64,000 bases of DNA from Iningainema tapete BLCC-T55. Its GTDB lineage: Bacteria; Cyanobacteriota; Cyanobacteriia; Cyanobacteriales; Nostocaceae. The notes under the pieces are model-generated. The model was not told the origin of the DNA. It did not search any database and saw nothing but the letters and a program-made list of their open reading frames with translations. Shown piece by piece: positions 1 to 64,000 of the stretch (positions are counted from its first letter, which is position 1; each line of letters opens with the position of its first letter). Position numbers and translations under genes: made by a program. The stretch is from positions 124,001 to 188,000 of the forward strand of contig NZ_JACXAE010000118.1 in the NCBI RefSeq assembly GCF_014698965.1, in the 5' to 3' direction.

Positions 1-184
1 CACTCACTACTTGCTGTAACGCTTCATCTTCATCCAACGTAAAACCCTTATCCCACCAAATCTTCAACACATTGCTCTTAGTAGAAGAATCATTAACAGG
101 AAATATATCTGTTGTGACATCTTCAGCACAAGCAACAAAAATCAAACTTAAAAAGAATAGTAACACAAACGTCCAAATCTTCAC
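1..184 (-). CDS. Extracellular solute-binding lipoprotein, 5' part (ABC transporter)
   Basis: Reading the minus strand from a GTG at 184 gives 61 codons that run off the window. The codon before the GTG is a TAA, so no longer start exists. The first 20 residues form a hydrophobic signal (VKIWTFVLLFFLSLIFVAC) ending in a lipobox-like cysteine, so the protein is probably lipid-anchored. The following stretch, SNVLKIWWDKGFTLDEDEAL, resembles the first beta-strand of sugar-type ABC solute-binding proteins in cyanobacteria. It lies downstream of the two AAA genes on the same strand and may be cotranscribed. An AGGTG stretch precedes the start. The substrate cannot be told from this fragment. Confidence 0.6.
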   Translation of the reverse strand, partial: MKIWTFVLLFFLSLIFVACAEDVTTDIFPVNDSSTKSNVLKIWWDKGFTLDEDEALQQVVS

Positions 185-264
185 TTATTTAAACCACACC
201 TTTTTGCAATACGCCCGCCCGCACCCTATAAGGGTGTTGGTTAAAAACAAAGATGCTCCCAAAT

Positions 265-1638
265 CTACCTCACAAAAAGAATAACACCCAACCCTAAAGC
301 GATCGCCAACGCACTACAAAGAGCAACTAAAGAAATCTTTTGCCGCATATTCGCCTTTTTCTCTTCAAGCAATTGCGCTTCTAATTCCTTAATTCGTTCC
401 GCTGCTAATAATGCTTGAGAAGAAGGGCGCAATTGCGTTAATTGTTTTTCTACCCAAGCTAAGTTAAACACTTCTTGATAAATACGGTTTTTCACCTCCA
501 ATTTACCTTGATGCTTAACTACTAAGCCAGAAAGAAGTAGTTCAATTTGCTCACGAGAGTCATCTGTGTATACATCCACCCCTTGTAAAATTTGTTGATA
601 TAGCCCCAGCAAACAACCAGCATGCTGTCTTAATAAGCGATCGCGAATCGTGCGCAAATGTTCTGGTTCATCCTGAGCTTCCCAATTATCAATAATATGC
701 GTTTGTACAAGCTTTTCTAAAATAAACGCAGGAAATTGATAATAAATGTTGATCAAATGATAATTAACTATAGGTAAATGGTAATCTAACTTGTAACGGT
801 CTTCATTTTTTTGTAGAGACGTTCCATGAACCGTATCTACATGGCGCGTCTCTACAGAATTCTGTCTTTCTTGTATAACTATCTGACACAGTTTCTGAGT
901 GAGAAATGGTTGCCCGTTTGTCCAAGCTAAAATCTCTTTAAGAACAGCCATAGGATTAGCTACCTTACCCTCTAACCCGGCAGCCAATGATGCAACTTCT
1001 GTTAATTTAAAACCTTGTAAATCAATAGATTTACCAATATTAAATGGAGTACAAGTTGGATCGGCAATTAAATCAGCAGGTGTTGCTACTCCAAACAAAG
1101 CCCAAGTGAGGCGATTGTATTCGGGATTTTCTGCGCGTTGATTGTAGCAAGAACGAATGAGAGCCAAAAAATCTTTGACTGAAAAGTTTAAGCCGAGAAC
1201 ACTATCAATTTCGTCAATAAAAATAAAGATTTTTTCACTTTTGAGGTGGACGAATAAAATGTCTTCAATAAACTGACTCAACCGTTGTAAAGCAGATAAA
1301 TCTTCTCGTTCATTCCACCAAGCTTTTAAATCAAATTTACCTAAAAGATTGAAACCCCGCAACAAATCAACTACCACACCCTTATACCATTGATTCGGGG
1401 TAATATTTCCGCTGCCAATGCGAGTCATGTCTACAGAGGCACAAACGAAACCTGCTTGTTGCAATCTTTGCTTGGTGCGCAACCGCAAGCTAGACTTGCC
1501 CATTTGCCGTGAGCTAAACACGTAACAAAAATCACCTTTAACTAAGCTATTGTAAAGGTCAACGTCAGCCTGTCGCTCCGCGTAGCTAGGAGCATCCGTC
1601 TTCAAACTACCACCGACTTGATACTCATATGTATGCAT
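265..1638 (-). CDS. AAA-like (STAND-type) ATPase with C-terminal membrane anchor
   Basis: A protein of 457 residues from the ATG at 1638. An upstream in-frame ATG at 1683 would overlap the preceding gene by 41 bases; the family normally begins near YEYQVGGSL, which favours 1638. A P-loop variant, SSRQMGKSS, lies at residues 42-50 and a Walker B, IFIFIDEID, at 137-145. Both fit the cyanobacterial AAA_35 group of STAND-like ATPases, whose partners are mostly unknown. A charged coiled-coil stretch and a single hydrophobic segment (LVALCSALAIALGLGVILF) close the chain, suggesting anchoring in the inner membrane. Residues 262-276 are encoded by an in-frame palindromic repeat. The gene follows the next AAA gene by four bases and is surely in its operon. 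Confidence 0.8.
   Translation of the reverse strand: MHTYEYQVGGSLKTDAPSYAERQADVDLYNSLVKGDFCYVFSSRQMGKSSLRLRTKQRLQQAGFVCASVDMTRIGSGNITPNQWYKGVVVDLLRGFNLLGKFDLKAWWNEREDLSALQRLSQFIEDILFVHLKSEKIFIFIDEIDSVLGLNFSVKDFLALIRSCYNQRAENPEYNRLTWALFGVATPADLIADPTCTPFNIGKSIDLQGFKLTEVASLAAGLEGKVANPMAVLKEILAWTNGQPFLTQKLCQIVIQERQNSVETRHVDTVHGTSLQKNEDRYKLDYHLPIVNYHLINIYYQFPAFILEKLVQTHIIDNWEAQDEPEHLRTIRDRLLRQHAGCLLGLYQQILQGVDVYTDDSREQIELLLSGLVVKHQGKLEVKNRIYQEVFNLAWVEKQLTQLRPSSQALLAAERIKELEAQLLEEKKANMRQKISLVALCSALAIALGLGVILFVR
813..855. repeat. Palindromic repeat of the GTAGAGACG family inside a CDS
   Basis: The segment begins GTAGAGACG and ends CGTCTCTAC, as do the intergenic copies elsewhere in the window. It has a longer, composite middle with an internal ATCTACATGG. 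It is inserted in frame in the AAA gene and encodes about 15 residues (SVETRHVDTVHGTSL on the minus strand) unlike the surrounding protein. Confidence 0.75.
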
Positions 1639-1642
1639 CTTT

Positions 1643-2977
1643 TTATCCCAATTGCTTGTGAAAATACAGTCGGTACAACTCACAGGTGGGTATTGCCTGA
1701 TTTCCCTCCAATTTTATCAAACCCATGCTTTCTAATTTATAGGCAGCGATCGCTTCTAACTGTACATTTGTTTGTGTAATCACCTTCAAGAATGCTGCGG
1801 CTAATTCCGGATGACTTTGAACATTTGCTAAGTGATGTCGCAGATAGCTGCTATAAATTCCGGCAATTGTGGGAGCATCTTGTAGTAGCTGCTCTAAAGT
1901 CACTTCTTCTCGGGCAAGATGGTATAAAGCAATACGCACTAAATAAGGATGTCCGCCAATCATAGCTGTGAGAGCAGCCAGCTTCCCCGCTCCTACCTCG
2001 CCCCTCGCCCATTCTAGTCCATGAAGTAGTGCTAAATTTTGTACCTGCTCTAAAGTAAATTCTGGTAACTTAATTGATAGTCCAACATTAAAAGGAGATT
2101 GATTGATATCCAAAGGGATATAAGCTTCAGTAGCATGAACTACTATCAGTCGGAGTTTTTGCCAAATCTCCAGTTCTCTTGCATCTTCATACCACGAACG
2201 TAGTAAAGGGAGAAAATCGTGAGAGATTTCTGGATACTCAAAAATTCGATTCACTTCATCTAAAGCTAAAACTATTGGAGCATCAATTTTCTCTAGCAAA
2301 TACCCTTGAAAGTATAAAGTGCAACTAACTTTACTGCCAATATCCTCATCCCAATATTCATCCAGTCTTGGCTCTAGCTTTAACTGCCGACTAACATTAG
2401 CACAAAACCAGCGTAAGAATTTATCTAAGCTAGTGAAAACTTGGTGATCTGCTCGTTGTAAACTAATTAGTACCGTGTGTACTGAGCAAGTTTGTTTGGC
2501 ATGAGTGAGAATTCTGTGCATGAGGGAAGTTTTACCCATTTGCCCTGGGGCTTTAATTCGGATTAAACTTCCTGGTTTGCAGATTTCGGCATAGGTTTGT
2601 GATTCAATGGGGTAACGCTCAATATAAAAAGAGGAGTTGAGCGGTACTGAGCCACTGGGAATTTCTAAGTTAGGGGATATGTCTTGCTGATGTGCTTGCG
2701 CTACAGGTACTTTTACCACAACAGGATTACTTTGCGCACGCCGCCTCAGCACCGAGCGAAAATTACTTTTTGTGACTTCTTCCGCGAAAGCCTGTGAAAG
2801 CAACTTCCACAGTTTAGAACCCACATCCTTAATATAGTTAGCGTCATAATCAGAGCTTTCCGCCATCTCCGGGTAAGTTTGTCCCTCCCAAGAAGAACGG
2901 AATACCAACTCTTGAACGTTATTTAAGCCTTGATCTAGAAATTTATCTAAAAAAATTAATGCTTCTTCAACAGTCAT
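1643..2977 (-). CDS. AAA-like ATPase with N-terminal vMAP-type HTH domain
   Basis: A protein of 444 residues. Residues 1-80 (MTVEEALIFLDKFL onward, with SSWEGQTYPEMAESSDYDANYIK) match the helix-turn-helix domain found at the N-terminus of many cyanobacterial vWA-MoxR-associated and STAND proteins. A Walker A, APGQMGKTS, lies at about 143-151 and a Walker B, IVLALDEVN, at 235-243, followed by an AAA_35-like C-terminal half. No membrane segment is seen. Family knowledge suggests a signal-responsive ATPase, possibly in conflict or stress signalling, but no effector domain is present here. It is the first gene of a minus-strand operon; its start lies 169 bases from the divergent hisD relic, so the shared gap should hold its promoter. 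Confidence 0.82.
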   Translation of the reverse strand: MTVEEALIFLDKFLDQGLNNVQELVFRSSWEGQTYPEMAESSDYDANYIKDVGSKLWKLLSQAFAEEVTKSNFRSVLRRRAQSNPVVVKVPVAQAHQQDISPNLEIPSGSVPLNSSFYIERYPIESQTYAEICKPGSLIRIKAPGQMGKTSLMHRILTHAKQTCSVHTVLISLQRADHQVFTSLDKFLRWFCANVSRQLKLEPRLDEYWDEDIGSKVSCTLYFQGYLLEKIDAPIVLALDEVNRIFEYPEISHDFLPLLRSWYEDARELEIWQKLRLIVVHATEAYIPLDINQSPFNVGLSIKLPEFTLEQVQNLALLHGLEWARGEVGAGKLAALTAMIGGHPYLVRIALYHLAREEVTLEQLLQDAPTIAGIYSSYLRHHLANVQSHPELAAAFLKVITQTNVQLEAIAAYKLESMGLIKLEGNQAIPTCELYRLYFHKQLG

Positions 2978-3146
2978 TTTAAAAAAAGTATGATAAAGTT
3001 TATCCCAAATATGACTTTATCTGACTTTTTCCGACTTTTTTTACTTGTTCACGTAAATTTAACACCAATCCGCTATCCAATTGAATAAAAATTTTGCCAC
3101 ACAACCTCTTACAATAATAGAACCCCCTACTTCAGAGTAGCTGTCC

Positions 3147-4161
3147 ATGCAAATACTGAAAAACACCGACCAAGATTTTTCTGCGAAATTCCAAGCGCTT
3201 GTGAACGAGCGAAGAGAAGTAACGGTTGATGTCAGCGGGACAGTACGAGAAATTATCGCGCTCTGTCAAAGAGCGTGGGGATACAGCGGTAAAAGAATAT
3301 ACCAACAAGTTTGACCATTACAATCCGCAGTCCTTTCGTTTGAGCGAAACTTTTATTGCACAGCAAGCCGCGCAATGTCCGGCTGAAGTTAAGACGGCAC
3401 TGGAAGTAGCGGCGCAGAGAATCGTCGCTTTTCATGAAAAACAACTACCGCAAAATATTGCCTACACCGATGCAGTGGGAGTGAATTTGGGATTAAATTG
3501 GGTTGCACTGCCTACAGTAGGAATTTATGTACCAGGTGGACTGGCAAGCTATCCCAGTTCTCTATTGATGAATGTACTGCCTGCCAAAATTGCCGTAAGA
3601 ATAATCCTGACTGGATTGCTTGGGACTTGCTATCGCAAGCAGAACACGACAAGAGCGCTCAATCAATTTTGATTACTGATTCAGAAAGCTTCGCGAAAAG
3701 AGCGATCGCATCTGTAGACGAGATTTTGGCTAATCTGCCTACCAAAGAAGTAGCCAGCGCAAGTTGGGAAAATCATGGTGCAGTAATTATTGTCAGTCAC
3801 TTAGAAGAAAGTATTCCCTTGTTGAACCAGTTAGCACCAGAACATGTGGAGTTGTGCGTAGACGAAGCCCAACTGTTTGCCAGCCAGATTAAATGTGCAG
3901 GCAGCATGTTTTTAGGACGCCATACTCCAGAAGCGATCGGTGATTATGTCGGTGGGCCAAACCATGTGTTACCTACAGCACGTTCCGCCCGCTTTGCCTC
4001 TGGCTTGAGCGTCTATGATTTCGTCAAACGGATTACCTATTTGCAATGTGATGAACAAGCATTGCAGAATATAGGTAAGGCGGCGATCGTTCTTGCACAA
4101 GCAGCTATGATTACCAGCCCACGCAGGTAGTGTGGCTGTACGGTTAACAGATATCAATTAA
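3147..4161 (+). pseudogene. hisD: Histidinol dehydrogenase relic with frameshifts and an internal deletion
   Basis: The family product oxidises histidinol to histidine in two NAD-dependent steps. The relic reads in three pieces. Frame 1 from the ATG at 3147 gives MQILKNTDQDFSAKF through VDVSGTVREIIA. One extra base near 3263 shifts to VKERGDTAVKEYTNKFDHY and on to IYVPGGLASYPSSLLMNVLP near 3590. About 95 codons are then missing, including the region that normally holds the PGN and GPSE motifs. The frame resumes at NNPDWIAWDLLSQAEHD and includes ENHGAVII and YVGGPNHVLPT. A further shift near 4108 separates LAQA from the normal end PAHAGSVAVRLTDIN, with TAA at 4159-4161. The length is about 338 codons against roughly 430 for intact HisD, so the product cannot be functional. 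Confidence 0.9.
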
Positions 4162-4350
4162 ATATACATCATTAAAACTTTATATAAATAGCTCAATGAG
4201 CATTACTTTCAAGTTCTCATCAATTACAAATCACAAAATTTTCATCGCTAAAATTTTAGGACTGAAGTCAGTTTTTAACTCCAGCCCTAACAACCTATTA
4301 AAATTTAAATAGGAGTAGTTTTTTCTACCTGTACAATAACAGTAAAATCC

Positions 4351-4611
4351 TTAAAAACGGAAGAAAATATCATCGCTTATTCCTGTTATAGTATTATTTA
4401 GTCCATTTACACCACTTGCTGGAATGTCAGCAATACCATCCTGGGTTGCTCCTGTTGTGGTATTAGTTAATCCACCTGTGGCATTAGTAACCACAGTTTT
4501 CAAACCTTCTGTGACTGTACCTAATACGCCACCTACGACTGTCATTAAGTCAGCATCGCTCAGTTCTTCAAATAACTCTGTAGATTGCAATTCAACTTTT
4601 TGGTTAGCCAT
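4351..4611 (-). CDS. Small double-glycine leader peptide (bacteriocin-like precursor)
   Basis: An 86-residue ORF whose first 28 residues read MANQKVELQS then ELFEELSDADLMTVVGG. The ELSDADLxxVxGG pattern is the classic leader of peptides exported and cleaved by C39-peptidase ABC transporters, with predicted cleavage after G27-G28. The remaining 58 residues (VLGTVTEGLKTVVTNATGGL...) are rich in Gly, Thr, Val and Asn and lack Cys, so a modified or unmodified bacteriocin-like product is possible. No transporter or modifying enzyme is adjacent. It lies between the hisD relic and a duplicated copy of the hisD tail. The leader call is fairly safe; the biological role is unknown. Confidence 0.7.
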   Translation of the reverse strand: MANQKVELQSTELFEELSDADLMTVVGGVLGTVTEGLKTVVTNATGGLTNTTTGATQDGIADIPASGVNGLNNTITGISDDIFFRF

Positions 4612-4737
4612 AAGTTCTCGAAATGTGTGTAAAGAATGATTGTGTACGTAAAATAATATACACCAACATATTTTTAATTAAAATCATACCTTAGTAAGAA
4701 GACAAGCGTAAGTAATAAGTATGTCTTTAGATATATT

Positions 4738-4821
4738 TATTTTATGGATTTACCAAATTTCACGTAGTTACCTCAGGCAATTTGAGCTTTAGCATCTCCA
4801 CCTCTTAGACTTGCACTCCTT
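4738..4821 (-). pseudogene. Small-gene relic, copy A
   Basis: Read on the minus strand this gives GGDAKAQIA, a TGA in place of an expected Trp codon, then GNYVKFGKSIK and a stop. It is a partial, divergent copy of the relic at 5002-5174, with which it shares AKA-IA-GNYVK. The family was not recognised. It belongs to a tandem duplication with the hisD tail. Confidence 0.55.
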
Positions 4822-4857
4822 GAAGATCAGCTTTTTGACAAGCACTTCACCGCCGAA

Positions 4858-4937
4858 TCTTGCACAAGCAGCTATGATTACCTGCCCATGCAGGTAGTGT
4901 GGCTGTAAGGTTGACAGATATCAATTAAATGTACATC
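4858..4937 (+). repeat. Duplicate of the hisD 3' end
   Basis: These 80 bases match 4091-4170 with about five mismatches before the similarity fades. They encode the same end of HisD (PAHAGSVAVRLTDIN followed by TAA) and share the same extra base after the LAQA codons. The shift must therefore predate the duplication, or gene conversion has kept the copies alike. Confidence 0.85.
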
Positions 4938-5001
4938 AAAAAAATTTAATGCAACGTATAGCCACTGGAGAATCAGTATGATAGTAACTGTGCGTGACTT
5001 C

Positions 5002-5174
5002 CTATACTAATGGCTCGGTAACTTCCTCTGCTTCTGGCTCCACAGGACGATCATTAGCTGCATCTAATAGTTGCTTAAATTTACTAATTATGGTATAATC
5101 TCATTGCCTACTTTCACATAATTACCCCAGGCAATTTAAGCTTTAGCGTCTCTACTCTCGTAAACTGGTACTCC
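5002..5174 (-). pseudogene. Small-gene relic, copy B
   Basis: On the minus strand the pieces read GVPVYESRDAKA, an in-frame TAA, IAWGNYVKVGNEIIP, a further stop and frame change, then ISKFKQLLDAANDRPVEPE and AEEVTEPLV before TAG. The consistent amino-acid flavour across stops shows a once-coding gene of about 55-60 residues. Copy A retains only its first part. I do not recognise the family. Confidence 0.6.
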
Positions 5175-5251
5175 TAAAAAAAATATTTTTTATATAAAAA
5201 TAGCCTTGTAAAAAAATATGTAAATTGTTACGTTATTAACTTAAAACTAAA

Positions 5252-5537
5252 ATGGAAACGATAAAACTGCAAGCGCAAATTGGGACAGATGGCATATTAC
5301 AAATTCAAACGCCTACTAACTTTAAAAATACTTCTGTGGAGATAGTGGTGTTAATACAACTTATCAATAATGTCATTGCACCATCAGAGGAAGCTCAACC
5401 ACGTTATAACGCTTGGGGGAAGAAAACAACTAAAAAATCGATAACAGAAGCGCGAAGCGCAAATGCAAAAACTACGCCAAGAAAATGCGCTTCCTCAAGC
5501 ATTAATTGGAAATTTAAAGATTCAGGAGAATGATTAA
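5252..5537 (+). pseudogene. Small antitoxin-like gene frameshifted by a 7-bp tandem duplication
   Basis: The ORF begins METIKLQAQIGTDGILQIQT, a pattern seen in small cyanobacterial proteins that precede toxins. GAAGCGC occurs twice in a row at 5447-5453 and 5454-5460. Removing one copy restores a reading frame ending AQMQKLRQENALPQALIGNL then KIQEND and TAA at 5535-5537. With both copies present, the frame instead ends as SANAKTTPRKCASSS and so on at 5533. The restored frame overlaps the next ATG at 5530, a spacing typical of two-gene toxin-antitoxin operons. The antitoxin role is inference. Confidence 0.65.
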
Positions 5538-5769
5538 ACAAATATTAACGAATAGAAAAAATCAACTTAGAGCTATTACTTACAGTATAGATTTATTAAT
5601 ACCAGGATTTTATTTTTTGTCACCATATTTGAATATCCGTATCGGTGGAAGTGTACCTGATGACAATCCTGACAAATATCCTGGTATGATTCACACCTCT
5701 ATGGGGATCGCGCTAGTATTACCAGGATACAAAATATTTACAACATATCAAGGTAGTTATGACGCTTGA
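5530..5769 (+). CDS. Hypothetical small protein
   Basis: A 79-residue ORF whose ATG overlaps the end of the preceding repaired frame. It has one moderately hydrophobic stretch (SIDLLIPGFYFLSPYLNI) and no motif I recognise; in particular it lacks the PIN or RelE signatures expected of a toxin. It could be a spurious ORF or a degraded partner. Confidence 0.3.
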   Translation: MIKQILTNRKNQLRAITYSIDLLIPGFYFLSPYLNIRIGGSVPDDNPDKYPGMIHTSMGIALVLPGYKIFTTYQGSYDA

Positions 5770-6398
5770 TAAACACTTATTTTCAGGGATTATCAGCATT
5801 TACTAACAAAACATTACCGGATGACGAGAATTTGAAAAAAGAACGATTAATGCTGGCTATATTGCAATAAACTTTTATAAAAAGAAACAAAACTTTAGCA
5901 TTTTTGAGTTTAAATTACGAGCGCTTCACGTTACAACAATTTTGGTATAGTAATCCTGTTTAATTTTTGAAACATACGTAAGTAGGGCGCAAGCGCACAA
6001 AAAATTCAGAAGTGGTGGGCAATGACGCCGCATTTACTTGAAAAAGCAATGCCTCCACATAACTCACTCACCGTCATTACAGCAGTTTTCACTATTTTTT
6101 AGCGTTCTTCTTAGCGTCTGAGCGCCTACCCTCCGGGAAGCCGCTCCGCGTCTATGCGTGAGACAAAAAATTTTTATTTACCAGAAAATAGCTGTAAAAT
6201 TGAGTTTTTGAGTCTTAAATGCTACATTATAGTACTTACTTTTTCATCAAAGAGTTGTTACCACTCGGTTATCGCCGACCCGACAAGCCTATCCATACAG
6301 AATCTTTAAACATAAAGCCGAAGTTACACAGTATAGGAAATTGTATGCATTTGTTTATTATAGAATCGCAAAGAAATCTAACCACCAGAGGAAATTTA
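5770..6398. other. Gene-poor stretch with gene debris
   Basis: No intact gene is seen. A frame near 5799-5870 reads FTNKTLPDDENLKKERLMLA, which looks like the tail of a lost gene. At 6111-6158 lies a GC-rich repeat (TTAGCGTCTGAGCGCC ... CCGCGTCTATGCG) of the Nostoc interspersed type. The rest is AT-rich and includes the leader of the gene starting at 6399; an in-frame upstream ATG at 6219 is not preferred. Confidence 0.5.
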
Positions 6399-7148
6399 AT
6401 GACTGATAACTTAAGTAAATTTACTGGAGACTCAATGGATAAGTCTGAGTTCCAAACACTTGAAGATTTAATGCAACGCTATAGTATTAAGAAACCAGCA
6501 GTAAGCGCTCGCTTGAAATTACTCAATATCAAGCCGTCAAATGGTGGAGCGCCTGCTCTGTATAATAAAGAGCAAGTAGCTGATATGGATGGTTTGCATC
6601 AGCATATCCTACGTACAGGAAAGAAAGACGGTTATCGTAAACCAACACCTAGTGAACCTGATGAGCCAGTAACTGATACAGTCTCTGATGAAAATTTGAC
6701 AGAAGAACAAACACCACCTGAAGAATTACCATCATTAGAAACAGCATCGCAATACGTGGAGCAAGAATCTATTATGCACTTACCAGAAGAATCAGTGGAA
6801 ATAAATAAAAAAGAAGAAATCTTATCAGAAATAGGCAAAAAATTAGAAATACCACCACTAGAAACAATATTGCAGCAATACACAGATGAAGAGTTAAAGG
6901 TAATAATCGCACAGGCAGAACATTTTGGCTTAATAAAGAACCTTGCAATTCATAAATTAGCTGATTATTTCGCCTATACTGGGAATTTTTCCAATCCAGA
7001 AATAATTGAGATGGTGCGACAAAGTAGGAAACAATCTCAGCAAGAGTGGGAGGCGGCGCATAAAAGCGCTAACCCAAAGGCTCTGGCTCAGATCCTGTTT
7101 GCACGAGCCAAACAAAAGGCTGTGGGACAGAAACCAACAGAGGCATAA
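6399..7148 (+). CDS. HTH-containing hypothetical protein of a plasmid-like module
   Basis: The ATG at 6399 is chosen because AGAGGAA lies 6-12 bases upstream; the frame is open back to 6219 but that extension (MLHYSTYFFIKELL...) lacks a site and is unlike the rest. The product has 249 residues. Residues 15-70 (FQTLEDLMQRYSIKKPAVSA ... NGGAPALYNKEQVADMDGLH) look like a MerR/HTH_17-type DNA-binding fold. A long acidic linker and a helical C-terminus follow. It precedes an ATPase relic and a YdjM-like gene, an arrangement that recalls plasmid or integrative-element genes of Nostocales. A regulatory or replication/partition role is inference. Confidence 0.6.
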   Translation: MTDNLSKFTGDSMDKSEFQTLEDLMQRYSIKKPAVSARLKLLNIKPSNGGAPALYNKEQVADMDGLHQHILRTGKKDGYRKPTPSEPDEPVTDTVSDENLTEEQTPPEELPSLETASQYVEQESIMHLPEESVEINKKEEILSEIGKKLEIPPLETILQQYTDEELKVIIAQAEHFGLIKNLAIHKLADYFAYTGNFSNPEIIEMVRQSRKQSQQEWEAAHKSANPKALAQILFARAKQKAVGQKPTEA

Positions 7149-7277
7149 CTATTGCTAGGGTTGGGTTGCCAATGTTATTTTTCACCAGTGTAATTGTTGC
7201 AGTTAATGAAGTATCACTGGTAGTTATTTCAGTAGTTGGTTTTGCACTCATACTTTTCTCTTTTTGGTTGAACAAAA

Positions 7278-7439
7278 GTAGAAGGTAAGGCATTAACAGC
7301 CGAGCAGTTAAAACGGGTGATCGCATCATATTTTGACAATAATACTGCATTTTTCATCATCGATGATGCTCACCGTTTTGAGAACAAATTTCGTCTTTAG
7401 CTAAAACAATTACGTCGTCAAGGAGGAGTACCAAAATGA
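7278..7439 (+). pseudogene. AAA ATPase fragment
   Basis: The frame reads VEGKALTAEQLKRVIASYFD, NNTAFFIIDDAHRFENKFRL, an in-frame TAG at 7398 where the family has Trp, then LKQLRRQGGVPK. FFIIDDAH is a Walker B. The N-terminal half with the P-loop is absent and so is the C-terminus. It fits a TniB/ExeA-like ATP-binding protein lost from the module. A short overlapping frame at 7171-7287 (MLFFTSVIVAVNEVSLVVIS...) could encode a one-segment membrane peptide but has no support beyond hydrophobicity. Confidence 0.6.
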
Positions 7440-7449
7440 GGATTCGCCG

Positions 7450-8493
7450 ATGATCGGAATAAACCACATGCTCATTAGCGGTACAGCTGGTTCACTTTTA
7501 TTGGGAACTGCTAGCCCAACAATTATTGCCATAGCCGCTGCAGCAGGTTTACTTCCTGATATAGACATCTCCACTTCTCCCGCAGGTAGAGTATTGCCGT
7601 GGGTAAGTGCTTACTTGGAAAAACGAATGCCTCATCGTAGTTGTACTCACAGCTTTGTCGCAACAGGTGTTGTGGCAGCAGTTAGCTACGGTGTGGCATT
7701 TTTTATCAGTAATAGATGGATGCAAATCGCTCATGCAGTTACCATTGGTTACTTCTTCGGTTGGTTTGCTGATGCTTTTACTCGTGGTGGAGTGGAGATG
7801 TTTTGGCCCAATAGTGTACGCTGTGTATGCCCTGGGAATAGGAATTTACGCCTGCGCACAGGGAGCAACGCTGAGTACGGTATTTTAGTTGTACTCTTGG
7901 CGCTTGCTCTGGCGGTTTTTAACATCAATAATAGTGGCGGATTACTAACTCAGTTCAACCGATTCCTCGCCAGCCCATCGGGTGTTCAGCAAGTCTATAA
8001 CAAAGATGGTTCGACCCATCTAATTCAGGCTCAGATCAAAGGAGTCAGGAGTAGCGATCGCGTTCCTGTTAATGGAAAATACACAATTATCCAGGCTCAT
8101 GGTACTGGCTTTATTGTGCAGTCAGAGACAGGAGAATTATACAAAGCTAGCACAGAACCAGACACACAGATATTAATTAAAGAAATTACAGCAGATGTAG
8201 GTGCAAATGCGATTACCAATATTGAGTCACTAACACTAGAAGAGGAAGAACTAGGAGAAAAGCTCGCACCCTTTAATCGTACTGGAACCCAAGCTTTTGT
8301 GAGTGGAGAAATTTCCATTGATGACGCAGATAACATCACAATTATCCGAAATCCTCACCAATTTCCTTTTATTAGTAAAACACAAAACACAATCAAGTTG
8401 GAGGTAGCACCAATAAATTACGTAATTCAAAAAATAGGCGAACAATTTGCCACAGGACAACTATCAATCAGGAGCATCACCAAAAATGGTTAA
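7450..8493 (+). CDS. YdjM-like membrane-bound metal-dependent hydrolase
   Basis: A protein of 347 residues. The N-terminal half fits the YdjM/LexA-regulated inner-membrane hydrolase family (PF04307): an early HML, then LLPDIDIS at about 36-43 and KRMPHRSCTHSFVA at about 57-70. The His and Asp residues of these motifs are the likely metal ligands, set among several hydrophobic segments. The C-terminal 170 residues are soluble and carry a beta-rich region (GKYTIIQAHGTGFIVQSETG) not seen in the short YdjM proteins, so this is an extended form. It overlaps the next gene by eight bases. The biochemical substrate of the family is not established. Confidence 0.75.
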   Translation: MIGINHMLISGTAGSLLLGTASPTIIAIAAAAGLLPDIDISTSPAGRVLPWVSAYLEKRMPHRSCTHSFVATGVVAAVSYGVAFFISNRWMQIAHAVTIGYFFGWFADAFTRGGVEMFWPNSVRCVCPGNRNLRLRTGSNAEYGILVVLLALALAVFNINNSGGLLTQFNRFLASPSGVQQVYNKDGSTHLIQAQIKGVRSSDRVPVNGKYTIIQAHGTGFIVQSETGELYKASTEPDTQILIKEITADVGANAITNIESLTLEEEELGEKLAPFNRTGTQAFVSGEISIDDADNITIIRNPHQFPFISKTQNTIKLEVAPINYVIQKIGEQFATGQLSIRSITKNG

Positions 8494-9538
8494 ACCAACA
8501 CTATCATTATTACTCTCAAACCCCTACAAATCTACCTATCTTATTCTTGGCGTCCTTCTCTTCGAGACGCTTTGCGAAGGCGTCTTAGCGATTCAGATAA
8601 AAATAGCCCAACCCACACCAATAAAACCAACAACACCATCAACTGAAGGCGAAATTATCCTTGATGAACAGCAAGATAATCAAGAGCAACAAGAGCGCAG
8701 TGAAGAGGAACAGCAACAAGTTGAAGAACAAGCAGATTCAGTTGTACCAAAAACGCAACAAAACCATGAAGCTAAACCAGATATAGATAAGTTGACAACA
8801 ATGCAATTTAATGATGATATGTGGAGGATAATGCGGGGTGGACTGCCTTGCTTGGAAACATCAGCGGATTGTTTACAAAAACTACAAGAAAAGGCTGTAG
8901 GGCAATCCTTATTATTGAAAGAGATTGATAATCGTATTCAAGAAGCCAACCAAAAGATTGAGGAAGCTAAATCTCGAAATCAGCGCTCAATTAAATTATC
9001 TATCCTGACTCCTGCTTTGCAGTATATGCTGGGACCAACATCAACGAGTACAGAAGCGAAAACACCAGGGCTACTGGATAATATTGCCGCAATTTTTCGC
9101 GGCGATTTGGGGATCATTAATGGATTGTTGCGCGTGATTGGCGTGCCTTTGTTTCAGGGAACGCAGGGTGGGAATGCAGAGGCGCAGACAAGAGCGATCA
9201 CCATCTCTGATATTAGCGTTAAAGTTGCCGAACTTCAACGTTCTAGAGCGCAGTTGGCAGAAACAATCCGGGAAAAGGTAGCTCAAGCTTTAGTGAAGTT
9301 TGATGAAGCCCGCACTGACTACCAAACTAGTCAAGTTGTGGCTGCTAGAGCAGTGCAACAATTTCAGGTATATTCCATGCGCTATGTGAGTGGAAATTCA
9401 GATACGGAATCTTACCTTGCAAAGCTTAACTCTTTAGATCGTACCAAATCTCAAACCTATGCAGCCTGGGCAAAGATGCGGAGGGCGCTGTTTGAAATTA
9501 AGCTGCTGGTTTTAAATGTCAAGGATGCTGAGATTTAG
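8486..9538 (+). CDS. Secreted coiled-coil protein of a plasmid-like module
   Basis: From the ATG at 8486 (AGGAG 12-16 bases upstream, overlapping the previous gene by eight bases) the product has 350 residues. The ORF is open 13 codons further back but without a site. An N-terminal hydrophobic segment (STYLILGVLLF) looks like a signal or anchor; it is interrupted by FETLCEGVL, encoded by a palindromic repeat. A Gln/Glu-rich tract follows (EQQDNQEQQERSEEEQQQVE), then two long helical regions at about 140-175 and 245-345 with heptad-like spacing, somewhat reminiscent of TolC/TrbJ-type helices. The function is unknown; the tight coupling suggests work with the YdjM-like protein. Confidence 0.65.
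   Translation: MVKPTLSLLLSNPYKSTYLILGVLLFETLCEGVLAIQIKIAQPTPIKPTTPSTEGEIILDEQQDNQEQQERSEEEQQQVEEQADSVVPKTQQNHEAKPDIDKLTTMQFNDDMWRIMRGGLPCLETSADCLQKLQEKAVGQSLLLKEIDNRIQEANQKIEEAKSRNQRSIKLSILTPALQYMLGPTSTSTEAKTPGLLDNIAAIFRGDLGIINGLLRVIGVPLFQGTQGGNAEAQTRAITISDISVKVAELQRSRAQLAETIREKVAQALVKFDEARTDYQTSQVVAARAVQQFQVYSMRYVSGNSDTESYLAKLNSLDRTKSQTYAAWAKMRRALFEIKLLVLNVKDAEI
8564..8586. repeat. Short palindrome inside the signal segment of a CDS
   Basis: GAGACGC and GCGTCTT flank the core TTTGCGAAG in a hyphenated palindrome. The same type of sequence recurs in the cluster at 43960-44020. It encodes ETLCEGVL in frame within the hydrophobic N-terminus of the coiled-coil protein. Confidence 0.65.
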
Positions 9539-9575
9539 GGGGCGATTACTGAGCATCCTTGCCTACTCAGATTAA

Positions 9576-9595
9576 AGCAGGCAGGGATGCCTGCT
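9576..9595 (+). terminator. Probable hairpin terminator
   Basis: AGCAGGCA and TGCCTGCT form a perfect 8-bp stem with a four-base loop, 37 bases after the stop of the coiled-coil gene. Only a weak T/A-rich tail follows. Confidence 0.45.
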
Positions 9596-9763
9596 TCCAC
9601 AAAAATAATATTTCAGTGAATGAGCAAAAAGGACACAATGAGAATATCTCATTTTTATCTAAAATTTACATATTTTTCGATTTATAGTCAGAAACTTTAT
9701 CAAATTCACAAATAATTTAAGGAAAACTACTTATGTGGAAGAATTTTGCAGGTATTAATTAGT

Positions 9764-10225
9764 ATGTACAGAAAAATAGTACTGGCGATCGCTACTGCTG
9801 TTCTATGGGTTGCAACGCTAGAAACTAAACCAGCTCAAGCTGCGACTTTTACGTTTTACAGTCCAGGAATCTACCCGTTTGGGTTAAATTACTTTACAGG
9901 GGAAGATACCAACGCAAATGGCTTGATAGAATTAAACGAATTGTCAGATTTTTTCGCCGATAAAAGACAGTATTGGGGTCAATTTGCATTATACGATTTA
10001 ACTGATGTACGTAGCTTTAGATATCCGTTAGGCGCTACTAGTGGCTTATCTTATGTGATCGGAAATAACAACCCTAAACCAGAATTGTTTGGATTTGGGG
10101 GTTTAGTAGCATCCATTCCATCTCCTCAACCTCCTACTTCAGTTCCCGAAGCTAGTACAATTATTGGACTAGGTGTTATAAGTCTCTACGGACTGTTAAA
10201 AAAAGGATCGTATAACTGCGATTAG
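9764..10225 (+). CDS. PEP-CTERM sorting-domain protein
   Basis: From MYRKIVLAIA at 9764 the product has 153 residues; an in-frame ATG six codons upstream at 9746 is the alternative. A Sec signal peptide is clear, with a cleavage site near KPAQAA. The C-terminus reads VPEASTIIGLGVISLYGLLK: a PEP-type motif, a hydrophobic segment and a basic end, which is the hallmark of exosortase substrates (here PEA instead of PEP). The middle 90 residues (GEDTNANGLIELNELSDFF) contain an EF-hand-like DTNANGLIELNE loop that could bind calcium. It should be exported and processed by an exosortase encoded elsewhere. Confidence 0.75.
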   Translation: MYRKIVLAIATAVLWVATLETKPAQAATFTFYSPGIYPFGLNYFTGEDTNANGLIELNELSDFFADKRQYWGQFALYDLTDVRSFRYPLGATSGLSYVIGNNNPKPELFGFGGLVASIPSPQPPTSVPEASTIIGLGVISLYGLLKKGSYNCD

Positions 10226-10271
10226 CTTTCTTGTGCGCGATTACATGGTAGTATGACTCGTGCGATCGCGC

Positions 10272-10394
10272 CTACCTCATTAAATTTTGGTACAAGCCCG
10301 TCTCATGGCAAGCAGAGGCAGGTAAGCAAAAAGTACTTGCAACACAGGTTGACAGAGTAATAGGTAGCGTGAGTTGTTTTAGTAGTTTTTTCAT
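10272..10394 (-). CDS. Short secreted peptide or truncated secreted protein
   Basis: A 40-residue minus-strand ORF: MKKLLKQLTLPITLSTCVAS then TFCLPASACHETGLYQNLMR. It has a lysine-rich start, a hydrophobic core and a PASA cleavage site, so it reads like a Sec signal peptide with only about 13 residues left after it. An AAGAAAG stretch precedes the ATG and TATAGT lies further upstream. It may be the surviving 5' end of a larger gene. It stands alone in the 10226-10707 gap, which otherwise shows no gene. Confidence 0.4.
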   Translation of the reverse strand: MKKLLKQLTLPITLSTCVASTFCLPASACHETGLYQNLMR

Positions 10395-10707
10395 GATTCT
10401 TTCTTATAAGTACTGAAATTTACAGGGTAATTTTACTATAAAAAGGTCAACAAAAGGGGATTAGTACAACCGCACAAGCTTCAACCTCACTTTTTCAGAC
10501 TTTTACTAACTTGTTTACTTAAGTTTACAAAATAATTACTGCAAAAGTCATGACTCCTTATGACATTTTCATACTGCGCCAAGAGAATATTTAAATTAAA
10601 TTATATTCATAGGTGAAAAGCACAAAGAGAAGCATAATTTTGTTCTAAAAATATTTGCATTACAGTGTTTTAACCAACTATTTATCATAATTAATAAGGA
10701 GCAAATC

Positions 10708-10878
10708 ATGAGTGCATTAATTACTATACAATCAACCTATGAAAAGAGTACAATCTTAACACAAGAAGCTCAAACATCATTAATCGATGTTCAAACAACA
10801 CAAAAAAAGCCTAATTTAATGGCTAAATGGATACTGAACGAGCAATCTCAGCTTCAGTGTCAATGGGTAATTGAATAG
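10708..10878 (+). CDS. Small hypothetical protein (56 aa)
   Basis: The ATG is preceded by a strong AAGGAG seven bases upstream, and a terminator hairpin follows the stop closely, so this is very probably expressed. The product starts MSALITIQSTYEKSTILTQE and ends KWILNEQSQLQCQWVIE. It has no signal peptide, membrane segment or recognised motif. Confidence 0.6.
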   Translation: MSALITIQSTYEKSTILTQEAQTSLIDVQTTQKKPNLMAKWILNEQSQLQCQWVIE

Positions 10879-10883
10879 CGAAT

Positions 10884-10909
10884 GGTGGGCATTGCCCACC
10901 CTTTGATTT
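10884..10909 (+). terminator. Rho-independent terminator
   Basis: GGTGGGC, ATT loop, GCCCACC, then CTTTGATTTT. It lies six bases after the stop codon of the small gene ending at 10878. Confidence 0.75.
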
Positions 10910-10997
10910 TCATCATGGGTGATCTCATTCGATCAGGTGAGCCAATTTGTGCAAAAGATGACTAAGATCGGATCAGGTGTACGATTGGAGTCAAAAA

Positions 10998-11684
10998 ATG
11001 CAGTATATTGCACAAGAGTTGATGCTCCTAGCGGTTCACGATGAAAAAGGAAGTATTGTATCATCAGCAACTCAATCTCTACCCTATGGCTTGATAGGTG
11101 CTGTGTTATTGGAACTTGTTCTGCAAGGAAAGCTTATTAGTGAAGATGGGAAACTATTCGTTGTTAATGCCACTACCACAGGCGACGAATTTTTTGATGA
11201 CTGTCTAAATGAGATTTTGACGGCTCGACGGAACAGAGACGCTCGCTTTTGGGTAACCCATTTGGTGCGTAAGTTTAGAGGATTTCAGTACGCGGTACTG
11301 AGTAACTTGGTTGAGTTAGGTGTTCTCAAGCAGGAAAAACACCGAGTATTAGGACTATTTTCTGTCCAGCGCTATACTATGATTAATCCTCGAGCAAAAC
11401 ATGTTATTGTTGATAGGGTACGTAGTAGTGTCCTTAATAAAACTAAACTCGATTCACGAACTGTCTCGCTAATTAGCCTCATCAAAGCTTGCAACCTCAC
11501 TAATTACCTGTTTGCACCTGAAGAACGAAAACAAGCTCGTCAAAGAATTGCAGAAATTGTCAGTGGTGAATTAGTAGGTAACGCGGTTTCAGAAACTGTA
11601 GCGAGTGTGCAGGCGGCAGTAAACGCTGGAATTACTGCCGCCGTTGTTGCTTCTACTGTGAGTTCCTCCTCATCCAACAGCTAA
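10998..11684 (+). CDS. GPP34 (GOLPH3/Vps74-like) family protein
   Basis: From the ATG at 10998 (GGAG about eight bases upstream) the product has 228 residues; an in-frame GTG at 10977 gives seven more. The pattern IAQELMLLAVHDEKGSIV, GLIGAVLLELVLQGKL, and FWVTHLVRKFRGFQYAVLS fits the GPP34 fold. In eukaryotes these proteins bind phosphatidylinositol-4-phosphate and glycosyltransferases at the Golgi; bacterial members, common in actinobacteria and present in cyanobacteria, have no settled role. The C-terminus is an Ala/Val/Ser-rich tail. It stands as a single transcription unit after a terminator. Confidence 0.8.
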   Translation: MQYIAQELMLLAVHDEKGSIVSSATQSLPYGLIGAVLLELVLQGKLISEDGKLFVVNATTTGDEFFDDCLNEILTARRNRDARFWVTHLVRKFRGFQYAVLSNLVELGVLKQEKHRVLGLFSVQRYTMINPRAKHVIVDRVRSSVLNKTKLDSRTVSLISLIKACNLTNYLFAPEERKQARQRIAEIVSGELVGNAVSETVASVQAAVNAGITAAVVASTVSSSSSNS

Positions 11685-12013
11685 AATTATGATTAGCGGA
11701 ACTTTTTCACACTTTGAAGTTAGATTTTGACGAAATTCAAAGACTCAGAACGCATGCAGGCGGTTTTTACTCGCATTTAGTGGTGAAAGCTCTATATTTT
11801 ATTGCTGAGTTCGGCTTACAATAACTATATGCGACATCTATCTAAAATGATCTTAATAGCGGCTTGCTGTGACAAAGAATGTAACCACTTAGTTTTGAGT
11901 TAAGTAGACAACTAGTTTCTTGCCGTTCAAATTTGAATTGAGCTAAATAGACTTTCATCAGGCAGAAATCATTCAAGCCATTGAAGACTTTCATAACGGG
12001 AGGATAAGTTCCA
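11685..12013. other. Intergenic region with possible gene debris
   Basis: No intact gene. A plus-strand frame ending near 11823 reads LKLDFDEIQRLRTHAGGFYS then HLVVKALYFIAEFGLQ and a stop; it lacks a start site and may be a relic. GGGAGG at 11998-12003 is the likely ribosome binding site for the next gene. Confidence 0.4.
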
Positions 12014-12427
12014 TTGACTTCTAATACACTTCAAGGACGAATAAGTCAACACCAATATCTGCGGGATTTGCGCAACAAGTTGCTACGTATGCACTCCTGT
12101 TTACTTGATACAGAACGCATCATTTACGAACAGGAACATGGACGAGTATCGAACGGAGAACTCCTTCATCTCGTTCTGGAGCATGAACAATTTGCTTGGC
12201 TACATCGTATTTCTCAACTTGTTGTCAAAATTGATGAAATACTTTCGGCAGATGAACCTGTTTCGCACGAAGATGCCCAAAATCTGATTGCCAACGCCCG
12301 CACGCTCATTGCGCCATCAGAATTAGGTAATGCATTTGCCAGAAAATACTATGCTGCGCTCCAGCGTGAACCTGATGTTGTGTTAGCACATGCACAATTG
12401 TCAGAACTTCTTGCGGCTAGCAAATAA
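12014..12427 (+). CDS. Conserved hypothetical helical protein (137 aa)
   Basis: The frame starts at a TTG at 12014 with GGGAGG eleven bases upstream; no ATG lies near. The product (TSNTLQGRISQHQYLRDLRN..., then MHSCLLDTERIIYEQEHGRV) is predicted helical throughout, with no membrane segment or known motif. The sequence feels like a conserved cyanobacterial protein of unknown function. It is monocistronic here. Confidence 0.6.
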   Translation: MTSNTLQGRISQHQYLRDLRNKLLRMHSCLLDTERIIYEQEHGRVSNGELLHLVLEHEQFAWLHRISQLVVKIDEILSADEPVSHEDAQNLIANARTLIAPSELGNAFARKYYAALQREPDVVLAHAQLSELLAASK

Positions 12428-13391
12428 ACATTATTTAACGGGTTGACAACAAGGAGTTGGGAGCGCAAGGCTATGAGGTTTTACCGTTGGGGCTTGAGTC
12501 ACTAGGAAAATTTCTCATGATTGAATTGAAAATCTAGCCTTGCGCTTCGACAATCGATTTACTAGCTTTTAAGAAGTTAAAAGTATGTTTCCAAAAAGCT
12601 TTTTAAACGACTCTGAGCTAAACACATTAATAAATTTATAGACTGCTTTCGTACTCACAATTAGGTTTGTGGCTAGGAGCGAGTGTAAGCGGCATGAACT
12701 AATTTTTGAATTCCACACACAACTAAACTCATTAAATATACTGGGCTGGAAAATAGTCAGTCTTGCTAGAGCTTGCACTTTTGCATATACCCTGAGCGTC
12801 ACGGTACTACGAACGTAGAGTTTATTTTCTACTTAATTTTACCTACTTACATATTGTTGAGGATACATTGAAGTCACACAAGAGACTCTATACTGTCCGG
12901 GACTTTCAGCCGATTCTAAAATAGTACATTTGTTCGCATTAAAAGGGCTAGCAGTACCCACTCTACTTCTGACTAGCTTCTTTTGCTATGTGCATAAGTT
13001 ATTTTATCTTGCAGCTATTAAGAGCTAGATTAAACATTTGTTCAATTATGTAGCTTTTGATGGATTACCTAAATGCAATGCCAAGTGAAACTCTCTTTAA
13101 AAACGACATCTAATGTAGAAATAGGAGATGTCGTATCTCTATAAGATATATTTTTGCGTATTAGTATTATTTGATACTACATTTTGGGTATTTAAGTAAT
13201 CTTTGTTTTACACAAGAAATTTTGTGAGTTAATTAAAAAATCTTTCTAAAGAAAGATGATCATCCTACCAAAGTTATATGTTAAAACTCTAGGATGATAT
13301 AGGGGTTCAGACCTCCTATTATCCAGGTTAAGTCCACAACCTCTTTAAAATTACACAACAGTACTTGAGCAATTTTAAATTGGAACAAAAA
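12428..13391. other. Long AT-rich region without a recognised gene
   Basis: About 960 bases. The only ORF of any length (minus strand, 12569-12802) has no supporting composition or start site. A perfect 9-bp inverted repeat, ACGACATCT/AGATGTCGT, sits at 13103-13111 and 13126-13134 with a 14-base loop. Nothing else stands out. Confidence 0.5.
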
Positions 13392-14177
13392 ATGATGAAC
13401 TTTGAACTTAACAGTGATTTCGAGGCAGCTACGGCTAAAATTGCCAATGCCGTGTTCCCCAATATTCAGTTTCAGATCATAGCTCAAGAAATTGGCATTG
13501 GTAACTTGTCTATTACTTGTAAGAATCCAAGATATTTTGGAGATAATTTTAGAATCAAATTTTATCCCAAGCTCAAAACGCTAATTGTTTCTGGATACTC
13601 ACATGAAGGAATGGTACACTTAACTTACACTCCAGATAATAATTATGAGTGGCGTAATGGCTCCGGACTGAAAATAAGTAAGCCTTCTTCTGTTGGAGAC
13701 AAATTTGAATATTTGGCAAGAACATTTTATCCATTTCTACAAGAATTCTATTTGGTAGAAGTGCTCACGGACTTCTCTTTTTCTTTTGAGTTGGAGACAG
13801 CGCTCGCTCTTATTGCCGCACAGAGTTTTCCTCATTATAATTTTAACTTTAGGTATTGGCAAAATCAAAATAAAGAAGTTTGTCTCCATTTTCAAGGTAA
13901 TAGAAACATAGAGCAAACATTAAACATTATTCCCGACCCATTATGTCAAAAAGAATCAATACTTTTTGATGTAGATTTTCGCAGTCAGCCAAAGTTATTA
14001 ACTATTAACACTAGATGGAATGACGACCAATACTTACTTTTTTATGATTCTGTCGGCTACTTGTCTTGGAATACATTGCAATTAGAGAACATTCATCCTC
14101 CCTCAGTATTGGGTAGAAGAATTGAAAATATTGCAGTTAAACTTTACCCTATTTTGGAGGAATTTTTTGCGGAATAA
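13392..14177 (+). CDS. Hypothetical protein with an internal duplication
   Basis: From MMNFELNSDFEA at 13392 the product has 261 residues; a TTG at 13365 is a weaker alternative. The two halves are related: residues about 10-117 (DFEAATAKIANAVFPNIQF ... YLARTFYPFLQEFYL) and 126-261 (SFELETALALIAAQSFPHYN ... IENIAVKLYPILEEFF). Each begins with a helix, has beta-rich text with R/N-rich turns, and closes with a YPxLxEF helix. No enzyme motif is visible. The duplicated fold suggests a binding protein, but nothing more can be said. Confidence 0.6.
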   Translation: MMNFELNSDFEAATAKIANAVFPNIQFQIIAQEIGIGNLSITCKNPRYFGDNFRIKFYPKLKTLIVSGYSHEGMVHLTYTPDNNYEWRNGSGLKISKPSSVGDKFEYLARTFYPFLQEFYLVEVLTDFSFSFELETALALIAAQSFPHYNFNFRYWQNQNKEVCLHFQGNRNIEQTLNIIPDPLCQKESILFDVDFRSQPKLLTINTRWNDDQYLLFYDSVGYLSWNTLQLENIHPPSVLGRRIENIAVKLYPILEEFFAE

Positions 14178-14260
14178 ATTACTAATTATGTATTATACCG
14201 CGCACGTTCGCTCTTCGTTACTATCTCGTGTTTCGTTGAAAGGGAGGATCGTGATCGCTA

Positions 14261-14314
14261 ATGTCAGCATGTGTTGTTGATACCAGTGTGGTTATTCAGT
14301 ATGCGATCGCCTGA
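14261..14314 (+). pseudogene. VapC-like PIN domain, N-terminal remnant
   Basis: Seventeen codons, MSACVVDTSVVIQYAIA, then TGA inside a GCGATCGC context. VVDTSVVIQY is the opening strand of PIN-domain toxins, with the first catalytic Asp. GGGAGG lies upstream. Nothing of the remaining domain follows, so this is a truncated toxin gene. Confidence 0.5.
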
Positions 14315-14417
14315 CTGATTGAAACTCATATTTTATGTTGAAGTAAAACACATTTCTGATACAATCGTGCTAAAGTTAATTTTTCCTTGCTGTAATTTTT
14401 AACAAAAATTTACAAAT

Positions 14418-14621
14418 ATGATTGTTCAAGATTACAATTCAACACATATAGAAGACAGCCTACTTCGACAAATAAATATCAAAGAACGACAGATCAAGAT
14501 TGCGCAAGAATTGAACATGCTTCACGTAGCTGAAGCGTTACAAAGTCAATTGTCAAGTTTACATCAGTTGTTATCGCCAGATCCTCAATTTGAGGCATTG
14601 ATGAGTTTGTTAGATAACTAA
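14418..14621 (+). CDS. Small hypothetical helical protein (67 aa)
   Basis: The ORF reads MIVQDYNSTHIEDSLLRQIN through AQELNMLHVAEALQSQLSSL to SLLDN. It is amphipathic-helical with no Cys, signal peptide or membrane segment. The regular composition and a long hairpin right after it support a real gene. The function is unknown. Confidence 0.55.
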   Translation: MIVQDYNSTHIEDSLLRQINIKERQIKIAQELNMLHVAEALQSQLSSLHQLLSPDPQFEALMSLLDN

Positions 14622-14683
14622 GTAAGCGTCAAAAGAATTTGGAATTAAGATTGTATAATTCCGAATTCCTCTGACTTGCTTAG
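14618..14683 (+). terminator. Long stem-loop after the 67-aa gene
   Basis: The outer arms CTAAGTAAGCGTCA and TGACTTGCTTAG pair imperfectly. The inner arms GAATTTGGAATT and AATTCCGAATTC pair with one mismatch. The structure begins within the stop codon and probably ends the transcript, though no T-run follows. Confidence 0.45.
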
Positions 14684-14954
14684 CAATAAGCATCTCGATC
14701 AGAACTATCAGTGTCTAGTGCGATCGCTCCACTTGATAAAATAATTTTATCTGCCCCTAGTTAAAGTCCGAATAGAGGCTTTTTCAGCATTTTTGATTCC
14801 CTACATTTAGATGTATATCTTAAGAAAGTATAGTATTTCCTTTTCAAGTATTTCTTCGGATAAATACTAATTAGTTCTGAAGGTAGATTAGCTCCTACTG
14901 TTTGAATTGTTATTGTGTAGACATCAACAGGAAACATTAACTAAGTTAACAAAA

Positions 14955-15227
14955 ATGAACATTCTTGCTTGGATTGTTTTAGGTTTAATTGCTGGTGCTA
15001 TTGCTAAAGCTATCTACCCTGGTCATCAAGGTGGTGGATTTTTAGGCACAATTCTTTTAGGAATTATCGGTGCTTTTGTTGGTGGTAGCTTGGGTGTATT
15101 CTTTAGTACTGGACAATTCGCACTTGCCGCTCCTACTCTAAGTATTCCTGGTGTAGCAGTAGCAGTTTTGGGTGCAATTATTGCTGTTTTCATTTGGAAC
15201 TTGATTACCAGCAGATCTGCTGTTTAA
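14955..15227 (+). CDS. GlsB/YeaQ/YmgE family membrane protein (transglycosylase-associated)
   Basis: From MNILAWIVLGLIAGAIAKAI at 14955 the product has 90 residues, the usual family size; the frame is open 16 codons upstream without support. Three hydrophobic segments, the second and third within GGFLGTILLGIIGAFVGGSL and VAVLGAIIAVFIWNLI, and the PGxxxGGFLG signature fit PF04226. Members are small inner-membrane proteins often induced by stress; the mechanism is unknown. A hairpin shared with the convergent GST gene follows. Confidence 0.85.
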   Translation: MNILAWIVLGLIAGAIAKAIYPGHQGGGFLGTILLGIIGAFVGGSLGVFFSTGQFALAAPTLSIPGVAVAVLGAIIAVFIWNLITSRSAV

Positions 15228-15308
15228 GAACTTAAATTACGTTAATTAATCATAAGACTCAGGGAACGCATTTGATTATTTATTATCCCTGAATTTAATA
15301 AAAATGAG

Positions 15309-15337
15309 TAGCGTTACCTATAATTATGGTAACGCTA
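15309..15337. terminator. Bidirectional terminator
   Basis: A perfect 10-bp inverted repeat, TAGCGTTACC/GGTAACGCTA, with a nine-base AT loop, lies between the convergent genes ending at 15227 and 15367. T-rich tracts flank it (TTCTTG one way, TCATTTTT the other). Confidence 0.75.
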
Positions 15338-15366
15338 TTCTTGTTGAGGAATTAGTAATACGAGAA

Positions 15367-16008
15367 TTATTGAATACTGTTGGCAAAGTCGTATTTACCT
15401 CCACGAGCAAGCGCACGTTGGTAACCCAGGCGCTCATGGATGCGACTGAGAAATTCTTTAAGCTTTGGACGGCTCTCAATTTGTTCTGCTTGCATAGCTA
15501 GCAGTTCAAGGGGAAAGCTCATTTGAATGTCAGCGGCTGTAAATTCCTCACCTACAAACCATGTACTTTTACTGAGTTCGCCTTCTATATAATCATAGTG
15601 AAGTTTGATTTGGGGTGCAATGAATGCGCTCATAGCTTCGCTGTCCCCTACTCCAAAACGTTCAAAGATTAGTCTAAGCAGCAGCGGTGGCATTGCAGAG
15701 CCTTCGGCGTAATGCAGCCAATAGGTGTAGCGCAGACGCTCTGGCGTACTAGGTGCTGGAATTAGCCGACCGTTACCGTAGCGATTTACTATGTATTCGA
15801 TGATAGCACCCGATTCAGCAATGGTGAGGTCGGCATCTGTAATTACTGGTGATTTGCCAAGAGGATGAATTTGGCGCAGTGATGCTGGTGCGAGCATCGT
15901 ATAAGGATCTCGTTCGTAGAATTTGATTTCGTACTCGATACCTAATTCTTCCAGTAGCCACAGCACGCGCTGCGATCGCGAGTTGTTTAAATGGTGGACA
16001 ACGATCAT
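15367..16008 (-). CDS. Glutathione S-transferase family protein
   Basis: A product of 213 residues. The N-terminal thioredoxin-like half reads MIVVHHLNNSRSQRVLWLLE, with HPLGKSPVI and then ESGAIIEYI; the latter carries the Glu-Ser pair that contacts the gamma-glutamyl group of glutathione. The C-terminal half is helical (FTAADIQMSFPLELL), as in GSTs. SRSQRVLW gives a Ser in the usual activating position. It probably conjugates or reduces small electrophiles in the cytosol; the substrate is unknown. It follows the beta-helix gene and is convergent with the YeaQ-like gene. Confidence 0.88.
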   Translation of the reverse strand: MIVVHHLNNSRSQRVLWLLEELGIEYEIKFYERDPYTMLAPASLRQIHPLGKSPVITDADLTIAESGAIIEYIVNRYGNGRLIPAPSTPERLRYTYWLHYAEGSAMPPLLLRLIFERFGVGDSEAMSAFIAPQIKLHYDYIEGELSKSTWFVGEEFTAADIQMSFPLELLAMQAEQIESRPKLKEFLSRIHERLGYQRALARGGKYDFANSIQ

Positions 16009-16049
16009 AAAACATTTCTCCTAGTGGTAGCTATTTGCTATCCGACCTC

Positions 16050-17915
16050 TTAGCTTAGCGTGAGACTGCCCAGTATATCTCCAGTAGCACCAAATCCAGT
16101 ACTGCCTGTACTGTCACCAATTAAATTGTCGCCCAAGCTTGTGAAGTTGCCAGATACGTCAGGGTTGATACCATTCGCACTCAGTAGGTTTCCGGCAATA
16201 ATCGTGTTCCGCGCAGAGGCAGAACCGCTATCATCATTGAATACGCCTCCACCATTAGCAGCTTGGTTCAGGGTAAGAGTACTAAAAACCAGATCTAGGT
16301 TAATGCGCCTGTTAAAAATGCCACCACCATTATTACCAGCAGAGTTACCACTGATAGTACTATTGTTTACTTTTAGGATGGCATCACTAGAGATGTAAAA
16401 GAAAGGATCTTCGCGGTTATATATACCGCCACCGTTCTCGCCTGCTTTGTTGCCACTGATGGTACTGTCGTTTATTTCCAAGCCAATCGGGCGATCGCGT
16501 CCAGAGTTAGCGTTATAGATGCCTCCACCCGAACCGACAGCAGTATTACCACTGATGGTGCTGTTACTCACTTTCGCGATATTGAGTACAAATGTATTAT
16601 AAATACCACCTCCGCCCGTACTTGAACCAGGTAAAGATGGAGAGGTTGCTGAATTATTGCTAATCGTACTATTACTTACTTCAAGATTACCACGAAAGTT
16701 ATATATAGCACCGCCTGATCTTGCCGAGTTACTGTTCAGAGTACTATCAATTACTTTTAAAGTATTTGAATAACCAGTGTTATTGATACCTCCGCCAACA
16801 TTATCTGCCGTGTTACTGCTAATCGTACTGTTACTTACCTCGACAGTGCTAAAATTGCCACCGTGCTCAATACCACCGCCATTGCCGTTAACTGCCCTAT
16901 TACTACTTAGAGTGCTGTAGCTTACCGTTAAAACTGAATCACGCCCAGAACTAGCAATACCACCGCCGGATCTTGCCGAGTTACCGCTAATAGTACTGTT
17001 ATTCACCGCTAAGATGCTGTTAGTAAAACTTTCACCGCCAGAATCGTCGATGCCGTTAAAGATACCACCTCCGTAGATACCTGCCGAGTTATCGGTAATA
17101 GTACTATTATTTACCTCAATCTTAGTAATAGAAGTACTGGTATTGTTACCTAACCCTATAATGCCTCTGTTATAAATACCACCACCCCTATTGCCAGCTT
17201 GGTTATTACTGATGGTGCTGTTGCTCACTTTAACGGTGCTTCTGTCGCCACTATTTAAAATACCGCCACCGTCGCCTAAAACGTAGATATCGTAGGTGCG
17301 CCTTGCTAAGTTGTTGATAATAGTGCTATTGCTCACCGTTAGGGTTGCACCACCAGAGTTGGAAATGCCTCCGCCACCATTTTGGGCAAAGTTATTGCGC
17401 ACAATGCTGCTGTCTATGTTCAGGATACCGCTGTTTTTGATTCCACCACCATCACTGGTTGCATTGCCATCGGCGATAATTAGTCCGGAGATATCTACTG
17501 TTGCACCAGAGCTAATCTCAAACACTCGTGAAGTATTGTTACCACTTACTGTCACCAAGTTTCCACCTGTTAACGTGTCTCTGGGCGCAATAATGTTTAA
17601 GTTGTGGGTGATGCTGAGTTGTCCTAAACTTAAGCTAATAGTTTGTGGTGTTGCAAACAGCGATCGCTCGAACAAAATTACATCATCTGTAGCATCGGCA
17701 TTGGCAAAGTTGATTGCTTCACGTAAAGTCGTCACACCATCAAAATCATCCACCACGTCGGCTGTACTGTTTACCGTAATCACGCCACCAGGATGTCTGG
17801 CTATTGGGCTGATTGGCTCGGACAAACTGTCTAAGTAGAACAATGGTGTAACAGATGCATTCAATGCAGATGATGAGAGAGTATTATCTGTGGCAGTTCC
17901 TGATAAAAAATCCAT
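16050..17915 (-). CDS. Parallel beta-helix repeat protein, C-terminally truncated
   Basis: A product of 621 residues. Residues 44-75 (GGVITVNSTADVVDDFDGVT, TLREAINFAN) form the CSLREA-like module that opens many secreted adhesin-like proteins. About fifteen rungs of the type NSTISNNQAGNRGGGIYN follow, a right-handed beta-helix. The end, NLIGDSTGSTGFGATGDILG then SLTLS, resembles the start of a choice-of-anchor Q domain that breaks off before the usual ending. No classical signal peptide is seen at the N-terminus. It is probably a surface or secreted protein; its sugar-binding or lyase activity is unknown. It lies 41 bases before the GST gene. Confidence 0.75.
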   Translation of the reverse strand: MDFLSGTATDNTLSSSALNASVTPLFYLDSLSEPISPIARHPGGVITVNSTADVVDDFDGVTTLREAINFANADATDDVILFERSLFATPQTISLSLGQLSITHNLNIIAPRDTLTGGNLVTVSGNNTSRVFEISSGATVDISGLIIADGNATSDGGGIKNSGILNIDSSIVRNNFAQNGGGGISNSGGATLTVSNSTIINNLARRTYDIYVLGDGGGILNSGDRSTVKVSNSTISNNQAGNRGGGIYNRGIIGLGNNTSTSITKIEVNNSTITDNSAGIYGGGIFNGIDDSGGESFTNSILAVNNSTISGNSARSGGGIASSGRDSVLTVSYSTLSSNRAVNGNGGGIEHGGNFSTVEVSNSTISSNTADNVGGGINNTGYSNTLKVIDSTLNSNSARSGGAIYNFRGNLEVSNSTISNNSATSPSLPGSSTGGGGIYNTFVLNIAKVSNSTISGNTAVGSGGGIYNANSGRDRPIGLEINDSTISGNKAGENGGGIYNREDPFFYISSDAILKVNNSTISGNSAGNNGGGIFNRRINLDLVFSTLTLNQAANGGGVFNDDSGSASARNTIIAGNLLSANGINPDVSGNFTSLGDNLIGDSTGSTGFGATGDILGSLTLS

Positions 17916-18000
17916 AGATTTAGGAATCCGTGAGGGATTTTTGGGAGTTTACACTAGTATTTTAGTTGCTTTGATTGTTGAGGCGATCGCACAATAAGCA

Positions 18001-19371
18001 CTAAAAATTGTTTTTCCCTCTATGGTAAGAGATTGCTCTTTGTATAATCTTAGCTACTTCCGTTGCCATCCTCGCATCAAGTTCCACTACTTCGCGGTTG
18101 AGATCTCTTGGCTGTTGCGTCCTTGCTCCCCGCAAAGCCATACTTAATGTCAACATTTTAGCTGGTTTCAACTTATTTGGGTTACGCACAACAAACTGTA
18201 CCAAAGCGACATAAACAGCTTCAGTTCTCTTTCTTAAAATTGTTGTCCCATTGCCAATTTTTGAGAGAATGACTACAGAATCGAGGTCATTTTGTAAACC
18301 TAACTCTTTGATTGCTAAATCTGTCAAACGTGCTGAATCAGTTCCCATCGCTGTGATGACACTTTCCAGGTTTTTCCACTTCACTCCTGGTAGCCGCGAT
18401 TCTGCAGGAATATAATTGTGCCAACCTAGCATTGAGATCATTCTTGTTAAATCATAGGCAGATATAGTATTATCTGTCCAATTAGGATTAATTGGTTCTG
18501 TATCTGCCATTAATATGGTTTTTTCTGTGTTTCGTTCTGTTACTTTTGGTTGTTCAATTAAAACCTTTTCTCCATAATCACCCCGGAAAATCAAGTTTTT
18601 ATTACCTGTAATACTTTTTAGCCAATTTTCTAATTCTATTTGAGAAGAAAATCTCTTAAAAATTTCTGCTAAAGCGTTTGATGTGGCAATATTTTCTTCA
18701 TAGCTAACTATATCTCTGGCTAACTCATATATGTTAAAACTTCTTGGCATTTCTTGCTGGTCTATCCCGCTTATTTTATAATAATCAATATCTATATTCG
18801 GTTGATGTTTGTGTAGTAAATAGATAACATTGAGAATAGGTATAAACTTAGTAGCACTCCAAAACTCCTGATTACTTAGTGCATTTCTTCCTAACCATTT
18901 CGTCTTGAATTCTCCCTCAGAAAAGCTACCTAGACAAATACATGCTTCTTTAATATCATGATGAAGAAAATCTAGACTGTTTTCGTCAATTGTTGGAATT
19001 TTGCCAACGATTGGATAAGAATTGAATGTAGCGTCAGCTTCTATGCAATCCACTAAATTTTTTCCATTAGGTTTCAGTTTTAAACGAGTAGGATATGAGT
19101 TAATTTGTTTTTTGTATGGAGATGTCTGAATGCCTTGATATAAAAGTGCTGGGTTGCCTTCAGAGCCACCTTGAGCCGCTTTGAGAAAATTCTGATAAAT
19201 TCGCTCTTTGTCAATGTTATATTTTGGCAACACATCAGGTGCGATCGCCAGTTCTTTCTTCTGATAACCTTGAGAAGACTTCTTTCTCAATAATTGACGA
19301 TCGCTGCCAAAACCAAAGATGATTAAGATAGTGGTGAGGGTAAAAATGCTTTTACGTCTTGACAGTTTCAT
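18001..19371 (-). CDS. Serine hydrolase of the beta-lactamase/PBP-like type
   Basis: A product of 456 residues with a basic, hydrophobic N-terminus (MKLSRRKSIFTLTTILIIFG) that looks like a signal anchor. SATK at residues 172-175, followed by a hydrophobic helix (FIPILNVIYLLH), matches the SxxK active-site motif of class A beta-lactamase-like hydrolases. A later Y/S-x-N element is not obvious; SYEENIATSNALAE at about 222-235 is a candidate. The insert before SxxK makes it longer than true lactamases. A role on peptidoglycan or in ester hydrolysis is more likely than antibiotic resistance. It stands alone on the minus strand. Confidence 0.6.
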   Translation of the reverse strand: MKLSRRKSIFTLTTILIIFGFGSDRQLLRKKSSQGYQKKELAIAPDVLPKYNIDKERIYQNFLKAAQGGSEGNPALLYQGIQTSPYKKQINSYPTRLKLKPNGKNLVDCIEADATFNSYPIVGKIPTIDENSLDFLHHDIKEACICLGSFSEGEFKTKWLGRNALSNQEFWSATKFIPILNVIYLLHKHQPNIDIDYYKISGIDQQEMPRSFNIYELARDIVSYEENIATSNALAEIFKRFSSQIELENWLKSITGNKNLIFRGDYGEKVLIEQPKVTERNTEKTILMADTEPINPNWTDNTISAYDLTRMISMLGWHNYIPAESRLPGVKWKNLESVITAMGTDSARLTDLAIKELGLQNDLDSVVILSKIGNGTTILRKRTEAVYVALVQFVVRNPNKLKPAKMLTLSMALRGARTQQPRDLNREVVELDARMATEVAKIIQRAISYHRGKNNF

Positions 19372-19550
19372 TATATTATGCTGTTTTACTGTATTGAGCG
19401 ATCACCAGGAAAGGGATGCGATCACTTACCATCTTCCCAGGATTCAGTCCGAAATATTACCATAAATATAAGTAATTTTTTGGTTGGAGTAATTTTTGCG
19501 AAAGGTAAACTGTTGACGCTATGCAGGTATTTGGTAATATACGGACAACC

Positions 19551-21032
19551 GTGAGTTATATTTTGGCATTAGATTTAGGTACTACAGGTAACCGCGCCTT
19601 TTTGTTTAACCCAGAAGGCAAGATTGTTGGGCAGGCATATAAAGAACTAAAGCAGCATTATCCTCAACCAGGATGGGTAGAACACAATCCACAAGAAATT
19701 TGGGCTGATACCTGCTGGGTAATACAAACTGCCATCGCCAATGCCCAAGTTAAACCAAATGAAATTGCTGCAATTGGACTAACCGTACAACGCGAAACTT
19801 GTCTGCTCTGGGACAAAACAACAGGGCAACCACTGCACAACGCCATTGTCTGGCAAGATCGTCGCACTGCTCCACTTTGCGATCAACTGCGAGAACTTGG
19901 CTATGCTCAGGAAATATATAATCGCACTGGGTTAGTCATTGATGCTTACTTCTCAGCCACAAAGCTCAGATGGTTGCTCGACTTGACAGGTGTTGACTTG
20001 AACAATGTTCTTGCTGGGACAATTGATACTTGGATACTGTGGAAACTTACAGGTGGAATTCATGCCACCGATCATAGCAACGCCAGCCGGACAATGTTAA
20101 TGAACTTGACAACTTGTGCATGGGATGAGACGCTTCTGGACTTATTCAAAATTCCTGCTCATATTTTGCCCCAGATTCAACCAAGCTTAGGAAAATTTGG
20201 AGTTACCAGTGCTAATTTACTAGGCGTGGAAATTCCCATCACTGCCATTTTAGGCGATCAGCAAGCAGCTTTATTTGGTCACGGTTGCGATCGCCCTGGT
20301 TTAATGAAATGTACTTACGGTACTGGTAGCTTTTTAGTTGCTCACACTGGAACTGAGATTGTCCGCTCCCAACATCAACTGCTAAGTACCATAGCATGGA
20401 CTAAAAACAACAACGGTACTTTAGATGTAGGCTATGCCCTAGAAGGCAGTATATTTACTAGTGGAGCTTGTATTCAATGGCTACGCGATGCGGTCAGGTT
20501 AATCACCACAGCTGCCGAAACTGAGGTTATGGCAACTCAGGTTGCTGACAATGGTAGGGTATACTTTGTGCCAGCATTGAACGGGTTAGGCGCACCACAT
20601 TGGGATATGAGCGCCAGAGGAGCCTTTTTCGGAATTACAGCTCTCACACAACGAGAGCATATGGTAAGATCTGTACTAGAAGCGATCGCTTACCAAGTCA
20701 AAGAAGTTGTGCAGGCGATCGATGCATCTGGCAATGCTCCCATTCAGAAATTAGCTGTAGATGGTGGTGCTTGTGAAAACAACTTCCTCATGCAGTTCCA
20801 AGCAGATGTGTTGGGGATAAAAGTTGAACGTCCCGTAATGCGGGAAATGACTGTACAAGGTATTGCATTTGCTGCTGGTATTGCTGCGGGATTTTGGCAT
20901 AATTATGAAGAATTGGTACGTCAACGCCAGATAGAGCGGGTTTTTGAACCTGGTGTAGGGGTTAGTCAAGCCCAAGCTAACTTCACCATTTGGAAGAATG
21001 CTGTGGAACGCACAAAGTACTGGGTGGAGTAG
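19551..21032 (+). CDS. glpK: Glycerol kinase
   Basis: It phosphorylates glycerol to sn-glycerol-3-phosphate with ATP in the cytosol. The FGGY-kinase pattern is complete: YILALDLGTTGNRAFLF at the start, GWVEHNPQEIW, QRETCLLWDK, WQDRRT, and GDQQAALFGHG with the catalytic Asp, then KCTYGTGSF and GGACENNFLMQFQADVL. The GTG at 19551 gives the usual N-terminus (VSYILALD) and 493 residues; an in-frame ATG at 19521 adds ten residues (MQVFGNIRTT) of uncertain value. The acyltransferase gene follows by 80 bases, a sensible pairing for glycerolipid synthesis from recovered glycerol. Confidence 0.93.
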   Translation: MSYILALDLGTTGNRAFLFNPEGKIVGQAYKELKQHYPQPGWVEHNPQEIWADTCWVIQTAIANAQVKPNEIAAIGLTVQRETCLLWDKTTGQPLHNAIVWQDRRTAPLCDQLRELGYAQEIYNRTGLVIDAYFSATKLRWLLDLTGVDLNNVLAGTIDTWILWKLTGGIHATDHSNASRTMLMNLTTCAWDETLLDLFKIPAHILPQIQPSLGKFGVTSANLLGVEIPITAILGDQQAALFGHGCDRPGLMKCTYGTGSFLVAHTGTEIVRSQHQLLSTIAWTKNNNGTLDVGYALEGSIFTSGACIQWLRDAVRLITTAAETEVMATQVADNGRVYFVPALNGLGAPHWDMSARGAFFGITALTQREHMVRSVLEAIAYQVKEVVQAIDASGNAPIQKLAVDGGACENNFLMQFQADVLGIKVERPVMREMTVQGIAFAAGIAAGFWHNYEELVRQRQIERVFEPGVGVSQAQANFTIWKNAVERTKYWVE

Positions 21033-21112
21033 CGATGAAAAGTCAGGGTACAACTGAGGTTGTGTCCACAGCTGCTGATTGCGTAAAATGAGAAGCGCTA
21101 CATATCCGACTT

Positions 21113-21949
21113 ATGACCGATCAAAAACAGACTACATTTAAAGCTAGCCGATCTTTACCACAGAGAGATCCCGAATTTATTCAGTTAATGATGCCTATAT
21201 GGGAATGGTTTTACCACTACTACTTTCGCGTCAAAACCGATGGTTGGCATCACATCCCAAAAGAAGGGAAAGTACTGCTAGTGGGTTCCCACAATGGCGG
21301 AATGGCTTGTCCCGATTTACACATGATGGTGTACGATTGGTACCGCCGATTTGGAACTAAACGTTTGGTGTATGGACTCATGCACCCCTATGTTTGGAAG
21401 ATAAGTCCAATGCTGGCTTATTTAGCCGAGAAAGCAGGAGCAATTCCCGCACATCCAAAAATGGCAAGTGCTGCTTTTGACATGGGTGCTAGTGTTCTAG
21501 TATATCCTGGCGGACAATACGATATGTTTCGTCCTCACGATCAACGTTACAAAATCCAATTTGCTGGGAACAAAGGCTTTGTCAAGCTGGCGTTAAAGGA
21601 AGAAGTCCCCATCATTCCCGTTATATCTGTGGGCGCTCATGATACTCTCATTATTTTAACTGATTGCTACGATCTGATGAAGCAGTTGAATCAATGGGGA
21701 TTACCTTGGTTGTACAATCTAGATCCAGGCGTGTTTCCCATTTATCTGGGTTTACCTTGGGGCTTAAGTATTGGTTCTTTACCAAATATACCTCTACCCG
21801 TACAAATTCACACTCGCGTCTGTGCGCCAATTGTTTTTGAGCGATATGGTAAACAAGCAGCTAGAAATCGCAATTATGTGGATGAGTGTTATGAATTAGT
21901 TCTCACGCGAATGCAGCATGAATTGGACGAGCTAGCGAAAACGGTGTAA
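21113..21949 (+). CDS. Lysophospholipid acyltransferase family protein (PlsC-like)
   Basis: A product of 278 residues. WHHIPKEGKVLLVGSHNGG, MACPDLHMM and VYPGGQYDMFRP correspond to the acceptor and PEG-type motifs of the 1-acylglycerol-3-phosphate acyltransferase superfamily. The catalytic motif is an H-N-G-G-x-x-x-P-D variant rather than plain NHxxxxD, as in DGAT-like subgroups. EVPIIPVISVGAHD forms the central strand. It probably acylates a glycerolipid or sterol-like alcohol at the membrane. It follows glpK. The last codons and stop lie in the first copy of a 37-bp tandem repeat. Confidence 0.85.
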   Translation: MTDQKQTTFKASRSLPQRDPEFIQLMMPIWEWFYHYYFRVKTDGWHHIPKEGKVLLVGSHNGGMACPDLHMMVYDWYRRFGTKRLVYGLMHPYVWKISPMLAYLAEKAGAIPAHPKMASAAFDMGASVLVYPGGQYDMFRPHDQRYKIQFAGNKGFVKLALKEEVPIIPVISVGAHDTLIILTDCYDLMKQLNQWGLPWLYNLDPGVFPIYLGLPWGLSIGSLPNIPLPVQIHTRVCAPIVFERYGKQAARNRNYVDECYELVLTRMQHELDELAKTV

Positions 21950-22011
21950 AGACGCGAAATTTCGCGTCTCTACTAAAACGGTGTAAAGACGCGAAATTTC
22001 GCGTCTCTACT
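21938..22011. repeat. Two perfect tandem copies of a 37-bp palindromic repeat
   Basis: The units are 21938-21974 and 21975-22011. Each contains AAAACGGTGTAAAGACGCG and the palindrome AGACGCGAAATTTCGCGTCT. The first copy carries the acyltransferase stop codon, so the stop context is duplicated. Confidence 0.92.
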
Positions 22012-22043
22012 AGAAATTCTCACCCATAACTTTGAATTATTTT

Positions 22044-22634
22044 ATGCAAGTACAAACACGAAAACACTACTACACTCCAGAAGAATATTTAGAACTTGAG
22101 TCCAAGGCGGAATATAAAAGTGAATATCGAGATGGAGAAATTGTACCCATGACGGGAGGCACAACCAATCATAATAAGATTGCGCTTAATTTCGCAGCCT
22201 ACTTAAAGTTTGCTTTAAGAGGAAAAAAATACGATGTTTATATTGGTGAAGTAAGGTTGTGGATACCTCGTTTTCGCCAGCACACTTATCCTGATGTGAT
22301 GGTAATCCAGGGAGAACCTATCTACACTAGTGCAAGTACGACTACAGTCATGAATCCGTTACTAATTACTGAAGTTTTATCTAAATCTACTAAAAATTAT
22401 GACCAAGGTGATAAGTTTCTTTACTATCGGTCAATACCAGAATTGAAGGAATACATCTTAATAGACCAATATCAATATCATGTTATGCAGTATGTTAAAA
22501 CTTCTGAAGGTAAATGGCTGTTCACTGAGTTTGAATCTGAATCGGCAATTTTATCACTTCAGTCAATCGATTTTCAAATTGCTTTTAGCGAACTTTACGA
22601 GCAAGTAAATTTTGCAGATAGTGTTGAGGATTAA
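22044..22634 (+). CDS. Uma2 family (DUF820) restriction-endonuclease-like protein
   Basis: From MQVQTRKHYYTPEEYLELES at 22044 the product has 196 residues, the normal size. The PD-(D/E)xK-like pattern is present: YRDGEIVPMTGGT, then YPDVMV, then LLITEVLSKST with an acidic-x-lysine spacing. These proteins are very abundant in cyanobacteria; a nuclease activity is predicted from the fold but rarely shown. It is one of three Uma2 genes in the window (also 27615 and 55304). An in-frame ATG at 22032 is possible. Confidence 0.85.
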   Translation: MQVQTRKHYYTPEEYLELESKAEYKSEYRDGEIVPMTGGTTNHNKIALNFAAYLKFALRGKKYDVYIGEVRLWIPRFRQHTYPDVMVIQGEPIYTSASTTTVMNPLLITEVLSKSTKNYDQGDKFLYYRSIPELKEYILIDQYQYHVMQYVKTSEGKWLFTEFESESAILSLQSIDFQIAFSELYEQVNFADSVED

Positions 22635-22702
22635 TGTTAGGAAGGCGATAAAGTCGTGATGTTATACTAAGTAAAAATAGAGATAAAAACACAATCAAGC
22701 TT

Positions 22703-22939
22703 ATGAATACTCGTAGCTTTACGGCTGTAGTCTATCGAGAGGAAGATATGTATGTGGCTGAATGTCCGGAAGTTGGTACTGTAGATCAAGGCGAAACAAT
22801 CGAACAAGCGATGTCTGACGACAAGCCGCAAAGCGTCTACGCAAATCTTCGAGAAGCAACACGACTCTATCTTGAGGAGTTTCCTTTACCTGAGACATCT
22901 CCTCGATACGTGACAAGCATAGAGGTTAGCTATGCCTAG
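22703..22939 (+). CDS. hicB: HicB-like antitoxin with an in-frame repeat insertion
   Basis: A product of 78 residues. MNTRSFTAVVYREEDMYVAE then CPEVGTVDQGETIEQA is the partial RNase H-like fold of HicB antitoxins, and NLREATRLYLEEFPLPE is the usual continuation. Between the two lie about eleven extra residues, MSDDKPQSVYA, encoded by a Nostoc-type repeat, where the family has none. In the family HicB binds and neutralises the HicA mRNA nuclease. Here the HicA gene overlapping its stop codon is cut to nine codons, so the antitoxin is an orphan. Whether the insertion harms the fold is unknown. Confidence 0.8.
   Translation: MNTRSFTAVVYREEDMYVAECPEVGTVDQGETIEQAMSDDKPQSVYANLREATRLYLEEFPLPETSPRYVTSIEVSYA
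22808..22842. repeat. Nostoc-type repeat inserted in frame in hicB
   Basis: The segment GCGATGTCTGACGACAAG ... CGTCTACGC resembles dispersed GCGATGTCTACGACGGGC-type repeats of Nostocales. Its length keeps the frame open and adds about eleven codons. Confidence 0.6.
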
Positions 22940-22958
22940 ATTGCCACGAATTTCAAGT
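22932..22958 (+). pseudogene. hicA: HicA toxin remnant (nine codons)
   Basis: The ATG overlaps the hicB stop and reads MPRLPRISS, the standard start of HicA proteins. After the ninth codon the sequence leaves the family and runs into the 3' end of the convergent methyltransferase gene (stop at 22963). The double-stranded RNA-binding fold and its catalytic His are gone. Confidence 0.75.
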
Positions 22959-22962
22959 AACA

Positions 22963-24252
22963 TCAAACCCGTTCAAACAAGTCAAGGCGATATTCTTCCT
23001 CGCGCTTACCTTGAAGATGTCGCAGTTGAGTGGGAGCCAACTCGAAAAATGAGTTGTGAACTTCATCACCGCTGAGGGGATAATCACGAGCATAAAGTGT
23101 CCAGTGAACTAAAAGCAAATGTCCCCCCGGTTTGAGGTGTTGGAGAATTGCAACTTGTGCTTTTTTCAAATCTTCATAACACCAGTAATAGCCTACTTCG
23201 GAAACTAGAACCAAATCAAACATTTCGTCAGGAAACTGCTGTGGTACGCACATAATTTCAAAGCGTACATGCGGTAGGTGTTGACAGCGCTGAATTGCTT
23301 GTTTTTGAGCTAAATTTGATACATCAACTGAGAGTAGTGAGTCACAGCGATCGCCTAACTTCTCGGTTAAAACGCCTATAGATCCGCCAGTTTCCAACGC
23401 AGATTGATAGCGTTGTTTAGGTAATGCTGCGATTGTGGCAGCATATTTTTTAGCTTCGTATTCACTGGTTGCAAAATTCCAAGGATCGGGGTTATTACCG
23501 TAAAGGGCTTCAAAATAGCTTGGGGGAAGGGAATTTTTTTGTACCTGTAATGGTTTGTCTGGTTTGGGGATGCTAGCAGTATTTAAAGCTGCTAAGAAGC
23601 TTTCATCTAAGAAGTTTTCAATGATATGCTCAACTCCTGCATTCTGCAATACAATCTTTTGTTGCCCGGTGGCGACTCCAACAAAAGGTAGTTGTAGTTG
23701 AATAGCCGTCAACACATCCCAAATTCCATCACCGATGTATACTATTTTTTCAAAGTCTGATTGAGCATAGAATGTCTTAGCTCTGGATATGGCGGTGTTA
23801 ACTATATCTTCTCTAGAAATACCATCGTCAGCAGACGCTGTTGGTATTCCGCTCACATCTAACGCCGCACTGTTTAGCTTCAAGTCTGCTGACGCACGCC
23901 ATCCTCCTGTAGCAATGGCAATCGCCCAATCTTCTTGCTCCAACTTCCGTAATATTACGCCAGCACCAGGTACTTCGGCAAACTGTGTATGATTTGCTGT
24001 GTATTGTTCCTGCAATAATTTTACAAAGCGATGCTGCAGCCTGGACAATTCACTGGCTTCTGGCACACGTCCAAAGCGTTCCTGAAAAATCTGTATAGTA
24101 ATACCAGAGTCTGTGGTATGTCCGTAACTAGGCCAGTTGGTGTTAATGTCTCCAATTTGAAATTCATCAGCAAATGCTTGTACAAAGCATTGGTTATCTA
24201 CATCATCTGTTTTAGTGAGGGTTCCATCAATATCGAAAATTGCTAGTTTCAT
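22963..24252 (-). CDS. Fusion of HAD phosphatase and NodS-like SAM methyltransferase
   Basis: From MKLAIFDIDGTLTKTDDV at 24252 the product has 429 residues; the start overlaps the preceding stop as ATGA. Residues 1-225 are a HAD hydrolase: DIDGT at 7-11 with the nucleophile Asp7, ATGGWRAS as motif II region, and IGDGIWD with the acidic pair. From about residue 245, LPPSYFEALYGNNPDPWNF, GGSIGVLTEKL and FDLVLVSEVGYYW match the NodS family of SAM-dependent N-methyltransferases. Fusion suggests that dephosphorylation and methylation occur on one pathway. With the deacetylase upstream, an amino-sugar or amide substrate is plausible (inference). Confidence 0.85.
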   Translation of the reverse strand: MKLAIFDIDGTLTKTDDVDNQCFVQAFADEFQIGDINTNWPSYGHTTDSGITIQIFQERFGRVPEASELSRLQHRFVKLLQEQYTANHTQFAEVPGAGVILRKLEQEDWAIAIATGGWRASADLKLNSAALDVSGIPTASADDGISREDIVNTAISRAKTFYAQSDFEKIVYIGDGIWDVLTAIQLQLPFVGVATGQQKIVLQNAGVEHIIENFLDESFLAALNTASIPKPDKPLQVQKNSLPPSYFEALYGNNPDPWNFATSEYEAKKYAATIAALPKQRYQSALETGGSIGVLTEKLGDRCDSLLSVDVSNLAQKQAIQRCQHLPHVRFEIMCVPQQFPDEMFDLVLVSEVGYYWCYEDLKKAQVAILQHLKPGGHLLLVHWTLYARDYPLSGDEVHNSFFELAPTQLRHLQGKREEEYRLDLFERV

Positions 24253-25007
24253 CCTTTTAGTTCTAAATATACTTCCCAAGGACGGGTAAAGTTTGATAAC
24301 ATCTCTGGTGTTAAGCGAAAGCCTTCGGGATCGTCGTCAATTAGGTCGGTAGTTTGGGAACGATAGGCAGCGATCGCTTGCTGTTTCAACTCTACCACTG
24401 TGTTAATATCTAGTCGCCAAGACTTTACTTTCTGTTGTTGAGGCAGGTTTCCCCGTTGCTCTTCATCCCAATCCCAGATTGGATATTCTATCAATCGGGA
24501 CGATAGCGACAATTGGCGACAAGCAGTGTAAATTAAATTCCAAGTAGCGCGATGATCTGGGTGAGGATCGTAACGCCAAGGTAGAAATATGATTTGCGGA
24601 GCTATTTGTGCTAAGTAGAGCCGACAAGCAGCTACCGCACTTGTAATTTCCGCAGAGCCAGGTATCGGAATTGACCCATCTGGTAGCCCCAGAAAGGTGA
24701 CATCGTTAGCGTCTACTCCCAACACCGACATTGCTATCAGAGTTTCTCCAAAGCGTAGTGCTTGCAGTGCTGCTGCGGGAAACTTCTGAGAATTAGGGTG
24801 AGAAAGAGTACCGTCACTAATTACCAATACACGGACATCTACACCCAGTGAACGTAGTAAAGCGATCGCACCTCCACAACCCAATGTCTCATCATCTGGG
24901 TGAGGTGCAACCACAACAGCACGATTGGCGACGATTTCCCTAATTGAGCGTAAGGGCAAAATGCTAGGATTAGTTAGGGGTGATGCAGTAGTAATCAAGT
25001 TACTCAT
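24249..25007 (-). CDS. PIG-L/LmbE family N-acetyl deacetylase
   Basis: From MSNLITTASPLTNP at 25007 the product has 252 residues. The start overlaps the previous gene by eight bases; the longer open frame to 25076 would overlap it by 77. VVVAPHPDDETLGCGGA at about 32-48 is the zinc-binding signature, and DPHPDHRATW supplies the third ligand region. Family members remove acetyl groups from GlcNAc-type substrates in lipid-anchor, mycothiol or natural-product pathways. It is translationally coupled to both neighbours. Confidence 0.88.
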   Translation of the reverse strand: MSNLITTASPLTNPSILPLRSIREIVANRAVVVAPHPDDETLGCGGAIALLRSLGVDVRVLVISDGTLSHPNSQKFPAAALQALRFGETLIAMSVLGVDANDVTFLGLPDGSIPIPGSAEITSAVAACRLYLAQIAPQIIFLPWRYDPHPDHRATWNLIYTACRQLSLSSRLIEYPIWDWDEEQRGNLPQQQKVKSWRLDINTVVELKQQAIAAYRSQTTDLIDDDPEGFRLTPEMLSNFTRPWEVYLELKG

Positions 25008-26232
25008 TATACCACGAGTGAGCAGGGTGAGATTGAGACAGGGTATACTGTCCGACATTGGCAAGCGCGGCATCAAAAGCAGGTTGACGCAGATATAAAG
25101 TTAAATCCCGAATGATACGTTCCATCGGATGTGGTGGTAGCAAACCGCGAGTACCAACACAACGTTCGCACAACTGCATCACATCCATGCATATTTGTTC
25201 AATTGCCGTGCGCATCATGTTTGCATAGGCGACAAGTTTTTCTGCTTGCTGGTTGGTAACTGTAGGATAACCACCAAAAACAGGAGCATAGGCGGCTACC
25301 ATATCAGCAGAACCCCGTAACCAGAGATTACCGCTTTCAATTGCGATCGCCATTTTGCCAATTCGTTCTTTTTGGTATGGATCGTTTGTATAATCCTCAT
25401 AGCGAAGATATTGGCGAGTTGCATCAAACAGTGCTTCCGCCCCACCCAATTGCACCGCAGCAAACCGAATTACTCCTGCTGATAACCAGGGCTGTCGGTG
25501 GTAGTCACCTGGTTTGCCAATTAAGGCACTCTCTTCTAATTCAACACCGCTAAAATCTACTTTATAGCTAGCAGTTGCCCGCATTCCAGCAGGTTGCCAC
25601 CAATTAGGATCGCTCACTGTAGCAACTTCATCCATTGGTACAACGCACATCTGCCAACTACCATCAGGTAATACCCCGTTGACAAAAGGACGTTCAACGT
25701 ATCCCGAACCGGAACAAAAGGTTTTAGAACCTTCTAAACGATACCTTCCACCCTCTAGGGGAATCACTTTGACACCATCGGCTGCTTCAGCATTCCAAAC
25801 GCCGAAAATTTTGTGGCGATCGCGTGCATCTTTAGCGTATGCTTCAATTTGTGCGCTAGTACCAAAAGTTTGAATCAGTTGCAGAGCGTTGACATGTCCC
25901 TCATAAATTCTACCTACTGCCAAATTACCACGCCCGATCTGCTTCAACAGCATCAGCAGTTCATAAGTACTTTCGGCATCAATTCCCGCACCCCATCCAC
26001 CTAACTCTCGGTTTAATGGTACAGCTAACAAGCCAGCAGAGGCAATTAGCTCAAACTCGCTTCTAGGAAAAGCGCCATTGTAATCTATACTAGAGGCGTT
26101 AGCCGCGCAGTAATCAGCGATTTCCTTAACTTTGATTAAAGATTGGGCAATACTTGATTCTTGCCATGCCGGGAGATAAACACCCCTAGTTGTTTGAGTA
26201 GTAATAGACGCCTCCATCTCACATTTCTTCAT
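25000..26232 (-). CDS. Acyl-CoA dehydrogenase-like flavoprotein
   Basis: A product of 410 residues with the layout of the acyl-CoA dehydrogenase superfamily: a helical N-terminal domain (NASSIDYNGAFPRSEFELIA), a beta middle domain (FGVWNAEAADGVKVIPLEGG, TFCSGSGYVERP) and a helical C-terminal domain (CVGTRGLLPPHPMERIIRDL). A clear catalytic Glu of the classic enzymes was not identified, so it may be an FMN/FAD oxidase or monooxygenase-like member. It is the first gene of the three-gene operon; its start has an alternative Met at 26217. Confidence 0.82.
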   Translation of the reverse strand: MKKCEMEASITTQTTRGVYLPAWQESSIAQSLIKVKEIADYCAANASSIDYNGAFPRSEFELIASAGLLAVPLNRELGGWGAGIDAESTYELLMLLKQIGRGNLAVGRIYEGHVNALQLIQTFGTSAQIEAYAKDARDRHKIFGVWNAEAADGVKVIPLEGGRYRLEGSKTFCSGSGYVERPFVNGVLPDGSWQMCVVPMDEVATVSDPNWWQPAGMRATASYKVDFSGVELEESALIGKPGDYHRQPWLSAGVIRFAAVQLGGAEALFDATRQYLRYEDYTNDPYQKERIGKMAIAIESGNLWLRGSADMVAAYAPVFGGYPTVTNQQAEKLVAYANMMRTAIEQICMDVMQLCERCVGTRGLLPPHPMERIIRDLTLYLRQPAFDAALANVGQYTLSQSHPAHSWYNE

Positions 26233-26338
26233 ATCTTGTTGAAGATAGTAAAATTAAGTCGGCTACTAAAACCTCTATCTAGTGCGTGATTTCACGCTAG
26301 TTTTCCTTGTCTCGTTCCCATACTCAGGCGAAATTGTC

Positions 26339-26368
26339 GTAGGGGCAAAGGCAATGCCGTGCCCCTAC
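26339..26368. repeat. GTAGGGGCA/TGCCCCTAC inverted repeat
   Basis: Nine-base arms GTAGGGGCA and TGCCCCTAC surround AAGGCAATGCCG. This is a second family of short interspersed palindromes common in cyanobacteria. It lies just downstream of the minus-strand gene at 26388 and might help end its transcript. Confidence 0.7.
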
Positions 26369-26387
26369 CATGCGATTAACTACTTAA

Positions 26388-26792
26388 TTACTTAGTCAAC
26401 AAGTGAATTGCCGCACCTGCAGCTGCACCGCCAATAGCATTCTTACCAGCACGTCTGGGGTTAGTAACAGTACCAGATAAAGTACCAGCAGCAGCACCCA
26501 CACCAATATCTTGAACTACATTGCGTTTTTTGTCTCTGTTTCTGCTAGTATTTCTGATCCCATTAGCACCATTGACAGCTGCACCAGCCGCAGCACCATT
26601 AACAGCATTACCGAGTGTAGAACCGTTACCAGTAACGGCTCCAGAGATTACACCAGCCGCAGCACCAATACCCACATCTCTGAGTATTTTATCATCTGCT
26701 GCAGCAGGTTGAGTGGTAGGAAGTACGGTGACACCGATTAGACTTGTAGCCAACAGGTTGGGTAATAGTATGCGCTTCCAAGTCAGATTCAT
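26388..26792 (-). CDS. Secreted glycine-zipper protein
   Basis: A product of 134 residues. A signal peptide (KRILLPNLLATSLIGVTVLP, cleavage near PAAAD) is followed by Gly/Ala zippers: DVGIGAAAGVISGAVTG, VNGAAAGAAVNGA, DIGVGAAAGTLSGTV and IGGAAAGAAIHLL. Such repeats pack helices in membranes, as in glycine-zipper proteins related to YMGG and outer-membrane lipoproteins. A basic stretch, RNTSRNRDKKRN, separates the two halves. It is probably periplasmic or envelope-associated; a specific role is not known. Confidence 0.75.
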   Translation of the reverse strand: MNLTWKRILLPNLLATSLIGVTVLPTTQPAAADDKILRDVGIGAAAGVISGAVTGNGSTLGNAVNGAAAGAAVNGANGIRNTSRNRDKKRNVVQDIGVGAAAGTLSGTVTNPRRAGKNAIGGAAAGAAIHLLTK

Positions 26793-26921
26793 AAAACGTC
26801 CCCTCTTTGTTCAATCCTTAATACATCTTCACCTAAGTTAGCAAAGTTTTCCGTGGAAACACAGCTAACTATTTACAGATAAAAATCTGTCATAAGGATG
26901 GTATTACCGAGTTATGATGTG

Positions 26922-27461
26922 CTACTTAGCGGCAACTACATCAAACTCAAACTTACCAACAGGGCGATTATCGATAGAGACTTCTATAGTATGTTTACCT
27001 GTGGGATCTCCAGGAAGAACAGTCCAAGTGTTTCCAATCACGCCGTTGCCAGTGTATACTGTACGGCGCGTTACTCCTTCAATGTTGTCTGCTGATGTTG
27101 AGAATTCTGCTTTCTCGTTATTTTTCCAAGTTTTCGCAGCTTTTGGCAGTCGATAAACCTCGCGCCAAGTTACCTGACCTTGGTAATCTTTAAGTTGGAT
27201 ACGCCATCCGTATGCCGTGCCTTCTTTTAACAACACTTTATTAGTAGGCGTAAAGGAAACGGTATAATCTGCTGGATTAACTTTAACAATGCCAAACTCA
27301 GTCTTTTCTACAGCAATCTTTTTGTCAGAGGCAGGTTTGGTAATTTGCTGAATCTGTTGTTGAGCTTGATTCCATTGCGTGGGAACTTGCTCACAGGCAG
27401 TTACTGAAAGTGATCCAGCAAGTACAACGATTGTAGTATAAGCTTTAAAACGCATAAGCAA
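26922..27461 (-). CDS. Hypothetical lipoprotein
   Basis: A product of 179 residues (177 if it starts at the second Met, 27455). The N-terminus has a lipoprotein signal ending LSVTAC, so Cys23 is the probable lipidated residue. The mature part is beta-rich: IVKVNPADYTVSFTPTNKVL, YGWRIQLKDYQGQVTWREVY, GNTWTVLPGDPTGKHTIEVS and PVGKFEFDVV. The closing domain resembles an immunoglobulin-like fold of envelope proteins. It is monocistronic; the role is unknown. Confidence 0.65.
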   Translation of the reverse strand: MLMRFKAYTTIVVLAGSLSVTACEQVPTQWNQAQQQIQQITKPASDKKIAVEKTEFGIVKVNPADYTVSFTPTNKVLLKEGTAYGWRIQLKDYQGQVTWREVYRLPKAAKTWKNNEKAEFSTSADNIEGVTRRTVYTGNGVIGNTWTVLPGDPTGKHTIEVSIDNRPVGKFEFDVVAAK

Positions 27462-27614
27462 TGTATATTAATTACGACTGTACTATCAGTTTTTTGAGAG
27501 TGCGTTTATACGTATATCACAATTTGCTGAGTTTTCACGCTGGAATGAGAATTTTTTTACGGGAAGTGCGATCGCCTGTTAGATACAATTAGGGTAAGCT
27601 CCATCGACCAACAT

Positions 27615-28514
27615 ATGATTATGCTGCAACAGCGTCCTTCCATTCCGCAAACAGATCCGCCCCTTGCTGCCAAATTGACGCTGCCGACCATGTATGATTT
27701 ACCTAGTGAAGATCCCTTGGAGCCTGGTTTGCCCGACGAATTCCACGATTTACAACCCCAACTACTTAGCCGGACATTACGGTTAATAGACTACACAAAT
27801 GACCGAGTATTTACAGGAACAGATCTCAATCTGTACTATGATGTAAGGCATCCTTTATGGCACAAGCGTCCAGATTGGTTTTTAGTACTGGATGTGCCAC
27901 GCTTGTATGAAGAAACTGATTTGCGCTCTAGCTATGTTGTTTGGCAAGAAGGAGTAAATCCCTTTGTTGTTATAGAATTGCTTTCACCTGGTACTGAGAA
28001 AGAAGACTTGGGTGAGAATGCTGAATTGGAAGAAGTGGTAACAACTTCTGAATTGGAGAGTATAGTGATTGAATCTGAGAACATTAATGGACAAGCTGTA
28101 AAAGAAACTCCTCCCAAAAAGTGGGATGTATATGAACGCATTTTACGAGTACCATATTATATAGTATTCAGTCGCTACACAAATCGCCTACGTGGTTTCA
28201 AACTAGAAGGAGGACACTACCAAGAGCAAACCATCAATCCTGACAATCCACGCTTTTGGATTCCTGAGTTGAAGTTGGGATTGGGTGTGTGGGAAGGAGA
28301 GTTTGAAGGTATCACTCGTAAATGGTTGCGCTGGTATGATTCGGAGGGTAACTGGATGCCAACGGATACAGAATTGGCTTTTGAGGAGGCACAGCAAGAA
28401 CGGCAACTGAGAGAACAAGAACGGCAAAAGCGACTTAAGCTGACACAAAAGTTGCGTTTTCTGACTCCAGAGCAGTTAGAAGCTTTGGGTATTGACCCTC
28501 AGGATTTAGAATAA
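27615..28514 (+). CDS. Uma2 family protein, long form with coiled-coil tail
   Basis: A product of 299 residues. After a Pro-rich start, RPDWFLVLDVP, VVWQEGVNPFVVIELLSPGT and YYIVFSRYTN follow the Uma2 pattern (aspartate, glutamate and central strands). An acidic insertion of about 45 residues (LEEVVTTSELESIVIESENI) lies before KKWDVYERIL. The C-terminus is a charged coiled coil (EEAQQERQLREQERQKRLKL) ending LEALGIDPQDLE, a tail shared with the Uma2 protein at 55304. A nuclease role is predicted from the fold only. Confidence 0.82.
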   Translation: MIMLQQRPSIPQTDPPLAAKLTLPTMYDLPSEDPLEPGLPDEFHDLQPQLLSRTLRLIDYTNDRVFTGTDLNLYYDVRHPLWHKRPDWFLVLDVPRLYEETDLRSSYVVWQEGVNPFVVIELLSPGTEKEDLGENAELEEVVTTSELESIVIESENINGQAVKETPPKKWDVYERILRVPYYIVFSRYTNRLRGFKLEGGHYQEQTINPDNPRFWIPELKLGLGVWEGEFEGITRKWLRWYDSEGNWMPTDTELAFEEAQQERQLREQERQKRLKLTQKLRFLTPEQLEALGIDPQDLE

Positions 28515-28559
28515 CTCAGATCTTGCACCTTCACCCGAATACGCCTTGACTTATGTAAG

Positions 28560-28653
28560 GGCTAATAGCTCAAGTCCGTTAAAACGGACTGAATATATAT
28601 CCAGTAAGCTGTCTTCTTACTTAAGCTATTAGCCTAGAAATTTATTTCTAGGC
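28560..28653. repeat. Nested stem-loop repeat element
   Basis: The outer arms GGCTAATAGCT (28560-28570) and AGCTATTAGCC (28624-28634) are perfect complements. Inside lies AGTCCGTT/AACGGACT (28573-28590). A second hairpin, GCCTAGAAA/TTTCTAGGC (28632-28653), abuts it. This clover-like layout resembles REP or MITE-type elements. Its right end overlaps the DUF4058 relic. Confidence 0.75.
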
Positions 28654-28846
28654 AGTCAGGAATTCCGATCAAAAGAGCATCTTCTCCACTCATCTGATAA
28701 ACCCGCTTTTCTACCCCAACTCGGTATTTTGGTAGCAATTGGGAGTTCAACGACTCAGCAATTATTCCTATCAGCAAGTGATGGACTTCAAACCAGAATT
28801 TAGGATTTTCTAAATAGGGGTTCATCCCTGGAAACGGATATGGGAT
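28634..28846 (-). pseudogene. DUF4058 family, 5' fragment
   Basis: The minus strand reads PYPFPGMNPYLENPKFWFEV, HHLLIGIIAESLNSQLLPKY, RVGVEKRVYQMSGEDALLI, the start of DUF4058 proteins (normally around 250 residues). The codon where the family Met is expected (28844-28846) is ATC, and the frame ends after about 70 residues inside the hairpin GCCTAGAAA/TTTCTAGGC. Both ends are therefore damaged. An ORF from the internal ATG at 28825 exists but is unlikely to give a working protein. Confidence 0.7.
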
Positions 28847-29046
28847 TCCGATTTGCGCTTTGAGGTTTGTCGTGAGGATGTTTCTATCATACCCTTAAAC
28901 TGCATAAATTGATAGTAATAAACATATTCAATAATAAAGATGGAAGCAAAGAAAGCGAATCCATTCTATTCAGCTAGTAATGACTTTTTTGTGCCAAAAC
29001 TAAGCTGAAATTGTCATGCAACTCAATTTCTTATGGGTAAACAAAT

Positions 29047-29439
29047 ATGTATTACATTCATCCTTTTCAACTAGAACTTCATCAACTAGAAACTCTCGTT
29101 GTGCATGTGCAACAATCCAATCAAGAGGTGCAAAAATCCAACCTTGAGATTAATACCAAAGCCATTGCTAAAAAAGGTGATACTGTTACAACTCAAGCTG
29201 TGGGCGAAGAAGGTGGTTCTAAAGTCACAACTCGGGCTGTGGGCGAGGAAGGTGGTTCTAAAGTTACTACTTACGCTGTGGGTGAAGAAGGTGGTTACAA
29301 AACCACAACTCAAGCTGTGGGTGAGGAAGGTGGTACGAAAGTTACTACTTACGCTGTGGGTGAAGAAGGTGGTTCTAAAGTCACTACCTACGCTTTTTGT
29401 GAAGAGGGAGGTAGTAGTTGTAACAATTTCAGTTTTTAA
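29047..29439 (+). CDS. Multi-core graspetide precursor peptide with six TTxxxxEE repeats
   Basis: A product of 130 residues. Residues 1-45 form a leader-like helical part (MYYIHPFQLELHQLETLVVH, VQQSNQEVQKSNLEINTKAI). From residue 48 six units follow with an exact 13-residue period: TTQAVGEEGG, TTRAVGEEGG, TTYAVGEEGG, TTQAVGEEGG, TTYAVGEEGG, TTYAFCEEGG. The Thr pairs are at 48, 61, 74, 87, 100 and 113, the Glu pairs at 54, 67, 80, 93, 106 and 119. TTxxxxEE is the core of plesiocin-type graspetides, in which an ATP-grasp enzyme joins Thr hydroxyls to Glu carboxylates. The leader has no PFFARFL motif, so it is not a microviridin. The ATP-grasp gene follows. The coding potential of the opposite strand is only a shadow. 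Confidence 0.87.
   Translation: MYYIHPFQLELHQLETLVVHVQQSNQEVQKSNLEINTKAIAKKGDTVTTQAVGEEGGSKVTTRAVGEEGGSKVTTYAVGEEGGYKTTTQAVGEEGGTKVTTYAVGEEGGSKVTTYAFCEEGGSSCNNFSF
29188..29406 (+). repeat. 39-bp tandem repeats encoding the graspetide cores
   Basis: Five full 39-bp units and one shorter end, each encoding one TTxxxxEEGG core and its spacer (SKV, YKT or TKV). The units differ at a few bases, mostly at the third core residue (Q, R or Y) and at wobble positions. This suggests expansion by slippage or recombination. Confidence 0.9.
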
Positions 29440-29443
29440 TGCT

Positions 29444-29473
29444 TGTAGAGACGTTGCCTGCAACGTCTCTACA
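29444..29473. repeat. Palindromic repeat of the GTAGAGACG family
   Basis: TGTAGAGACGTTGC and GCAACGTCTCTACA form a perfect stem around CT. It lies four bases after the graspetide precursor stop, where it could stabilise or end the precursor transcript and lower expression of the ligase gene (inference). Confidence 0.9.
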
Positions 29474-29587
29474 GGGATTTGGGAAAATTACAAATTTGTG
29501 GAAGGACGTAATTCATTCCCAAATTTAGCTAATTGTCTTTGTTGGCGTTTCTAAATTAAGATATGAATTTAAAAAATCACGATTTTA

Positions 29588-29616
29588 CGGAGACGCCCCA
29601 CCGGGGCGTCTCTACA
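29588..29616. repeat. Palindromic repeat, GGAGACGCCCC variant
   Basis: GGAGACGCCCC and GGGGCGTCTC flank ACC in a strong GC-rich stem. It is the second repeat of this family in the 245-base gap between the precursor and the ATP-grasp gene. Confidence 0.85.
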
Positions 29617-29684
29617 GGTGTGAATTTTATTATCGTCTATATTTAGAACACAATTAACCGTCACTCATTTATTATGTTTTAAAA

Positions 29685-30587
29685 ATGAATATTTTAATTC
29701 TAGGTGATTCTTCAGATGCTCATGCTGCACATGTGAAAGATTATCTTACACAAGCAGGAGCGACGGTAGATTATTTAGATACGAGTATGTTTCCTACTCA
29801 GTTGCGCATGTCTTGGCAACCAAATACTCAAGTAGGATCTATAAAGTTGTCTTCACGTCAATTGGAATTCCAAGATATTCACAGTGTTTTTTGGCGTAGT
29901 TTTGCTGGTGTTGGCGTTCCTCATTTAGAAGATTCACATCAGCTTCAGATTGCGTTCAATGATTCTATGAGTACGGTGCGAACTTTGATGAAAGCTTGCC
30001 CTTGTCGTTGGGTTAATTCTTGGGAGGCGTATCAGTTTCATAAAGAGAAACCACTGCAACTTCATGCTTGTCAGCGTATAGGAGTTAAAATTCCCGAAAC
30101 TCTAATTACTAACGATCCAGAACAAGTGATTAGGTTTGCTAAATCTCATGAGCGAGTGATTTTTAAACCAGTTTATGGAGGTGCTCATACCCAAATTTTG
30201 ACTGAATCTCATTTAGATCCTCATCGGCTAAATTTAGCTCTCTCGTTGTCTCCTGTTACTATTCAAGAGTATATTGGTGGTACAAATATTCGCAGTTATG
30301 TCATTGGCAATTCAGTTTATTCTGCGGAAATTTGCAGTAACTTTTTAGATTTTAGGGAAGATTTAAATGCTAAGTTGATTCCTCATGAGTTGCCAAAACA
30401 GATTCAACAGCAGTGTCGAGATATTACCCAAGCTTTATACTTAGAGTGGACTGCGATTGATTGGCGTCTAACTCCTTGGGGTGAATATGTCTTCTTAGAA
30501 GCAAATCCTAGCCCAATGTTTCTCCACTTTGAGCAACAAACTGGTTTTCCCATCACTGAGAAGTTAGTTCAGTTGTTGATGAGTTAA
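29685..30587 (+). CDS. ATP-grasp graspetide macrocyclase (MvdD/MdnC-like ligase)
   Basis: A product of 300 residues, close to the usual size of graspetide ligases. The ATP-grasp landmarks are in order: RVIFKPVYGGAHTQIL with Lys161, the hinge IQEYIGGTNIRSYVIG at 193-208 with Arg203, ID(W)R at 258-261, and YVFLEANPSPMFLHF with metal ligands Glu272 and Asn274. The first 120 residues form the pre-ATP-grasp domain (MNILILGDSSDAHAAHVKDY, SVFWRSFAGV). The family makes omega-ester or omega-amide links in a leader-bound peptide; the TTxxxxEE peptide 245 bases upstream on the same strand is the obvious substrate. No transporter, protease or acetyltransferase gene is next to it. It converges on the histidine kinase gene. 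Confidence 0.85.
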   Translation: MNILILGDSSDAHAAHVKDYLTQAGATVDYLDTSMFPTQLRMSWQPNTQVGSIKLSSRQLEFQDIHSVFWRSFAGVGVPHLEDSHQLQIAFNDSMSTVRTLMKACPCRWVNSWEAYQFHKEKPLQLHACQRIGVKIPETLITNDPEQVIRFAKSHERVIFKPVYGGAHTQILTESHLDPHRLNLALSLSPVTIQEYIGGTNIRSYVIGNSVYSAEICSNFLDFREDLNAKLIPHELPKQIQQQCRDITQALYLEWTAIDWRLTPWGEYVFLEANPSPMFLHFEQQTGFPITEKLVQLLMS

Positions 30588-30647
30588 TTTTCTAGAAATG
30601 CATTCATAGACAAAATTCATCTGTATCGCCATTAACCTGAAATGGTA

Positions 30648-32069
30648 TTAGACTTGAAACAGGTACTGCTGCTGGATAGGAATTTGAATGACAAATTCCG
30701 TCCCCATTCCTGGTATTGAAAAACAGGCTAGCTTACCGCCATGATTTTCGGTGATAATTTTGTAACTGATAGCCATTCCCATTCCTGTTCCCTTACCGAC
30801 AGGTTTTGTTGTGAAGAATGGATTAAAAATATGTGGTTGAATTGCTTCGGGAATTCCAGTCCCATTGTCGGCAATCACAACTTTTACCCATTGTGAGTCA
30901 ACCACAGATGTCTGAATCGTGATTTCGCTGGGGCGATGGTTAATTTCCCGATCGGTTCGTTTAGCGTTGAACTCTTCAATCGCATCGATCGCATTTACCA
31001 GAATATTCATGAAAACTTGGTTAAGTTGTCCACAATAACACTCTACCAATGGCAAGTTACCATAGTCTCGGATTACCTTGATTTCTGAACATTCCGATGT
31101 CGCTTTCAGTCGATGTTGCAGAATTAGTAAGGTGCTATCAATACCTTCATGGATATCAACTGCTTTGATTTGAGCTTCGTTCAGGCGTGAAAAATTACGG
31201 AGTGACGTCACAATCTGGGCAATTCGCTCAGTACCTATTTCCATTGAACGCAGAAGTTGGGGAAAATCTGCTTGCAAAAATTCCCAGTCTATTTTCTTCG
31301 CTGCTGTCTCAATTTCCAATACTGGGTTAGGGTAATGCTTTTGATACAGTTGCACGAAATCCAATAGATTCAATGCATATTCTTTCACGTAAATCAAGTT
31401 ACCATAAACAAAGTTAACCGGGTTATTGATTTCATGGGCAATCCCTGCTACTAATTGTCCTAGACTAGACATTTTTTCCGCTTGAATCAGTTGGGCTTGG
31501 GTCTGTTGGAGTTCAATGAGTAACTTTTGCAGTCGTGCAGTTTCCATCTGTAAACAGGTATTAGCTTCACGCAACTCTTGAGTACGTTTAACTACCTGTT
31601 GTTCCAAAGCTTCATTAACTTTTTGGAGTCGGCGCTCTGCTTCCCTTTGGTAAGTGACGTCTCGTAACACTAAAACTGAACTAACGGAGTCATCTGTCTC
31701 TATCAAGTTGTTGGGAATTTCTACAAACGACCAAGCAATTTCTAGAATTAGGTATTGGCTTGATTGATGATATTCATAACATTGTTTACCACTTTTTCTG
31801 GTTTCCAGAGCGATCGCCACAGGATGAGCATCACCTGAAACGACTTGTCCATCCAGTAATAAAGGCAATTTCTCTGATAATGATTTTCCTAAAAGTAACA
31901 AACGAGTCTGCCCAAAAAAACGTTCGAGGGCAGCATTACACCACTTGATTCTACCTTGACGATCTGTCCAAACAATACATTCCTCAACCGTGCTGAGCGC
32001 AATTTCCATTTTACTCAGGGTTGAGCTAAGTTGTTTGAGTTGGGAATTTGAGTCAGATATCTGGGACAT
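30648..32069 (-). CDS. PAS-containing sensor histidine kinase
   Basis: A product of 473 residues with no membrane segment. A PAS domain lies at about 25-140 (VEECIVWTDRQGRIKWCNAA), then a coiled coil (VNEALEQQVVKRTQELREAN). The H box is LVAGIAHEINNPVNFVYGNL; the N box is NQVFMNILVNAIDAIEE; the G boxes are IADNGTGIP and GKGTGMGMAIS. It should autophosphorylate on the H-box His. No response regulator gene is adjacent, so the partner is elsewhere. It is the second gene of an operon with the small PAS protein 14 bases upstream, whose promoter is shared in sequence with the csm operon. Confidence 0.9.
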   Translation of the reverse strand: MSQISDSNSQLKQLSSTLSKMEIALSTVEECIVWTDRQGRIKWCNAALERFFGQTRLLLLGKSLSEKLPLLLDGQVVSGDAHPVAIALETRKSGKQCYEYHQSSQYLILEIAWSFVEIPNNLIETDDSVSSVLVLRDVTYQREAERRLQKVNEALEQQVVKRTQELREANTCLQMETARLQKLLIELQQTQAQLIQAEKMSSLGQLVAGIAHEINNPVNFVYGNLIYVKEYALNLLDFVQLYQKHYPNPVLEIETAAKKIDWEFLQADFPQLLRSMEIGTERIAQIVTSLRNFSRLNEAQIKAVDIHEGIDSTLLILQHRLKATSECSEIKVIRDYGNLPLVECYCGQLNQVFMNILVNAIDAIEEFNAKRTDREINHRPSEITIQTSVVDSQWVKVVIADNGTGIPEAIQPHIFNPFFTTKPVGKGTGMGMAISYKIITENHGGKLACFSIPGMGTEFVIQIPIQQQYLFQV

Positions 32070-32083
32070 TCAATCCTGACCAC

Positions 32084-32443
32084 CTATGCCATTTCCAAGG
32101 GACGTAATGTTGCAGCAAAAAGCCAGCGTCCCTCTTGTTTCTCAGCAATAATAAAGTGTTCAGATTCAATTTCTTGATGAGCTTTTGTAACTGCCTTCAG
32201 ATTTAATGGGTGATTGAGGACAGTGGCTTGTCCAGTAGCAGAAAAGCGGGCAAATCCTAAATTATGGGAGTCATGAAAGAACGGTGGGAGAATTAGTGTC
32301 AATGGTTGACCAATAATTTCTTGAGCAGTCCACCCAAAAACATTTACAAAATGAATGTTGATATCCACCACAATTCCTTCGTGATCGGTGACGATCACAG
32401 GTACATCACTTTGTTTAAGTTGCTCAATCGTTGGAGTTAACAT
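32084..32443 (-). CDS. Single PAS-domain protein
   Basis: From MLTPTIEQLKQSDVPVIVTD at 32443 the product has 119 residues; GTGAGGAA six or more bases upstream is a good binding site, and the GTG at 32458 that overlaps this site is the less likely start. The whole protein is one PAS fold: PVIVTDHEGIVVDINIHFVN, VFGWTAQEIIGQPLTLILPP and a closing beta sheet (EGRWLFAATLRPLE). No cofactor-binding His or Cys is evident. It probably acts as a detached sensor for the kinase. Confidence 0.85.
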   Translation of the reverse strand: MLTPTIEQLKQSDVPVIVTDHEGIVVDINIHFVNVFGWTAQEIIGQPLTLILPPFFHDSHNLGFARFSATGQATVLNHPLNLKAVTKAHQEIESEHFIIAEKQEGRWLFAATLRPLEMA

Positions 32444-32497
32444 TCTATTCCTCACCAAAAACTTGTCTAAATAGATTGTTTCTATTAAAGAGTGAAA

Positions 32498-32562
32498 ACT
32501 AAAAATAGCTATATATAACTTTATAGCCGCAACTATTATATGTAGTAAATGTGGGAAATACT
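32498..32562 (-). promoter_or_regulatory. Upstream element shared with the csm operon (copy 1)
   Basis: Read on the minus strand, this 65-bp segment matches 36541-36605 at about 60 of 65 positions without gaps. It holds TACATATAATAGTT with a TATAAT box and, just downstream, an imperfect dyad GGCTATA/TATAGCT. It ends 54 bases before the start of the PAS gene, an arrangement expected of a promoter with an operator. Confidence 0.7.
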
Positions 32563-32643
32563 GAAGTTTAGACTCAGCAACAAGAAAAGACCCAGCAGGG
32601 CTGAGTTGAGAACCCCCCTAAACTGTTACATTTATGATGATAG

Positions 32644-33258
32644 TTACTTGCTAAGATACCTCGACTTTACGCGCAGAATTTCTGGTGTAGTTAAGGCAAA
32701 ACTGTGACGCAATTGAAAAGTACTCAGTCGTTCTATAACTTTTGGATGCAAATAAGATTGTACTAAATTAGGGAGACGGAAAGTGAGGTAATCTAAAGCT
32801 ACAGCTAATTGCAGGCTGGCTAAATCAGGGGCTTCTTTGGCAGAAAAATTTGGTAAATCATACTCTGAAAGAGTATTTAATGCTTGTTTTAGAACTTGCT
32901 CTGTTCTGGCAATAAAAGGATGTGGGGTAATGTTTTCTGGGGAATAACGTGTCAAACTGACATGACGAAACGCGGTTTCTATGAGCATTTTACCCAAAGC
33001 AAAACGCTGATATTCTAGTAATGTGTGCCTTGTTGAATTAGATGTCAAGTAGGTAGCAATGATACTGCTTTCATATAACACATCTCCATTATCTAATTGT
33101 AAAACCGGAACAGTTGAAAATGGATTTATAGCCAACAAATTTGTTGGCATTTCCCAAGGGTCAACCCAAATCAATTCTATTTCTTTAATGTTGTATTCTA
33201 GCGCACAAATCAAAATTAAGCGTGCGAATGGGGAAGTATCGTTTAAATAAAGCTTCAT
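32644..33258 (-). CDS. Glutathione S-transferase-like protein
   Basis: From MKLYLNDTSPFARLILICAL at 33258 (overlapping the MFS stop as ATGA) the product has 204 residues. The thioredoxin-like half shows SPFARLI in place of the active-site loop, NPFSTVPVLQLDNGDVLYES with the cis-Pro and the Glu-Ser pair, and a helical C-terminal half (ALDYLTFRLP). It fits the GST superfamily, perhaps without classical activity. It closes the FAD-MFS-GST operon, so a role in handling the compound made or moved by that operon is plausible. Confidence 0.75.
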   Translation of the reverse strand: MKLYLNDTSPFARLILICALEYNIKEIELIWVDPWEMPTNLLAINPFSTVPVLQLDNGDVLYESSIIATYLTSNSTRHTLLEYQRFALGKMLIETAFRHVSLTRYSPENITPHPFIARTEQVLKQALNTLSEYDLPNFSAKEAPDLASLQLAVALDYLTFRLPNLVQSYLHPKVIERLSTFQLRHSFALTTPEILRVKSRYLSK

Positions 33259-34493
33259 GTGTTCTGCTTCAATTGTGGGGAATCCTCGGGATGAGTAGCC
33301 ATTATGCATAAAATTGAAATCACTAAAGCTGTAGCACTGATGGCATATAAGGGTAAATAAGAATCGGCATGACTAATTAACAACGCCATGCAGAACCCAC
33401 CAAAGGCTTGAGTTAAGGCAAATGAAAAAGTCATAGTACTCCATACAAAACGATGTTGCTTGGCTCCAACTAGTTCTAGGGCGTACATTGAGACTAAAGT
33501 TACAATCCCTGGTGTGAACATCCCCACCAAGAACGCAGAAAAATGTAATACCCACAAGGTAGTAGTTATCAAAGGTAACGCCACACCAAAAGCTTTCAGG
33601 GCAAAACAGACTAATAGACTTCGCCGAAATCCCCAGCGATCGCCCAATATACCAGTTAACAACGGACCAAGAGCTGCACCAATGCCAAATAATGACCAAG
33701 ACACACCACCCACCGCCAGAGAAAACCCTAACTCCCGCACCATAAAGTCCACCCAAAATAATGTGTGCGGCAAAAAACCAACTGCGTTAAATGCGTATGC
33801 TATCAATAAATACCACATACTATGATTTCGCCACAAGTTGACTGCTGTGTCACCCATGTGCGAATGATTGACATAAGTAGATACAGTCGATTCAACAGAT
33901 ATATCTGCCCAAGTCTTCCATGTCATGAAACTTAACAAACTGCAAGAAATACCCATTGTCAACCACGCAAAAACGACGTTAATATTCACCATCAAAGGAA
34001 TCAGCAAGCCAGAAGCAGCCGCACCCAGTCCAATACCTGAAAAAATCACTCCTGCAACACGTCCCCGTTGAGCGGTGGGTACGTGCGGCAAAATCATCGG
34101 TGCAGCTAAAACCATCAAGATTGCTCCACCAAAACCCGCCAAAAATCTCCAACCATAAAACCATAGAAAACTCATGTTTGGGAATGAGCAAGCAAGGTAG
34201 CTTAGAGAACATAACACCATGCCACATCCCACTAAAATCGTGTTACTGATTCTTTTGATGACACGTTGAATGAATATTGGTCCGAGTAAATAACCGATTA
34301 AGGTAGCTACACCCAGTTGAGCTGCATCTTCCTTGGAGAACCAGTTAGCTTGAATCAGTGCGGGCATCAATGTGATATAGGCAAAACGCCCAATACCATT
34401 GCCAATAAAAGTCGCAGCTAACCCAGCCAGCCAGAAACCAGGTTTATATAGTGTTATAAACTTTTGATCTTCTCTGATTCTGAATAGGAGCAT
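33255..34493 (-). CDS. MFS transporter, YbfB/YjiJ type
   Basis: A product of 412 residues with twelve hydrophobic segments. FIGNGIGRFAYITLMPALI near the start is the GRFAY signature of the YbfB/YjiJ group of major facilitator proteins; GWRFLAGFGGAILMVLAAPM and GIGAALGPLLTGILGDRWGF carry the usual loop motifs. The frame overlaps the end of the FAD gene by 50 bases; the next internal starts fall within the first transmembrane segment. It is probably an exporter in the inner membrane. The substrate is unknown. Confidence 0.85.
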   Translation of the reverse strand: MLLFRIREDQKFITLYKPGFWLAGLAATFIGNGIGRFAYITLMPALIQANWFSKEDAAQLGVATLIGYLLGPIFIQRVIKRISNTILVGCGMVLCSLSYLACSFPNMSFLWFYGWRFLAGFGGAILMVLAAPMILPHVPTAQRGRVAGVIFSGIGLGAAASGLLIPLMVNINVVFAWLTMGISCSLLSFMTWKTWADISVESTVSTYVNHSHMGDTAVNLWRNHSMWYLLIAYAFNAVGFLPHTLFWVDFMVRELGFSLAVGGVSWSLFGIGAALGPLLTGILGDRWGFRRSLLVCFALKAFGVALPLITTTLWVLHFSAFLVGMFTPGIVTLVSMYALELVGAKQHRFVWSTMTFSFALTQAFGGFCMALLISHADSYLPLYAISATALVISILCIMATHPEDSPQLKQNT

Positions 34494-36288
34494 ATTTTGC
34501 GTTGATTTGATTTACCAAAGATTGCACAACTCTATCTGCATCAAGTAATGCAGTTGAGTTAACAAAAGGTCGTGGCAAAATAAAGGTGTAAAACTTGGGT
34601 CCCTCGGTAGGTGTTCCTAATACCCAAAAGTTTTTGTAAACATCACCTTCTCTGCTAATTAAATTAAAATCTTGTGAAATATCTAAACCATTGGGATGGA
34701 ATCGATTATTAAAAAATGGACGAGCCAAACCATCTGCTATAAGCTGTTGCAGTAAGAGATTTGAGCTTTCTTGAGGGAGAGGCATGGCAATGCGTGAACG
34801 AATAAAAACCTCAGCTTCAACAGTCTCAAACTGACCAGTAATTACAAATAGATTACTTTTTTTGTCAAACCTCCATTGAGGGTTTGGTCCCAGATCCATT
34901 TTTAAGATACCGGCTTTTTTTAATGCCAGCATTTCCTCAATTCTGACTTTTGGAGGACCTACAGCCAAGCGATTCATCACAGGAATAAATGAGGATAAAA
35001 GCCAGCGATGGCTGCTTTCTGTTAGTCCAGCAAAATCAATAGCATATCTGAGATTGTCCCTTAAGTCTCTCAAAACATCACAGGCAGCTTTTAGAGGATT
35101 TGAGACATTACCTTCACTAGCATTCCTGACATCTTCATCTAAATAATTATCGAGCCATTCATTAAAACAATTTTTTGATTCTAGGGCATAATCCGGTATT
35201 GGATTTACCAATTTTTCCCAATTAAATTGATGCCAGGGTGGAATAAAATTAAAAATTAAAGATTTACGTTGATCCTCTTTTGCAGTTAAATACGCCTGAG
35301 CAAATTTACTAGCTGCAATGTATCCATGATGTTTTTTAATATAAGTTTTACTATAAATAAACTCCAGATCACTTAATAATAACGGCAGAAGATGCTCAGT
35401 AAAATCTATTTTTTGATACTTTTCTTTCAGTTCACTAATTGCTTTACGTGTGAGAAAATTAGCTTTATATTGTTCCCGGACTTCTTTTTCATTGCTGGCT
35501 CTGGCAGATAAGGGTAATCCCGAACGAGAAAAGGCGATTATTTTTGGTTCTTTTTGTGATGCTTGATAGCAAATAACCCCTTCTTGATTGCGGATGAATT
35601 TTCCTCCCCGACCTACTGTTAGCATAGATAAAATATCGCATGTTGATAATCCCAAACCTTCCAGTGCTACCGTTTCGTGGGATTGAATACCTGATGTCGA
35701 TAGGTGGAGAGGATAAGCAGAGAATAGACGACGGTTTTCTTCATCCTTTTTCAAGATTTCATGTTCATGTCCTGTCGTTAAAAAAACATAGTTTTGGTGG
35801 TATATTTCACCATTTTCTGTCTTAATACACCATCTGGTAAGGGAAGAATAAGCAGAAATAACACGCTGTGAAACCGTTGTAATATTTAGTGTTTCAGATG
35901 CAAGTTCGCATAAATAATGAAAGCCCCATTGTAGGTATTCACCTAATAGCTTTCTGGGATAATAGCCATTGGGATCATGGGATGAGGAAGTATGGTCACA
36001 AAGCCATTCATAAAAAGAAGGACCCTCCAAAATTAAGCCTGAACCTTGAACTGTATGGTCTAAAAAAATAGTTATTTGACTGGCGATAGTATTAACCAGC
36101 AAATGCTCTGGTTGGTCAGTAAAATGACAACCCGCGCCCAAAGGATTGGGATCAAAAATATTGATATTCACGTTAACATCGGGTGGAAATTGTTTTGCTC
36201 TGGCAAATACAACAATCCGCTCCAGAATGCTTAAACCCCTGGGTCCCATACCAATAATTGCAATGTTAACTGCACTCTGTTTTATCAT
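34444..36288 (-). CDS. FAD/NAD(P)-binding oxidoreductase (NAD_binding_9 type)
   Basis: A product of 614 residues. NIAIIGMGPRGLSILERIVV at about 8-27 is a Rossmann dinucleotide-binding loop of the GxGxxG type with GPRG, as in the FAD-NAD(P)-binding family PF13454. NIFDPNPLGAGCHFTDQPEH, VNTIASQITIFLD and YVFLTTGHE are further family blocks, and a second loop, VALEGLGLSTCDILSMLTVG, lies near residue 205. Such proteins occur in oxidoreductases of peptide and amino-acid metabolism. It is first in an operon with the MFS and GST genes. The substrate is unknown. Confidence 0.82.
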   Translation of the reverse strand: MIKQSAVNIAIIGMGPRGLSILERIVVFARAKQFPPDVNVNINIFDPNPLGAGCHFTDQPEHLLVNTIASQITIFLDHTVQGSGLILEGPSFYEWLCDHTSSSHDPNGYYPRKLLGEYLQWGFHYLCELASETLNITTVSQRVISAYSSLTRWCIKTENGEIYHQNYVFLTTGHEHEILKKDEENRRLFSAYPLHLSTSGIQSHETVALEGLGLSTCDILSMLTVGRGGKFIRNQEGVICYQASQKEPKIIAFSRSGLPLSARASNEKEVREQYKANFLTRKAISELKEKYQKIDFTEHLLPLLLSDLEFIYSKTYIKKHHGYIAASKFAQAYLTAKEDQRKSLIFNFIPPWHQFNWEKLVNPIPDYALESKNCFNEWLDNYLDEDVRNASEGNVSNPLKAACDVLRDLRDNLRYAIDFAGLTESSHRWLLSSFIPVMNRLAVGPPKVRIEEMLALKKAGILKMDLGPNPQWRFDKKSNLFVITGQFETVEAEVFIRSRIAMPLPQESSNLLLQQLIADGLARPFFNNRFHPNGLDISQDFNLISREGDVYKNFWVLGTPTEGPKFYTFILPRPFVNSTALLDADRVVQSLVNQINAKYAPIQNQRRSKVYNTI

Positions 36289-36540
36289 TGACTAAACTCA
36301 AATACAAAATTTGTTTGCTTATTTATAAATTTTTACCTAATTGTATTAGGCAGAAAATATTGCCAAAATCTTTGCCAATCGGCACAAAATCCCACTAAAT
36401 GGGAAGAGCCGAACAATATCTTCCTTATCCTCAAATGTGAAAGTTTTTTAGAACTCCCTGAATCTTATATTTACCAAAAATCAGGGGTTAGGCTAGGGCA
36501 AGTATACTTATTTTTTTTGAATAAATAAAAATATTAATTA
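36289..36540. other. Divergent intergenic region upstream of the csm operon
   Basis: Between the minus-strand FAD gene and the shared promoter element. No ORF is supported. It is AT-rich, with a weak CCCTGA/TCAGGG pair at 36456-36486. It must contain the promoter of the FAD operon. Confidence 0.5.
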
Positions 36541-36605
36541 AGTATTTTCCACATGTACTACATATAATAGTTATGGCTATAAAGTTATATATAGCTTTTT
36601 TTAGT
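36541..36605 (+). promoter_or_regulatory. Upstream element shared with the PAS/kinase operon (copy 2)
   Basis: Matches the minus strand of 32498-32562 at about 60 of 65 positions. TATAAT occurs at 36563-36568 and the dyad GGCTATA/TATAGCT just downstream. The element ends 43 bases before the cas10 start. Traces of similarity (ACAAGTTT near the start codon) continue beyond it in both copies. Confidence 0.7.
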
Positions 36606-36648
36606 AAATATGTAGTGAAAATAGAGTTATCAAACAAGTTTCTGTTTC

Positions 36649-38895
36649 ATGAGCAACCCAACACCCGCATCTGATGCCGCCTTGCGAGTTTCTCAACAAG
36701 CTGTTACCCTACTCACAAAGTGGGCTGCTCCAGATTTAGCCAATAAATGCCCTCCTTTAAATGAGGAGGCTTTGTGGTTGAATGATTTCCATCCAAAACC
36801 ATTAAAGTTACTTTTTTCATCTGTATGGTTATATAGCCATACAGATATGATTGGTCATTACTGGAAACCTAAGTCTATTCTAGACAGAGAACCAATCATT
36901 CCCTACCCCCAAGCACAAAAACCAGCACCGGAAGATTTCAACTCACTCAAACAAGAAATCCGCTCAGCTATAGAATCTTTGCACAAAGACGATTGGCAAA
37001 ATCTTTCTCTATTAACTCTGATTTTAGAAAAATTCGGCTCTTTTATAAGCGTTGACGAAGCTGATGTGGCACTAGTAGATATAGTAAAGACTACCGCTGC
37101 GATCGCAGCTGCTACCAATCATACTCCAACTACCGAACTAAGTCTAATCGCCGGCGATTTATCTGGTATTCAAAAATTTATTTACACCATATCTTCTGAT
37201 GGAGCGCTCAAATCTCTACGGGCACGCAGCTTCTACCTAGAGTTAGTCACAGAAGAAGTAGTGCAACAACTGCTGACAGCGTTACAGCTTCCTCGCACCA
37301 ACGTAATTTATGCAGGGGGTGGCAACTTATATATATTAGCGGGAGCAGAGAATACAAAAGAAATTGTTGAGCAAGTGCGTCAGCAATTTAATGAATGGCT
37401 TCTAGATGAATTTCAAGGCAAAGTCTTTCTCGCCCTTGATTGTTTACCATTTCCCCTTGCAGATGCTACAGAAGCATTTGCTCAACATTGGTCAAATGTT
37501 ACCCAGAAGCTAGCTAACCAAAAATCTCGTAAGTTTGCCGAACAGATTACCAGTACTCAGTTTATCAAACAACGGCACAGTTATGAACCCTGCCGCGTCT
37601 GTCACAGAGATGATGAGGAATTAGAAAAGTTGAATTCAAAAGAACCAGATTCTGTGCTTGCTTGTAAAACTTGTCGCAGTATGTTTGAATTGGGAGGGCA
37701 ACTGTTGCAAGTTGAAGCGATTGTGCGATCGCCACGACAATTTATACCAGGAGCATTGCATACACTGCCGTTTAAACTACCTACTACCAACATATACTAC
37801 CATCTATTTCGCAACTGGAAACAAATCGATACCGAAGCTGACACAGTTTTACTTGTCAACGATTGGACATTAGAACATTACAAATTTCGGCATTTTCCTC
37901 AAGCTGTTCCCTTATTATTAGGAAACTACGGTAAACCGACAAAAGAACCAGAAGAAAATAGCTTTATGCGGGCAAACGAAATGGCGCAACAAGCCCAAGG
38001 AATTAAGAGAGTAGGCTATTTGCGGATGGATGTAGATAGACTGGGACAAATTTTTGCCAAAGGATTGAGAGAAAAACAAACATTACCAAGATTAGCTGGG
38101 CTATCTCGGCAAATGAGTTATTTTTTCAAGGTTTACTTGAAAAGCGTAGCAGAAAACCCTGGGGAAAATTTACCACAAAATCTGGTAGGCGATTGCCCAA
38201 GGGGCAGTGCCGGAGGCAATCGCACTTCAACTCAGGAATCGCGAAATTTACTATTTATCTATGCTGGTGGTGATGACTTATTCGTGAGTGGCGCATGGAA
38301 TGAAGTCGTTGAATTTGCCTTTGATGTTTACCAGTGCTTTCGCGCCTACACTGGGGATAATCCAGACATTACCTTATCGGGAGGAATTAGCATAGCAGAT
38401 GCCAAATATCCCCTTTACCAAGCTGCTCAGGAATCAGGAGAAGCGGAAGACGCTGCGAAAGGAAACGGTAGAGACAGTTTAAGCTTGTTTGGACAAGTTT
38501 TCAAGTGGGATGAATGGTTAGGTACTGCCACTACTAGTTGTGAGCATCATCACCTCAAAGAAAAAATGCCCAAGTTATTGGGTGTATTACCATTTGTCAA
38601 GAGATTAGAAAAGCAGAATATAGGCATTAATTATGCTCGTAGCTTTGTCCGAAATCTACTGATTACGGCACAAATTCAAGAACAAGCATTAAAGAAATTT
38701 GCCGATAAAAAAACTCCAGAAGCTTTGGATACTCGTTACTATTTGCATTTACCAAAGATAGCTTATACTCTAGCAAGATTGCCAAACAAGGTACGGAATG
38801 ATAGTGATTTTCGCACTTCTTTGAAAAGTCCATATAATGCACCGTACTTTCGAGCGATCGCTACCTGGATAGAAATACTCAACCGTGAAGTATGA
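36649..38895 (+). CDS. cas10: Type III-A CRISPR effector Cas10/Csm1
   Basis: A product of 748 residues. SLIAGDLSGIQKFIYTISS at about 165-183 opens the first palm-like domain. CRVC and CKTC at about 322-347 form the zinc ribbon. YAGGDDLFVSG at 538-548 holds the GGDD active site (540-543) that in the family makes cyclic oligoadenylates when target RNA binds. GDNPDITLSGGISIADAKYP and AKGNGRDSLSLFG are typical Csm1 blocks. The N-terminal 130 residues show no HD motif, so DNase activity is not expected. Residues 514-525 are encoded by a repeat inserted in frame just before GGDD. It starts the csm operon and overlaps csm2 as ATGA. Confidence 0.92.
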   Translation: MSNPTPASDAALRVSQQAVTLLTKWAAPDLANKCPPLNEEALWLNDFHPKPLKLLFSSVWLYSHTDMIGHYWKPKSILDREPIIPYPQAQKPAPEDFNSLKQEIRSAIESLHKDDWQNLSLLTLILEKFGSFISVDEADVALVDIVKTTAAIAAATNHTPTTELSLIAGDLSGIQKFIYTISSDGALKSLRARSFYLELVTEEVVQQLLTALQLPRTNVIYAGGGNLYILAGAENTKEIVEQVRQQFNEWLLDEFQGKVFLALDCLPFPLADATEAFAQHWSNVTQKLANQKSRKFAEQITSTQFIKQRHSYEPCRVCHRDDEELEKLNSKEPDSVLACKTCRSMFELGGQLLQVEAIVRSPRQFIPGALHTLPFKLPTTNIYYHLFRNWKQIDTEADTVLLVNDWTLEHYKFRHFPQAVPLLLGNYGKPTKEPEENSFMRANEMAQQAQGIKRVGYLRMDVDRLGQIFAKGLREKQTLPRLAGLSRQMSYFFKVYLKSVAENPGENLPQNLVGDCPRGSAGGNRTSTQESRNLLFIYAGGDDLFVSGAWNEVVEFAFDVYQCFRAYTGDNPDITLSGGISIADAKYPLYQAAQESGEAEDAAKGNGRDSLSLFGQVFKWDEWLGTATTSCEHHHLKEKMPKLLGVLPFVKRLEKQNIGINYARSFVRNLLITAQIQEQALKKFADKKTPEALDTRYYLHLPKIAYTLARLPNKVRNDSDFRTSLKSPYNAPYFRAIATWIEILNREV
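38188..38222. repeat. Cyanobacterial repeat inserted in frame in cas10
   Basis: GGCGATTGCCCAAGGGG ... GCCGGAGGCAATCGC is an imperfect palindrome of the type often seen between Nostoc genes. It encodes VGDCPRGSAGGNR in a loop about fifteen residues before the GGDD motif. Confidence 0.7.
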
Positions 38896-39365
38896 CAGAA
38901 CTAAACAAACCAAAGCCACCTATACAAATTATAAATCAAAAGCAATCAATTCCACCACCCAGTCAGCAAAAAGATATTGTTGATGAAATTGTGAAAACTA
39001 TTACGGAACTAAAGGATGGCTTAAAAGCTTATCCTATTAGGGTTCTAGTTAAACATGCCGAAGAATTTGGTCCTTATCTCAAACGACAAAGATTAGAAAC
39101 CAATCAAATTCGTAAATTCCTAGATGCGGTGAATAGGCTAAAAGCAGAATTAGCCGAGAAAGGAGATTTCGCGAAAATTGAAACAGAAGTCGTTTTACTC
39201 AAACCCAAATTAGCCTACGCTGCTGCGAGACAAAAAGCAGCTAAACCCTTGGGAGAAGTTATATCAACTGCGATTGACAAAGTATATAGTGTAGAAGACT
39301 TTGAGCGGCTAGTCCAATTTATTGAATCAATTATTGCCTATCACAAAGCCGAAGGCGGAAAATAA
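38892..39365 (+). CDS. csm2: Csm2, type III-A small subunit
   Basis: A product of 157 residues, mostly helical and basic. IRVLVKHAEEFGPYLKRQRL, ETNQIRKFLDAVNRLKAE and LKPKLAYAAARQK follow the Csm2 pattern; the protein forms the inner helical filament of the effector along the crRNA. A disordered, Pro-rich start (ELNKPKPPIQIINQKQSIPP) is longer than usual. Its presence identifies the operon as III-A rather than III-B. It is coupled to cas10 by a four-base overlap. Confidence 0.88.
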   Translation: MTELNKPKPPIQIINQKQSIPPPSQQKDIVDEIVKTITELKDGLKAYPIRVLVKHAEEFGPYLKRQRLETNQIRKFLDAVNRLKAELAEKGDFAKIETEVVLLKPKLAYAAARQKAAKPLGEVISTAIDKVYSVEDFERLVQFIESIIAYHKAEGGK

Positions 39366-39372
39366 CACCGTT

Positions 39373-39402
39373 CGTAGAGACGCTCCGGCGGAGCGTCTCT
39401 AC
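39373..39402. repeat. Palindromic repeat of the GTAGAGACG family between csm2 and csm3
   Basis: CGTAGAGACGCTCC and GGAGCGTCTCTAC form a long stem, seven bases after the csm2 stop. A stretch of ATCCAAAATTC-type text follows. It could attenuate or stabilise the csm transcript. Confidence 0.9.
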
Positions 39403-39432
39403 AATCCAAAATTCAAAATCCAAAATCCTTAT

Positions 39433-40434
39433 ATGCCAGCATCAACAGCAAATAAACCCTTACTTGGAAAAATTCGCCTCACCAGTCACATAAAAGTAGA
39501 AACAGGATTGCATATTGGCGGTGGAGGTGAGAATCTAGATATTGGTGGACTAGATAAACCTGTAATTCGCGATCCACTGACACAATATCCTTACCTACCT
39601 GGTTCATCAATAAAAGGCAAACTGCGCTCAATTTTGGAAAGATTGTTAAACAAACCCCTGAATCGAGCCGGAGGAAGTAACACTTTTCGTTATGAAAGTG
39701 ATGATTTAGCAGATGGTTTCACCGAAATTGACGCATTGATTATTCCCTATCAAGGAGCGCGTACCTGCCCAATTAGCCGTGTTTTCGGTTCTACAGGAGG
39801 TTCCCAATTTTGGATGGCGATTGATACTGCAAGAACAGAAGAACTATTTGACGAAAATAGTCCAACGCGCATAATCCAATCACAAAATTGTACCAAAATT
39901 ACTCGCGGACGTAACGCTCCAGCACGTCTAATCATCCGGGATTGTCACTTGCTTCCAGATTCAGCGGAACAATTGAAGAGAATTGACACCGGATTATATA
40001 TGACTGAGTGGAAATTCGAGAATGGGATTGACAGAGTAACAGCAGCAGCAAACCCCAGACAATTAGAACGTGTACCAGCAGGAGCAAAATTCCAGTTTGA
40101 ATTAGTCTATACTGTTGAAGATGCTGAACAAGCGATTGAAGACTTGCAGAACATTGCGATCGCACTTGCTATTTTAGAAGATGACGCACTTGGTGGGCAT
40201 GGCTCCAGAGGTTACGGCAAAGTCAAATTTCTCAACTTCGAGTTTTCCTACCGTAACTTAGAGCAATATCGCCAAATTACTAACACTCCTGTTGGCGCAT
40301 CCGGTTTACAACCCATTGCACCCGTTGCTGACATACAAGCACTGTTAGATAACTTTGGGCGTTTGCGTGATGATATCAAACGACGGTTACAACCACCGAA
40401 TGGATATTTAGAACCACAGATGCACACAGATTAA
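39433..40434 (+). CDS. csm3: Csm3, Cas7-family backbone RNase
   Basis: From MPASTANKPLLGKIRLTSHI at 39433 the product has 333 residues. The frame is open back to 39322 but that part translates the upstream palindrome. GLHIGGGGENLDIGGLDKPV with Asp41 matches the catalytic loop of Csm3, which cuts target RNA every six bases. LPGSSIKGKLRSILERL, then DDALGGHGSRGYGKVKF with the glycine-rich loop, are RAMP hallmarks. The last residues, EPQMHTD, come from a repeat (40413-40475), so the C-terminus is altered. Confidence 0.9.
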   Translation: MPASTANKPLLGKIRLTSHIKVETGLHIGGGGENLDIGGLDKPVIRDPLTQYPYLPGSSIKGKLRSILERLLNKPLNRAGGSNTFRYESDDLADGFTEIDALIIPYQGARTCPISRVFGSTGGSQFWMAIDTARTEELFDENSPTRIIQSQNCTKITRGRNAPARLIIRDCHLLPDSAEQLKRIDTGLYMTEWKFENGIDRVTAAANPRQLERVPAGAKFQFELVYTVEDAEQAIEDLQNIAIALAILEDDALGGHGSRGYGKVKFLNFEFSYRNLEQYRQITNTPVGASGLQPIAPVADIQALLDNFGRLRDDIKRRLQPPNGYLEPQMHTD

Positions 40435-40475
40435 CACAGATAATTTATCTGTGTGCATCTGTGTTAATCTGTGGT
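40413..40475. repeat. ACCACAGAT-type inverted repeat at the csm3 3' end
   Basis: ACCACAGATGCACACAGAT and ATCTGTGTTAATCTGTGGT form the ends of a near-palindrome with rearranged middle units. The same CACAGAT/ATCTGTG wording is common in cyanobacterial intergenic repeats. It overlaps the csm3 stop codon. Confidence 0.8.
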
Positions 40476-40518
40476 TTCATTTTTCTAAATTTGAATTAAT
40501 ACAAGAGATTTTTTGAAC

Positions 40519-41595
40519 ATGAGTAGCTGGAAATTAGTTAAACTTAATTTCGGACACTCTCCTGCTCACTTTGGTGAATTAGGTATTGGTATAGAAGAAA
40601 CAAGCGAACGAGTACGCTCGGATAGTTTATTTAGCGCTTGGGTGAGTATTTATGCACGGTTACTTGGGCAAGAGGCGGTTGAATCATTGTTACAGCGTTT
40701 CCACCAATCTCCACCAGTGCGGATAAGTTCTACTTTTATATATAGAGAAGAAGCAGAACATACTATATATTATCTCCCTCGTCCCCTCAAATTTCCCATC
40801 AACTACCCCAAAGATGACTTAGAGTTTTTTAAAACTTACAAAAAGCTCAACTTCCTACCACTGGAAGTCTGGCAGCGATGGTATCAAACAGAGGGATTTG
40901 CCGAGAGCGATGCAAGAGAGTTGATTGCCGAAACTACAGGTAAATCTCAGGGACTTTTGCGCAAAGCTGGAGCTTTTGACTATAAAAATACCTTCAAAAT
41001 CGGTCAACTACCAAAAATTGCCGTCGATCGCATTACCAGAGCAACCAATCTCTATCATACAGGTTTTGTCCAATTCGAGACAGAAAAAAACCGTTCTGGT
41101 TTATACTTCTTACTCTATTTTCCCAATAGTGAGCAACAGTTAGAACACAACCTTCGTGCTGCTTTAAACTTGCTCGGTGAGGAAGGATTGGGCGGAGAAC
41201 GTTCTAGCGGTGCAGGGCGATTTGAAGTAGAGTGGTTAGAATTACCGCTCATTTGGCAAAAAGTTGTCAATTTTTCTGAGCAACCAGTTTACCACTGTTT
41301 AATTAGCTTATTTTGGGATGATGATGCGTCTAATTTAAAGCAGTTAATTACGAATGAAAGTAGTTATGACATTCAAGAAAGGGGGGGTTGGATTGCTTCT
41401 AGTGAAAGACAGCTACGACGCCAGTTTGTGCGGATGTTTGCTGAAGGTTCTGTTTTTCCCACAAATCCACAGGGTAAGCTTGCTGATGTGACGCCTAAGG
41501 GGTTTACAATACATCGTGTTTATCGTAGTGGTATTGGTTTGAGTTTGCCGATAAAGGTAAATGAACCGCCAAGACGCCAAGAGCGCCAAGGTTAA
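40519..41595 (+). CDS. csm4: Csm4, Cas5-family crRNA 5'-handle binder
   Basis: From MSSWKLVKLNFGHSPAHFGE at 40519 the product has 358 residues (an in-frame TTG two codons earlier is unlikely). The opening strand, SERVRSDSLFSAWVSIYARL and EGLGGERSSGAGRFEVEWLE are typical Csm4 blocks, the last being its Gly-rich loop. It caps the effector with Cas10 and holds the crRNA tag. The end, EPPRRQERQG, is encoded by CCGCCAAGACGCCAAGAGCG, a widespread cyanobacterial repeat, so the C-terminus has been extended or replaced. Confidence 0.88.
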   Translation: MSSWKLVKLNFGHSPAHFGELGIGIEETSERVRSDSLFSAWVSIYARLLGQEAVESLLQRFHQSPPVRISSTFIYREEAEHTIYYLPRPLKFPINYPKDDLEFFKTYKKLNFLPLEVWQRWYQTEGFAESDARELIAETTGKSQGLLRKAGAFDYKNTFKIGQLPKIAVDRITRATNLYHTGFVQFETEKNRSGLYFLLYFPNSEQQLEHNLRAALNLLGEEGLGGERSSGAGRFEVEWLELPLIWQKVVNFSEQPVYHCLISLFWDDDASNLKQLITNESSYDIQERGGWIASSERQLRRQFVRMFAEGSVFPTNPQGKLADVTPKGFTIHRVYRSGIGLSLPIKVNEPPRRQERQG

Positions 41596-41603
41596 AATTT
41601 TAT

Positions 41604-42833
41604 ATGATTATTTCTAATTTAGCTCTTAAGAAACCTGATGTTTATGAATCAAGAAGGATACGGTTAGAAAGTCCTATTTTGCATATAGGTTCGGCGGTAT
41701 CTAAGTTGAATCCGTTTGAGTATGTGCAGGCTAATCAAAAGGTTTACTTTCCTAATGAAGAAGCATTGGCGAAGGGTTTGCAATGCCAGGGAGGACGGTT
41801 TTTAGATGATTATATTTTAGCTATTGAGTCGCGTCAAGATATTAGTAAGCTTTTACGACAAGCGTTTGGTTATGAGTGGTGGGATGCTATTGATGCTGAT
41901 GGAGTGTCTATTTTTCCTCAAAATGCTATTAGTCAAAAGTTGACGGAGGCTTATATTTCAGATTTGCGTCCGATGATTCGTAATGGGATGGGACAATTGT
42001 TTGTACCTGGTTCTTCGATTAAGGGCGCAATTAGAACTGCGATCGCCTATCATTTACTTAAAGCACAACGCTTGTCTGTTAGTGAAATTGAAAAAACTTT
42101 AAGGCAAAGGTTAGGACAAGTTAATCACTATCAGCAAAAGTTTTTGGATGATGATTTTATGGATAGTTTGTTTTCGGATTTTTCTCTAGTATATCAAGAG
42201 AGAAAGTTTTTTGGTAAAGGTCAGAATACAGATTTTTTAAGAGTGCTTAAAGTTAGCGATTCTGAACCGCTTTTAGAAGAGCAAATTTCAACTAATATAC
42301 CTGTTGTTGCTGAGGTGCTAGTTACGAGTCGATTTCCTGACTACTTGGCTAAGTATAGAGCGTCTATTTATGTTGAAATGGTACGCAATGTCCAAACAGA
42401 ATTTACTCTCTCTTTAGATACAGAGATGCTTTCTTGGTTTAAGCATAAACAGGGAATTAAGTTACCTTTCTCTACTTTAGATGAACTTGTACAAATATGT
42501 CAGGAATTTACTCAAGAACAGTGGAAGTATGAGCAGAGTTACTGGCAACAAGTTAAAAACAATTCCACATCAGGGAGAAATTTAGACTTTAATTATATTC
42601 GTGAATTTTATGCAGCGGAAAAATGTCCTTATACCCTAAGATTGGGATGGGGTAGTGGAATGATGGGAACAACAGTGGATTTACTATTAGATGATGAATT
42701 GAGAAAAGATATCCGCGATACTTGTGGTTTAAAAGCGTCTGGTTTTGAAGCACCAAAATCAAGGCGTACTGTGATGAATTTCAATGGTGAAATCAGATTT
42801 GTACCAGGATGGGTTAAGTTTCAGTCTTTATAA
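41604..42833 (+). CDS. csm5: Csm5, Cas7-family terminal backbone subunit
   Basis: A product of 409 residues. RRIRLESPILHIGSAVSKLN, FVPGSSIKGAIRTAIAYHLL and the end LRLGWGSGMMGTTVDLLL fit Csm5, which occupies the 3' end of the crRNA in III-A effectors and recruits host nucleases for trimming. The start lies eight bases after csm4 and the stop five bases before cas6. Confidence 0.87.
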   Translation: MIISNLALKKPDVYESRRIRLESPILHIGSAVSKLNPFEYVQANQKVYFPNEEALAKGLQCQGGRFLDDYILAIESRQDISKLLRQAFGYEWWDAIDADGVSIFPQNAISQKLTEAYISDLRPMIRNGMGQLFVPGSSIKGAIRTAIAYHLLKAQRLSVSEIEKTLRQRLGQVNHYQQKFLDDDFMDSLFSDFSLVYQERKFFGKGQNTDFLRVLKVSDSEPLLEEQISTNIPVVAEVLVTSRFPDYLAKYRASIYVEMVRNVQTEFTLSLDTEMLSWFKHKQGIKLPFSTLDELVQICQEFTQEQWKYEQSYWQQVKNNSTSGRNLDFNYIREFYAAEKCPYTLRLGWGSGMMGTTVDLLLDDELRKDIRDTCGLKASGFEAPKSRRTVMNFNGEIRFVPGWVKFQSL

Positions 42834-42838
42834 ATTTT

Positions 42839-43645
42839 ATGCTAATTCGTTCTACTTGGACATTATATGTAACCGAACCAACAGTTTTACCTCGTTCCTA
42901 TAGATTGGAACTAGTAAAGCTACTACATCAACAATTAGGTTTAGAGATGGGAGGCGAGGCGATTCCCTCTACTTGTTTCTCCGGAATTCTTGGTTCATAT
43001 TCTACTTCTAAAGAGTTTTTCACTTTCCATCCCGAGCAGTTTTACAAGTTATCTTTGTGTGGCTTGCAAGAAGTTGCAGCAAAGGCAGTATTATCTCTTA
43101 ATCTTTGCCAATTGGAGTTTCTCGGATCTCAGTTTAACGTTATCAACCGTGAAGATGAAACTACTAGCTATGAAGAACTATATACAACTTTAGTGGCGAA
43201 TGAGCCAGAGCCAGTGCGGAGATTTGATTTGCAGTTTGTTACTCCTACAGCTTTTGCTCAGAATAACACGCACTTACCTTTACCTCTACCCTCCTTGATG
43301 TTTCGCAGTTGGTTAGAGCGTTGGAATCATTTTGCGCCTATATATTTAGGAGGTGATGAGTTAATCTCCTACCTAAGTGAGTCAATTATAATTAAACATC
43401 ACAAAATTCAAACGCGATCGCTTGTATTGCACAAGGGTTATATAAATGGATTTGTTGGCGATGTGTCACTACAAGTTCTTAGTCGTGCTGATGAGTTGGT
43501 GGTGAATGTCGCTAATTTGCTAGTTCAATATGCGCAATTTGCCGGTACTGGAATGAAAACTCGTTTAGGTATGGGAACAACACAAGTCAATTTAGCTTTT
43601 AGAACTTCTTCCCCTTCCGGAAATGGAAATATTCCTTTGACTTAA
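42839..43645 (+). CDS. cas6: Cas6 CRISPR RNA endonuclease
   Basis: A product of 268 residues. FDLQFVTPTAFAQNNTHLPL and PSLMFRSWLERWNHFAP form the middle block, and AQFAGTGMKTRLGMGTTQV is the Gly-rich loop near the C-terminus, as in Cas6 of type III systems. It cuts the repeat RNA to release crRNAs. HHKIQTRSLVLHKG at about 185-198 may supply the catalytic His (inference). It ends the effector operon; the relic array starts 83 bases downstream. Confidence 0.87.
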   Translation: MLIRSTWTLYVTEPTVLPRSYRLELVKLLHQQLGLEMGGEAIPSTCFSGILGSYSTSKEFFTFHPEQFYKLSLCGLQEVAAKAVLSLNLCQLEFLGSQFNVINREDETTSYEELYTTLVANEPEPVRRFDLQFVTPTAFAQNNTHLPLPLPSLMFRSWLERWNHFAPIYLGGDELISYLSESIIIKHHKIQTRSLVLHKGYINGFVGDVSLQVLSRADELVVNVANLLVQYAQFAGTGMKTRLGMGTTQVNLAFRTSSPSGNGNIPLT

Positions 43646-43671
43646 TCAAATATTTGTGCTAATCTTATTTT

Positions 43672-43701
43672 CTGATTTAAATTTATTCCTGCTTAAATCA
43701 G
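43672..43701 (+). terminator. Hairpin after the csm operon
   Basis: CTGATTTAA and TTAAATCAG form a perfect 9-bp stem with a 12-base loop, 26 bases after the cas6 stop. It is AT-rich and lacks a T-run, so it could be a weak terminator or part of the array leader. Confidence 0.4.
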
Positions 43702-43728
43702 AGGCAAATAGTGACAAGCGGCAAAACA

Positions 43729-43833
43729 GTTTTCATAACTTCCCCACTAGGGGATTGAAAATCCTCGTTTTGTCATTGCACTACTCCTCAGATTTTCCAG
43801 TTTTCATTTTCTTCCCCGTAAGGGGACATCAAC
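43729..43833. CRISPR. Degenerate CRISPR array with two repeats and one spacer
   Basis: Repeat 1 (43729-43761) begins GTTTTCATAACTTCCCC and ends AGGGGATTGAAAA. Repeat 2 (43800-43833) begins GTTTTCATTTTCTTCCCC and ends AAGGGGACATCAAC. Both share GTTTTCAT, CTTCCCC and AGGGGA, the small stem of cyanobacterial type III repeats, but differ at about a quarter of positions. They flank a 38-base spacer (43762-43799), a normal length. No third repeat follows, and no cas1/cas2 lies nearby. It reads as a remnant of the array once served by the csm operon. Confidence 0.65.
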
Positions 43834-43872
43834 TTAAAGCACAGAGATTATTATCTCGCGCTAACCATAATC

Positions 43873-44020
43873 GTAGAGACGCGAAATTTCGCGTCTCTAC
43901 ATTTCTTGGCGTTTCCCTGGGGTTTAAACCCCAGGCTAGGCGTCTTCTCTTCTCCTGTCGGAGACGCTTCGCGAACGAGACACTGCGCGTTCGCAAAGCG
44001 TCCCGAAGGGAAGGCGGTTT
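43873..44020. repeat. Cluster of palindromic repeats
   Basis: Four units lie in a row: GTAGAGACG...CGTCTCTAC (43873-43900), CCTGGGGTTTAAACCCCAGG (43917-43936), then GAGACGCTTCGCGAACGAG and TGCGCGTTCGCAAAGCGTC (43963-44001) with AAGGGAAGGCGG. No gene is encoded; ORFs across it are products of the repeats. Confidence 0.85.
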
Positions 44021-44068
44021 CATAAACTCAGCGGTGCGTTATACTACCAAGAGCGCACCCTACTTAAC

Positions 44069-45418
44069 TTAAAACTCAGCACGAAACTGACTCACAACTT
44101 TATCCAAACCTACTGAATGAGCAGCTTTGAACAAAATTCTATCTCCCTCTTCAACAAACGTCTTCAACCTAGCTAACAAATCGGCATGATTGGTGAAGCA
44201 TTCTGAAAGTATACCTTCTGCACTGTTGGCGATCGCCATTGCATCAAGTCCATCAACTAAAACAAACAAGGCATCCAAATTCAGGTTTCGCACTGTTTCA
44301 CCTACGTGCTGGTGTAAGGAGTGCGATCGCTCTCCCAATTCTTTCATTGCGCCGAGTACCGCAATCCGTCTTTTCCCTGGCGTTTCTGCCAACAAGTTTA
44401 GTGCTGCCAACATAGCTTCTGGTGCAGCATTATAAGTCTCATCTAAGATTACCACATCATTGGGTAAAGTAAAACGTTGCGCCCTACCTCCTGGCATATC
44501 AACTTCCACACCTGATTTCAAGCTTGACCAATCAATCCCCAAGACTTGGGCTACTGCCAAAGCTGCTAAAAAATTGGTGGCGTTGTGACGACCTGGTAAA
44601 GGTAAAGGTAACTGTATACCAGCAACTTCAATTGTTTCCGTATCAATCATCTTCCCTTGGATATCACCACCAGATAAACCAAATGTTACCAATTGACCTT
44701 GCCAAACTTTCGCTGCTGTGGTAAATAATAGCGGATTGTCATGATTGAGAATAGCTACTCCATCACGAGGTAATTCAGCTAAAAGTTCACATTTTGCTGT
44801 GGCGATCGCTTGTTCTGAACCGAGCAACTCAATATGTGCTGTCCCCACATTCGTAATTACACCGATTGTGGGATGGGCTATTTGGGTTAGTTCGGCAATT
44901 TGTCCCATCCCCCGCATTGCCATTTCCACTACAGCAAAGTCATGCTCCGCACCAAGTTCTAACAGAGTTTTCGGTACACCGATTTCGTTATTAAAATTTG
45001 CATAAGTTTTGTGAACTCGCCCAAGCGTACCTAAAACCGCCGCAATCAGTTCCTTTGTTGTGGTTTTACCTACTGAGCCAGTTACCCCGATAACTGGAAT
45101 CTTAAAGCGATCGCGCCACCACCGAGCAATTTTTTGATATGCTGCCAAGGTATCGCGTACTTGTAATAGAGGAAACTCAGAATTTTGGTACTCAAAATCA
45201 ACCACTGCAGAAATTGCACCTTTTTCCACAGCCATAGGAACAAACTGATGTCCATCAAACTTTTCGCCGCGTAAAGCCACAAACACTTCACCCGGCTTTA
45301 AAGTGCGGGTATCAGTTTGGATACCCCTACCCAATTGTGCTAACGCTGCTTCAGATAAATTCACTGTCTGGGCAGAAAGAACTTCAACCAGTTGACTTAG
45401 GGTGGCAGAGCAAGGCAT
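44069..45418 (-). CDS. murF: UDP-N-acetylmuramoyl-tripeptide--D-Ala-D-Ala ligase
   Basis: It adds D-Ala-D-Ala to the UDP-MurNAc-tripeptide in the cytosol, the last soluble step of peptidoglycan precursor synthesis. From MPCSATLSQLVEVLSAQTVN at 45418 the product has 449 residues; the frame is open to 45466. GVTGSVGKTTTKELI at 111-125 is the Mur-ligase P-loop. TYANFNNEIGVPKTLL, VEMAMRGMGQIAEL and LPGRHNATNFLAALAVA, then LDETYNAAPEAMLAAL are MurF landmarks. It stands alone between the repeat cluster and the small membrane gene. Confidence 0.95.
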   Translation of the reverse strand: MPCSATLSQLVEVLSAQTVNLSEAALAQLGRGIQTDTRTLKPGEVFVALRGEKFDGHQFVPMAVEKGAISAVVDFEYQNSEFPLLQVRDTLAAYQKIARWWRDRFKIPVIGVTGSVGKTTTKELIAAVLGTLGRVHKTYANFNNEIGVPKTLLELGAEHDFAVVEMAMRGMGQIAELTQIAHPTIGVITNVGTAHIELLGSEQAIATAKCELLAELPRDGVAILNHDNPLLFTTAAKVWQGQLVTFGLSGGDIQGKMIDTETIEVAGIQLPLPLPGRHNATNFLAALAVAQVLGIDWSSLKSGVEVDMPGGRAQRFTLPNDVVILDETYNAAPEAMLAALNLLAETPGKRRIAVLGAMKELGERSHSLHQHVGETVRNLNLDALFVLVDGLDAMAIANSAEGILSECFTNHADLLARLKTFVEEGDRILFKAAHSVGLDKVVSQFRAEF

Positions 45419-45725
45419 ATTACTATACTTTTTACTAACTTTTTGTATTCCAAATTCTTGGCTCAAATTTGGCAGTGTACCTCGTACACAGAAGTTACGA
45501 GGACAAAAGTCTTTAAATCGTATAATCTTTTTCTAAAAAATATAAAGTACCTTCGTTGATGTCTCAAGAGCGGTACAGCTACCGTGATGGTGGTAGTACT
45601 GCAACGCCGTGAGACTTTCATACAAAGAGTGTTCCCAGGATTTATGCCCAGTGAACATCCATACTCAAAGTTTCTTGACAAAAAGTGAACTTTTTTCGGT
45701 TGAGATTGGCGAATTCAGACGAAAA

Positions 45726-45753
45726 GCGGCTTCCTTATCCCCCAGGAAGCCGC
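45726..45753 (-). terminator. Rho-independent terminator overlapping a small gene's end
   Basis: GCGGCTTCC and GGAAGCCGC form a perfect 9-bp stem with a ten-base loop. On the minus strand TTTT follows. It overlaps the last six codons and stop of the small membrane gene at 45735-45896. Confidence 0.8.
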
Positions 45754-45896
45754 CTTACTGTGCGAATGTTAGTTTTTTCTATGGTGTCGATTATCGCCAA
45801 ACCGATACCAGAAGTTGCTAGCAGCAGCAAGACTGACATCAGAAAGGCTTTGACTAGCATGTGGAGGGCTTCATCGAAAAAAATGTAGGTGGTCAT
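45735..45896 (-). CDS. Small single-pass membrane protein (53 aa)
   Basis: The minus strand encodes MTTYIFFDEALHMLVKAFLM then SVLLLLATSGIGLAIIDTIE and KTNIRTVRRLPGG. One strong hydrophobic segment covers residues 17-36, and the C-terminus is basic. A canonical terminator overlaps the end of the frame, which supports transcription in this direction. I do not recognise the family; opposite-strand ORFs here are shadows. Confidence 0.6.
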   Translation of the reverse strand: MTTYIFFDEALHMLVKAFLMSVLLLLATSGIGLAIIDTIEKTNIRTVRRLPGG

Positions 45897-46361
45897 AGCT
45901 TGTTGTTCTCAACTCAATGGTGCTAGTAATATTTACTTCTTCACACCCTGATAGCTGGTTTTCGTTTTTGAAATTACTAGCATAAGCATCTTAACAAAAC
46001 TTTAGCTATCGAGCGCAATAGTTTATGATTTTTCTTTTTGAAGATTTAATGAACTTAGAGCCTCATTGGTAAAATCAAATACATTCTTACAATTACTAGT
46101 AAAATTCTGCCACCATAATATTACGGAAAATATATGTGGAAAAAAATTCGTAGAGACGTTCCGCCGGAACGTCTCTACCGTATTTCCACCAGAGATTTTA
46201 GTTTTACTAACACAGAAAAAAAGCCAGTAAAATGTCAATCAACTTACTTTAAGTGAAAATATCGACAAAACACCTTTTAGTACAACCAATTTTCCTAAAC
46301 TATATGATAAAACCAATTTATATGAAATTTTACAAATTGTGGAGTATAAGATTCCAAGTTT
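45897..46361. other. Intergenic region with one palindromic repeat
   Basis: No gene is recognised in these 465 bases. A GTAGAGACG-family palindrome (arms GTAGAGACGTTCC/GGAACGTCTCTAC) lies at 46150-46178. The AT-rich 3' part leads into the O-antigen ligase gene. Confidence 0.6.
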
Positions 46362-47588
46362 ATGAATAAAAAGTATCGGGAAATTTTGGAAAAATGCTAT
46401 GCAGTAATTGGATTAACTTTCTTCACAGGAGCTTTTGATATAGGCTTAACTTTGTCCACAGGCGCGATATTTCCCAGCTTTATTAGAACAGGACTAAGAT
46501 ATCTTGTTTGGCTAGCTGCGTATGTGTTCATGGGCTTCAACTGGAAAAATACTTTACGTACAGCAAGACAAGATATATTAATTTGGCTATTAACAGCAAT
46601 CATCTTACTATCATTTATTTGGTCAGACTTTCCCTTAAAAGTATTAAAAAACAATCGTGAAGTCTTGCAAATGAGTGCATTTGCTTTATATTTCGCAACT
46701 AGATTTAGTTTGAAAGAACAAGTAAAATTAATTGCTTGGAATTTTGGGATAGCGCTTGTATTAAGTATACTTCTCGGTCTGGTTATGCCTGATCTTGTTA
46801 TACACCAAGATGATCATCCAGGTGCATGGAGAGGAATTTACGACTATAAAAATACCTTTGGGAGTATGATGATTATGAGTTCATTGGTATTTTTTCTCCT
46901 ACCAATAGAACAATCAAGACATGTTATTTACAAGTGGATAGGTGTTAGTTTATCATTGATAATGATTGTGCTTTCTACCTCCAAAACTTCACTTGTTATA
47001 TATTTTATACTTGTATTAATTTTACTTTTCTATCAAAACTTCCGCTGGCAGGGAAAGGTGTCGGTGGTTATTTTAGATTTTGTTATTTTGCTTGTTGGTT
47101 GTGTGGGTACGTTGGTAATCGGTAACTGGGTATCTCTCATAACTGGATTGGGTAAAGATCCCACTTTAACTGGAAGAACAATATTATGGGAAGGTGTTTT
47201 CGCTAAACTTCAAGACAGATTATTGTTAGGTTTTGGGCGTGGTGCATTTTGGTTTCCCGAAGGAAAAAATGGTAGAGAAGTAGGTCAAGCACTAGGGCAT
47301 GGTTTTGTTGCACCTCATGCTCATAATGGGTTAATCGATCTTGCACTTGATGTTGGCTTGATTGGGTTCTCTATTTTTCTCATTGTTTATTTTGTAGCCT
47401 TTTTCCGTGCTTTAAAAAGAGCATACGCAACTAAAAGTCCAGAGAACCTATGGCCTCTAGCTTTTCTCATCTTCCTGGCAATGAATAATATGACAGAGAG
47501 TTACCTGTTACGTCTATCTAATATATATTGGGTATTGTTTATTACAGTTGTTCTCTCTGTCGGGCAAAATAGGTCAGAAGAAGCGTAG
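46362..47588 (+). CDS. O-antigen ligase/Wzy-like polymerase family membrane protein
   Basis: A product of 408 residues with about ten hydrophobic segments. The C-terminal half carries the Wzy_C pattern: LTGRTILWEGVFAKLQDRLL, LGFGRGAFWFPEGKNG, and APHAHNGLIDLALDVGLIGF with the conserved His. In the family it polymerises or transfers lipid-linked sugar repeats on the periplasmic face of the inner membrane. It opens the polysaccharide region that ends with a flippase at 55234, and points toward the convergent gene at 47595. Confidence 0.85.
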   Translation: MNKKYREILEKCYAVIGLTFFTGAFDIGLTLSTGAIFPSFIRTGLRYLVWLAAYVFMGFNWKNTLRTARQDILIWLLTAIILLSFIWSDFPLKVLKNNREVLQMSAFALYFATRFSLKEQVKLIAWNFGIALVLSILLGLVMPDLVIHQDDHPGAWRGIYDYKNTFGSMMIMSSLVFFLLPIEQSRHVIYKWIGVSLSLIMIVLSTSKTSLVIYFILVLILLFYQNFRWQGKVSVVILDFVILLVGCVGTLVIGNWVSLITGLGKDPTLTGRTILWEGVFAKLQDRLLLGFGRGAFWFPEGKNGREVGQALGHGFVAPHAHNGLIDLALDVGLIGFSIFLIVYFVAFFRALKRAYATKSPENLWPLAFLIFLAMNNMTESYLLRLSNIYWVLFITVVLSVGQNRSEEA

Positions 47589-47594
47589 GGATGT

Positions 47595-48587
47595 TTAAAT
47601 AACTTTACAAGCTTTCATATAAGCCGACTCTTTACTAGACCTAATGGAGTTAATGACTTTTTTTATTACTCGCGATCGCAATGGCGCTTCATTTTTCATT
47701 GGACCAATTGAACTTAGCCAATCAGCTACCGATGGATGAGTGTGGGAAAGACATTCTAAAAACGTATCCCAAAATGGAGGCCACATCGCATCATGGTAAT
47801 GTACTACCTTGGCTGCCCTCAATAGTTCTTCATTATACCAATCTTTGTGTGTCTTACTACCCATAGCATAGTTGTGAGAGTAAGGCAACGCACGCCAAGG
47901 AATTCCCATCTTAACCATAGTCAAACCTAGTGCAACTTGGTCATTGAAAAAGAATCCCGCTTTCTGACAAGCTAAGTATGAGTCACACAATTGAATACAT
48001 GCTTGCAAATAATGGTCAGCAAAATTCGTGGAACGGCGGTAGACAAAAATCCCGCTATTCCAATATAAACGAATACTTACTCCTTCCTGCTCTGTCTTAA
48101 TCCAAGGAAGATCCTCAATCTTCAAACCTACACATTTACAAATCTCTTCCCAGTATGGTTCAGTTGGATCATCTGGACCTGTAGTACCGATGTTTTTGTC
48201 CGAAGCGCAGGCAAGAAAACTTTCTCCTTCGCCAAGCAGGAGTCGCTCTGGTTCATCCACAATAAGTAAATCGCTGTCTAACCAAGCTACAGCAACAGTA
48301 GTCGCCAACTTTTCTACAGCAGCCAAAGCTAACGGCTTATTCAAAAATTTGTTCCAAGAATATTTGTTCTTGCTTTGAAAACTGAGATATTCAACTTGGA
48401 ACTTGTCAAATATTTGATGTGTTTTTTTAGTCAAAGGAGGTCCAAAGCAAGGCGTTACGGCATATACAGGTGCATCCTTCAACTTGCCCCCCCATCGGCG
48501 CAAGCTTTCTATCATCCGTACTGTTTGCGTTTCCAACCATCCCGATTCAACGCAGCACACAAATGTAATCTGAGGTTTTTCAGTCAT
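47595..48587 (-). CDS. Putative glycosyltransferase (nucleotide-diphospho-sugar transferase fold)
   Basis: A product of 330 residues. ITFVCCVESGWLETQTVRMI opens a GT-A-like fold and VAVAWLDSDLLIVDEPERLL holds the metal-binding DSD motif. YWNSGIFVYRRSTNFADHYL and FFNDQVALGLTMVK resemble acceptor-side elements of family 8-like transferases, and similar elements occur in the gene at 49164. The substrate is unknown. Its 3' end is only seven bases from the O-antigen ligase stop, in convergent orientation. Confidence 0.7.
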   Translation of the reverse strand: MTEKPQITFVCCVESGWLETQTVRMIESLRRWGGKLKDAPVYAVTPCFGPPLTKKTHQIFDKFQVEYLSFQSKNKYSWNKFLNKPLALAAVEKLATTVAVAWLDSDLLIVDEPERLLLGEGESFLACASDKNIGTTGPDDPTEPYWEEICKCVGLKIEDLPWIKTEQEGVSIRLYWNSGIFVYRRSTNFADHYLQACIQLCDSYLACQKAGFFFNDQVALGLTMVKMGIPWRALPYSHNYAMGSKTHKDWYNEELLRAAKVVHYHDAMWPPFWDTFLECLSHTHPSVADWLSSIGPMKNEAPLRSRVIKKVINSIRSSKESAYMKACKVI

Positions 48588-49163
48588 GATACACCCTTAA
48601 TTAATACAGGGTTATAAATAATGAATACTTGAACTTATACTGATGCTCTCAACAATGTTTTATTTAATACTTATGAGGCAATTCTAGTTATTTTCACAGT
48701 TATAACATCATAAATAGGTTGCGTTCTTTATTATTCTATCTTAAATTTTTATTCTTGTTATTGACGCATACTCAAATTTAAAATTATCTTTATATATATG
48801 TGAAGATCGAGTTAAGAAGATACATTATGAGTTTTAAAAATTAGATTTTGTGATAAATATTTAACATAGCCATATAAAAACAAAAAATTGAAATAGTATT
48901 GGTTAGCTTTCTAGCAAAAATAAGACCAGCAACCTATTTTTTGGGGAAATCGCTTTAATCGCATTGTACGTTTGACGTCTAATTATGTAGAGCGATTAAT
49001 TAAATATTGCAACTTAACAATATTTATACTACGTTGTTTTCTAGATGATTCTAGATGCATTTGTGCTTTTAGCCAAGTATAATCAATTTCGCTGCTCGTA
49101 ATTAGTGCTCGAACGCTGTTTTTATCAACTACCAGTGACAAAAAATCTTTAAAAAATTTAACC
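48588..49163. other. AT-rich intergenic region
   Basis: About 575 bases between divergent glycosyltransferase genes. A minus-strand ORF at 48983-49177 (from MVKFFKDFLSLVVDKNSVRA) overlaps the next gene's start and has no clear support. It may be the remnant of a gene, or chance. Promoters for both flanking genes should lie here. Confidence 0.4.
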
Positions 49164-50213
49164 ATGGTTGTTTGCATCTACGAAGACCGTTGCGAGTACC
49201 TCATTGGCGTTAAACTCACTGTATTGAGTTTAAGGCATCACTGTCCTGATATTGCGATCGCCATCAGCTGTCCTCAGCCGTCTGCATCCTTTCGCTCTTG
49301 GGTTAAACTTCAACCTAATGTAAAGCTGCTGGCAGAAGATGACCTAGCCGCAGTAGGTTGGAACGTGAAGCCTACTATTTTACTACGTCGTCTCCAAGAA
49401 GGTCATCGCGAAGTAGTCTGGATTGACTCAGACATTATCATTACCAAAGATTTTCGTTCCTTATTGCAAAATTTAAACGACGATACCTTAGTTGTTACTC
49501 AAGAAGATTACTGGGGACAGCATCAAGGAGGAACCCACCGCACCACCGCTTGGGGACTTAAACCAGGTCGAACTTTTCCCACTACCCTAAATACAGGAGT
49601 TGTTCGAGTGACTAAAAAACACATTGAACTGCTCGAAGTTTGGCGGAAAATGCTGAATGAGCCAGCATATATTCAAGCACAGCGCCAACCTTACATCCAA
49701 CGTCCATTACATATGCTAGGAGATCAAGAAGTACTCACAGCCCTGCTCGGTTCTGTAGAATTTTCACAAATATCAGTAAAGGCTCTAGAACGCGGAACTG
49801 ATATCGCTCAATGTTACGGTCCTTCTGGTTATACACCAGTAGAACGATTACAAAATCTACTTAGAGGTCAATGTTTACCAGCCTTAATTCACTCTATGGG
49901 ACGCAAACCTTGGGAGATTACTCCTGATCCTAAAGCAATTTGGAATTCTCCTAAACCACTTCAACAGCGCCTGCGGATGTATTACGATCGCCTCCATTTA
50001 GAACTTTCTCCATATACATTAATCGCCCGTCAATATAGAGAGCAAATTGGTGAAGATGCTCCTTGGATGGATGTGAAGACTACTCCGGCAAAGATTTTTG
50101 CTATCCTATCAGCTGGTCATCCGACTTTGCAAGGTTTCCCCTTAGCATTGTTCGATGCTGGAGTTCGTTATACTCGTCGCCTCGTTGGTATAGATCGTTA
50201 TAGTTTGAATTAG
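49164..50213 (+). CDS. Putative glycosyltransferase, family 8-like
   Basis: A product of 349 residues starting MVVCIYEDRCEYLIGVKLTV. EVVWIDSDIIITKDF has the DxD motif for a metal-bound nucleotide sugar, and TLNTGVVRVTKKHIELLEVW plus LGDQEVLTALLGS match the acceptor-side blocks of family 8 or similar GT-A enzymes. SMGRKPWE near the end is a further landmark. It is probably a cytosolic or membrane-associated enzyme that builds the polysaccharide of this locus. A palindromic repeat follows the stop. Confidence 0.75.
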   Translation: MVVCIYEDRCEYLIGVKLTVLSLRHHCPDIAIAISCPQPSASFRSWVKLQPNVKLLAEDDLAAVGWNVKPTILLRRLQEGHREVVWIDSDIIITKDFRSLLQNLNDDTLVVTQEDYWGQHQGGTHRTTAWGLKPGRTFPTTLNTGVVRVTKKHIELLEVWRKMLNEPAYIQAQRQPYIQRPLHMLGDQEVLTALLGSVEFSQISVKALERGTDIAQCYGPSGYTPVERLQNLLRGQCLPALIHSMGRKPWEITPDPKAIWNSPKPLQQRLRMYYDRLHLELSPYTLIARQYREQIGEDAPWMDVKTTPAKIFAILSAGHPTLQGFPLALFDAGVRYTRRLVGIDRYSLN

Positions 50214-50240
50214 GACTAGATAGACATCTCCGAAAAATAG

Positions 50241-50270
50241 TGTAGAGACGCGCCATGGCGCGTCTCTACA
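50241..50270. repeat. Palindromic repeat of the GTAGAGACG family
   Basis: GTAGAGACGCGCC and GGCGCGTCTCTAC around AT, between the convergent genes ending at 50213 and 50297, where it may serve as a bidirectional terminator. Confidence 0.9.
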
Positions 50271-50296
50271 GGATATGTAGGTTGAATAGAAAGCGC

Positions 50297-51364
50297 TTAT
50301 GACATGAAATGCAAATTTAATTTCTCAGCAATATACTTACCCACAACATCCTCAGAACATTTTGTCTGCCACCAATTTAAAGATTGTTGATGTATTTCTT
50401 GTAAGAGTTGTTGGTTTTTGAGCAATTTTTCCAATGTCTCTTCCAAAGAAAGCCAATCAGTTACTTTAATATTAGGCGCACCATCATAAAACCAGCGTGG
50501 AGGTAAAGCTTCAGTTACGACAATACAACCATATTTTATTGCCTCATAAAAGCGATATGTTTCAAACGAAGTTCCTCTAGGAGCGAGACAAATTTTTGTA
50601 TTCATCATTTTTTCGTTATAACTAAGGGCAACTTCGCTACTACCTGCTGCACCAAAAGCCTGAGTGACTGAAGATTCTATTTTATATTCAGGATGTTTCT
50701 CCTTAAACCTGTTTAAACTTGATATCATTTGTTGTCGAGAAACAGTTTTTGGAGTTCTTAACCAATACTGCAAAGACCAAATCGAGTAACGTTCATGTAC
50801 TGCACTACCAGCAAAATAAACATCATAAAGACGCTCGGATATATCCTTAATCGGCAAATTCTCCGAATTGTAGTAACCCAAAGGAATATCATAAATAGGA
50901 GCAACTCTTCTCCCTGAAAGCAAGCCTTTTATCTTCTGCATTTGATATTGTAATATCCAAGGCAGACGGACAATCCAGTTTCTCAAAAATTGAATTGTGG
51001 TGACTAAATTGAGATAAGAAGGCTTCAGTAAGGGATTACATCCTAGTATTTGCTGCGTACCGTAACACTTGAATATAGCTCCTACCTTATGAGCATATTT
51101 TGGTATACGACACAATTCATCTCCCAACATAATTACGACAACATCTTTGCCATAGGATGGCAATTCTCGCAATTCTGTCATGGTAATGTAAAATGTTAAA
51201 CCTTTTTGCTTCAAGTGAGTTTCGACAGCTTGAAGTACTTTACCAAAGTAGGCAACAAAGCCACAGTTCTCTGGATTTGGGTTAAATATATCCCAAGGAA
51301 TTAAACCTTCCTCTGGTGTTATATATATATAATACTGATTGGAAACTAGCTGGGTTGTAGACAT
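50297..51364 (-). CDS. Exostosin-like glycosyltransferase (GT47 type)
   Basis: A product of 355 residues. DVYFAGSAVHERYSIWSLQY, NTKICLAPRGTSFETYRFYE and AIKYGCIVVTEALPPRWFYD are the nucleotide-sugar-binding blocks of the exostosin family. WLSLEETLEKLLKNQQLLQE closes the fold. It should transfer a sugar in the synthesis of the surface polysaccharide; the specificity is not predictable. It is on the minus strand alone among plus-strand neighbours. Confidence 0.8.
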   Translation of the reverse strand: MSTTQLVSNQYYIYITPEEGLIPWDIFNPNPENCGFVAYFGKVLQAVETHLKQKGLTFYITMTELRELPSYGKDVVVIMLGDELCRIPKYAHKVGAIFKCYGTQQILGCNPLLKPSYLNLVTTIQFLRNWIVRLPWILQYQMQKIKGLLSGRRVAPIYDIPLGYYNSENLPIKDISERLYDVYFAGSAVHERYSIWSLQYWLRTPKTVSRQQMISSLNRFKEKHPEYKIESSVTQAFGAAGSSEVALSYNEKMMNTKICLAPRGTSFETYRFYEAIKYGCIVVTEALPPRWFYDGAPNIKVTDWLSLEETLEKLLKNQQLLQEIHQQSLNWWQTKCSEDVVGKYIAEKLNLHFMS

Positions 51365-51535
51365 ATAATTTTGGTAAATTATGTTATATCCCTGATGACT
51401 TTCTGATAGTATTGTTACTAACTACCTCTATATATTTTATAAACTATATATATTTTTCTATGTTTGTCAACTATTTAAATATTGACTAATTAATGTAATC
51501 ATTGTTACAAAATATAAAAAATGGGAGAAGAAAAA

Positions 51536-52531
51536 ATGACTTTAATCGGAGTAGTAATAATTGGGAGAAATGAAGGAAATCGTTTGAGAGACTGTTTACT
51601 ATCAGTACTGGGCAAAGGGCGAATTGTGTACGTAGATTCTGGTTCAACAGATGGTAGTGTGGCACTAGCAAGATCTTTGAATGTTGATGTCGTAGAACTG
51701 GATTTATCGATTCCTTTTACTGCGGCTCGTGCCAGAAATGCAGGTTTTGAGTACTTACTACAAGTGGAACCAAGTGTTGAATTTGTCCAGTTTGTGGACG
51801 GAGACTGTCAAGTGGTGGAGGGATGGTTAGAAAGTGCGGTGAGTCAATTAGTTGCACACCCAGAGGTTGTGGTGGTGTGCGGTCGTAGACGTGAGCGAGA
51901 GCGCGATCGCACGATTTATAATCGTCTGTGCGACATAGAATGGGACACCCCCATTGGCGAAGCTCAAGCCTGTGGCGGTGATGCGATGATGCGTGTATCA
52001 GCACTTCAACAAGTTGGCGGGTTTAATCCTACTCTCATTGCTGGCGAAGAACCAGAACTGTGTGTAAGATTACGTCGTGCCGGGGGTAAAATCTTCCGTA
52101 TAGATGCTGATATGACTATTCATGATGCGCAAATGACCCGTTTTGGTCAGTGGTGGAAGCGCAACCTCCGCGCCGGACACGCTTATGCTGAGGGATCTTG
52201 GCTACACGGTGGCAGCCCGGAAAGACATTGGCTTAAAGAAAGTCGCAGTATCTGGTTTTGGGGTTTACTATTACCGCTAATTACAGTTGCTAGTGTATGG
52301 TTTACTTCTGGTTTCTCACTACTGTTACTGTTAGTAGCTTATGCCGTTTTAGTCTATAAAGTATACAAATATACTTTAAAACGAGGTTATAATTTCAGTG
52401 ATGCAGCCCTTTATTCCTTATCTTGCTTGTTAGGTAAATTTCCCCAAGTTCAAGGACAGCTTCAATTTCACATTTCCCGTTTACTCAAACGACAGCGTAC
52501 TTTAGTTGAGTACAAAAGCGCTACTTCTTGA
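51536..52531 (+). CDS. Family 2 glycosyltransferase with C-terminal membrane segments
   Basis: From MTLIGVVIIGRNEGNRLRDC at 51536 the product has 331 residues; GGGAGAAG 7-14 bases upstream is the likely binding site, and the ATG at 51521 that overlaps it is not preferred. IVYVDSGSTDGSVALARSLN holds the first acidic motif, FVQFVDGDCQVVEGWL the DGD metal site, and GGFNPTLIAGEEPELCVRLR the ED acceptor motif. Hydrophobic segments at about 240-285 anchor it. It probably initiates or extends the repeat unit. Confidence 0.88.
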   Translation: MTLIGVVIIGRNEGNRLRDCLLSVLGKGRIVYVDSGSTDGSVALARSLNVDVVELDLSIPFTAARARNAGFEYLLQVEPSVEFVQFVDGDCQVVEGWLESAVSQLVAHPEVVVVCGRRRERERDRTIYNRLCDIEWDTPIGEAQACGGDAMMRVSALQQVGGFNPTLIAGEEPELCVRLRRAGGKIFRIDADMTIHDAQMTRFGQWWKRNLRAGHAYAEGSWLHGGSPERHWLKESRSIWFWGLLLPLITVASVWFTSGFSLLLLLVAYAVLVYKVYKYTLKRGYNFSDAALYSLSCLLGKFPQVQGQLQFHISRLLKRQRTLVEYKSATS

Positions 52532-52672
52532 AAAGGCAGAGGGTTTCACAGTAACTTTAAAATGTCTAGGCAGATCTAAAGACTAACTTTAAACAAACCA
52601 TTGCTTTTTCTCTGTAAAGTGAATATCTTATCTCTTAAAGATAGATAAATATAAGTATAAATATCTAGTTTG

Positions 52673-53890
52673 ATGAAAATTGCTTATTTAGTAAATCAAT
52701 ATCCAAAAACAAGCCATAGCTTTATCAGGCGTGAAATTGCCGCCATAGAAGAATGTGGTCTAACAGTAGCACGTTTTTCGATGAGAAGAAGCTTGACTGA
52801 ATTAGTTGAACCAGAAGACATAGAAGAATCCGAAAAAACTCAAGTAATCTTGGATGTGGGAATAATCGGGTTGTTGTTCAACTTACTGAGTGTGGTGATC
52901 GCCAAACCAATTTCCTGGCTATATGGTTTATGGTTGGCGCTCAAAATTGGTTGGAATTCTCAACGGGGAGTTCTGTACCATATTATTTACCTAGCAGAGG
53001 CTTGCGTTCTACTCAAACAGCTGCGTAACTTAGAAGTAACTCATCTTCACGCTCACTTTGGTACCAACTCCACTACTGTAGCGATGTTATGTCAAGCAAT
53101 AGGTGGTCCACCCTACAGCTTCACAGTACACGGTCCCTATGAATTTGATCAAGTTGAGAGTATAGCTTTAACTGAAAAAATCAATCGCGCTGCATTTGTT
53201 GTCACCGTCAGTTCTTATAGTGTTAGCCAATTGTATCGATGGTGTAACTATCAGCAGTGGCAAAAAATTCATTTAGTTCGTTGTGGAGTAGATAATAAAT
53301 TTTTCCATCAAAACACTACAGTCATACCATCCGAACCAAACTTAGTTTGTGTTGGGCGACTGTGTGAAGAAAAAGGACAACTGCTGCTAATCAAAGCAGT
53401 GAATCAATTAGCTCTTGAAGGTTGTCCATGCAATTTAACTCTAGTTGGTGATGGGCCATTAAGATCTCAGATCGAAACTTTAACACAAGATTACAGTCTT
53501 CAAGATCAAGTAAAGATTACTGGTTGGGCAAGCGGTGAACTAGTGCAAAAATATATGATTAATTCTCGTGCTTTGATTCAACCAAGCTTTGCCGAAGGTT
53601 TACCTGTAGTGATTATGGAAGCATTTGCATTGCAGCGCCCTGTAATCAGCACTTATGTTGCGGGAATTCCTGAACTAGTCAAACCTGGAGTGAATGGATG
53701 GCTTGTACCATCAGGTTCAGTGGAAGCATTAACAGAAGCGATTCGTGAAGTACTGCAACTTCCCCCAGAAAAACTGGAACAAATGGGTCAAGCCGGAGCA
53801 ATATCTGTAAAAACTTACCATAATGTTGCACAAGAAGCAAGCAAATTAGCTAATCTATTTTGCTCTGCGTCAGGAACTAATCAACAATAA
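52673..53890 (+). CDS. Family 4 glycosyltransferase (colanic-acid type)
   Basis: From MKIAYLVNQYPKTSHSFIRR at 52673 the product has 405 residues. VGRLCEEKGQLLLIKAVNQL opens the C-terminal GT-B domain, GDGPLRSQIETL and the EGLPVVIMEAFALQRPVIST block with the EX7E motif complete it. THLHAHFGTNSTTVAMLCQA is the N-terminal HAHFG landmark of the exopolysaccharide group. It uses a retaining mechanism with a nucleotide sugar. The flippase gene follows by three bases, so they form an operon. Confidence 0.9.
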   Translation: MKIAYLVNQYPKTSHSFIRREIAAIEECGLTVARFSMRRSLTELVEPEDIEESEKTQVILDVGIIGLLFNLLSVVIAKPISWLYGLWLALKIGWNSQRGVLYHIIYLAEACVLLKQLRNLEVTHLHAHFGTNSTTVAMLCQAIGGPPYSFTVHGPYEFDQVESIALTEKINRAAFVVTVSSYSVSQLYRWCNYQQWQKIHLVRCGVDNKFFHQNTTVIPSEPNLVCVGRLCEEKGQLLLIKAVNQLALEGCPCNLTLVGDGPLRSQIETLTQDYSLQDQVKITGWASGELVQKYMINSRALIQPSFAEGLPVVIMEAFALQRPVISTYVAGIPELVKPGVNGWLVPSGSVEALTEAIREVLQLPPEKLEQMGQAGAISVKTYHNVAQEASKLANLFCSASGTNQQ

Positions 53891-53893
53891 ATT

Positions 53894-55234
53894 ATGACAT
53901 CTGTAAAAAAGCTTGCTATTCGGGGTGCGATTTGGACAATTGCAGGTTATGGCGCTGGTCAGATCCTTAGGTTTGGTAGTAACCTAATTTTGACTCGCCT
54001 ACTAGTACCTGAATATTTTGGTCTTATGGCTGTAGTGAATACCTTGAGAAGTGGTATAGATTTATTCTCAGACCTTGGTATTCCGCAAAGTATTGTTAAC
54101 AACAAACGCGGTGACGAACGAGCTTTTCTGAATACGGCTTGGACACTACAAGCAATTCGCGGCTTGATAATTTGGCTATTTTTCCTGCTCATTACCTTTC
54201 CCGCTGCTAAGTTTTACAATGATGAACGCCTGTTTTGGTTAATACCCATTGTCGGACTTTCCTCAATTTTTGATGGCTTTAGTTCCACTACTATACATAC
54301 TCTGCAACGCCGACTCGATGTACGTAAAGCTACCCTATTCGATCTGTGTATACAAGTATTAACTTTATCTACATTTATTGTCTTAGCTTGGTTCACTAGA
54401 AGTATTTGGGCTTTAGCGTTGGGAATCATCGCAGGCTCAGTATTTAGAATGATCGGTAGCTTTTGGTTAATACCTGAATACTCCAATCGCTTTACTTGGG
54501 ATAAAGATGCAGTTAAACAAATTATATCTTTTGGTAGATGGATATTTTTGGCAACTGCTGTAACCTTTTTGAACGAGCAAGCTGACCGTCTGATTCTGGC
54601 TAAGCTATTGTCCTTTCAAACATTAGGCGTTTATACGATCGCTTATACTTTAGCCGCTATCCCACGAGAAATCGTTAAACAACTCAGCTACAAAGTTATC
54701 TTTCCTACCATATCTAATCATCTTGATCTGCCCAGGTCAACTTTACGCGCCAAGATTCTGCGTCAACGTCGGCAGATCCTATTTGGATTTGCGATTTTAC
54801 TGGCAGCACTTGTTACAGTTGGGGATTTAGTCATTGCGGTACTTTATGACGAAAGATACACTGCAGCAACATGGATGATGCCAATTCTCTGTTGCGGTAT
54901 CTGGTTTTCTGTATTATTCTATACAATGAGTCCGGCTTTGATTGCAATAGGCAAGCCTTTATATACAGCCCAAAGTAATTTTGCGGGATTTTTGATTATT
55001 GGATTGGGATTACCCGTGGCATTTTTCCGTTTTGGTGTATTGGGAGCAATTGTAGCGATCGCACTTAGCGATATGCCATTATATTTTGTCAACCTTTACG
55101 GACTATGGCGGGAAAAACTCCACACTTTTGCTCAAGACATTCAAAGTACCGTCTTGTTTATCGGATTACTCGCTTTATTTCTTGTCATCAGAAATTCTCT
55201 AGGATTTGGTTTACCAATTCACGCCATTCTTTAG
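53894..55234 (+). CDS. Polysaccharide flippase (Wzx/MOP family)
   Basis: A product of 446 residues with about twelve hydrophobic segments. AIWTIAGYGAGQILRFGSNL then ILTRLLVPEYFGLMAVVNTL is the standard N-terminus of oligosaccharide flippases of the MOP superfamily, and TFLNEQADRLILAKLLSFQT the central block. It moves lipid-linked repeat units across the inner membrane, fitting with the polymerase at 46362. It closes the polysaccharide locus. Confidence 0.9.
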   Translation: MTSVKKLAIRGAIWTIAGYGAGQILRFGSNLILTRLLVPEYFGLMAVVNTLRSGIDLFSDLGIPQSIVNNKRGDERAFLNTAWTLQAIRGLIIWLFFLLITFPAAKFYNDERLFWLIPIVGLSSIFDGFSSTTIHTLQRRLDVRKATLFDLCIQVLTLSTFIVLAWFTRSIWALALGIIAGSVFRMIGSFWLIPEYSNRFTWDKDAVKQIISFGRWIFLATAVTFLNEQADRLILAKLLSFQTLGVYTIAYTLAAIPREIVKQLSYKVIFPTISNHLDLPRSTLRAKILRQRRQILFGFAILLAALVTVGDLVIAVLYDERYTAATWMMPILCCGIWFSVLFYTMSPALIAIGKPLYTAQSNFAGFLIIGLGLPVAFFRFGVLGAIVAIALSDMPLYFVNLYGLWREKLHTFAQDIQSTVLFIGLLALFLVIRNSLGFGLPIHAIL

Positions 55235-55272
55235 ACATTGCCAGAAATTAAACGTGCATTATTCAGGATCAT

Positions 55273-55303
55273 TGTAGAGACGTTCCGGCGGAACGTCTCT
55301 ACA
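55273..55303. repeat. Palindromic repeat of the GTAGAGACG family
   Basis: TGTAGAGACGTTCC and GGAACGTCTCTACA around GGC. It directly abuts the stop codon of the minus-strand Uma2 gene and lies between two convergent genes, as a terminator would. Confidence 0.9.
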
Positions 55304-56107
55304 TTATTCCACGGCATCTGGATCGATACCCGCAGCCCGTAACCTTTCTGCTAATTGAGCAGCTTTTCGCTCTGCCGCAATAGCTCTTTGTCTTTCTTGC
55401 TCAGCTTTTTGCTTTTGCAACTCGGCTTCTTCTTTACCCGTCAGTAACAGGTTCCCCTCTAAATCCCACCAGCGCAACCACAGTTGTTCTGGATTGTTGA
55501 GGTAGCTTCCCAGCCATAACCCAATTTCAACCTCAAGAAGTGGAATTGGGTAGTGACCGCGCTCATTAGGTTGTATCTTGTGATATGTAAAATCTATTAG
55601 GTGATAAACCTCCAACTTGCCGTTATTAATTTCATAAATGACGTAGTAGGGAATGCGGATAATTTGCTTGTATACCCAAAATTTACCAGGCTTTTTAGCT
55701 TCTCTACGCCTAGCATAATTTAAAGGCGTTGTATCTCGTTCTTCTTCGCCATCACCACTGGCAAGTTCTATGGCAATTAGTGGCGGAGTAAATTCTCGCC
55801 AAAAAACATAGGAACGACGGATTTTGCCGTCTAGCATTGGTGGTACACCAGGGACATAAAACCAATCTGGTGCTTCGGCTCCTCTTTCTGGTGGATCGGT
55901 TTCTCGCCAGTAAATACCACAGTCTTGACCAATACAATATTGTCCATCTGGATGCAAACGCTGCAAAACTGGGGCAATTGAATCAGTTAAAATAATACAT
56001 TGAGGATGTGCTTGAAAATTATGCACAAAAGTACCATCAGATTCCGGTAGTTGAGTATGGTCGGGAAATGCTGGTGGTAGATCGAGATCAGTAAGTATTT
56101 CACTCAT
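55304..56107 (-). CDS. Uma2 family protein with coiled-coil tail
   Basis: From MSEILTDLDLPPAFPDHTQL at 56107 the product has 267 residues; the open frame to 56143 lacks support. RGAEAPDWFYVPGVPP, FTPPLIAIELASGDGEEERD and FWVYKQIIRIPYYVIYEINN follow the PD-(D/E)xK-like Uma2 layout. The tail (EEAELQKQKAEQERQRAIAA then AERLRAAGIDPDAVE) is a coiled coil shared with the gene at 27615. The nuclease prediction rests on fold only. Confidence 0.84.
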   Translation of the reverse strand: MSEILTDLDLPPAFPDHTQLPESDGTFVHNFQAHPQCIILTDSIAPVLQRLHPDGQYCIGQDCGIYWRETDPPERGAEAPDWFYVPGVPPMLDGKIRRSYVFWREFTPPLIAIELASGDGEEERDTTPLNYARRREAKKPGKFWVYKQIIRIPYYVIYEINNGKLEVYHLIDFTYHKIQPNERGHYPIPLLEVEIGLWLGSYLNNPEQLWLRWWDLEGNLLLTGKEEAELQKQKAEQERQRAIAAERKAAQLAERLRAAGIDPDAVE

Positions 56108-56146
56108 AGTGCAAATAGTCCTCAAAGTAAATTTTATACACAAATA

Positions 56147-56323
56147 TTACTTGGGAACGTAATGTTCTTCGCTTTGTTGATCATCTGTTTCTTTGATGTC
56201 AGGATTTACTCTTCCATCCCAAGAGTAGTTGCATAATTTAGTTTTAACTATTGTACCTAGAGTGACGTTAACAGCAAAGGCAATGGAATCTATAAACAAC
56301 AAATCTATAGCTCTGCCAAACAT
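56147..56323 (-). CDS. Small hypothetical protein (58 aa)
   Basis: The minus strand encodes MFGRAIDLLFIDSIAFAVNV, TLGTIVKTKLCNYSWDGRVN then an acidic end, PDIKETDDQQSEEHYVPK. AAGGAAC just upstream of the ATG is a fair binding site. One amphipathic or weak membrane segment lies at residues 5-25. I do not recognise the family, but the site and the consistent composition support a real gene. It lies 39 bases upstream of the Uma2 start on the same strand. Confidence 0.55.
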   Translation of the reverse strand: MFGRAIDLLFIDSIAFAVNVTLGTIVKTKLCNYSWDGRVNPDIKETDDQQSEEHYVPK

Positions 56324-56443
56324 AAGTTCCTTTTAGGCTGATGTAATATTCGACTTTGATTTAAGGAATAATACATCAGCCTTAATCGCTGTTTCGGAAT
56401 AAATATAAAATTTTGCCAGTATTTCTACCGGGATGAAGCTTTT

Positions 56444-56494
56444 CGACAAGAGCAAGAAATCTTTTCACACCAGATCGTGCGATCGCTCTTGTCG
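56444..56494 (-). terminator. Probable terminator of the SOD gene
   Basis: CGACAAGAGC and GCTCTTGTCG are perfect 10-bp arms with a 31-base loop that contains GCGATCGC-type text. It begins two bases after the SOD stop on the minus strand. Confidence 0.5.
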
Positions 56495-56495
56495 A

Positions 56496-57086
56496 TCATG
56501 AATTAGTCACAACCCCACAGGCTAACCGTCCCCCGCCCGCTTCCGGACCTGTCCCACCCGCTTTTTGTTGATCTGGTAACTGATGAATAATGATTGCACT
56601 ACCATTTTCGTCAAACACGCTCAGGGGACTTTCACTCAGAGTCACTCGACTAGTTAGCGCATTGTACGTTGCTTGTCCCTGCTCATCCACTTCTAGGTTT
56701 GGCAAGTCACCCAAATGGTATGGGTGGTTTGCCTCGACGGGAAGTTCCGAACCAAAAGGACCAGGGTCAAAGTGTCCACCGCTAGTGCTAAAAGGAGGTT
56801 GAGCATCGGGTTCGCATACGCCTACGGCATGAATGTGGAGTCCGTGCAGACCTGGAGTTAGCGTTGCCGGATCGCCTTGAATCGTGCCCCGAATCTGCAC
56901 CAACCCATTGTCTCGCTGCGTGAGGATGAGAGTGCCTGTAATGTCTGTACCCGCAAGCTCGACTCGTGTTTTTAGCTGACTTTGCGCCGGACTGGATTGC
57001 CCCAATACAAGTCCGCAGACCAGTATCAAGCAAAGGGTGATTCCGAAGACAAACTCATATTTAAGCTGCGAAAACTTGAACACCAT
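56496..57086 (-). CDS. Cu/Zn superoxide dismutase family, secreted
   Basis: A product of 196 residues. The N-terminus is a signal or anchor segment (FVFGITLCLILVCGLVLGQS). GLHGLHIHAVGVCEPDAQPP has the HxH copper ligands and the conserved Cys; SGGHFDPGPFG and ANHPYHLGDLP supply the bridging and zinc His; SAIIIHQLPDQQ and GGGRLACGVV complete the SodC layout with the second Cys. It converts superoxide to peroxide and oxygen in the periplasm. This is the usual sodC-type enzyme; the basic electrostatic loop Arg is not assigned. Confidence 0.9.
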   Translation of the reverse strand: MVFKFSQLKYEFVFGITLCLILVCGLVLGQSSPAQSQLKTRVELAGTDITGTLILTQRDNGLVQIRGTIQGDPATLTPGLHGLHIHAVGVCEPDAQPPFSTSGGHFDPGPFGSELPVEANHPYHLGDLPNLEVDEQGQATYNALTSRVTLSESPLSVFDENGSAIIIHQLPDQQKAGGTGPEAGGGRLACGVVTNS

Positions 57087-57301
57087 TACCTCCTATGGTA
57101 GATACTAGGTTTTGAACAAGCTCGGACATCAGCTCTGGTTCTACTTCTTTACTAGGTGTAAGTGAAATCAACTTATGCACGTTGCGGAAGATGAACGTGG
57201 ATTGTAGATATCAAGCATTTTGCCGAAATATTTTCCGAAAACCTTACTTTAGGTAGTGGATTTAAGATTACTACTAAATTAACAAATAAACCGAAAAAAT
57301 T

Positions 57302-57613
57302 ATGAATACTGAAACAGAAAAAGTTTTAAATTATACTGAGCAAAAATCTAATAGCAGCGAAGCTAAAAGTATTTTCACTAGTAAAACAGTTTGGGGTATA
57401 GTTTTTACGACAGTTGCAGCGATCGCACCAGTGATTGGAAGTGATGTTGACAAATTACTCAACAAACAACCTATAAATATTGGTCAAGATACTGCACAAA
57501 TCGTAGTAATTATCTGCGGCGCAGCAGCAACAATTTGTGGACGTGTAGAAGCAAAAGATTCTTTGTATACTCCTAATTGGCTCCCAGGTCCAAATAAGCC
57601 AGAGAATGAGTAA
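57302..57613 (+). CDS. Small membrane protein, holin-like in size
   Basis: A product of 103 residues. Two hydrophobic segments (TVWGIVFTTVAAIAPVIG and AQIVVIICGAAATICG) are separated by a short loop, with GRVEAKDSLYTPNWLPGPN after the second. The layout recalls phage-type holins and small cyanobacterial membrane proteins with the same ending; the assignment is uncertain. It is monocistronic and followed by a palindromic repeat. Confidence 0.55.
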   Translation: MNTETEKVLNYTEQKSNSSEAKSIFTSKTVWGIVFTTVAAIAPVIGSDVDKLLNKQPINIGQDTAQIVVIICGAAATICGRVEAKDSLYTPNWLPGPNKPENE

Positions 57614-57635
57614 CATTTGTATTTTTGTACTAAAT

Positions 57636-57664
57636 TGTAGAGGCGAATGATTGTTCGCCTCTAC
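57636..57664. repeat. Palindromic repeat, TGTAGAGGCGAA variant
   Basis: TGTAGAGGCGAA and TTCGCCTCTAC form the arms. It lies between the convergent genes ending at 57613 and 57687. Confidence 0.85.
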
Positions 57665-57686
57665 GGGTGAGTATTGCGATCGCTCC

Positions 57687-57986
57687 TTATCTGTAGCGAT
57701 CGTAGGGATGGAAAATGGTATGGTAAATTGATGGGTCAACTCTGTCTGTAAAGCGAGAGTAATAATAATGTTCGTCAGTGGAATCAAGTTTGTATGATTG
57801 AGTTTGATTCTCTAGTTGTCCTTCTTCACTCGTAACTTGAGTAGGTGCAAACACAGCAGCTAACTTTGACCAGATCATAGACAAAGGATTTTGTCGATAC
57901 CTTTGCATCAGCGATTTCTTTTTACGGGCATCTGAACTGATTCGAGCGATGTGAGCCACATGTGAATCATGAACGGAATTAGACAT
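57687..57986 (-). CDS. Hypothetical protein (99 aa)
   Basis: The product begins MSNSVHDSHVAHIARISSDA and ends SIYHTIFHPYDRYR. A strong GGAGG lies ten bases upstream of the ATG. A basic stretch (ARKKKSLMQRYRQN) precedes a weakly hydrophobic helix (PLSMIWSKLAAVFAP); the tail is rich in Tyr, Asp and Ser. No known motif is seen. It may be a stress-induced small protein of Nostocales, but this is a guess. Confidence 0.6.
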   Translation of the reverse strand: MSNSVHDSHVAHIARISSDARKKKSLMQRYRQNPLSMIWSKLAAVFAPTQVTSEEGQLENQTQSYKLDSTDEHYYYSRFTDRVDPSIYHTIFHPYDRYR

Positions 57987-58269
57987 ATATATCCTCCTAC
58001 GTGAGATTAAGTTTCATTGCATATTTGTTGATGCAAAGCTACATTTAGTAGTAACTGTAAGCAATATCAACTGATGCAGTTAGAGTACATAACTATTCAA
58101 GATATTACTCTACTTAATATCTTTCAGACTCACGCCGTTCCGTTAGTGCAAAACACTATTTTTTGTAATTATTCTTAATTTTTGAGCCATACCCAGAGAA
58201 AGACAGGCTTTTAACCTTTGTTGCATACACTATTTTTCACTGCTATGTCTAATAATTGAAATCTTGAAA
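57987..58269. other. Divergent intergenic region
   Basis: No gene is seen. It must hold the promoter of the minus-strand gene at 57687 and possibly that of the haloperoxidase region. It is AT-rich, without clear hairpins. Confidence 0.5.
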
Positions 58270-58410
58270 GTGAACTTACCTTTGACTGAGCAGAAAACAG
58301 CATTTGTTGAAAATCCCCAAGCGCATCGGTTAATTTCACTGACACCTATATCAGAAGTAGAAGGAGGGTTTATGTTCTCAAAGTTCAAAACCCCGACTTT
58401 GTTGAGGTGA
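58270..58410 (+). CDS. Possible small peptide upstream of the haloperoxidase
   Basis: A frame of 46 codons from a GTG reads VNLPLTEQKTAFVENPQAHR, LISLTPISEVEGGFMFSKFK, TPTLLR. SEVEGG followed by a short basic tail resembles a double-glycine leader, and a strong AGAAGGAGGG lies before an internal ATG at 58373 that would encode only 12 residues. It may be a peptide gene, a gene fragment or a translated leader of the next gene; evidence is thin. Confidence 0.3.
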   Translation: MNLPLTEQKTAFVENPQAHRLISLTPISEVEGGFMFSKFKTPTLLR

Positions 58411-58446
58411 TTTATTTGTCCTATGTTTAATTCAAATGAGGAAAAA

Positions 58447-59826
58447 ATGAAAGATACTGTGATCATTCCCTGGAACAACATTTACCTGGAAGCTATACGC
58501 AGATTCGGCGGCGCTCCAGGTCCGATTGCCCGTATTGGCGCGATCATGCACATTGCGATGTTTGATGCGATTAATGCTCTTTCTGGCAATCCTTATAAAC
58601 CGTATCTGTCTAACCTACCAGCTCTAGTCGAAGGCGCAGATCCCGCTATGAGTGCAGCCTATGCTGCACGCAAAGTTTTGCAGCAAACGATTGACACACT
58701 TATTAATCAGGCTGCAACGAGTCCAGGCGGAGTGCCTAATCCTTTCGATGTGTATCAAGTCAATCCAGGCTTTGATTCCAAGTCATTTTTAGATGATTGC
58801 ACCAAGTTCTTCAAAATGACTGAGGGAGAAAGTAATCCCTCACAAAAGTTTGGTGAGGCTGTTGCAGAGGCAATTTTACTGGAGCGTGAAAACGATGGCT
58901 CACAAATGGCGAACGATCCTCCTGCTGTAGAGTTTGGTTTTACTCCTGGTGATTGGCGGGAAACGGGTTCAGGAGCAGCCGTTACGCCGCAGTGGGGTCA
59001 AGTCAAGCCATTCGGTGGATGGCAAACGAGTCAAATTAATGATTTTCTGCCAACAGCATTGAATGCTAGCAAGTTCAGTAATTACTCACAACTGCTATCC
59101 AGCCGAGATTACGCAGGTCAAGTAAAAGAAGTGCAGCGCCTTGGCGAAGCTCGTTCAAAAGAAAGAACACGGGAGCAAACAGAAATCGCTTTCTTCTGGG
59201 CTAATGACCTTAACGGTACTTCCAAACCACCAGGTCAGCTTTACACTATCACTCAAATTGTCGCTAAGCAAGAAGGAACTGTGCAAAGCCTACTTGAAAC
59301 AGCACGCCTGTTCGCGCTGGTGGCGATCGCTATGGCTGATGCCGCCATTGTTGCCTGGTATGTGAAGTATTTGTTCCCTCAAGCAAATAACCAGAACAAT
59401 TTGATTCGCCTCTGGCGACCAGAAACGGCGATCCGAGAGGCTGATACTGACAACAATCCTGATACAATACCAGACCGCCACTGGCAACCGCTCTCAGCAA
59501 CGACTGACGGCACTCGTTTCTCACCTGCTTTCCCTGCCTATATCTCTGGTCACGCCACCTTTGGCGCTGCTCATGCAGCAATGATGCGGCTTTTCTTCGC
59601 GAGGGATTCTATATCCTTCACCGCAACAACCGAAGATCCAAACGCCTTACGCGATGAGAATGGGGTTAAACTTACCCGTACTTTTACCAGCTTTACAGAA
59701 GCCGGAAGGGAAAACGGTCGAAGCCGAGTTTATCTTGGTGTCCACTACCAATGGGATGCTGAGGGTGGCTTTGAGTCGGGGACTAAAGTTGGTGAATTCG
59801 CTTTCAACAACGTATTACGCTCATAG
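58447..59826 (+). CDS. Vanadium-dependent haloperoxidase/PAP2 family protein
   Basis: From MKDTVIIPWNNIYLEAIRRF at 58447 (GAGG upstream; the ATG at 58423 is an alternative) the product has 459 residues. ARIGAIMHIAMFDAINAL opens the helical bundle. LWRPETAIREADTD carries the RPxxAxR oxyanion ligands, FPAYISGHATFGAAHAAMM the SGH motif with the catalytic His, and RSRVYLGVHYQWDAEGG the R-x5-H vanadate-binding His. It fits the bacterial vanadium-dependent chloroperoxidase-like or acid phosphatase group. No signal peptide is seen. Halogenation is not assured, since the residues that separate the activities are not known here. Confidence 0.85.
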   Translation: MKDTVIIPWNNIYLEAIRRFGGAPGPIARIGAIMHIAMFDAINALSGNPYKPYLSNLPALVEGADPAMSAAYAARKVLQQTIDTLINQAATSPGGVPNPFDVYQVNPGFDSKSFLDDCTKFFKMTEGESNPSQKFGEAVAEAILLERENDGSQMANDPPAVEFGFTPGDWRETGSGAAVTPQWGQVKPFGGWQTSQINDFLPTALNASKFSNYSQLLSSRDYAGQVKEVQRLGEARSKERTREQTEIAFFWANDLNGTSKPPGQLYTITQIVAKQEGTVQSLLETARLFALVAIAMADAAIVAWYVKYLFPQANNQNNLIRLWRPETAIREADTDNNPDTIPDRHWQPLSATTDGTRFSPAFPAYISGHATFGAAHAAMMRLFFARDSISFTATTEDPNALRDENGVKLTRTFTSFTEAGRENGRSRVYLGVHYQWDAEGGFESGTKVGEFAFNNVLRS

Positions 59827-59979
59827 TTGATCCTGGACTTGTTGACCATCATCTTTAGACTGAAATATCACCTTATATCAACGGTCACTCAACATTCCTG
59901 AGCAAAAAATAGGTGGATCAGGTTTTCCTTTTCCACCAACTCTAATTTTAATTACACTTTACAAACAGGGTTTCTCTGA

Positions 59980-61125
59980 TCATTTGAACTGCGGTTGTAA
60001 CCGATCAATAAAAGCTTCTATACCAAATAGGTTAATAACTTGTTCGCGGAGCCATTTTTCATCACAACGTGGATCGTCACCTTGAAGAATTTCTATACAA
60101 GCCGCCGCCACTGCTGCTGGATCGCGGTGTGGTACACGCCATCCTAATTTACCATCTTGTAATGGATCTGCTGACCCATCGTCATCACCAGATAATACTG
60201 GTACACCACAAGCCATCGCTTCTAAGTAGACAATGCCAAAACCTTCTTGGGAAGGCATAACGTAGGCATCAGCAAGGCGGTAGTGTTCTACAAGTTCGGA
60301 TGTGGGAACGAACCCAGCAAAGATGACGCGATCGCTCATACCTAAATCTGATGCTAGTTGAGCTAATCGTGGTTGGTCGTCGCCGCGACCTATCACTAGA
60401 TACTTGACTTCTGGGAATACATGTGCTACTTTTGGTAATGCTTGAATCGTAATATCTACACCCTTATAAATATCACCTGACCACAGACGTGCTACAGTCA
60501 TTAACACCTTGGCATCTGCTAGATTGTAACGTTCTAACAAGGCAGTTGACTTTGCTCCTGGGGTAAAGTAATCACTATTGACAGCACAAGGCAGTATTCT
60601 GACTTTAGCTGGGTCAAAATTATTCACAGCACAGGCAACTTGTTTAGTGTAGCGACTGACAGTCCAAATACATGCTGCTTGTTGAATGCTAGATTTTGTC
60701 CTTTGAGGTAAAGGTTGCCAAACTTCTTTACCATGAGTCATCACCGTATATGGAATACCTAGAGGTTGGCACAGTGTACTAATTAGAGGTGCAAGATTAA
60801 CATGACCGCAGAAGACATGCTGGGGGCGTTGGCGTAGTAAATGAGCGAGTAACGCCATTGTTAATTTTACTCTGCCTAATTGAGGAGTTTGAGTTTTGAA
60901 GTAATGAAAGTTTAAATTGTCTGATGCAAAAGGATTTTCGCAGTTAGGACTGTCTCTCAGCAAAAATACTTCTGCCTGTGCAGTTTTGTTTAAAGCAAGA
61001 TAAGCGCGAAAAACATCCTTTACATAGGATTGAATTCCACCTTCGTGTCCAAAAACTTCTATGAACACGAAAACGTGGTTAGGTTTTTTGGTCAATTGAT
61101 GACCTAAATTGATCTGTTCTCCCAC
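59980..61125 (-). CDS. Family 4 glycosyltransferase
   Basis: A product of 381 residues. FVFIEVFGHEGGIQSYVKDV is the N-terminal donor-independent loop of GT-B enzymes of family 4. LMTVARLWSGDIYKGVDITI, VKYLVIGRGDDQPRLAQLAS and MPSQEGFGIVYLEAMACGVP with the EX7E motif make up the C-terminal domain. It retains the anomeric configuration. It stands alone and is not in the main polysaccharide locus; its acceptor is unknown. Confidence 0.9.
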   Translation of the reverse strand: MGEQINLGHQLTKKPNHVFVFIEVFGHEGGIQSYVKDVFRAYLALNKTAQAEVFLLRDSPNCENPFASDNLNFHYFKTQTPQLGRVKLTMALLAHLLRQRPQHVFCGHVNLAPLISTLCQPLGIPYTVMTHGKEVWQPLPQRTKSSIQQAACIWTVSRYTKQVACAVNNFDPAKVRILPCAVNSDYFTPGAKSTALLERYNLADAKVLMTVARLWSGDIYKGVDITIQALPKVAHVFPEVKYLVIGRGDDQPRLAQLASDLGMSDRVIFAGFVPTSELVEHYRLADAYVMPSQEGFGIVYLEAMACGVPVLSGDDDGSADPLQDGKLGWRVPHRDPAAVAAACIEILQGDDPRCDEKWLREQVINLFGIEAFIDRLQPQFK

Positions 61126-61371
61126 TGTAGTAAATGATATTTTTCTCTACAATTACTATTCAGTAAAATTTCTGACTTATAATTAGTGTGCTGCCAAATC
61201 TTAACAAAGAAATAGCTACAACTTTCATGCTAATTATACGTAATTTAGTACTATTTTTTATACTAATTATTGAGGTAATACAAGGGGAGTATTTAACCCC
61301 CTTTTAACTGAACTACTCTTAACAATGACTGATGAGCGGGAAGTTGATTGGTAAAGCTTCGCCACCCGTGA

Positions 61372-61812
61372 TTACTTACCTTGGATACCATACTTGACGA
61401 TGAGCAAGCAATTTCTATCATCTGCATCACGTTCGTAAACAACCTGGTCTACCAATCGTCGAAGTAGAAACCATCCATATCCCCCAACTTGCAGAGTACC
61501 TGGCTTTGGCTCTGCGATCGCATCGGGATTAAAGGGTTTTCCATAATCCCAGATTCTAATTTCCAATCGGTCAATCCATAGAGAAACCTCAATCTCAATG
61601 GTTGTTTCCGGTGGTAAAGCATGATGAGCATGACGAACGGCATTAGTAAAGCCTTCTGCTAATGCTAAGTTGAGGCGATAAAGTTGGCTTTCAGACCAAC
61701 CAAGTTGAGATACATGTTTGAGACAAAATTGTTCAAACCATTGTTGCACTTGGTTGAGAAGCTTTAGTTCGCTCTTTACCGTCAGATGGTCTTGCTGCAT
61801 TATGCTAAGCAT
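61372..61812 (-). CDS. Anti-sigma-factor-type (RsbW-like) ATP-binding protein
   Basis: A product of 146 residues (142 if it starts at the Met at 61800). RLNLALAEGFTNAVRHAHHA is the N box with Asn, RLEIRIWDYGKPFNPDAI the G1 region, and GGYGWFLLRRLVDQVVYERD the G2 region of the HATPase_c_2 kinases. Family members bind sigma factors or phosphorylate anti-anti-sigma proteins in partner-switching. No partner gene adjoins it. Confidence 0.85.
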   Translation of the reverse strand: MLSIMQQDHLTVKSELKLLNQVQQWFEQFCLKHVSQLGWSESQLYRLNLALAEGFTNAVRHAHHALPPETTIEIEVSLWIDRLEIRIWDYGKPFNPDAIAEPKPGTLQVGGYGWFLLRRLVDQVVYERDADDRNCLLIVKYGIQGK

Positions 61813-61874
61813 TGACCGTGACTTGAATGTAATTAGGTGAAAAGTGTGTGTATCTTTTTATAACCCAGATTTTA

Positions 61875-61903
61875 GATTTTGGCATCACAGTGATGCCAAA
61901 ATC
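61875..61903 (-). terminator. Probable terminator downstream of petD
   Basis: GATTTTGGCATCA and TGATGCCAAAATC form a 13-bp perfect stem with a CAG loop. It lies 115 bases after the petD stop on the minus strand; AT-rich text flanks it, without a clean T-run. Confidence 0.6.
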
Positions 61904-62017
61904 CAAAATTTTACTTAGATTATTAAAATTGACGCCTGTTAATTCTTCAATAAAAGCACGGTTATACATGCCTTTTGAAACTTACAGGCGTCAAAGTGGA
62001 CTGAAGGCGTGACTAAT

Positions 62018-62500
62018 TTAAAACAGTCCCAAAGTGAAGGATTTATCGATTGGTAAAGTAGCACCAATACCCAACCAGATAGTAACCAAAGTACCAAAAA
62101 GGAATACAGTGGTAGCCACTGGACGACGGAAGGGGTTTTGGAACTTATTCACGTTTTCAATGAACGGAACCAGTATCATTCCCAAGGGTACAGAAGCCAT
62201 TGCCAATACCCCTAACAGTTTATTGGGAACTGAGCGGAGAATTTGGAATACAGGGTATAAATACCACTCTGGAAGGATTTCTAACGGAGTAGCAAAAGGA
62301 TTTGCTGGTTCGCCAGTCATTACTGGGTCTAGCACAGAAAGAGCCACAATACAAGCAAAAGATCCCATGATTACAACTGGGAAGACGTAGAGCAAGTCGT
62401 TAGGCCAAGCTGGTTCACCATAGTAATTGTGACCCATACCTTTTGCCAATTTGGCTCTTAAATTAGGATCGTTCAGATCGGGTTTTTTCAGTGTTGCCAT
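62018..62500 (-). CDS. petD: Cytochrome b6f complex subunit IV
   Basis: The product has 160 residues, the normal length. It begins [20 protein letters not shown] and contains [20 protein letters not shown], the first loop and helix, then [20 protein letters not shown] with the PEWY motif of the quinol-oxidation site. Three transmembrane helices are evident. It is a core subunit of the b6f complex in the thylakoid membrane, linking photosystems and respiration. petB lies 277 bases upstream on the same strand, the usual order. Confidence 0.98.
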
Positions 62501-62777
62501 TTGTAAATGTGTTCTCCAGCTTAAAAAAAGTTAAAGATTTTTTCCGGTTTCCAGTTATCAGTAAGCAGTTACCACTTAAAAAAGGATACCGATTACTAAT
62601 AACTGGTCACTGAATATAGCTCTTGTCACCCGCCATTAGGCAAGCTATTGAGAGCGATGTGCATCTTGAGTGTTGTTTTGTTTCTTATGTGTCAATTAAC
62701 TGTTATTTCTTCCCATAAGTTTAAAACAAACAACTCACGATTGCATACAGTAGCCCTTGCCTGATTTTCTAGTGGAA

Positions 62778-63425
62778 TTACAATGGACCAGAAATCCCTT
62801 GCTTGCGGATCATCAAGAAGTGCAGCAGCATGAACACGGCAATGAGCCAGGGCAGTACAAAGGTGTGCGCACTGTAGTAGCGAGTTAAGGTAGCTTGTCC
62901 AACGCTTGCACCGCCGCGCAGCATATCAGAAATCAGAGTACCAACTACAGGAATTGCTTCTGGTACACCACTAACGATTTTCACAGCCCAGTAGCCAACT
63001 TGGTCCCAAGGTAGGGAATAGCCAGTCACGCCAAAAGAAACGGTAATTACAGCCAGGATGACACCAGTTACCCAAGTTAGTTCGCGGGGCTTCTTAAAAC
63101 CACCAGTAAGGTACACACGGAAGGTGTGTAAAATCATCATCAGTACCATCATGCTAGCAGACCAGCGATGAACTGAGCGAATCAACCAACCGAAGCTGAC
63201 TTCATTCATGATGTACTGTACAGAAGAGTATGCTTCTGTAACAGTTGGGTGGTAGTAGAATGTCATAGCAAATCCAGTGGCAAACTGGATCAAAAAGCAA
63301 GTCAAGGTAATTCCACCGAAACAGTAGAAAATGTTGACGTGAGGAGGGACGTACTTGCTGGTAACGTCTTCAGCCAGCGCCTGAATTTCTAAGCGCTCCT
63401 CGAACCAGTCGTAAACGTTGGCCAT
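62778..63425 (-). CDS. petB: Cytochrome b6
   Basis: The product has 215 residues. [14 protein letters not shown] carries the Cys that binds the extra heme c(i); [20 protein letters not shown] and [20 protein letters not shown] carry the His ligands of hemes bL and bH. Four transmembrane helices and the ending [11 protein letters not shown] are standard. It holds the electron-transfer hemes of the b6f complex. The 277-base gap to petD holds an ATAACTGG/CCAGTTAT-type repeat pair and no gene. Confidence 0.98.
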
Positions 63426-63894
63426 ACAAATTTTAATTTCCTAGACATTGATCTTTGGTTGCTGACACTCCCACACGTATTAGGAGTGAGATTCTTGGAC
63501 TCAGACTGCCTAAGTTTGGAATTTCCGTTTTTTAGGTCTTACATTCTGATGTGCCTAGTCTTTCAACTAGCTTCTCAAGCGTTAGTTTCCGTGTGTCGCA
63601 CGGTACTATACCTTTAAGCGCACACACACCAAAACTAAGGATGTGGCGTGCGCTCGGCAATTTTTGTAAATTGGGTATATATTGCGTGGTCTTTGCACCC
63701 AAAAACAAAAAATTGTGGACACAAAGTAGATTTTATCGTTTAGAGAGTGGCACGCGCAGCAGGTCGGTTAAACAACTTTCCTTAACGTGATGCACCACTT
63801 CTATAGAAAAAGTAACATAATCGAGAGATAGATTTCATCAATCAGCTTCGTTACTGGGTAAGTTTGGCAATTTGGGTTGAGATTGTAATTAAAC
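63426..63894. other. Divergent promoter region between petB and ctpA
   Basis: About 470 bases. No gene is supported; a plus-strand ORF at 63551-63790 has no family look. The promoters of petBD (minus) and ctpA (plus) must lie here. An ACGTATTAGGAGTGAG stretch near 63476 is AT-poor but shows no clear symmetry. Confidence 0.5.
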
Positions 63895-64000
63895 ATGGGG
63901 TTCATGCACAAACAGTTTTTTCGCGCTGGATTAACACTGCTATTGGCTTTTTGGCTGGGTTTTGGCAGTTTTTGCCCACCTGCTGTGGCTTTAAGTGAAG
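63895..64000 (+). CDS. ctpA: Carboxyl-terminal processing protease, 5' part
   Basis: The frame runs off the window after 35 codons: MGFMHKQFFRAGLTLLLAFW then LGFGSFCPPAVALSE. It is a signal peptide with an AVA|LSE cleavage site. The start may be 63895 or the second ATG at 63904 (MHKQFF). CtpA next to petB/petD is a conserved arrangement in Nostoc, and the N-terminus fits the D1-processing protease, which matures photosystem II protein D1 in the thylakoid lumen. The rest is needed for certainty. Confidence 0.65.
   Translation, partial: MGFMHKQFFRAGLTLLLAFWLGFGSFCPPAVALSE

Follow-up and report, generated by a model that had tools for sequence, protein, structure and literature searches.

A predicted plesiocin-type graspetide precursor with six cores and its ATP-grasp ligase in the cyanobacterium Iningainema tapete BLCC-T55

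The large-genome cyanobacterium Iningainema tapete BLCC-T55 carries a two-gene cassette, encoding a repetitive peptide and an ATP-grasp protein, in the 64-kb stretch of DNA analyzed here (the window). The first-pass annotation had described a 130-residue ORF in which TT-x4-EE-GG cores recur six times at an exact period and, 3' of it on the same strand, a 300-residue ATP-grasp ORF; ORF and repeat calls agree exactly with the former, and the latter lies where it had been placed (Table 1). The six cores, each ten residues long, start at residues 48, 61, 74, 87, 100 and 113 of the precursor and all fit TT-x4-EE-GG, with a period of exactly 13 residues that corresponds to 39-nt direct repeats. In each core an acid pair (EE) follows a nucleophile pair (TT), and the ORF ends 245 nt before the ligase gene. 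TxA(h)GEEGG, searched as a degenerate DNA pattern, has five sites in the window, all inside the precursor gene, and none in 100 shuffles. Core 6 is the one core that does not fit this pattern. A PDB sequence search with the 130-aa precursor returned histone H1 noise only.

Table 1. Features of the precursor and ligase locus, with positions in the window
Feature	Position	Strand	Basis
Graspetide precursor (predicted), 130 aa, with a 47-residue leader, then six cores and a short tail at the C-terminus	29047..29439	+	ORF, direct repeats
Leader motif HPFQLELHQLE, predicted ligase-recognition segment	29059..29091	+	Conservation; role predicted from what PMC8939145 says on leader motifs
Core 1, TTQAVGEEGG	29188..29217	+	
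Core 2, TTRAVGEEGG	29227..29256	+	
Core 3, TTYAVGEEGG	29266..29295	+	
Core 4, TTQAVGEEGG	29305..29334	+	
Core 5, TTYAVGEEGG	29344..29373	+	
Core 6, diverged, TTYAFCEEGG	29383..29412	+	
Inverted repeat, 20-nt arms, 2-nt gap, at/after precursor stop; dispersed GTAGAGACG/CGTCTCTAC repeat family	29438..29479	.	
Further inverted repeat in the intergenic region, arms of 10 nt, gap of 3 nt; GTAGAGACG/CGTCTCTAC family	29590..29612	.	
Graspetide synthetase (predicted), ATP-grasp ligase, 300 aa	29685..30587	+	Profiles, PDB search, tree, model

We compared the codons of the six precursor repeats in register (15 repeat pairs). Positions T1, T2, A4, E7, E8, G9 and G10 together showed 32 synonymous and no non-synonymous differences, whereas residue x3 showed no synonymous and 11 non-synonymous differences. 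G6 had six synonymous and five non-synonymous differences, all five due to the Cys of core 6. The seven-core repeats of four related loci (L053, L054, L090 and L091) gave a like pattern at T2, A4 and the EE-GG end. Position 1 of the cores at these four loci is a mix of Ser and Thr. Given synonymous-only change at the conserved core positions and non-synonymous change at x3, the precursor is, as judged from its codons, a translated and selected peptide.

The family core consensus, drawn from a 35-precursor set in which 107 cores were found, reads [T/S]T-x-A-[LVI]-G-E-E-G-G. A4 occurs in 104 of the 107 cores and G6 in 105, both at positions left free in the search pattern, while G9 (106/107) and G10 (107/107) occupy columns that the pattern partly fixed. 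Among 137 cores from 41 loci, x3 is L in 52, Q in 21, Y in 20, K in 14, E in 11, M in 10, R in seven and A in two. Within loci, x3 accounts for 183 non-synonymous versus 12 synonymous differences (261 pairs) and residue 5 for 148 versus 16, the latter among hydrophobic residues only, as the search pattern demanded; these core counts include near-identical genomes and all repeat pairs and so describe non-independent events, and with some columns fixed by the pattern the evidence lies in the unfixed columns and the in-register comparison. Residue x3 is hypervariable, like the P1 residue of an inhibitor. Because the residues found there are typical P1 residues, they would suggest a multivalent inhibitor with mixed specificity.

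The microviridin leader motif PFFARFL had been reported as absent, which we confirmed; yet the leader does carry a conserved motif, HPFQLEL, that the first-pass annotation had left unnamed. Its H, P and F are invariant in 14 chosen precursor N-termini. An excerpt of PMC8939145 gives a graspetide leader motif P-h-h-x(1,2)-h, present in about half of precursors; where that motif has h, the position after HPF in this family holds Q, D, E, G, A or S, and in its strict form the motif is not matched. A leader-pattern search of the Iningainema genome gave no signal (28 sites versus 43 with the reversed control). The leader of the 130-aa precursor lacks a GG site ahead of the cores, as do leaders in G170, G194 and the Calothrix-type genomes. 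The genome has 14 C39-peptidase matches, none of them on contig C118, which holds the precursor and ligase. NHLM-type peptidase transporters, described in the PMC13097080 excerpt as frequent but non-defining in group 2, are thus not found beside the precursor and ligase, going by the positions of these matches. Among 43 related loci, whose flanks are unequal in length, five have a gene resembling a C39 ABC exporter as judged by eye.

Several lines of evidence place the 300-residue protein among graspetide ligases. Its best NCBIfam matches were GRASP_SAV_5884 (167 bits), MvdD (127 bits) and MvdC (102 bits), all below the curated cut-offs, and the RimK family model TIGR00768 scored 57.4 bits, below its cut-off of 143.4. 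PF21068 (MvdD pre-ATP-grasp) and the broad RimK ATP-grasp domain passed the Pfam cut-offs. A PDB sequence search returned six matches, all to graspetide-type ligases if PruB, as we presume, is counted as one; PsnB ranked top (5.4e-26) and MdnC next (4.1e-22). PsnB is 30% identical to the Iningainema ligase, and BLASTP against PsnB residues 27-324, as a direct pair without linking sequences, gave 117 bits (E 1e-35). In the PMC13097080 excerpt, similarity-network clusters are drawn at an alignment score of 70, at which a direct edge between PsnB and the Iningainema ligase would not be expected; linking sequences lie outside this comparison.

An AlphaFold2 model of the ligase (mean pLDDT 93.8) was compared with known structures. 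In VIA-align, nine entries for graspetide ligases scored Z 27.8-30.1 and ranked above RimK (Z 24.3), and Foldseek placed MdnC chains first and PsnB next. With PsnB (29.6), MdnC (29.9) and AMdnB (30.1) nearly tied, the VIA Z-score was dropped as proof of closer kinship to PsnB than to MdnC. Lys161 and Arg203, which the first-pass annotation had pointed out, are invariant together with Glu272 and Asn274 in 35 aligned ligases including that of Iningainema, and PsnB has equivalents of all four at the aligned positions. The same annotation had called for a comparison with the PsnB, MdnC and MvdD families and had allowed that the ligase might group with RimK- or glutathione-type enzymes. Graspetide models and structures rank ahead of RimK in our comparison, and neither profile scores nor structure ranking point to such a grouping.

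We next built a careful tree of 50 proteins, with RimK and glutathione synthase references left out. The Iningainema ligase belongs to a clade of 21 members (support 100/99), whose sister comprises seven enzymes from genomes of about 2 Mb in the same phylum (joint branch 98/89). A 100/98 split separates these two clades, PsnB, two haloarchaeal enzymes and three from cyanobacteria (L140, L141 and L145) from a side that contains MdnB, MdnC, CdnC, PruB and others, so that the tree puts the ligase on the PsnB side, away from the microviridin enzymes. PsnB, whose nearest rows are haloarchaeal, sits on one of several long branches in this tree, which samples few further group 2 enzymes. A quick tree of 74 rows gave the same division (SH-aLRT 98). 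A narrower 30-row clade made up of the Iningainema clade, its sister, PsnB and Halocatena was rejected (p-AU 0.009), since PsnB has Halorussus L157 and the L140/L141/L145 group nested next to it. We limit the claim to the wider 34-row side.

Ligase matches at E<=1e-20 occur in 103 of 217 genomes of the host's family; many of them, full-length and about 26-33% identical, represent other ATP-grasp ligases, and the ligase's own clade is the 56-80% set, with named members including Fischerella, Calothrix, Dulcicalothrix, Moorena, Acaryochloris and Alkalinema. A core-bearing frame adjoins the ligase in 38 of 43 clade loci, which, judged by the names and lengths of their contigs, come from 42 genomes (G020 twice). 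Gene grouping over these loci captured 33 of the precursors, two of them downstream on the opposite strand (L076, L083) and three with diverged cores only (L077, L078, L088); those at the Iningainema locus, L062, L041, L051 and L036 were added to reach 38. The L051 precursor is cut by a contig end, and the L036 core has P for A. The other five loci comprise a degenerate one (L035), one with its precursor in trans (L048), one with a leader only (L050), one at a contig end (L082) and one with leader and cores in different frames (L049). Precursor and ligase are the only neighbors widely conserved over the 43 loci, the next gene cluster being present in seven. The concern that the leader might lack relatives beside such ligases is not borne out, since many related precursors adjoin related ligases.

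Co-occurrence across the phylum points the same way. In 386 phylum genomes, the ligase (E<=1e-60) was found in 15, the exact core in 20 and both in 12, where 0.8 would be expected (Fisher p 2.8e-15, uncorrected for relatedness). The reversed control of the core pattern had no match in these 386 genomes. The single core match in G392 was set aside as chance, lying in a 51-residue frame for which no start-to-stop ORF of 30 residues is listed; each of the other 19 exact-core genomes has a related ligase, partial in G226. The ligase-bearing genomes without an exact core are G439, G516, whose ligase is broken, and G537, whose core has P in place of A. A relaxed core was found in 27 of 34 chosen genomes. 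Among the remainder, the clade ligase is only truncated or stop-ridden in G063, G065 and G193, intact, with diverged cores in the genome, in G178 and G179, interrupted by a stop in one copy in G180, which also has diverged cores, and of the sister clade in G439. G024 has a 60-residue ligase remnant yet keeps one core, and in G070 and G069 the precursor adjoining the ligase looks broken. The stretches examined around the Burkholderia, Herpetosiphon, Croceicoccus, Phyllobacterium, Halorussus and L140-group ligases showed no clear TTxAxGEE-like ORF, in a search that did not include the Megaera locus L139.

Precursors also occur away from the ligase. The Iningainema genome encodes one such ligase only and, on another contig, a second precursor of 98 aa with a MRHPFDLEISNLE leader, a GG site and, besides one variant core, four exact ones. 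In G170, the source of the closest ligase relative (80%), no precursor adjoins the ligase; another contig encodes a 128-aa precursor that lacks a GG ahead of its six cores, the sixth of which ends EEAG. Extra precursors are found elsewhere in the genomes of G032, G069, G070 and G071. The first-pass description of a plesiocin-like cluster in a cyanobacterium thus holds for the core and the ligase, but the cluster is not a lone oddity: it belongs to a phylum-wide family whose precursors are also found in trans.

The same core is found on much larger proteins. At L084, in one draft genome (G311) that is photosynthetic (PsaA/B present), a 600-aa protein with three Calx-beta stretches (PF03160, E 2.7e-34) and eight C-terminal cores ends 5 nt before the ligase, the one case of this fusion. 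One of the eight cores, TNRAVGEEGG, is without the second Thr. The protein has a TTG start; translation from an in-frame ATG 14 codons downstream would give MVAHPFEL at the N-terminus. Eight genomes of f31, a group of non-photosynthetic relatives of cyanobacteria, have the exact core in long or short precursors, adjoining a sister-clade ligase. The long f31 repeat proteins (396 to 560 residues) have many spaced cores, with 13 core-like matches in the 464 aa of L128. They differ from the Iningainema system in this frequent length and spacing, in that no HPFxL leader was seen, and in a ligase 33-38% identical to that of Iningainema. Photosystem I genes were found in none of nine genomes (seven of the eight exact-core f31 genomes, G439 and G226), and we infer that the f31 genomes are Vampirovibrionia. 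The core is present in an archaeon as well: on a Halocatena salina plasmid (L095), a 39-aa ORF ending VTTMAMGEEVGDLSLPLI lies upstream of an ATP-grasp gene. It has a single core, its leader contains FIEEL, as in PsnA2, and its ligase is 36.5% identical to PsnB versus 27.9% to the Iningainema ligase. A PDB search with this ORF gave no match.

TTxxxxEE repeats are the defining motif of group 2 graspetides, that is, plesiocin, which is best known from one myxobacterium; the usual graspetides of cyanobacteria are microviridins. The PsnB-bound peptide PsnA2 14-38 in PDB 7drm-7drp reads LFIEDLGKVTGGKGGPYTTLAIGEE and ends TTLAIGEE. This substrate core fits the family core, and five of the six Iningainema cores also fit its TTxA(h)GEE form, which makes the comparison with plesiocin stronger than the first-pass annotation knew; together with the ligase tree it backs the assignment to group 2 made there. 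Plesiocin (PsnA2/PsnB) and the Iningainema system share this core, its tandem arrangement and a single ligase, and PsnB is the nearest solved structure by sequence and lies on the same side of the tree. They differ in the leader, which is LFIEDLGKVTGG (LFIEDL) in PsnA2 versus HPFxL with a following LE in the Iningainema precursor, in the lack of a GG site in the latter, in the separate clade (100/99) of its ligase and in the cyanobacterial host. Plesiocin is also described as tetravalent in an excerpt of PMC12291112, whereas the Iningainema precursor has six cores. Microviridins (MdnA with MdnB/MdnC) are likewise cyanobacterial graspetides made by ATP-grasp ligases, and AMdnA has several (three) cores according to the PMC5934393 excerpt, but they have a cage-like core with Lys, a PFFARFL leader, two ligases and a separate clade. 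On sequence grounds, the Iningainema system is plesiocin-type by core and enzyme and a variant by leader, processing and substrate range.

The main graspetide group tables are reportedly those of Lee 2020 and Ramesh 2021, and a catalogue entry for the TTxAxGEEGG family may already exist. The PMC13097080 excerpt defines groups by their core consensus and mentions groups 34 and 35 as having long repeat precursors. We found no description of a cyanobacterial TTxAxGEEGG family in the parts consulted of the open-licence literature, including PMC8939145, PMC13097080, PMC9576775, PMC12291112, PMC13003496, PMC5934393 and PMC7823629, a scope outside which the group tables lie.

We consider it very probable that the precursor and ligase make a plesiocin-type graspetide with leader-guided Thr-Glu ester hairpins, probably a multivalent inhibitor. 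The ligase would bind the HPFQLEL leader and, using ATP, phosphorylate both Glu of each core; the two adjacent Thr would then attack the activated Glu, so that each core gains two nested Thr-Glu esters. The product would have up to six bicyclic hairpins and up to twelve esters. Residue x3 (Q, R or Y in the Iningainema cores) would lie in the hairpin loop, where it may serve as the P1 bait of a multivalent serine-protease inhibitor, although the P1 role and the target are guesses.

Two other readings accept the hairpins and differ in their fate. They could be structural ester cross-links of an extracellular protein or matrix, left on their carrier and not acting as inhibitors, as the missing GG site of the Iningainema precursor, the Calx-beta protein of L084 and the many cores of the long f31 proteins would allow. 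A freely changing x3 with P1-like residues would be odd for a purely structural element, and plesiocin, with the same core, is described in the PMC13097080 excerpt as a serine-protease inhibitor that has hairpin connectivity and whose potency rises with motif number; we therefore regard the structural role as rather unlikely. Lower still we rate the idea that the GG after each EE is a cleavage site, which would release six separate bicyclic peptides in place of one six-hairpin molecule. GG closes all six cores and is nearly constant in the family (in columns partly fixed by the search pattern), and the 13-residue spacing is constant. C39 peptidases, however, read a helix upstream of GG in GG leaders, and the EEGG ends have no upstream helix of that kind; relatives with GG leaders keep a separate GG ahead of the first core, and the precursor contig has no C39 match.

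The remaining readings dispute the type of enzyme. That the system is a microviridin-type (group 1) one with an odd core is suggested by the cyanobacterial host, by the PF of the leader motif, which recalls PFFARFL, and by the good scores of MdnC and MvdD. PFFARFL and a Lys-containing core are both missing, though, the genome has one ligase instead of a pair, and the ligase falls outside the MdnB/MdnC/CdnC clade, so tree and motifs led us to reject this very improbable case. We think it scarcely credible that an enzyme of RimK, glutathione or cyanophycin type lies here beside an unrelated repeat gene. In favor of this are the shared ATP-grasp fold, the TIGR00768 score, the passing Pfam RimK domain and the RimK Z-score, but the TIGR00768 score is below cut-off and exceeded by graspetide models (themselves also sub-cut-off), graspetide structures rank first, and ligase and core occur together far more often than expected; structure ranking and profile scores led us to reject it.

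A plesiocin-type product would place the plesiocin hairpin, with a different leader, in a phylum where microviridins are usual, and the natural core sets that differ mainly at x3 offer a ready test of this residue as a determinant of protease specificity. Given the precursors in trans and the Calx-beta fusion, natural substrates of graspetide ligases may include large proteins, on which ThfB has been made to act in the laboratory (PMC12291112, excerpt). More tentatively, and with more doubt than confidence, one ligase lineage may cross-link the plesiocin hairpin into many dispersed substrates phylum-wide, as a portable, rapidly diversifying, multivalent bait loop on secreted or surface carriers and not as one small natural product. 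The substrates so envisaged range from peptides of 75 residues up to the Calx-beta protein of 600, and include proteins in which the core recurs about a dozen times.

Promoter and terminator scans stayed at about shuffle level, and Rfam had no matches within 28500-31000. The longer of the two inverted repeats in Table 1 is, from its sequence, a possible attenuator.

Graspetide cores are also found on large proteins. At locus L084 of a related genome, the ligase begins 5 nt past the end of a 600-aa Calx-beta protein, which is a large carrier bearing graspetide cores. Many-core proteins adjoin sister ligases at L128, L129, L130 and L201, whose hosts are non-photosynthetic cyanobacterial relatives. 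In the precursors of L039, L042, L044, L045, L065 and L078, cores of the usual or of a diverged form occur together with repeats of another kind, which read TLTAVGPxESGESG or TLTAVKWGESGEGGGG; judging from these mixed repeats, a single ligase may make two ring patterns.

Coordinates and content of the features
Feature	Location	Strand	Content
Second precursor, window's own genome (G000)	L127:9879-10175, G000:C101	-	GG leader; five core repeats, four exact
Calx-beta carrier protein, 600 aa	L084:5821-7623, G311:C96	-	HPFEL segment; three Calx-beta stretches; eight graspetide cores
Many-core proteins, ~400-560 aa	L128:7892-9286; L129:7331-8521; L130:7682-9364; L201		Multiple TTxAxGEEGG cores
ORF, 39 aa, unannotated	L095:3813-3929, Halocatena salina plasmid	+	Core TTMAMGEE; leader VHFIEELEE
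Type III-A-like CRISPR module	Window 36649-43645	+	Cas10/Csm1, Csm2, RAMP proteins, Cas6
Dispersed palindromic repeats	Window 813, 29445, 29603, 39374, 46150, 50242, 55274		Based on GTAGAGACG/CGTCTCTAC

The precursor-ligase cassette seems to have been lost repeatedly, given that the precursor adjoining an intact ligase looks broken at L049 (G070) and L050 (G069), and that the ligase itself is broken in genomes G063, G065, G193 and G024, three of which lack cores. In the window's own genome, the second precursor lies distant from the sole ligase found. The archaeal ORF, with a PsnB-like ATP-grasp gene downstream, probably encodes a plesiocin-type graspetide.

The window also encodes a type III-A-like CRISPR module, with no repeat array seen in its flanks (34500-36700 and 43600-46400). 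The palindromic repeats occur in the window at a frequency far above chance, and two of them lie in the precursor-ligase gap.
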